Part shown: piece by piece, positions 1-22,827 of the stretch
How positions within the stretch are numbered: position 1 is the stretch's first letter
How the letters are laid out: the number at the start of each line of letters is the position of its first letter
Virus record (IMG/VR): IMGVR_UViG_3300032116_001382
Location: 1-22,827 of that record
Length of the DNA stretch: 22,827 nt
Strand: one strand, 5' to 3'
From: a virus
Translations under genes and position numbers: made by a program
Notes under the pieces: generated by a model
The model's input: the letters and a program-made list of their open reading frames with translations, nothing else
What the model was told of the DNA's origin: nothing
The model's database searches: none

Positions 1-1849
1 CTGCTGGTGTCCCCAGAAGTCTGCTGATGACGCTGTGATCCCCCGATGGATCTAGTGTCTTTGAGAAGATAGGTGTTTGGACAGTCATTCTGACCAGCGG
101 ACCACCCAGATAAATCATCCCGGCGCCAGCAAGAACATAACCGATGTACTGGCTGGTTCTGTATGGCGTGGTGAACGAGGGGTAGTACATCTCCTCGATC
201 TTCTCTCCCAAAGACGCCTTGACATAGGCGCCCAGCGAATCCATGACCACATCCTGCGGATTGTCGATGGAGGCGCCAGTCTGAATCAGCCGTTGATAGT
301 TGTAAACGACAAAAGGCTCAAAGCGACTCTGGTCATCAGAAAAATAGGTGCAAGAAAGCGGACTCAGGCCGAAGGGTGCGCCCTCGGCCTCCATGAAGGC
401 ACTCCTGGCGATGTCGAACTCGTAGCGGATGTTGGGACGAAGGTCGGCCTTGAACGGCACATTGCTGTCGAGCGTCGACGCAGAAATACCAAGACTGACG
501 ATAAATTCCTTGCCGAGATACTGATTGGCCACTCCGGACAGCCAGCTGAAGAATCTACGGCGCGCCTCCGATCTGTCGTAGGTGGCTTCCAGAGCGCGAG
601 CAAGGATGGCTTGCGGATTGGTCTGGACCAGACTTCCCGTGTTGACGCCGCTCAAAAGAACCTGATTTCCGCGAGTGCTTTCAAAGCCGGTCATGGCGAA
701 AAAGACATCGGGACGGTATTTCTCGATATACTCCATCCAGCTGTCAATGCCAGCCATGGCGAACTGAAGCTCAAGTGTCGAACAGAAGTAGTACGATGAG
801 CCGATGATGTCTTCGACCCCCTGTGCGTAGAGGTTCATCATCTCACAGGGGTAGGAAATGGGCGATTCGCCCGGCAGCTTGGGGGCCAGGATGACGAAGC
901 CGGGATGGCCCAGGATCGGGTTCTTGTTCTGGTCATATCCCCAAAAAGAACAGTAGTTTGCTTTCCCGTACATTCCCTCGTAGGGGCCGCCGATCAGCAT
1001 CGCTGCCGTTTGGTGACCCTGTGCCATCTCAATGCCGTGCTCAATGGCGGTGGCGTTTGAGCCTGGCTGGTTGACGATCGCCCCGATAGTCCCCAGGCTG
1101 GGCGCAAACCTTCTGTCTATGACGCGTATCTTGATCGTGTAGCCGACCAACTCAACGACAAAATCAAATCCAGCATCCTGGCAGACCTTGTTGATGACAT
1201 CGTACAGGCTGACTACCGAGTTGCCTTCGATCCGATAATAGGGATCGGGGATCGGCAGTTCGCTGAGATCCAACGAGTAGTAGACGCCGTCTGGAAATTC
1301 GCGTGTCGGCAAACCCCACCGCATCGGCCCACCGAATGGGGTTGTGAGGGGCTGATTGCAGATTGATAGCACCGCCCTGAAAAAAGTGATCCACGGCATG
1401 CCAATTTCATCGGAACCGGAAAAGCCAAAACCAATATTCTCCCAGAAACCATAGGCGTTGATAACATTAGTGACGCCTACCGGTATCGCCCCCACATACT
1501 GGCCAATGATGACCTGTGTGGCTTGCAGGATTTCCCGCGGATCCACCACGACGATATCGTAGCCCAGACCGGAAACCTGTTTTTTCTGGGTGACTTTGGA
1601 CAGAATGCCGCCAAAAAAATAACCGCCCAAACGAAATCGTAGGGGGTGGCCAACCTGACACGGGAAATCATTGTAAGAATAATTAAAGTCAGAATTTTCT
1701 TTAACAAGAGATATATTTAGAGAGCTTCCGTTATCTCCCCAAGAGACACTGCTGCTAGCCTGTTGGACATAAAAGCCCAACAGGGTCCGGTTGTTGGAAC
1801 CGTGTGTGATCTGCGGCACAAGGTATTGGAAGTCACTTTCCGTAGGCAT
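1..1849 (-). CDS. Probable baseplate/tail hub structural protein, partial (stop beyond the left edge)
   Basis: I translated this frame by hand from the ATG at 1849. It stays open for 616 codons to the window edge, and ATG codons near 1399, 838 and 190 all fall in the same frame, so no frameshift is visible. The N-terminal part has a beta-rich stretch (RFRLGGYFFGGIL) followed by VVVDPREILQ and a segment rich in Gly and aromatics. I associate this layout with hub-type tail proteins next to tape measure genes, but that is from memory. The gene is last in the tail module, where hub, baseplate and fibre genes normally lie, and its product would sit at the tail tip. The ATG overlaps the upstream gene by 17 bases and has only a weak ribosome binding site, so a later GTG at codon 10 is possible. 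The alternative is a general tail tip structural protein. Confidence 0.6.
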   Translation of the reverse strand, partial: MPTESDFQYLVPQITHGSNNRTLLGFYVQQASSSVSWGDNGSSLNISLVKENSDFNYSYNDFPCQVGHPLRFRLGGYFFGGILSKVTQKKQVSGLGYDIVVVDPREILQATQVIIGQYVGAIPVGVTNVINAYGFWENIGFGFSGSDEIGMPWITFFRAVLSICNQPLTTPFGGPMRWGLPTREFPDGVYYSLDLSELPIPDPYYRIEGNSVVSLYDVINKVCQDAGFDFVVELVGYTIKIRVIDRRFAPSLGTIGAIVNQPGSNATAIEHGIEMAQGHQTAAMLIGGPYEGMYGKANYCSFWGYDQNKNPILGHPGFVILAPKLPGESPISYPCEMMNLYAQGVEDIIGSSYYFCSTLELQFAMAGIDSWMEYIEKYRPDVFFAMTGFESTRGNQVLLSGVNTGSLVQTNPQAILARALEATYDRSEARRRFFSWLSGVANQYLGKEFIVSLGISASTLDSNVPFKADLRPNIRYEFDIARSAFMEAEGAPFGLSPLSCTYFSDDQSRFEPFVVYNYQRLIQTGASIDNPQDVVMDSLGAYVKASLGEKIEEMYYPSFTTPYRTSQYIGYVLAGAGMIYLGGPLVRMTVQTPIFSKTLDPSGDHSVISRLLGTPA

Positions 1850-3491
1850 AGGTCACACTGAAGTTGTAGCGGCCAGTCGTGTAGTTGAATCCATCGGTTA
1901 TTTTTTCAACAAATAACTTTGGATAGATGGCCGTGTTGGGGATGATGTTGAGTTGGGCAAGCGCCGTGAAGGCCTGTTCTCTGGTCGGCTTGACCGGACG
2001 CCCATCCGTTTGATTCACCGTGCCCACTACCACTTCCATGGTGATGTCCCGAGTTGTCTTGGTGATATTCATCAAATTCTGATAGACAGGACCCTTGCCA
2101 AGCGGGTTGGCCCCATCGACCCGCCCCAAGACATCGATGGCGGCAAAAAGTGGCCCGCCACCATTGTCCGTAAAACTAACCTCAAAGAACTTGGCGTCAA
2201 CAAATACAGGTGGGCGGTATTTGTTGTTGAATTCGACATTGTAAGTGATCGTGCCAGCCACCTTGTTGTGGCCGATTGTCACTTGAGCTGGTTTGTTTGA
2301 CAAATACTCGGAACCCAAAACCGCTATTACTCGGTCGCGGATCAATCTGTACTCGTTGGCAGCCAGCAAATCCCATTTGCTTTTGGCGTGTACATATTTG
2401 GTTTCCGGCTGCTCAAAAGCCCCCGTTCTGCTGGTTCGCAAAGCGGTGATGGTGCCGTCGATGGAAATCGTCTTCAGCGTGGATTCTGCCGAGTCCTTGA
2501 TGCTAATGTTGAATTCTTCCAGAGCCGGGATGTAATTGTTGCCCGACAAGGCCCCCAGCAGATCGGCGTTTGCCTTCGCCAAATCAACAATGGTCCAGGA
2601 CTCGCTGACGCTGAACTTGCCGCCCGCCTCATCGACCGTGACGGTTCGGATGGCATCGTAGGCCCTGACCGTGTCTTGGCCAGCAGAAGGCTGTTCGCTG
2701 AAGGCGTTGGCCAAAGCCCCGCCAAGACCGAAATAACTGAGTCCAGCTGGTTGATCGTTCAGTTTGATTCTGCTGGAGGGTGGTGATGAGAGAGCGGCAT
2801 TGTCGGAAAGGTCGGTATCTGACGCCAACTTTTTCAGAACCGCAGCCCGGGCAATCTCAAAGCCGCGCATGTTCCGGTTGGTTGTGCCACCCACCCATCG
2901 TGTCGTCGCTTGGGCGCTGACCTGATGAGTCAGCTTGTATTTCCGCAGGCTGTCATCCGGCTCCATCGACCAAGATTCTTCGACGCCGACATCGTCTTCT
3001 GCGTCCATGCCGATGGTGTTGGTGCCGATCCTGAGGTAGTCGGCCTCCAGATTGATCGTGTACTCGAAGTAGTCGGTGAACGGCCCCTCGGGGATATCGA
3101 TCGATTTGACGCGAGGATAGCAGAGGATCGTGGAGAGGGAACCCGAAGCGTCCCACGGGGTGATCTGAAGGGTGACGCGTTCGGTCGGATTCAGCGGGTT
3201 TTTGGGACGAAACAACTCGTTGAGTTGTCCTATTTTCTTTTGGATTTCGGCCTGACGACTGTTTGGCGTAACCACAGACGGTTGCTGGTTGGCCTGACTG
3301 AGCAAATCGGCCGTGCTGGTGTTCGCAAGAACCCCGCCCTTGTAGGCCAGCATCCGCCCTTTGAGGCTGATATTGAATAAGTACTTCTTGACGCGACCAT
3401 CTTCAAACCGGTCAATTTGGGTGGAGATGGAGACAAAGGGTCCTGGGGCGAGAACCTTTTCTTGCCCCTGCGGGCCGTAAAGAACTGGCAT
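1833..3491 (-). CDS. Tail structural protein (tail tip/baseplate region), 552 aa
   Basis: A full-length gene of 552 residues. Its ATG overlaps the upstream stop by one base (TAATG), which suggests coupled translation. I do not recognise a named family. The sequence is rich in predicted beta strands and has two similar-looking patches, one with ESWSMEPDD near residue 170 and one with SVSESWTIVDLAKAN near residue 295. This hints at an internally duplicated beta-domain protein. There is no signal peptide, membrane segment or enzyme motif. Its place between the tape measure and the probable hub gene suggests a tail tip, baseplate or distal tail component. Function is inferred from position only. 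Confidence 0.6.
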   Translation of the reverse strand: MPVLYGPQGQEKVLAPGPFVSISTQIDRFEDGRVKKYLFNISLKGRMLAYKGGVLANTSTADLLSQANQQPSVVTPNSRQAEIQKKIGQLNELFRPKNPLNPTERVTLQITPWDASGSLSTILCYPRVKSIDIPEGPFTDYFEYTINLEADYLRIGTNTIGMDAEDDVGVEESWSMEPDDSLRKYKLTHQVSAQATTRWVGGTTNRNMRGFEIARAAVLKKLASDTDLSDNAALSSPPSSRIKLNDQPAGLSYFGLGGALANAFSEQPSAGQDTVRAYDAIRTVTVDEAGGKFSVSESWTIVDLAKANADLLGALSGNNYIPALEEFNISIKDSAESTLKTISIDGTITALRTSRTGAFEQPETKYVHAKSKWDLLAANEYRLIRDRVIAVLGSEYLSNKPAQVTIGHNKVAGTITYNVEFNNKYRPPVFVDAKFFEVSFTDNGGGPLFAAIDVLGRVDGANPLGKGPVYQNLMNITKTTRDITMEVVVGTVNQTDGRPVKPTREQAFTALAQLNIIPNTAIYPKLFVEKITDGFNYTTGRYNFSVTYAYGK

Positions 3492-4090
3492 TAATTGCCT
3501 CCTATAGTCAGATCAAGAGAACCGGTGCCCACGCCAGTACCCGCCGTGATCATGGCCAGCGACCCGCTGCTTCCAGCCGGACCAGCCAAATACAATACGC
3601 AGCCAGCACTGGCTTCCTGGGCATAGCCGGTCACCGTCAGCGGCAACATGGAAAAGGCTTCAGGCGTGCGCCAGACCACGAGATTCAAGCCGGTGCCGAA
3701 GACTGGGGCTTCCAAAATCAACGGCAATGCGTTTTCCACCAATTCGGTGGCACTATTGACTGTCACCAGAGACAATGAACCCGAAAGGTTCTTGTTGGCT
3801 CCTTCGACAAACAAATTCATGTTTTGTTGGCTATCAGATTTATTACACAAGATATATAAATTTAACCCCTTGCCATAAGCCTTACCACTAACGACTAGGG
3901 GGAGCGTGTTGGCGACGCCGGAAAATACGCCAAGGGTGTGGAGTGGCAGCGAATTCCCACCCGAAGGTATCTCGGTGACCTTCAGGAACAGATTCAACGA
4001 CTCCCAGGAAAGCGACTCGCCGCCAAACCCGAGGACTAGTCCCCCGGGTGTGGCGAGTATGTCCCCCAGCCTGCCCGTGAAGACACTCAT
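3491..4090 (-). CDS. Beta-strand repeat structural protein (LPL/LNL repeats), 199 aa
   Basis: The ATG at 4090 shares one base with the tape measure stop (TGATG). A GTG one codon earlier (4093, GTGA overlap) is also possible. A GAGGG sequence seven bases before the ATG favours the ATG. Short hydrophobic strands recur through the protein: NSLPLH, NTLPLVVSG, GLNLYIL, MNLFVEG, NALPLIL, GLNLVVW, MLPLTVTG and SLDLTIGG. The two best copies span residues 62-98 and 121-156 (N-T/A-LPL ... G-x-GLNL ... L-x-V-x-G). I know such LPL strand repeats from phage virion proteins near tail tips and adhesins, but the exact role is unknown. The place right after the tape measure gene fits a tail tip part. An AT-rich patch lies near 3830-3880. 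Confidence 0.6.
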   Translation of the reverse strand: MSVFTGRLGDILATPGGLVLGFGGESLSWESLNLFLKVTEIPSGGNSLPLHTLGVFSGVANTLPLVVSGKAYGKGLNLYILCNKSDSQQNMNLFVEGANKNLSGSLSLVTVNSATELVENALPLILEAPVFGTGLNLVVWRTPEAFSMLPLTVTGYAQEASAGCVLYLAGPAGSSGSLAMITAGTGVGTGSLDLTIGGN

Positions 4091-7000
4091 CACTGCGCCC
4101 TCTGCTCAACCGGCTGACTATCCCGGATTGCCTGGGCGATCATCGGCCCGATAGCCTCGGTGACCGCCTTGACGATGGAATCCTGGCCCATCAGGTTGAC
4201 CACGATGTCGTTCGCCCCAGACAGTTCGATCTGGCCTGGAATCTTGCCCACCGCCTCGTCGAACTTGTCCACAAAGGTGCCGAAGTTGGCCACGGCCCCG
4301 TTGAAGGTACTAACCGAGGTGGAGAAGCCGGACAGCCCCTGGCTGATCTGGGTGGCAGCCTGGTTGAAGCGGGCGGCGACGTCGAGAAGGTCAGGCCCGC
4401 CCTGTGCCATTCCTCCGTTGGCGAATCCCTGGATGCCGCCCACCACGCCGCCGTTGGCGAATTTCTGGACCTGTCTTTTGGGCACGACTAGTTCGCCTGG
4501 CTCCAGCAAGGCGGGGACGGTATCTCCAGACCCAACGCCAGGCACTATGCCGCCCGTAGCTCTTTTAACAATGTCTTTTTTGTCAAGATAAGGAGAATCT
4601 GCCAGTCGAGCATACATCGCAGCATGTATTGGGTTGCGATTGAGGCGCTCGTTGCTTTCTCTATTAAGTTCTTTCAGGCGATTTTCAACAAATCCCTTAT
4701 TCTTTTCATCCCATTCCTTCTGCATTTTTGGCATGTTTTCTTCGTAGGTCGGGGCGTGGGCAAAGACCCGACCTTCAAACTCTTGCCTTTGCTTATCTTT
4801 CTCTGCGTAAAACTTCCTTAGTTTTTCTGCTCCACGCTTAACTCCACCTGGATCTCTAATGTCCTCAATGCCTTCTCGCACATGCCAACGAGCTATTTCA
4901 TTGCCATGTTCTTCGCTTTGTTTTTTGGCGCGATAGTCATCCATCTTGCGTTTGGCTTCAGCTTCTTCTTCAGCCCGAACCTTTTCAGGATTTTTTATTT
5001 TGTTAATTTCTTGGAGATAGCGTGGATCGCCAGTTTTTAGATAATTTTCTTGGGCAATTTCCAACATCTTTTTAAGATGATTGGCTTCTGCCTCTTGACG
5101 ATTTGGTTCGGCTTTATTTTGACCGTTAGCTCTAACTCTTGCGTTGTGGGCTTCGACTGGATTTGAAGCGGATGCCATATTTTCGTTAGCAAGAGCGGGA
5201 TTGAGACGCAGCAGGCCACCCTGCAATGGATCGTTCCCGGCAGCAATAAATTGCTGTTGCTGTTTGATTTGTTGATCTTTTTGGGCTGCTGCTGCCGCTC
5301 CTCTAAGTGCGCGAGGATCAATGAACCTAGCAGCATAGTTCATTTGATTAAGTTGTTCTTTAGCTGCTACACGTTCTTCCATTGAGGCTTTGGTGTTTGC
5401 CGCCAACGCCCGAAGTTCTTTCGACCGAGCGATAAAGGCTTTTGGATCCTGCTGAAAAGAAGCGAATGCGTCTTGAGCACCAAGCATTTGACGCTGCGCA
5501 TCCATTTGTGCAACTAACGGATTGGTCAAAGTTGCATATAGTTGTCGAAATTCAGCAATTTTTTCTTTGGTTCTATTTCTTGGATTTTTTAGTTCGTCAC
5601 GAAGAGAGAAAAATTTAGCTTTGGCACCCGTGATTCCGCCATTGCCACCAATCATTTGGTTCATCGCTTCCATAGCGAGGAACTGTTGTTCATTTAGATT
5701 GCCATTATTATTGTTTGCTAAAGGATTGACTGTATTTTTAACAGTTTGCGGTTGGAACCCCATTTGAATATTTCGGTTCCCGCCCCACTTCGCAGCGCCA
5801 GCAGGAACCAAATTGTATTTGACTCCGTTGATGACAACATCGCCACCTTCTGCATATCCTGGTAATTTTCCGGTAGAGTTAATATGGTCGAGATTGTTTT
5901 TCCCAATCTTGGAAGCTTCGCTTGGCGTGAAAATGTGTTCGCCAGGCATAACCATGGCTGGAACAACCCCGCCCCTAGCCATGCGAGGAAGAGCAGCTAA
6001 GGTGTCAGCACCCAATTTTTGAACGGAAGACTTGCGGACAACATAGCTGCCTACCGGCAAATTGGCTCGGACAGAGTCAGTATTACCAACACCAGGCACC
6101 AGACCCCCAGAGGCAAATCCAAGAAGACCTTTGCCAGATTTGAATGCTTCAATTAGTCCGTTTGCGACACCAGGCCCTAAAACAGCTTGGCTAATAGCAA
6201 TAGCATTTTCCTTTTGGCTCAAAAAATCTTGCTTAACTTTTTCAGCTTCATCAAGTTGTTTTTTGTTTTTTAGGCTTCTGTCCTTAAATACATCAGAGGC
6301 CTTTGGTAAGGTGGTGGGTGCACCATAAGCACTAGCTAGAATCTCAAGAAGAGCAGCGTCTTTGGCATAACCAAAAGGACCTTTGTCTTCAGATTTCTTT
6401 AGCATATTGTTGATTGCGCCCGGGTTGGAAGTTATCCACATCCCGATTCGATTTAAGGTCATCGCATTTTTTCGGCCATTAACTTCATCAAGGGCAGCTG
6501 ATCGGCCTTCTGCGTCCACAGCAATGAGATAAGCTGCCTTCTCTGCTGAACTCAAACTGTCTGGGTCTTCATTAAATTTGCCTTGAGATTGAGCGGCAAT
6601 TTTGCCCATTAGAACATCTAGAGCTGCTCTTTGGATTAGGGTCATTTTGTTGCGGTTTGCAGCGTAACCGCGAATTTCATCTCCCGTTACATCTTCGGTG
6701 GAATTAATAAGCTTGTCCAGCCCCATAGCAGTCATTTGGGCTTGTTCAGCAGGACTCAACTTATTTTCAAGTATGCGACGCCTTTTAATCTCCAAAAGCT
6801 TAGTTTGAACAGCAGGGTTCAATTTATTAAAGGCATCGGCTTCCATGGCCATAAGCTGAAGCTTCATCAACTCCATATCTTGTTTAGGGCCAAACTGAGC
6901 ATTATTGCGCTCTTCAAAAATCTTAGCGATACCTTGCTCTGGGGTCTGCAAAGAACCAATTCTACCTTGCTGAATTCCTTTTACCAAGTCATTAGCTTTA

Positions 7001-10000
7001 GCAAGCTTTTGACCTTCTGCTTTTTGATTTGCTAAATCATTTTGAGCCTTATCAATAAGGGCCGAAATCGTTTTTTCAAAATCAAAATCTAAACCAAGCT
7101 TTTTGGTTCTATCTGTTTTTTTGGCCCACGCATCCATGTCTCCAGAAAATTCATTCGGGGAAGTAATTGCTAGACGCTGAAGGGCGTCGCCATAAATTTT
7201 ACCAAAAATTCCAGGAGGATAATATTTTTGAAGTATTTTTGTGTCAATTTTTCGTTTTTCTTTTTCTTGCAATTCGCCAATTACAGGCAAGTTTCCAATT
7301 TCGTTATAGTCATTTGCAAAAATGACACTTGATGTCCAATCTTTTGCAGTTTTAGCATATATTTTTGTGTCAGTCCAAAGAGATTCAAATTCTCTGCGGA
7401 GAGGATCAATATCCCCCAAAAGTTTTAACGCTCCATCTTCGTTTAAGGTATTTGCCATACGATCAACATTATTAAGGAATAAATGCCTTTTCAAATCTGG
7501 CTCTGATTGAATTATGTCATTCAAGCTAGAACCAATTCCAATTTTAAATTTATCATTAACATTATTTGTGAAAATTTCAGCTTCTTTTCCTACTTCGATA
7601 AACTTCTTTACTGCCTCATATATTTCCGAAACGCCGACTTCAATTTTAGTCGGTAGGGTTTTTATCGCCTTTGCGATTCCCATTTTTCTTTTGCCAACAT
7701 GATAACTTTCAAGGTCTCGGAAATTTAAAGTTTTATTTTTTTGATCTTCTATTGACATTAATTGAGCTAGGGCGTTCTTGATGCCAAGTTGCTCATCTGT
7801 TTCCTTGCCAGAAATAGATTTGATCCAATCTTTTTGCTTGTTGACAAATTTAAATCGCTCATCAGGCTTCATGTTTCTGAGCTGAAGAAGGAAAAGAATT
7901 TCTGAATTTGCGCGAGCCACTTTGCGAGCTTGCTCGGCAGCCTCCATAGTTTTTACAGGATTTATAATATCCGTAGTATCTGCTCCAATATTTTTTTGTG
8001 CGTTAGCAATATTATTTCTGGCTTCTTCAACCGTTCCACCATCTGCATATCCGGCGTTTATTTTCTCTAAAAGCTTTTTGTTTCTTTGGGCAGGTCCTGC
8101 CGCAACAACAAATTCACTAGGGTTAATTCTGGCGTTTACGGTATCAGAAGAATGGGGATTGAGACTGCCGCCCGAACCCCAGCCGCCCTTGTTGAAATAA
8201 CGAACCATACCGCCGTTAGCTCTTCCTTCGGGCCTAATAGCTAAGACTTCACCAAATCCCTGGACTTGTTGTCGCGCCTGATCAAGAGCGCCATTCAGTT
8301 CAGAGAACTTTTTGTTCGTGTTTCCGACAGCAGAAACAGATTCGCGCAATGTTTTGACGGTGATGTTGTCTCCTTCTTCCTTTGCGGCTTTAATAAGATT
8401 ATCAATGATTTTGTTATCGATGGTGCCTTGATTGCGCAAATCTTTTCCGGCTTGAAAAATATTTGAATTTGTTCGTTCGTTGGATTCTTTCTGGTATGTG
8501 GTAATTGCGTAACGGAAAGCTTCTGCAATATTCTCTTTGTTGCCGCTAAGAGTCGAAAGATATCCCGCTTTCGCATCCATGCTTTCCGAAAATAATGAAA
8601 GCAGTTTTTTTTGGTCAACGGCAGAAGTGAATCCCATGTCACCAAACTTATTCATCAGGATGCCAGAGACATCACTTTTTGCAGTCCCTCGAGCATAATC
8701 GTTGCCTGCTAAAGCAACAATATCATCAACAAAACTATTGGTATTGCCTAATGCCTTATCGGTTTTGCCTTGGACAATTCGTTGGTTCTTTCCAGCCTCA
8801 AAAATAGCATCAATACTCTTATTTTTTGGATCGTTCAAAGTATCTTTCAAGGCTTTGAACTGATCATCGGTTCCAACTCCGATTTTACCAAGCATGGAAG
8901 ACTGGCCAACTTGTTTCTCCAAGCCCTCCAGACGACTTTGTGCCTGCATCTGAAGGCTTTCCCGCATGAGCTTTTGATTTTCCATCATTGCTCGGGAAAG
9001 TTCATTGATAAAAGTTTGCTGGCCAGCTTGAAGTCTTGAGAAAAAGTCTGCTTGCAACTTTTGTTGCATTTCAACTTGAATGCGTGATGCTTCAACAGCA
9101 ACATCATAATTTGATTGAACAAAATTATCCAAAGCGCGCTCAAGAGCTGCCGTTTGAGGATCAAGGTCAAATGCGCCCCCAAAAGTTGTTTTCATAAGTT
9201 GAGTGGTCAAATCCTTGACATTAATACCACCCAAACCTGGCAATTTCATTTGGGGCGACAACGAAGAAAGCAGACCAAAGATTTGATTTTGTTGTTTTGT
9301 CGAGAAAGTCGCCGCAGTCCCCATGCGGGCAGCAGCCGCAAGCAACCTGAATGAGGATGCTATTTCTGCTCGACCTTCCGTATTTGCCGTGGCGTAGCGA
9401 AGCCCAAGAGCCTGCCTGCCTTCACGGTCAGATTGAATTTTGGAAAGTTTCTCCTGGGCTTGGGATGTCCTTTCGGAAACATCCGTCAGATGCTTTAGGG
9501 CTTGGCCGAGTTCGGCGGCTTTGGTTTTAAGGGATGACAGTTGAGTGATTGCCGCATTTTGTTCGGCAATGTTGCCACCCTTTGTTGCCTTGGCTATCTG
9601 CTCTTCCGTTCGACGAATTTCGTCAAACACCCCACCCATGGCACTAGCAATAAATTGGGGATTTCCGGAACCGGGTCCGCCAAAACCAGTCAACCTTTGC
9701 TGCCTTGCTTGTTGTAGGCCTTGATTCATGTTGAAGAGACCTGCGTCAGCAGCGTCTTCAGAAATCAAACGCCTTTTGAGTCCAACCTGGATGCGATTAC
9801 GCACCGAAGCCATTTCGGCCATATTGGCCTTGTCCATCAACTCTCCGGTGGCGCGTGTCCTGTTGGCGAGTTCCGACAAGCCTTCCGCAAACATGCGGCC
9901 ACGCTCATCGAGGTTCTTGGCGATTTCAGTAAAAGATTGCTTAAGAGGTTCGGCCATGGGGCCAAGGAGCTTCTGGATAACCTTGCCCATATCCTGGCCG

Positions 10001-13000
10001 GTTTCACGAAGCATTTTACTGAAATCTTCTGACCCCAACTGACTAGAGACCATGTTTGTAACCATGGCCGCAGAAGTATTATCGACCCCGCGGGCAGCAA
10101 GACCTTTGCGAAGGTTTTCCCCGATTTGAACGCTCATGTCGGCTCCGGTGGCCAAATTGGCGACCGGTTGAGAACGCACGGCGTTTATGATGCCAGGCAA
10201 AAGACGTCCGGCAACGGTGACAGCGTCAGCAGTCTTTTCTGCGTCTCCACCCGCTACACCAGCAGTCTTTGTAATAGAACGAACAGCCCCCATAAAATCT
10301 TCACGGTCGGAACCAAGTGGTCTTTGGAGGGATTCTGTTAAGCCAGAACCAGAGAACGGAGTTGTGCTGCCATCCATAAAGTCGGAAACATTTTTAAGGG
10401 ACGCAGTCATCCGTGTTAATCGTTGAGTGGCAACTTCAACCGCAGAAGACAAACCGCCAAATGTGGCAGCGGAACGATTAATGTCAGTTTCGGAAGTTTG
10501 TTGTCGGCGTTTAAGAACCTCACTTTCTTTGGTTTTTTGGAACATATCAAACAGGGTTTTTCGGAACATCTCAGGGTCTTGTTCCGTGGCGGTGGCTACC
10601 CTTGAAAACAAGCGAGAGCCAATACCACCATTTTGAGAAAGGGCGGCTTCAAAATCTTTGCGAAGTGAAGCCGTATCTTGAATGTCTGCATTACCAGTAT
10701 TACGAACGGCTTGTTCCTGCACTAATTTGGTTAGTGCGTCCATCATGGAGGCGGCTTGACCAGCCATTGCCTCCCGCATATTCTTTGTTAATTCAGTTTG
10801 GAAGTTTTCCTGAGACCCAGAAACTAAACCAAAAAGATAGGATGTATTTCTTCCGGATTTTGCGGCAGTTTCCCGATCAATTGTGTTAAAATTACCCTCA
10901 ATAGTCTTAGAGTTTTGAGGGGTAAGGGCATAAGTGCCTTTGGCAAAGTTGGAAAGCGCATCGGTTGTTTTCTTGAGAGCTAGTCCGATTTTAGCTTCAG
11001 AAATCTCTTGAGCAGCTTCTTTGAAGGAATTAACAAGACCAAAAAGGCCACCTGTCGCAGCACCGATACCAGCTCCGAGAGGACCAAAAGCAGACCCAAC
11101 CTGAGCGCCCGTAACAAGGCCAGACAATCCACCACTAAGCACTCTGGCGGTTTTATAAGAACCCTCTCTGCCGTTGACGGCGGCATTGTCAGCACTTCCA
11201 GCAACATTTGACAATGCGTCCGACACATAACTGGCAATTACTTGACCACCCAAAAATCCAGATTGAGAAGAAAAAGCATTACCCAATACGCCTTTTGTAG
11301 AATTTAAAGCATTTGAAAACTTCTGTTTTAGGCCACCGCCGTAACCTTGCTTTAAGGCTTCGGCATCAAGCAACCTGTTATTTTTGACAACGATTTCCGC
11401 ACCGCTGCGTAGTGCGTGTTCAAACTTTTGAGTGGTAAGAAAGCGAGCGGTTTCTATATCTTTAATTTGATTTTGTTGTTGGACTTGTAGACTTACGCTG
11501 TCTACATACCGTTTCATGACATTGTTTTTGGCGTTTTCGGAGATGTCTTTTTTCTGGGCATCGCTTACATTTTTGCCACGACCTTTAGGGTCGATGACAT
11601 CGTACATTTTTTGTATTTCGTCATTTAGTATTTTTCCAAGAGTATTTTTATTAGGATTGGCTCGTGGCGGGATAGTGCCTGCGCCGTAGGCAGCTTCAGC
11701 CCCACGGAAATTGACCTTAACCTGGCCAGAGGCATCGGTGGAAGTAGATATGCCAATTCCTTGGAGTTTCTCTTGATTTTTTTCAAGGATGGCTCTTTGA
11801 CGAACTTCCTCGGCTGCTGCTCCGCGGGCATCGCTTTCATAGCCAGAACGATAACCTTTAAGTAGGTCACGAGCCGACTTTGTAGACGATACACGCCCGG
11901 ATTTGCTAATCTTACCCAGTTCTTTGAAATCAATACCTTCGTTATCTGCAATCCTTTTGGCTATTTCCTGACGGGTTGTCGTTAATCTTTTTGCTTCGGC
12001 AACTGCTTCGGGGTCAAAGTCAGCTCTCTTTTGAAGTCGGTTTATGTTCCGGCTTAACTGCATGTATTGATCGATATCGCCGGCCCGACTTGTTGCCTGA
12101 GTGCGAATATTACTGACTTGGTTGAGGCGCTCCTGAGCACGGCTAACCTGTTCGGCCGCTTTCATGATGCGGGTTGTCTGCATCGCAGCAACCTTTTGAA
12201 CTCCCTTTTCATTCATTCCGGGATTGTTGGTTCGCAAATTCTGTCCAATGGCCTCTTGCAACATTTGAGGCCGATAACCGCCGACTTTACGCAATTCACC
12301 CAAGAACTGAATTGACTCCGCACCCGAAAATTGTGGCATTTCGGTGGAGTATGCTCCGATCTGATTGCCGGTTTTCATCGCTGATTCGATGAGTTCCCGG
12401 TATTTCATTTCGGATTTGAAAGCAGCGTAGCCACGCCTTTTTTTAGGGGGCGGTGGAGGGGGTGGAGAAGGAGGACTAGGTGGCAGATCAGAAGGAGTAG
12501 GAGGGCTAGGAGGACTTCCACCACCATCAGTAGGAATGGAGCCTTTGCCAGGAGGTCCACTGCCATCTAGCCTTCCAAAATAATCATTAAAATCTCGATA
12601 TTCCTTGACGGAATTAAATCCCCAATACCTTGCTTCTTTTAATTCAGCATATACCTTAGAGTTATAAGCTTCATAACGCTTACGATCTTCCCTAGTGAGG
12701 CCTGGAGGCGCAACACGGGTGCCGGTTATTTTGTCAGTAGCCTTACTTATCGAAACAGTTGCCAATTCATTAGCAGCAATACCTGTGGGCAAAACAGCTT
12801 TGTGGCGTTCTGCGCGTCCCTGATTCATTCTTTCGGTAATGGCATGGGCTGCCAAATACCCTTGGGAGTTTTCTGGAAAAGTGCCGCCAGGCGTCTTTTC
12901 GTTACTGAGAATTTCCCTAATCGGTTCTTTTACAATGACTTCCGGTTTGGCCGGAAGCCCTTCTTTTTTCTTGCGTTTTCCACGAACGGGAGCAATTCCT

Positions 13001-15684
13001 TCATCACGCATGGCCTGCCGGACATCGCGTTTGGCGTCTGCTTCTCGCTTTGCGTCCATTTCGGCCCTGCGCCGTATGAGGTACTCACGACTCTCTGCCT
13101 TGGTCATGGGCCGGGCAGCTGGTTCAGCAACCGCAACAGGTACTGGGTCTGATTCCGGCTCCTTTACTTTTTTAACTGCTTCCGTAATTTGTTTGCCAAC
13201 AGATGCAACTTTCTTCCGGGCTTGTTCAACCTTCTTTGTTGGCCCAGAGTCAGCCTTTGGCTGGGTGGCCCCCATTTTTTCGACAACTTCCTTGCGGAAA
13301 GTCTGATCCACCTCCTTGACCAGAGCCAATAGCTGTGCTTGTTCTTTTTTGGTCACCCCCTGCATATCCTTAAAGGCATCCAGAGGATTCTCCAAAGACA
13401 TTGCTTGGACGGATTTTGCCAAAATCTCATGTGGTTGAAGTCTATACTTTATATAGTCTTGTTTGTTTTTGCCTGTATTCTTAAACTCGTCAGGCTCCAT
13501 TCCCATCAAGCCCTTTTCAAACAACGGAGCCAATTTTTTAATGATAGTATTTGTTTCTGTTCCTTCTTGATTAGACAGAAAGTTGCGACCTGTTTTCTTG
13601 CCAGCTATTTTTCGGCCAGCCGCTAGGTCTGCAACATGCGCCATTTCATGAACAACAGTACTCAAAGGGTTCGGTGCATTTTTCAAATTAGATGTTATAT
13701 ATACTTTATTTTTTTGTTCATTTGCGTCAACAAACCCGTATGCTTTACTTAGAGGTTTTGATGAGACCCCATATTCAACCTTTGTGTCAGCCAAACTAGG
13801 AATAACTTTTGCCAAATCGGCAAAATTACCTGATTTGAACGCCTCTTTCTGTAGGCGACTAGCATACTGCTGGAATTTGGCTTCTTTGTTTGGATCCTTG
13901 CCTTGCTTCAAAATCTGGTCGATCAAGCGAACCGTTGGGCGGGCAGCCGTCTGATTGGCATCCGGCAACGAAGGGGAGCTGAGGTAGGATTTCAAATAGT
14001 CGAAAAATCCACCCAAAGCATAACCAGGCAATTTCCCGCTGCGATTAATCTGATTGAGGCTGGAGGCACCGATTTTCTTAGCCTGGTCAGGAGTATAAAC
14101 ATACTCACCAGGTGTCAGCATCACATTTGCTTTATTGCCAAGCCTAGAAAGGTTTTCTGCGCCAAACTTTTGAACGGCAGATTTACGGACTACATACGAG
14201 CCGGACGGGAGGGACGCAGGAACGGTGTCCTTGTCGCCGACGCCAGGAACCATACCACCGGACGCAAAACCGACAGGACCGCCCTGGTTGCGAGCCAGCA
14301 GAGAACCCTTGTCGTGGTAAGTTACCCCCTGATAAAACCTAGCTGCTACTGGGGCAATGCTTTGGATTATTTTTGCGGAGGCCATTGCCGTAAGCATGGG
14401 GAGGAGTGGCTTTGCCGCCTCCAAAACCATCAACATGCCTTTGGCTAGAGACTCAAAACCCGAAAAAGCCACTTTAAAAGAATTGTTGTCCAACAACGAG
14501 CGGCCGAGCGAAAGGTAACTTTCTTGAAGTTTGGTCAAGCGATTAGCGTAGGATTCTGTTGCTTGCGAAGCATTGACGGTCAAACTCACCCGCCCAGCTT
14601 CTGCCACCATCAAAGCTCGTTCGGTGGTTGACCATTGCTGAATCAAAGGAATTACTTTAGAGATTTGTCGGTAGCCGCCCAAATCTTCAACGATGGCGCT
14701 ATACCTTGGGTCTGCTTCTGGCAATTGGGTCAGGGCAGACGAAAGTCGCCGGATAGCCTCGTATGCGCCCACGAATTGATTGGTGAGACCAAGGTCTCCC
14801 GCCTTCATGGCCTCCTCGCGAGTGAACCGCAAGTTAACCCCAAACTCTTTCAAGGCGTTTACGGTATCGTTGCGCTGGATGCGGGTAAAGATAGTTCGCA
14901 AGCCGGTTGCGATGGATTCCGCTGATTCACGAGTTGTTTGACGAACAGAGGTAAACAGGGCAAGTAACTGATTGAGATCGCCACCGGTTGCCTTAAAGGC
15001 ACCACCCGTCCTTCGGACGGCTTCGATCAAGTCGCCAGCTTCAACCGCAAAAGCTCCGGCCACCGCATTCATTGAGCCGATGGCCTTGTCTAGGTCGGCA
15101 GCCTGAATTTGAAACTGCTTCATCACCGCAATGGCACCTTCGCCGGTTTGAGCCATTGAGTCAAAGTTGGGGGCGAGGGCAGATTTTGCTAAGGCCTCAA
15201 GAGCATCCCTAGTTTCATTAATGTTGAAGTCTGCTTGCTTCAACGTCACCGCCATCTTGATGAGTTCTTTGCTAGAAACGCCGTAAGCCGTAGCTAAACG
15301 AGTAACTTCCTGGCCAACCTGGGCAACCTCTGATGCCGATTCAACGCTCACTTGGCGTAAACGAACCATTTCTCTGTCAAATTCAATAGCTTGAGTTACG
15401 GCACTGCGAATTCCAGATGCCACCGCAATAAAAGGTACTGCTGCCGAACTGAAGGCGGCAAAACGCTTAAATGCTAAGCCGGACTGCTGGGCAAACTTGT
15501 CCATGGCCGTGCCGGCCCCGCTGATTGCCTCTTTTACCGCCCGAATATTGTTCATGTCGGCCCGGACAGGGACGGACACGCCACGGGTTGTGCCACGAAG
15601 GCCCGTGTTAATTTCGTTGGCGATATTGCGGATTGCCCCGGATGCGAGGCGTAGATTTAGCTGTCCTGTGATATCAAATGCCAT
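4090..15684 (-). CDS. Giant tail tape measure protein with embedded HExxH metallopeptidase-like domain
   Basis: 3864 residues from an ATG at 15684. Tape measure proteins set tail length, fill the tube lumen and leave ahead of the DNA. The N-terminal 400 or so residues look like the TP901 tape measure family: a hydrophobic segment at about 72-98, then repeated helices with RTGGAFKATGGDLNQLLAL and ARLRTIF-like patterns, then a hydrophobic stretch at about 418-450. Other parts in order: GGxVPGxG repeat A (473-558); a zincin-like domain with HEMAH at 679-683 and a candidate third ligand E753; a Lys/Glu-rich region; a polyproline tract (about 1053-1081); long coiled-coil-like helices; a glycine-rich hydrophobic segment (about 1515-1553); Gln-rich helices; and repeats C (2488-2550), B (3190-3281) and D (3708-3765). 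Upstream chaperone-like genes and downstream tail-tip genes support the call. Base composition varies sharply along the frame. Confidence 0.95.
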   Translation of the reverse strand: MAFDITGQLNLRLASGAIRNIANEINTGLRGTTRGVSVPVRADMNNIRAVKEAISGAGTAMDKFAQQSGLAFKRFAAFSSAAVPFIAVASGIRSAVTQAIEFDREMVRLRQVSVESASEVAQVGQEVTRLATAYGVSSKELIKMAVTLKQADFNINETRDALEALAKSALAPNFDSMAQTGEGAIAVMKQFQIQAADLDKAIGSMNAVAGAFAVEAGDLIEAVRRTGGAFKATGGDLNQLLALFTSVRQTTRESAESIATGLRTIFTRIQRNDTVNALKEFGVNLRFTREEAMKAGDLGLTNQFVGAYEAIRRLSSALTQLPEADPRYSAIVEDLGGYRQISKVIPLIQQWSTTERALMVAEAGRVSLTVNASQATESYANRLTKLQESYLSLGRSLLDNNSFKVAFSGFESLAKGMLMVLEAAKPLLPMLTAMASAKIIQSIAPVAARFYQGVTYHDKGSLLARNQGGPVGFASGGMVPGVGDKDTVPASLPSGSYVVRKSAVQKFGAENLSRLGNKANVMLTPGEYVYTPDQAKKIGASSLNQINRSGKLPGYALGGFFDYLKSYLSSPSLPDANQTAARPTVRLIDQILKQGKDPNKEAKFQQYASRLQKEAFKSGNFADLAKVIPSLADTKVEYGVSSKPLSKAYGFVDANEQKNKVYITSNLKNAPNPLSTVVHEMAHVADLAAGRKIAGKKTGRNFLSNQEGTETNTIIKKLAPLFEKGLMGMEPDEFKNTGKNKQDYIKYRLQPHEILAKSVQAMSLENPLDAFKDMQGVTKKEQAQLLALVKEVDQTFRKEVVEKMGATQPKADSGPTKKVEQARKKVASVGKQITEAVKKVKEPESDPVPVAVAEPAARPMTKAESREYLIRRRAEMDAKREADAKRDVRQAMRDEGIAPVRGKRKKKEGLPAKPEVIVKEPIREILSNEKTPGGTFPENSQGYLAAHAITERMNQGRAERHKAVLPTGIAANELATVSISKATDKITGTRVAPPGLTREDRKRYEAYNSKVYAELKEARYWGFNSVKEYRDFNDYFGRLDGSGPPGKGSIPTDGGGSPPSPPTPSDLPPSPPSPPPPPPPKKRRGYAAFKSEMKYRELIESAMKTGNQIGAYSTEMPQFSGAESIQFLGELRKVGGYRPQMLQEAIGQNLRTNNPGMNEKGVQKVAAMQTTRIMKAAEQVSRAQERLNQVSNIRTQATSRAGDIDQYMQLSRNINRLQKRADFDPEAVAEAKRLTTTRQEIAKRIADNEGIDFKELGKISKSGRVSSTKSARDLLKGYRSGYESDARGAAAEEVRQRAILEKNQEKLQGIGISTSTDASGQVKVNFRGAEAAYGAGTIPPRANPNKNTLGKILNDEIQKMYDVIDPKGRGKNVSDAQKKDISENAKNNVMKRYVDSVSLQVQQQNQIKDIETARFLTTQKFEHALRSGAEIVVKNNRLLDAEALKQGYGGGLKQKFSNALNSTKGVLGNAFSSQSGFLGGQVIASYVSDALSNVAGSADNAAVNGREGSYKTARVLSGGLSGLVTGAQVGSAFGPLGAGIGAATGGLFGLVNSFKEAAQEISEAKIGLALKKTTDALSNFAKGTYALTPQNSKTIEGNFNTIDRETAAKSGRNTSYLFGLVSGSQENFQTELTKNMREAMAGQAASMMDALTKLVQEQAVRNTGNADIQDTASLRKDFEAALSQNGGIGSRLFSRVATATEQDPEMFRKTLFDMFQKTKESEVLKRRQQTSETDINRSAATFGGLSSAVEVATQRLTRMTASLKNVSDFMDGSTTPFSGSGLTESLQRPLGSDREDFMGAVRSITKTAGVAGGDAEKTADAVTVAGRLLPGIINAVRSQPVANLATGADMSVQIGENLRKGLAARGVDNTSAAMVTNMVSSQLGSEDFSKMLRETGQDMGKVIQKLLGPMAEPLKQSFTEIAKNLDERGRMFAEGLSELANRTRATGELMDKANMAEMASVRNRIQVGLKRRLISEDAADAGLFNMNQGLQQARQQRLTGFGGPGSGNPQFIASAMGGVFDEIRRTEEQIAKATKGGNIAEQNAAITQLSSLKTKAAELGQALKHLTDVSERTSQAQEKLSKIQSDREGRQALGLRYATANTEGRAEIASSFRLLAAAARMGTAATFSTKQQNQIFGLLSSLSPQMKLPGLGGINVKDLTTQLMKTTFGGAFDLDPQTAALERALDNFVQSNYDVAVEASRIQVEMQQKLQADFFSRLQAGQQTFINELSRAMMENQKLMRESLQMQAQSRLEGLEKQVGQSSMLGKIGVGTDDQFKALKDTLNDPKNKSIDAIFEAGKNQRIVQGKTDKALGNTNSFVDDIVALAGNDYARGTAKSDVSGILMNKFGDMGFTSAVDQKKLLSLFSESMDAKAGYLSTLSGNKENIAEAFRYAITTYQKESNERTNSNIFQAGKDLRNQGTIDNKIIDNLIKAAKEEGDNITVKTLRESVSAVGNTNKKFSELNGALDQARQQVQGFGEVLAIRPEGRANGGMVRYFNKGGWGSGGSLNPHSSDTVNARINPSEFVVAAGPAQRNKKLLEKINAGYADGGTVEEARNNIANAQKNIGADTTDIINPVKTMEAAEQARKVARANSEILFLLQLRNMKPDERFKFVNKQKDWIKSISGKETDEQLGIKNALAQLMSIEDQKNKTLNFRDLESYHVGKRKMGIAKAIKTLPTKIEVGVSEIYEAVKKFIEVGKEAEIFTNNVNDKFKIGIGSSLNDIIQSEPDLKRHLFLNNVDRMANTLNEDGALKLLGDIDPLRREFESLWTDTKIYAKTAKDWTSSVIFANDYNEIGNLPVIGELQEKEKRKIDTKILQKYYPPGIFGKIYGDALQRLAITSPNEFSGDMDAWAKKTDRTKKLGLDFDFEKTISALIDKAQNDLANQKAEGQKLAKANDLVKGIQQGRIGSLQTPEQGIAKIFEERNNAQFGPKQDMELMKLQLMAMEADAFNKLNPAVQTKLLEIKRRRILENKLSPAEQAQMTAMGLDKLINSTEDVTGDEIRGYAANRNKMTLIQRAALDVLMGKIAAQSQGKFNEDPDSLSSAEKAAYLIAVDAEGRSAALDEVNGRKNAMTLNRIGMWITSNPGAINNMLKKSEDKGPFGYAKDAALLEILASAYGAPTTLPKASDVFKDRSLKNKKQLDEAEKVKQDFLSQKENAIAISQAVLGPGVANGLIEAFKSGKGLLGFASGGLVPGVGNTDSVRANLPVGSYVVRKSSVQKLGADTLAALPRMARGGVVPAMVMPGEHIFTPSEASKIGKNNLDHINSTGKLPGYAEGGDVVINGVKYNLVPAGAAKWGGNRNIQMGFQPQTVKNTVNPLANNNNGNLNEQQFLAMEAMNQMIGGNGGITGAKAKFFSLRDELKNPRNRTKEKIAEFRQLYATLTNPLVAQMDAQRQMLGAQDAFASFQQDPKAFIARSKELRALAANTKASMEERVAAKEQLNQMNYAARFIDPRALRGAAAAAQKDQQIKQQQQFIAAGNDPLQGGLLRLNPALANENMASASNPVEAHNARVRANGQNKAEPNRQEAEANHLKKMLEIAQENYLKTGDPRYLQEINKIKNPEKVRAEEEAEAKRKMDDYRAKKQSEEHGNEIARWHVREGIEDIRDPGGVKRGAEKLRKFYAEKDKQRQEFEGRVFAHAPTYEENMPKMQKEWDEKNKGFVENRLKELNRESNERLNRNPIHAAMYARLADSPYLDKKDIVKRATGGIVPGVGSGDTVPALLEPGELVVPKRQVQKFANGGVVGGIQGFANGGMAQGGPDLLDVAARFNQAATQISQGLSGFSTSVSTFNGAVANFGTFVDKFDEAVGKIPGQIELSGANDIVVNLMGQDSIVKAVTEAIGPMIAQAIRDSQPVEQRAQ
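4396..4563 (-). repeat. Tape measure GGxVPGxG repeat D (C-terminal, short form)
   Basis: Encodes about residues 3708-3763: RATGGIVPGVGSGDTVPALL, then EPGELVVPKRQVQKFANGG, followed by further FANGG motifs. This form is the one commonly seen near the C-terminus of tape measure proteins. It lies about 100 residues before the end of the protein. Confidence 0.75.
5842..6117 (-). repeat. Tape measure GGxVPGxG repeat B (long form)
   Basis: Encodes residues 3190-3281, starting FASGGLVPGVG, then GSYVVRKSSVQKLGA, and ending with MPGEHIFTP and GKLPGYAEGG. It is the closest copy to repeat A, with a four- or five-residue insertion in the centre (ARGGVVP). Confidence 0.85.
8035..8223 (-). repeat. Tape measure GG-type repeat C (diverged)
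   Basis: Encodes residues 2488-2550: RANGGMVRYFNKGG, then SSDTVNARINPSEFVVAA and KINAGYADGG. It keeps the scheme of GG(M/L), DTV, a short loop, a (P)xEFVV strand and a closing GYAxGG, but lacks VPGVG. It is a weaker relative of copies A and B. Confidence 0.6.
11025..11142 (-). other. Glycine-zipper hydrophobic segment in the tape measure protein
   Basis: Encodes about residues 1515-1553, including GLSGLVTGAQVGSAFGPLG and GAGIGAATGGLFGLV. The pattern of small residues every three or four positions with hydrophobic neighbours is typical of glycine-zipper membrane helices. Tape measure proteins often have such segments, and some act in crossing the host inner membrane. Topology here is inferred. 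Confidence 0.65.
12445..12525 (-). other. Polyproline linker in the tape measure protein
   Basis: Encodes about residues 1053-1081. Proline and serine alternate (SPPSPPTPSDLPPSPPSP) and the run ends in a block of seven prolines followed by KKRRG. On the plus strand this appears as G-rich runs. It probably forms a stiff, extended linker between the N-terminal globular modules and the helical part of the protein. Confidence 0.85.
13285..13962 (-). other. Zincin-like (HExxH) metallopeptidase domain inside the tape measure protein
   Basis: The stretch around residues 575-800 contains VVHEMAHVADLAAG, a full HExxH motif at residues 679-683 (bases 13636-13650). The preceding strand-like KVYITSNL and the later LQPHEILAKSVQAM, with E753, match the usual zincin layout of an edge strand, an active-site helix and a distal glutamate ligand. 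The distal ligand is my guess. The domain lies in an AT-rich patch: the line 13681-13740 has 15 G/C out of 60 by hand count, while repeat A just upstream has 37 of 60. This suggests a module inserted into the tape measure. A role in wall penetration or in self-cleavage is speculative. Confidence 0.65.
14011..14268 (-). repeat. Tape measure GGxVPGxG repeat A (long form)
   Basis: Encodes residues 473-558, starting FASGGMVPGVG, then GSYVVRKSAVQKFGA, and ending with TPGEYVYTP and GKLPGYALGG. Over the first 40 residues it matches copy B at 29 positions without gaps (hand count). The two copies differ clearly in DNA sequence, so the duplication is old or the copies arrived separately. Confidence 0.85.
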
Positions 15685-15703
15685 ATTAACCCCGCAAAAT
15701 AAA

Positions 15704-15747
15704 TGGGCGGCGGCCCCACCTCACGAAGGAGAAGAGACCACCGCCCG
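15704..15747 (-). terminator. Intergenic hairpin before the tape measure gene (terminator or attenuator candidate)
   Basis: In the 88-base gap between the stop at 15773 and the tape measure ATG at 15684, arms 15705-15713 and 15738-15746 form a nine-pair stem. Eight are G-C pairs. The ninth is a mismatch on the plus strand but a G-U wobble in minus-strand RNA, which fits use in this transcript. The loop is 24 bases and has a small inner stem possibility. The following AUUUAUUUU tail is a weak U tract, so partial termination or mRNA processing is as likely as a true terminator. Confidence 0.4.
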
Positions 15748-15772
15748 CAAAGCCTGTCCGGTTCAACAGGAA

Positions 15773-16609
15773 TTACACCGCGGCGGGAGCCGGGGTGGAG
15801 GTAGAAGCTTCGGTCAAAACCGGGTTTCCTTCATCGTCCAGGAAGGGCTTTTCATCCACCAGATAGTTGCCATCGGCGTCCACCCGGTTCCCCTCCCTAT
15901 CCACATATTCCCCGGCTTCGTTGATGTACCGGCCCTCTTCGTCAACGAGTCGGCCATCGGCATCGATCTTCCGGCCCTGCTTGTCGATGAGGTGAAGACT
16001 GTCATCGGCAAACTTGAACTTGAGAAGGAACTGGTTTTCAGGCAGCTTCTTCTCGTAGTCGTCCTCAAGGTTGTAGATGATCTTCGCTAGGGCGCTGGCG
16101 GCGGGGCCGACGGCGGGGTCATCCTCCTTGGTCATGTAGTCCTCGTAGGACTTGAAATAGGGCTTCCCATCGTTGGCGTGGACAGTACACGCCGACACGA
16201 AGAAGTTGAACTGGGCGTTGTCGGCCTGAGCCTCGCAAGAGTTGTTGTCCAGGCTCATCCGCTCGGAATTGAGGGCGCGAAGTTCACCACGGTCCCGGCG
16301 AAGCTGGATGGCCATTTCTCGGGCCTCCGAAAGCTTGATGCCACCCCCGCGGATTTTGCGTTCCTTTTCGGCGATTTGACCTTGCAGCTTGCGGAGTTCT
16401 GCCTCTTTGGCATCGTCCCAGAGCTTTTGCTCACGCATCACCGACTCAATCTTGGCCCGGAGAATAGCCCCGGACTCAACAGCATCCCGGAAAGCCTTGT
16501 TGTAGACCTTCTGGGCATCCTGGCGAACCTTGGCGTTCGGGCGAAGAACAGCCAGCTCGACTTCTTTTCCACCAATCTCAACCTTAACCACTTTCTTGTT
16601 GGCGCTCAC
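15773..16609 (-). CDS. Probable tail assembly chaperone, C-terminal heptad-repeat form, 278 aa
   Basis: GTG start at 16609 overlaps the upstream stop by four bases (GTGA), with GGAGGA about six bases before it. The N-terminal half is charged and helical. Residues 32-66 (AQKVYNKA ... KLWDD) align without a gap to residues 53-87 of the upstream 16985-18028 protein (numbered from its longest possible start), with 14 of 35 identical by hand count, so the two are paralogues. The middle has an alpha/beta-looking part with NDGKPYFKSYEDYM. The C-terminal residues 208-263 form a (I/V)DxxGxx repeat, followed by a low-complexity TSTPAPAAV tail. Genes between the tail tube and tape measure usually encode assembly chaperones that bind the tape measure protein, and this is the basis of the call. 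No slippery frameshift site was seen. Confidence 0.6.
   Translation of the reverse strand: MSANKKVVKVEIGGKEVELAVLRPNAKVRQDAQKVYNKAFRDAVESGAILRAKIESVMREQKLWDDAKEAELRKLQGQIAEKERKIRGGGIKLSEAREMAIQLRRDRGELRALNSERMSLDNNSCEAQADNAQFNFFVSACTVHANDGKPYFKSYEDYMTKEDDPAVGPAASALAKIIYNLEDDYEKKLPENQFLLKFKFADDSLHLIDKQGRKIDADGRLVDEEGRYINEAGEYVDREGNRVDADGNYLVDEKPFLDDEGNPVLTEASTSTPAPAAV
15821..15988 (-). repeat. Heptad (I/V)DxxGxx repeat at the C-terminus of the 278-aa chaperone-like protein
   Basis: Residues 208-263 read as consecutive seven-residue units: IDKQGRK, IDADGRL, VDEEGRY, INEAGEY, VDREGNR, VDADGNY, then one extra Leu, a degenerate VDEKPF, and LDDEGNP. The Asp and Gly positions are fixed in nearly all units. 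The acid and glycine pattern suggests stacked beta-hairpin turns, perhaps with metal binding. That structure is inference. Confidence 0.85.
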
Positions 16610-16974
16610 GATTCATCCTCCACGGGTAGGGTCTTCTGACAACGGTTCCAGCTAACCGTGTATTGGGCCAATTCTGATTCGACGGCACGCAGCTGGGCGT
16701 TGCCGTTGTTCAGGATTGAGGAGCGACAGGTTTCCCAAATCTGCTTCCATTTCTCCTTTGCTGCTTCCCGCTGTTCCGGCGTGGCGTTGTGGCCCCACAA
16801 CTCGCCGAAACTTTGTTCCACGGCACTCAAGGCACCAATGAAAGCGGTTCGCATTTTCGTGGAGAGAATCCTCTGGAGACGAACGCGTGAATTGCGCTCG
16901 TGATTCCTAGCGGCTTCTTCCTCATTACGACGGGCTGCGTCCGCAGCAGCCTCTATCTGGTTATAAGCATCCAC
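16606..16974 (-). CDS. Conserved phage protein between the chaperone paralogues, 122 aa
   Basis: GTG start at 16974 with AAGGAGG five bases upstream; the SD begins two bases from the upstream stop. The protein is helical and highly charged at the N-terminus (AAADAARRNEEEAARNHER), followed by MRTAFIGALSAVEQSFGELW, a W-rich helix, SSILNNGNAQLRAVESELAQ and YTVSWNR. From memory, this combination (a GAL/I-x-x-IE helix, LNxGN, then a tryptophan-bearing end) occurs in small proteins of large tailed phages, but I cannot name a verified function. Its position between two paralogous chaperone-like genes suggests a part in tail assembly. Two features fit a small soluble protein: no membrane segment and an acidic tail (LPVEDES). 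Confidence 0.7.
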   Translation of the reverse strand: MDAYNQIEAAADAARRNEEEAARNHERNSRVRLQRILSTKMRTAFIGALSAVEQSFGELWGHNATPEQREAAKEKWKQIWETCRSSILNNGNAQLRAVESELAQYTVSWNRCQKTLPVEDES

Positions 16975-16984
16975 TTGATCCTCC

Positions 16985-18028
16985 TTACTGGCCTGGCAAA
17001 GACCGTTGAGCCATTAGCATGATTTCCCGACGGGAATCAGGCATGTGTTGCTCCTCGACTTCGCCCTTTTTAGCGATGTGCGCCAGTCTCTCTCTTTTAA
17101 TCGCAGCAGCCTGGGGGCTGTTCAAAGATTCAATATTTTGTAAATCTTCATCTGTTTCTGCCATCAAGAAAATCTCGCCGGATTCAGGCAAATTCATACC
17201 GGAAAGCATGCCTTCAGCAGTCGCTTCCTTGCGTTGACGCTCTCTTTCCCTGCGTTGGATAACCAACCAGCCATCAAAGGCGTCATCATCCCGTATGATG
17301 TCATCGTGCGGTGGGTTGGGGTGTTCGGCGATGCTGTCGTACAACTGTGACCAAGACAGCAAATTGCGCTGCTCCTCGGTCAAATCGACGGCACACCGAC
17401 CAAATATATCCAGGCAATTATCCTTGCAGTTCCATACCGAACGCCATTGATCGGAACGAGCCAAAGCACGCATGACCACATCTGAAATTTGAGCTTCCGA
17501 ATAAGCAGTAACTGCCTCATCAAGCAGGGAATCATTACCCTTGTAAAACTCATCATCTTTCCAGACGCGCTTACCTTTATCGTTCAGCAAGCCGCTACCA
17601 ACCAAATAGCGGGTGCGGGCGACCTGGGCAAAGCCGGTTGCTCCCATCGGCGAATAAATGTTTTTTTGTGCGTAAAGGGAGGCGAGTTCCTGTTTGGCGG
17701 CAGAAAGTGCCTTCCGGATGACATCTCGTTCCTTGGACTTGAAGAATGCCCTAAACAACCCGACCTTGAGCTTTTCAATATCCTTGTCTAAGGTTGCCGT
17801 CTGTTTTTGTCGCTCGTCATCCCAGAGTCCATTGGATCGCAACAGATTTTCTATTTCACTATCGCTGTAAAGTTCGTCTTCCAAAGCTTCAGTTAAGGCT
17901 TCTTGGTAAACCTGCTGGGCTTTATAACGACGGAGACGGCCTGGCTGGCGGATCAGATACCGCTTGCCGTCAACGGAGAAGCGCAGACAGCCCGCAATGA
18001 TACGGGCGATCAGAAGGTCAAAATCCAA
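16985..18028 (-). CDS. Probable tail assembly chaperone, paralogue of the 278-aa gene
   Basis: The open frame extends up to an ATG at 18076, but I prefer the TTG at 18028 (347 aa). It has GGAGGA four bases before it, while the ATG has no properly spaced binding site and the extra 16 codons contain a strong terminator-like hairpin. The protein opens LDFDLLIARIIAGCLRFSVDGKRY. Residues 53-87 (numbered from the ATG) match the downstream 278-aa protein, with AQxVY and LWDD motifs at identical spacing. A charged helical region and a WxSVWNCKDNCLDIFGR segment follow, and the C-terminus is rich in Arg and Glu. Its position after the tail tube gene and before the tape measure supports a chaperone role, as do the paralogy and lack of catalytic motifs. 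Confidence 0.6.
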   Translation of the reverse strand: MDFDLLIARIIAGCLRFSVDGKRYLIRQPGRLRRYKAQQVYQEALTEALEDELYSDSEIENLLRSNGLWDDERQKQTATLDKDIEKLKVGLFRAFFKSKERDVIRKALSAAKQELASLYAQKNIYSPMGATGFAQVARTRYLVGSGLLNDKGKRVWKDDEFYKGNDSLLDEAVTAYSEAQISDVVMRALARSDQWRSVWNCKDNCLDIFGRCAVDLTEEQRNLLSWSQLYDSIAEHPNPPHDDIIRDDDAFDGWLVIQRRERERQRKEATAEGMLSGMNLPESGEIFLMAETDEDLQNIESLNSPQAAAIKRERLAHIAKKGEVEEQHMPDSRREIMLMAQRSLPGQ

Positions 18029-18032
18029 GGTG

Positions 18033-18038
18033 TCCTCC
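18033..18038 (-). promoter_or_regulatory. Shine-Dalgarno sequence deciding the TTG start at 18028
   Basis: The minus strand reads GGAGGA, then CACC, then TTG. This is the best-placed binding site near the 5' end of the 16985-18028 gene, and it lies just past the hairpin at 18049-18066. Confidence 0.65.
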
Positions 18039-18066
18039 AAAGAGAAGAGGGGGCCTTGCGGCCCCC
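18039..18066 (-). terminator. GNRA-tetraloop hairpin after the tail tube gene (terminator candidate)
   Basis: The minus-strand RNA forms GGGGGCC-GCAA-GGCCCCC: a perfect seven-pair G-C stem (18049-18055 with 18060-18066) and a GCAA tetraloop, followed by UCUUCUCUUU. It lies 32 bases after the tail tube stop. It may end or reduce transcription of the abundant tube message, or protect its 3' end, with readthrough feeding the chaperone genes. Confidence 0.6.
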
Positions 18067-18097
18067 CCTCCGTCATTCCTTACTAACCGGGCAAGGC

Positions 18098-19084
18098 TTA
18101 GACCTTGTTCACGGTCAGGTCGTTGAAGGTGCGGAAGCTGTAGGTCACCGTGCGGTTGGCGCCGTCGGTTCCGCCACCCTGGTAGTTGGCGGATTGCAGC
18201 TTGCACTTGTCGCCGAGGTCGATGTCGGTGCCGTCGGCGAAGAAGATGTGGATCGACTCGTCGTTCAGCTGGTCGGCATTGCCGTCATTGGCCTGGGCGA
18301 AGTCGCCGGATTGGGTCAGGACCTCAAATTCCGCAGTCACTTCCACGGGGAACTTGACATAGCGGAAGAAGGGACCCTTGCGGCCCAGCTCCATCAGCTG
18401 CTCACGACCCAGGTTGCAGTTGATGCTGACAGACTGGATGTGGGCGCTGTAGCCGCTGCCGGGGATGTCGGTCAGCTTGCCGGTGCCGCTGTTGACGCCG
18501 GGGATCACCTTGGGGAAGATGCAGTCGTCCATGAGGACGTGTTGCCGACGCACGATGCCGGAAGCGGCGGTGGGGGCCTCAGAAGCCGGGGCGTTGGGGG
18601 TCCAGTAGCCGCCGCCGGAAGCCCAGATCTTGTTGTTGCCCACCACGGTCATCGACTCGGTGGCATTGCCGTCCATCGCGCTCTTGAAGCTGATGGCCGA
18701 GGCGTAGGCGCCGGACACCAGACACTGGGCGACAGGCGTGCCGCTGGCGGACACGGCGGTGTCGGCGTGGACCGACAGCACCAAGTTGCAGCGGGAGTTG
18801 GCGCGGCCGATGAGGGTGTTGTTGACGCGGCCGGAGGTGGCCAGGTCGAACATCAGCGGGGTGCCGTCCAGAACGCGCTCGAGCTGGACTTCGATTTCCG
18901 GCACGCCTTCGATGTTCTGGTACAGGGAGAGCATACCCAGTTCGTAGGCAGCTTCCAGATTGTAGTTGGTGGTGATGGTTGCGCTCTGAAGGCCACGAAC
19001 GCGGGTGTAGGTGCCCGCATTAGCGCCACTGTGTGGGCCGATTCCAACAGCAGTGATGGCGTAGAATACGCGATTGTTTGCCAC
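18098..19084 (-). CDS. Probable major tail tube protein, 328 aa
   Basis: GTG start at 19084 with AAGGAG six bases upstream. The 58-base gap before it is among the longest of the right half, so its translation does not look coupled to the gene before. The sequence is beta-rich: VRGLQSATITTNYNLEAAYE, then QNIEGVPEIEVQLERVLDG. I recall this early block (a tail-tube-like domain with ENIExxPExEVxxERVLDG) from structural proteins of large tailed phages. A Gly/Ser/Thr-rich middle and a C-terminal FEVLTQSGDF and SFRTFNDLTVNKV strand region follow. The gene is the most G/C-rich stretch I counted (44 of 60 bases at 18721-18780), and a strong hairpin follows it, consistent with high expression. Place before the chaperones and tape measure supports the tube call. 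A sheath protein is less likely given the small size. Confidence 0.7.
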   Translation of the reverse strand: MANNRVFYAITAVGIGPHSGANAGTYTRVRGLQSATITTNYNLEAAYELGMLSLYQNIEGVPEIEVQLERVLDGTPLMFDLATSGRVNNTLIGRANSRCNLVLSVHADTAVSASGTPVAQCLVSGAYASAISFKSAMDGNATESMTVVGNNKIWASGGGYWTPNAPASEAPTAASGIVRRQHVLMDDCIFPKVIPGVNSGTGKLTDIPGSGYSAHIQSVSINCNLGREQLMELGRKGPFFRYVKFPVEVTAEFEVLTQSGDFAQANDGNADQLNDESIHIFFADGTDIDLGDKCKLQSANYQGGGTDGANRTVTYSFRTFNDLTVNKV

Positions 19085-19142
19085 GGTGTTCTCCTTGATT
19101 CGGGAATTGGCCCAATGGGCTTACCGCAATCAAGTACACCGG
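19085..19142 (-). other. Intergenic gap before the tail tube gene, with its ribosome binding site
   Basis: These 58 bases hold the AAGGAG site of the tube gene and a short GCCCATTGGGC inverted repeat at 19110-19120. I see no convincing promoter boxes. Confidence 0.4.
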
Positions 19143-20123
19143 CTAGGGTAGATCGACAGACAAAGTAGCTCGGACAACAGCCCGAAAAAGAGGGGGTTTG
19201 GACGGCATCTCGGCAGACTTTATTTCTTCCCAAGTTATTTTGCGCCAAGTATAGGCTCCGGATCCGGCTGGTTCGACCATTTGCGGGTAGGTGTAGCCAG
19301 ACGGGTTAATTTGGCCATCGTAGGTAAGAGGGAAACGATTGTCGTTGGCTAGTCTCTTCTTATCGATGCCCTCAATCCTGCGTTGCCATTGATTAACAAT
19401 GATGTCGTGAAGCTGCTTCCGGTCAAACTTGGTTTCGGCCAAGATGTGGAAAACAACATCCTGACTGTGGATTCGCGACAGATTGCCCATTTGCAGGCCT
19501 TCCATGTCGACGCGGGGAGCGGCTCCGATGACGATGGCGGGCAGCTGAACCCGGTTGGCCGACAGGACGTCCCAGGCGCCCGAGCCAGCTGGCGACTTGA
19601 ACTGGGGGTCCGCCGGATTGAAGCTGTCAAACTGCACAGCCTTGAACCACTGGGCCTCGTCCATATCCAGCCGGACATTCTTGAACGAAAACTCGCAGGC
19701 GATCCGGGTGCCGGTCGGCACGGGGGTATTCAGAACGACTCGCCCCTCCGGATAATTGATCCGGTAGCCAGAAACCCCGACGCTGGTGTTGGGCCGGAAG
19801 ATGCCGCCAACATAGATGCCGCTGACCTGTATCGGTTGGCGGTTGTAGTCGACGCCGGACTCGTAGACCCAATTGGAGCGAAACCCCTCCCAGACCGTCC
19901 CTGCCGTGTAACGCGGGTCACGCGCTGGCCTCAGGACATATGGCTCGGCCCCGTGCGAACCCACCCCGGATGGATAGGTCCCGGACGGGAAAGTCACATT
20001 AGTGAAGGCGCCGACGCTGAGAAGCCCCCAATCAAGGAACTGGTAGCAGGACCACTCCAGAAGGTCGCTAACAAGGGGATCGCCATACTGGCTAACGCCG
20101 GATAATCTCGTTAAATTGCTCAT
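19143..20123 (-). CDS. Neck/tail-completion structural protein, 326 aa
   Basis: ATG at 20123 overlaps the upstream stop by four bases (ATGA), indicating coupled translation. The N-terminus (SGVSQYGDPLVSDLLEW) leads into a Gly, Ser and Pro-rich beta region with aromatic residues. Later blocks include YVGGIFRPNTSVGVSGYRIN, FSFKNVRLDMDE and a helix with HDIIVNQWQRRIEGIDKKRL, and the protein ends in RAVVRATLSVDLP. I do not recognise a named family. Its place directly before the tube gene and after the probable gp10-like neck gene suggests a tail terminator or head-tail joining protein. There is no signal peptide or membrane helix. Confidence 0.6.
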   Translation of the reverse strand: MSNLTRLSGVSQYGDPLVSDLLEWSCYQFLDWGLLSVGAFTNVTFPSGTYPSGVGSHGAEPYVLRPARDPRYTAGTVWEGFRSNWVYESGVDYNRQPIQVSGIYVGGIFRPNTSVGVSGYRINYPEGRVVLNTPVPTGTRIACEFSFKNVRLDMDEAQWFKAVQFDSFNPADPQFKSPAGSGAWDVLSANRVQLPAIVIGAAPRVDMEGLQMGNLSRIHSQDVVFHILAETKFDRKQLHDIIVNQWQRRIEGIDKKRLANDNRFPLTYDGQINPSGYTYPQMVEPAGSGAYTWRKITWEEIKSAEMPSKPPLFRAVVRATLSVDLP

Positions 20124-20803
20124 GACAAGGCGTCCCTAATTTTCTGGACAAGAATTTCCTTGATTCTCTCTTCCGCTCTTACTCCTGCTCTAGTGATCCA
20201 GTTATTTCCAGCAGTACCAGCATAAAAGGGAGCAATTCGGAAGTTTTTCTTGGATTCTCCGCTTTTCACCATGATGGCATCGTTGGTTCTAGAAGCTGGG
20301 CTGTTGTGGCCGTACATTACATAGTAATCGCTAATGATTACTTCTGTTCCGCTGTACAATAACCAGGAAAGCCACTCAACTTCACCGCCGTAGCTGCTGT
20401 ATGAGGCTTCACCCAGATTTAATAAGAATTTCAAGTCTTGAGGAACGATAACCACACGCAAGCCACCTAACGAAGAAACGGTGCCGAAATAATATTTGCC
20501 TGTGGATTTAATCACATCGACCCTCAATGCACCGACTACCGCCTCGATAATCGCATTAACAGTAGATTCGGGGTCTTCAATACCTAATTCACCCTGTAGG
20601 CCCATTTCTCGGGCCGATTGGACTTCCATGAATAGGGCTTTATATTCTCTGCTGGTTTTTAGGGACTGGCGAAGAATTCTTCTGCATTCATTCCGGGCAT
20701 TTTTTGCGGCCCTAGAAAGAGCAAAGTTAATCCGGATTGCCCAACGCTCCATGAGTGCTGGCCCAAACTCTTCCGGATTAACCTTTATGTCAAAACCGAT
20801 CAC
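20120..20803 (-). CDS. Neck or tail-completion protein (HK97 gp10-like candidate), 227 aa
   Basis: A TTG at 20833 opens the longest frame, but I prefer the GTG at 20803, which overlaps the upstream TGA by four bases (GTGA) with GAGGA upstream. The protein then begins VIGFDIKVNPEEFGPALMER. A long N-terminal helix (ALSRAAKNARNECRRILRQS) is followed by strands and a WLSWLLYSGTEVIISDYYVM block, then an aromatic C-terminal segment with FYAGTAGNNWITRA. The helix, WLxWLL block and C-terminal NWITRA pattern match what I recall of conserved phage neck or tail-completion proteins. The gp10-like label is an inference. G/C content is lower than in the neighbours. Confidence 0.6.
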   Translation of the reverse strand: MIGFDIKVNPEEFGPALMERWAIRINFALSRAAKNARNECRRILRQSLKTSREYKALFMEVQSAREMGLQGELGIEDPESTVNAIIEAVVGALRVDVIKSTGKYYFGTVSSLGGLRVVIVPQDLKFLLNLGEASYSSYGGEVEWLSWLLYSGTEVIISDYYVMYGHNSPASRTNDAIMVKSGESKKNFRIAPFYAGTAGNNWITRAGVRAEERIKEILVQKIRDALS

Positions 20804-21321
20804 GCCCCGATCCTCGTCCAGGTGGCCGTCCAAAACTTGCCCTGAGCGATATTGTTGGTATCGACTGGTTCGCCGTACATCTCGTAGGTCAGGCGAAGGG
20901 CGTTGGAAAGATCACTCTGAACGATGATTTTGCGGGTCTGGAGCACATCTGCCAGGTCAGCCATCATCCCCTTAGTGGTGATAACTCCATCTGGCACTTG
21001 ATATCTTGTTGGCATATTCTGCAAGAATCTTGCAGGAACTGTGCTGACCAACAGCTTGATCGATTTGGTGATCTCTCTGGAATGCAATCCCTGACCATTG
21101 CAGGATGGGCAAACGGAACCGTTCGGGAAGGGGAGGGGGCCACCCGTGCGCCAATGATTGGAGGACTTGTTGCCAATCTCGTCGAACAAGCAGTTGGCGC
21201 ACGGTTCCCAAGTCGGGGGATAAACCAGGAGACAGGTCTTCCCCAACTGATCGATGAGATCCGTGATGGCTTGCTCAGCCACCGTGCGGATCTCCTGGTC
21301 GATCGAAAAGAGGTAGGCCAT
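20800..21321 (-). CDS. Neck/head-completion protein with zinc knuckle, 173 aa
   Basis: ATG at 21321 overlaps the upstream stop by one base (TAATG). The N-terminal helix (DQEIRTVAEQAITDLIDQLG) is followed by a cysteine pair C41/C44 (CANC) and, after a 26-residue loop rich in Trp, Gly and Pro, C71/C74 (CPSC) with NGQG. This is a treble-clef or rubredoxin-like zinc site. The C-terminal half has strands and helices typical of small adaptor proteins. The surrounding connector and neck genes suggest a head-tail stopper or adaptor. A structural zinc site is inferred from the four cysteines; no catalytic residues are seen. Confidence 0.65.
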   Translation of the reverse strand: MAYLFSIDQEIRTVAEQAITDLIDQLGKTCLLVYPPTWEPCANCLFDEIGNKSSNHWRTGGPLPFPNGSVCPSCNGQGLHSREITKSIKLLVSTVPARFLQNMPTRYQVPDGVITTKGMMADLADVLQTRKIIVQSDLSNALRLTYEMYGEPVDTNNIAQGKFWTATWTRIGA

Positions 21322-21848
21322 TACTGGATCCGGCGTCCGATGATGTTGATGTCGCCCGTCACGCCCGCCCCGCCTGCCGACAGCGTGATGATGACGGCGG
21401 TGTTGGGGGAGCAGACCTTGGGCGGATAGAAGTTGACCGACTCAAAGCCAGCACCAGTGATGGGGGCCTTGTAGACCACATTGCCGGAGCCGTCTTCAAT
21501 CTTGACGATGGCGCCGGAGGCGGGGGTGGCGTTGTAGCCAAAGGTGAGGCCGGTGATCACATGGTTGCGACCCGGGCCGGCAGCCGGCAAATTGATGACC
21601 GCGGCGGCATTGGTGCCGGTGGCGTAATCTCCGGACGCAACGGGCAAAGTCTCAAACTTGTCCTCGTTCCAGGACAGGTAACGCTGGTCAAGCGAGACGC
21701 CGACTTTGCCGGTGTTGATGTCAGCCACGACATTGGCGCGGCGGTCGAGGGTGGTGACCAGGCCGGAGGGATTGCTCTGGGGGACGGCGCAAATGACCGC
21801 CGAACCGTCCTTGATCGGGTTGCCGCCGGGTTGGTATGCGATTGCCAT
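21321..21848 (-). CDS. Probable capsid decoration or head fibre-like protein, 175 aa
   Basis: ATG at 21848 with AAGGAG about ten bases upstream, inside the end of the previous gene. The sequence is low in charge, rich in Gly, Ala, Ser and Val, and almost all predicted beta. Key stretches are ITGLTFGYNATPASGAIVKI, DGSGNVVYKAPITGAGFESV and ITLSAGGAGVTGDINIIGRR. This alternating pattern suggests a jelly-roll or Ig-like decoration domain. A short N-terminal part (DGSAVICAVPQSNPSG, then DLRRANVVAD-like polar residues) could anchor it to the capsid. The gene sits in the head-neck cluster. It could also be a minor head or tail structural protein. Confidence 0.5.
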   Translation of the reverse strand: MAIAYQPGGNPIKDGSAVICAVPQSNPSGLVTTLDRRANVVADINTGKVGVSLDQRYLSWNEDKFETLPVASGDYATGTNAAAVINLPAAGPGRNHVITGLTFGYNATPASGAIVKIEDGSGNVVYKAPITGAGFESVNFYPPKVCSPNTAVIITLSAGGAGVTGDINIIGRRIQ

Positions 21849-21849
21849 G

Positions 21850-22059
21850 TCAGTTCTTCTCCTTGATTCTCATTGGCCAGAAAAGGTGCCCTAGGACAAC
21901 GCCGACGAGCAAAGGCACCACAGGCTCTCGTTGCGCCAAATCCAGAATGACCGTGCTGAAGGTGTAATCGCTGCCCCAGGCGAGGATGGCAAAGAGGTCG
22001 TAGCAGGCGATGATCAGGACGATCAGGCCGATCATGATGTAGGTGGGTGTTCCCTTCAT
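21850..22059 (-). CDS. Small two-helix membrane protein (holin-like candidate), 69 aa
   Basis: ATG at 22059 with GGGAGG closely upstream. Two hydrophobic stretches lie at about residues 8-27 (IMIGLIVLIIACYDLFAIL) and 48-60 (VPLLVGVVLGHLF), joined by a polar linker (DYTFSTVILDLAQRE) and ended by a positive tail (RIKEKN). This is the build of a small two-helix phage membrane protein, and I recall similar VxxGHLFW endings in small membrane proteins of large phages. A holin is the obvious guess but is unproven, and no endolysin gene is next to it. Its setting inside the structural operon is unusual. Confidence 0.65.
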   Translation of the reverse strand: MKGTPTYIMIGLIVLIIACYDLFAILAWGSDYTFSTVILDLAQREPVVPLLVGVVLGHLFWPMRIKEKN

Positions 22060-22070
22060 GGCGACCTCCC

Positions 22071-22610
22071 TTAGCGGATGAATGTCTGGCGACCTTCGGG
22101 GACCGGGTAGTAGTTCTGATCGCCGTAACCGGCGAAGATGCGGAAGGGGCTGAGGATGGCGGCACCAGCAACGACCCCGGCCCGGCCAGCCTTGTATTCC
22201 AGTTTGGCGTCGTCGTAGGCCTTGCAGTAGCCCTCCTTGAGCAGGGCGATACGTCCCTGGAGGGGGCCTCTAAGATCGATTGCCGAAGAGCCGTCTCGGA
22301 TGGAGATGCCCTGTCGTACCGCGTTCCGGGCCTCGCCGCGCTCGGTGATGCAAGCAGCTTTGAGACAGACTAGGTTGATGAAGTTGTCATCCCTTGTGGG
22401 GCTGGCCTCGTCACGGTCGGTGGGGTCGGGGGTGATGGACAGAGCCTGGACATCGGCCTCGTAAACGAGGGGGAAATTCAACTCGCTCAACACCAGCTGG
22501 GCGGCGGCACAGATCGTCTGATAGACCCTTTGGTCCGAAAACTGGTACGGAACCGTGAAGTCGTTCAGCAGAACCCTCAAGAGGGTTCCCATTTCTGTTT
22601 GCCAGCTCAT
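22071..22610 (-). CDS. Probable head-tail connector/adaptor protein, 179 aa
   Basis: ATG at 22610 with AGGAGGT seven bases upstream. The protein is mainly helical: MSWQTEMGTLLRVLLNDFTV, then a short beta segment, FINLVCLKAACITERGEARN, SIRDGSSAIDLRGPLQG, RIALLKEGYCKAYDDAKLEY and a hydrophobic, Gly-rich AGRAGVVAGAAILSPF near the end. The helical N-terminal half with an Asp/Gly-rich loop and a long C-terminal helix resembles head-tail adaptor proteins (gp6-type), but I cannot confirm the family. It begins the neck cluster, so a role at the portal vertex is plausible. An alternative is a general virion structural protein. Confidence 0.5.
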   Translation of the reverse strand: MSWQTEMGTLLRVLLNDFTVPYQFSDQRVYQTICAAAQLVLSELNFPLVYEADVQALSITPDPTDRDEASPTRDDNFINLVCLKAACITERGEARNAVRQGISIRDGSSAIDLRGPLQGRIALLKEGYCKAYDDAKLEYKAGRAGVVAGAAILSPFRIFAGYGDQNYYPVPEGRQTFIR

Positions 22611-22642
22611 CAGCGCACCTCCTACTGGAGATACACCGCAGG

Positions 22643-22827
22643 CTATTCGACCAGATAGACTGAAATGTGGCCGGTGGCCGGGGTCAGGACATGCCCGTTG
22701 GACAGGGTGGTGCGGATTTCAAAGGGATGGAAGCCGTTGCCCAAAAAGTACATGGTGGCCCGGGCAATCATGATTTCCAGTTTGCCGTTGACGAAGGGAA
22801 GGGGCTTGGAGAAGTCATCTCGAAATA
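22643..22827 (-). CDS. C-terminal end of an unrecognised gene (partial)
   Basis: The reverse strand from the right edge reads open for 60 codons to a TAG at 22643-22645. The translation begins RDDFSKPLPFVNGKLEI and ends HISVYLVE. Beta-strand-like blocks (RATMYFLGNGFHPFEI, TTLSNGHVLT) dominate. The start lies outside the window. The frame leads into the SD of the next gene about 20 bases later, which supports its reality. I do not recognise a family; a head structural or decoration protein is a guess from position. Confidence 0.6.
   Translation of the reverse strand, partial: FRDDFSKPLPFVNGKLEIMIARATMYFLGNGFHPFEIRTTLSNGHVLTPATGHISVYLVE

Follow-up and report, generated by a model that had tools for sequence, protein, structure and literature searches.

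Identity and layout of the tape measure protein

The window that we analyzed, i.e., the whole 22,827-nt stretch of IMG/VR record IMGVR_UViG_3300032116_001382 (positions 1 to 22,827), contains a giant tape measure protein (TMP) encoded on the minus strand as one open reading frame, and within this protein lies a zincin-like domain (Table 1). This very long tail-cluster ORF contains a PhageMin_Tail match above the curated cut-off (E = 3.7e-23; 82.9 bits vs a cut-off of 33.2), and three PHROG tape-measure families also match it. PhageMin_Tail was the only Pfam family to pass its cut-off in the TMP, and neither the B-C nor the C-D interval between GG-repeats gave a match over the cut-off. The protein is 91.9% identical to the TMP of IMGVR_UViG_3300021963_000001 over 3860 aligned codons, and GG-repeat A, which is matched by several PHROG tape-measure families, is 57% identical to GG-repeat C. 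The initial annotation is confirmed in placing a HEMAH motif inside a TMP, and the flanks are as it described, with GG-repeat A before the domain and a charged stretch after it (residues 809-915; 27% K+E and 44% K+R+D+E), in a linker that reaches 56% Pro/Gly over residues 1036-1085.

Table 1. Features of the TMP gene, with positions in the window
Feature	Residues	Position	Strand	Basis or remark
TMP, single ORF	3864 aa	4090..15684	(-)	PhageMin_Tail and PHROG TMP families
PhageMin_Tail domain	126-336	14677..15309	(-)	Pfam match
GG-repeat A	468-558	14011..14283	(-)	Adjoins protease-like domain upstream
Low-dS cassette (protease-like domain and linker)	~560-1085	12430..14007	(-)	dS windows
Zincin-like domain	570-808	13261..13977	(-)	HExxH and E motif, sub-threshold Peptidase_M91
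HEMAH	679-683	13636..13650	(-)	Proposed zinc ligands H679, H683; proposed general base E680
E753 of EILAKSV	753	13426..13428	(-)	Proposed third zinc ligand; alignment with comparators
Linker	809-1085	12430..13260	(-)	Charged, then Pro/Gly-rich
GG-repeat B	~2482-2579	7948..8241	(-)	Matches L234 repeats
GG-repeat C	3186-3281	5842..6129	(-)	
GG-repeat D	3705-3772	4369..4572	(-)	

Motif, family and structural evidence for a zincin-like domain

HEMAH, the HExxH expected of a gluzincin-type zincin, is the sole such motif in the TMP. A protein of this composition is expected to contain 0.006 by chance; 0.59% of 20,000 shuffles contained one, and 1 of 20,000 composition shuffles contained both an HExxH and the downstream E motif. 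The residue within this second motif, E753, was recognized because it aligns in sequence with E-x-x-A motifs in 11 comparator segments, which had themselves been selected for that motif. In addition, an Asp located three residues past the HExxH (D686) matches one phage-type clade of polyvalent-protein MPTases, as described by Iyer et al. 2017 (PMC5512222); the His that this clade conserves where strand 2 ends is absent, as residues 600-678 contain no His.

Searches with the domain returned no match at the curated Pfam cut-offs and none in NCBIfam. The best Pfam match was to Peptidase_M91 (PF14891; E = 0.0031), a family of effector proteins with which the domain has a strand and the HExxH helix in common, at 18.3 bits against a curated cut-off of 25. 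In six-frame searches of 149-kb and 69-kb relatives, this family picked out the present domain and no other site (E = 1.6e-4 and 8.1e-5; 18.3 bits). Its score ranks below the 22.3 bits of an N4-like virion RNA polymerase and above the 13.2 bits of a large uncharacterised phage protein. Peptidase_M90 (PF06167) did not reach its cut-off, being absent from the matches of the window domain and from those of relative G001, where the domain is identical over 239 residues. The PHROG family phrog_4529 ("minor head protein and DNA pilot") spans the entire core (residues 605-759; E = 0.0041) with a 207-aa version of the domain, and this match was absent with a 250-aa version and in relatives G001 and G002. 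Among 50,697 phage records, the best tblastn match (E = 0.2; 26% identity) starts at the HELIH of a large internal virion protein of Limnohabitans phage YIMV22061 (phrog_342, endolysin domain), which we take to be T7 gp16-like. This is another kind of virion protein, with Gln opposite E753, and the region of it that aligns matches the N4 virion RNA polymerase family at 6.7e-12.

A structure model built from two sequences reached a pLDDT of 47, with metalloproteases absent from the 50 matches listed. A better model (pLDDT 65, pTM 0.69) matched the lethal-factor metalloprotease domain at Z 5.2-5.7, below Z 8, where the tool warns of common arrangements, and this match is partly circular, since the alignment behind the model included 11 zincin-like comparators; Foldseek returned no matches to the model at E <= 0.001. 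The zincin-like domain proposed in the initial annotation is thus supported by motif anatomy, by sub-threshold metallopeptidase matches and by the strong purifying selection described below, and only weakly by structure.

Sequence divergence and base composition

In a comparison with a relative that is 84% identical in DNA (94 windows, 12 genes), the seven lowest dS values all occurred inside TMP residues 541-1084, within which window 721-840 is higher (dS 0.395, rank 12). The cassette has a dS of 0.21-0.23, vs 0.89 upstream and 2.0 downstream, and this island is best read as a recent cassette exchange between related phages. The protease-like domain is under strong purifying selection: all 239 of its 239 residues are identical in the relative, and its dN/dS is 0.009 at a dS of 0.21, vs 0.235 for the adjoining linker, whose dS is similar (Fisher p = 1.6e-5) and in which four residues (1071-1074) are missing from the relative. 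The N-terminal TMP domain is equally constrained (Fisher p = 0.48).

The claim of an AT-rich island, with 25% G+C against 62% upstream, was overstated, as it contrasts extremes. The region in question (13285-13962; 678 bp) has 42.0% G+C, which is the 17th percentile among same-sized windows of the TMP gene; its poorest 75 bp and 100 bp have 25% and 29%, and 6% of the 100-bp windows of the gene fall below 35%. Because the poor stretch is short and comparable AT-richness is found elsewhere in the gene (41.5% G+C over residues 2000-3000), base composition is not evidence of acquisition.

HExxH motifs are also present in three other GG-repeat proteins, i.e., two giant TMPs (G014 and G018), which contain OmpA or LysM domains between GG-repeats, and a truncated TMP-like ORF (L234), whose repeats are matched by GG-repeat B of the window TMP. 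BLAST of the window domain against that of G014 found the motif alone in common, and searching G014, G017 and G018 at the protein level gave no matches, so these comparisons do not establish common descent of the HExxH domains. The idea of an acquired module finds support in the dS island and in the presence of HExxH in other GG-repeat TMPs, not in base composition.

A candidate protease cargo and its alternatives

The reading that we tentatively favor, at a little short of an even chance, is that residues ~570-808 are a metallopeptidase of the zincin type that the TMP carries as cargo and that acts during ejection or later, with a predicted catalytic set of H679-E680-x-x-H683 and E753 as third ligand. 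The module, placed between GG-repeat A and the flexible linker, would fold as a zincin, bind zinc and travel within the tail along with the TMP; on ejection it would enter the cell envelope or cytoplasm and cut a protein, most probably a host or envelope protein cleaved in trans. A tail ruler may, in this way, also bring enzymes into the host cell.

Other virion proteins, for example MuF-type proteins and the N4 RNA polymerase, already provide cases of phage effectors that are ejected (PMC5512222). The polyvalent-protein MPTase domains, e.g., that of the N4 virion RNA polymerase, resemble the window domain in having an HExxH helix, a later Glu (proposed here as E753) and a giant virion protein as carrier; however, the carrier here is a TMP, and the main text of that study contains no occurrence of "tape measure", "tail length" or "tail protein" (PMC5512222). 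Polyvalent proteins in the sense of that study combine at least two effector domains in one chain; in the window TMP, PhageMin_Tail alone exceeds its cut-off. Enzymes within a TMP are found in Basilisk-like phages, with muralytic domains (M23 and others; PMC6145125), and in T5 pb2 (PMC5380687), but these are wall hydrolases and not HExxH zincins. In a contractile injection system, a tail-like particle likewise transports a protein with HExxH motifs, but as separate cargo and not as part of a TMP (PMC12210884).

Alternatively, the domain could cut its own TMP or the neighboring linker at assembly or ejection, freeing the head-proximal part or itself, as Iyer et al. propose for polyvalent-protein MPTase domains, citing cleavage of P1 DdrB; the long flexible linker adjoining the domain fits this, but the same study notes that N4 virion RNA polymerase enters the particle without being processed (PMC5512222). 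With the linker changing more rapidly than the domain, there is also no sign of a conserved cleavage site, and we regard self-processing as unlikely. A zincin-like fold without catalysis, in which a globular spacer or binding domain serves assembly of the ruler and retains the motif for a metal-binding or structural role, is improbable, given that both His, the Glu between them and the E motif are preserved, under the constraint described above. A chance HExxH within an unrelated helical domain would fit the weak family and fold matches and the boundary-dependent phrog_4529 match, but we rate it slightly lower still, given the rarity of the motif in shuffles and the single site picked by Peptidase_M91 in two genomes. 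To our knowledge, M23 enzymes do not use HExxH, and Pfam and PHROG searches with the TMP and with the domain returned none of the wall-hydrolase families (M23, SLT, NlpC/P60). A cell-wall hydrolase for DNA entry is thus very unlikely from the sequence, even though M23 or transglycosylase domains are known from some TMPs (PMC6145125) and the G014 and G018 TMPs contain OmpA or LysM domains.

Returning to protease cargo, we raise as a possibility, with some doubt, that giant TMPs are delivery chassis in which GG-repeats mark slots for effector or envelope-binding modules exchanged between phages (zincins, OmpA, LysM and others), with the ruler carrying cargo into the host during DNA ejection and the zincin here recently swapped. 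If TMPs carry swappable protease cargo, they would be a further place in long-tailed phages to search for enzymes that take over the host or block its defences, the additional length of giant TMPs would be explained by something besides tail length, and GG-repeats would serve as a searchable cargo marker.

The HExxH-bearing tape measure protein

The 3864-aa protein encoded by a single ORF of the window, an IMG/VR virus record, matches PhageMin_Tail over the cut-off (3.7e-23) and three PHROG tape-measure families, which confirms the initial annotation in naming a tape measure protein (TMP) as the carrier of the HEMAH motif. The motif itself is present as described, and is the sole HExxH in this TMP. 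Because His is rare in the protein (0.49%), 0.006 HExxH motifs would be expected; a HExxH was present in 0.59% of 20,000 shuffles of the same composition, and a HExxH followed approximately 25-100 residues later by the motif E-x-[hydrophobic]-A-x-[small]-[hydrophobic], which occurs in the TMP as E753-ILAKSV, in 1 of 20,000. A chance HExxH in an unrelated domain is therefore improbable in our assessment.

The AT-rich island in which the motif was said to lie was overstated: 25% G+C is reached only in the poorest 75 bp, and the whole 678-bp stretch has 42.0% G+C, at the 17th percentile among same-sized windows of the TMP gene. We therefore reject base composition as a ground for inferring acquisition. 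The TMP also contains four GG-repeat elements; this element matches several TMP families, and also, in Pseudomonas phage F116, a hypothetical protein encoded beside the methyltransferase gene.

Features of the window and of related or comparable viral contigs
Feature	Record	Nucleotides	Residues	Remark
TMP ORF	window	15684..4090, minus strand		
GG-repeat A	window	14011-14283	468-558	
Zincin-like domain	window		570-808	
HEMAH	window	13636-13650	679-683	
Linker	window		809-1085	
Low-dS cassette	window		~560-1085	
GG-repeat B	window	7948-8241	~2482-2579	
Low-dS patch	window	6853-7392	2765-2944	dS 0.30 and 0.38 against 149-kb relative
GG-repeat C	window	5842-6129	3186-3281	
GG-repeat D	window	4369-4572	3705-3772	
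Tail protein	window	1833-3491		
Tail cluster	window	1833-4093 + 15773-21848		
OmpA domain	G014 TMP (L135)		1905-1998	between GG-repeats; 3.7e-15, over cut-off
LysM domain	G018 TMP (L259)		3002-3046	between two GG-repeats; over cut-off
Short protein L069	149-kb relative	13421-13831		
Short protein L068	149-kb relative	9188-9565		

Evidence for a zincin-type domain

Pfam matches of the domain were all below the cut-off (Peptidase_M91, 0.0031; DUF6782, 0.028; Tox-MPTase3, 0.13). In a six-frame search of the two contigs related to the window, M91 matched nowhere but this domain (8.1e-5 and 1.6e-4); it matched 4 of the 15 records searched, none over the cut-off, the two besides the related contigs being in an N4-like virion RNA polymerase and in a large, functionally uncharacterised phage protein. 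A match to phrog_4529 (‘minor head protein and DNA pilot’) covers residues 605-759 (0.0041) when the 207-aa version of the domain is used and is absent with the 250-aa version, and the 2 of 15 records that this family matched do not include those of the two related contigs (G001 and G002). Searching 50,697 phage records with tblastn gave 7 with a match at E <= 10, the best of which (E 0.2) starts at the HELIH of a Limnohabitans phage YIMV22061 protein of 1576 residues. The PHROG family of this protein is phrog_342, internal virion protein with endolysin domain; its segment 600-739 scores 6.7e-12 against the N4 virion RNA polymerase family, and the residue that it aligns with E753 of the window is Gln. 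There was no match in plasmids by tblastn or in NCBIfam, and the four weak matches in a PDB sequence search included no metallopeptidase by name. In hhalign of the domain against comparators, the aligned columns were just 20 round the HExxH, with a probability of 91%.

An AlphaFold model of the domain from two sequences was poor (pLDDT 47), with no metalloprotease among the 50 solved-structure matches listed for it. Using 11 zincin-like comparator segments gave a model with pLDDT 65 and pTM 0.69, whose eleven top solved matches were all the lethal-factor metalloprotease domain (Z 5.2-5.7), followed by an unrelated protein at Z 5.0; this support for a zincin is partly circular, since 4 of the 9 comparators that were scanned score above the cut-off of a metallopeptidase-type Pfam family. 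Foldseek with the same model, in which lethal factor ranked third (E 0.91), gave no match at E <= 0.001, and we regard lethal factor as a neighbour at the fold level only. We conclude that residues 570-808 are likely a zincin-type domain, with H679, H683 and E753 as proposed zinc ligands and E680 as proposed general base.

Zincin MPTases are known in polyvalent proteins (PMC5512222), in a paper whose main text has no occurrence of ‘tape measure’, whereas the carrier in the window is a TMP. Other known systems include the N4 virion RNA polymerase, whose C-terminal part includes a HExxH domain (PMC12633501), a HExxH cargo protein of a contractile injection system (PMC12210884), M23 or transglycosylase domains in TMPs (PMC6145125), and T5 pb2, listed among muralytic proteins (PMC5380687). 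No description of a HExxH zincin in a TMP was found in literature drawn largely from outside subscription journals. TMPs fill the tail tube and must exit before the DNA, as described for a gene transfer agent (PMC7296036), and by this route a protease-like domain, tethered by a flexible linker, would reach the envelope or cytoplasm. Our best explanation, at close to an even chance, is a zincin-type metallopeptidase carried as TMP cargo.

GG-repeat proteins in other viral contigs

Scans of viral contigs for HExxH patterns gave 58 and 55 stretches, 6 of them in common, with 30 ORFs >500 aa in phages other than that of the window. PHROGs were used to assign 16; the other 14 are, by eye, mostly near copies of these. 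The 16 comprise three virion RNA polymerases (L019, L058, L062), three matches to head-morphogenesis or minor-head families (L025, L076, L105), one TMP (L099, on the G014 contig), and nine with no PHROG family or unknown-function families only. The HExxH segment of the three head-family proteins lies towards the C-terminus.

A scan for the GG-repeat gave at least 120 stretches, corresponding to 111 ORFs >=200 aa among the matches listed, of which 3 contain HExxH (4 motifs, 0.17 expected). One of these, L157 (226 aa, HEGGH), is unconvincing. Among the same 111 listed ORFs, the control motifs H..EH and HH..E each occurred in 1, EH..H, H.E.H and HQ..H in none, and HD..H in 2 (3 motifs), nearly as frequent as HExxH; a stricter, hydrophobic-flanked HExxH and its reverse were each found in 1. 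The counts in this sample are suggestive, not conclusive, of HExxH enrichment in the listed GG-repeat ORFs. With a limit of 1500 aa, set after the matches had been seen, 2 of 13 listed ORFs, L234 and L241, contain HExxH (3 motifs), against a mean of 0.069 in shuffles of these 13, none of 2000 reaching 3.

L234, truncated at 2621 aa by the end of its contig, has five GG-repeats, with HEMAH and HEYGH between repeats, and PhageMin_Tail was not found in it. L241 is part of the 4160-aa TMP of G018 (PhageMin_Tail), where HEFGH at 3454 is C-terminal to the last recognised GG-repeat; no repeat was recognised past it, and placement between repeats is unsupported. The G014 TMP (3808 aa) has a PhageMin_Tail match, GG-repeats and HEFAH at residue 2511, and G014 matches Peptidase_M90 below the cut-off (3.7e-4 per genome). 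The third-ligand motif, written as a regular expression, had no match in G014, G018 or the first L234 domain; an ELFAV stretch in the last, with Glu at 2073, resembles it by eye. ART-like and CHAP-like readings made by eye in G014 and G018 found no support, with PF03496 and PF05257 matching 0 of 4 records.

The G014 and G018 TMPs share 40% identity over 637 N-terminal alignment columns, and their domains between GG-repeats differ. GG-repeats are common to the window TMP, G014, G018 and L234, and the window TMP is weakly similar to those of G014 and G018 at its N-terminus. The window's protease-like domain was not found in these three GG-repeat proteins, pointing to parallel acquisitions or very distant relatives. 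HExxH is absent from two named-phage TMPs reached via the GG-repeat, those of a Nodularia phage (3290-aa frame) and a Mycobacterium phage. That giant TMPs are delivery chassis, with modules exchanged between GG-repeat slots and carried into the host, is a possibility that we put forward more tentatively than the metallopeptidase cargo itself. The boundary-dependence of phrog_4529 and its absence in G001 and G002, the Gln opposite E753, and the control-motif counts slightly lower the weight given to these two readings and raise that of a chance motif.

Relatives of the window and probable exchange within the TMP

Repeated searches of viral contigs returned the same two relatives, IMGVR_UViG_3300042691_043547, which is identical to the window across 18.5 kb and may be the same virus, and IMGVR_UViG_3300021963_000001 (149,106 bp), with 84% DNA identity; scans of genome contigs confirmed none. 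The terminase family PF03354 had no match in G001 and G002, the tail protein at 1833-3491 has no match among phages, and none of 10 tail-cluster proteins scanned matches a PHROG below E 0.07. The window phage is a member of a poorly sampled lineage. Two short proteins of the 149-kb relative, L069 and L068, have what we take to be a planctomycete-like look.

Compared with this 149-kb relative, the zincin-like domain is identical at 239/239 residues, with dS 0.21 and dN/dS 0.009 (one path-averaged nonsynonymous change), and the adjoining linker has dS 0.23 and dN/dS 0.235 (Fisher p 1.6e-5). Constraint on the domain also differs from that on residues 1086-3864 (p 0.007), and does not differ from that on the N-terminal 470 residues (p 0.48), both being equally constrained. 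The faster-changing linker mildly disfavours a conserved cleavage site in cis, as self-processing might use; self-processing and host or envelope cleavage in trans are not separable by sequence alone.

Across 12 shared genes (94 windows, 120 codons each) the median dS is 1.03, and the seven lowest values all fall inside TMP residues 541-1084 (minimum 0.051 at 601-720), with the window at 721-840 at rank 12 of 94 (0.395). dS is 0.89 in the TMP upstream of this stretch and 2.0 in residues 1086-1500, and the edges are close to where GG-repeat A ends and to a Pro/Gly-rich stretch. The simplest reading would be a cassette recently exchanged by recombination, in which the protease-like domain is constrained and the linker less so; constraint on synonymous sites could also produce low dS. 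Since dS varies within the cassette (~0.5 at 720-800), there may have been more than one exchange event. The acquired module of the initial annotation thus loses its compositional argument and gains one from the low-dS island, read as recent exchange. A second low-dS patch, between GG-repeats B and C, is possibly a second exchanged module.
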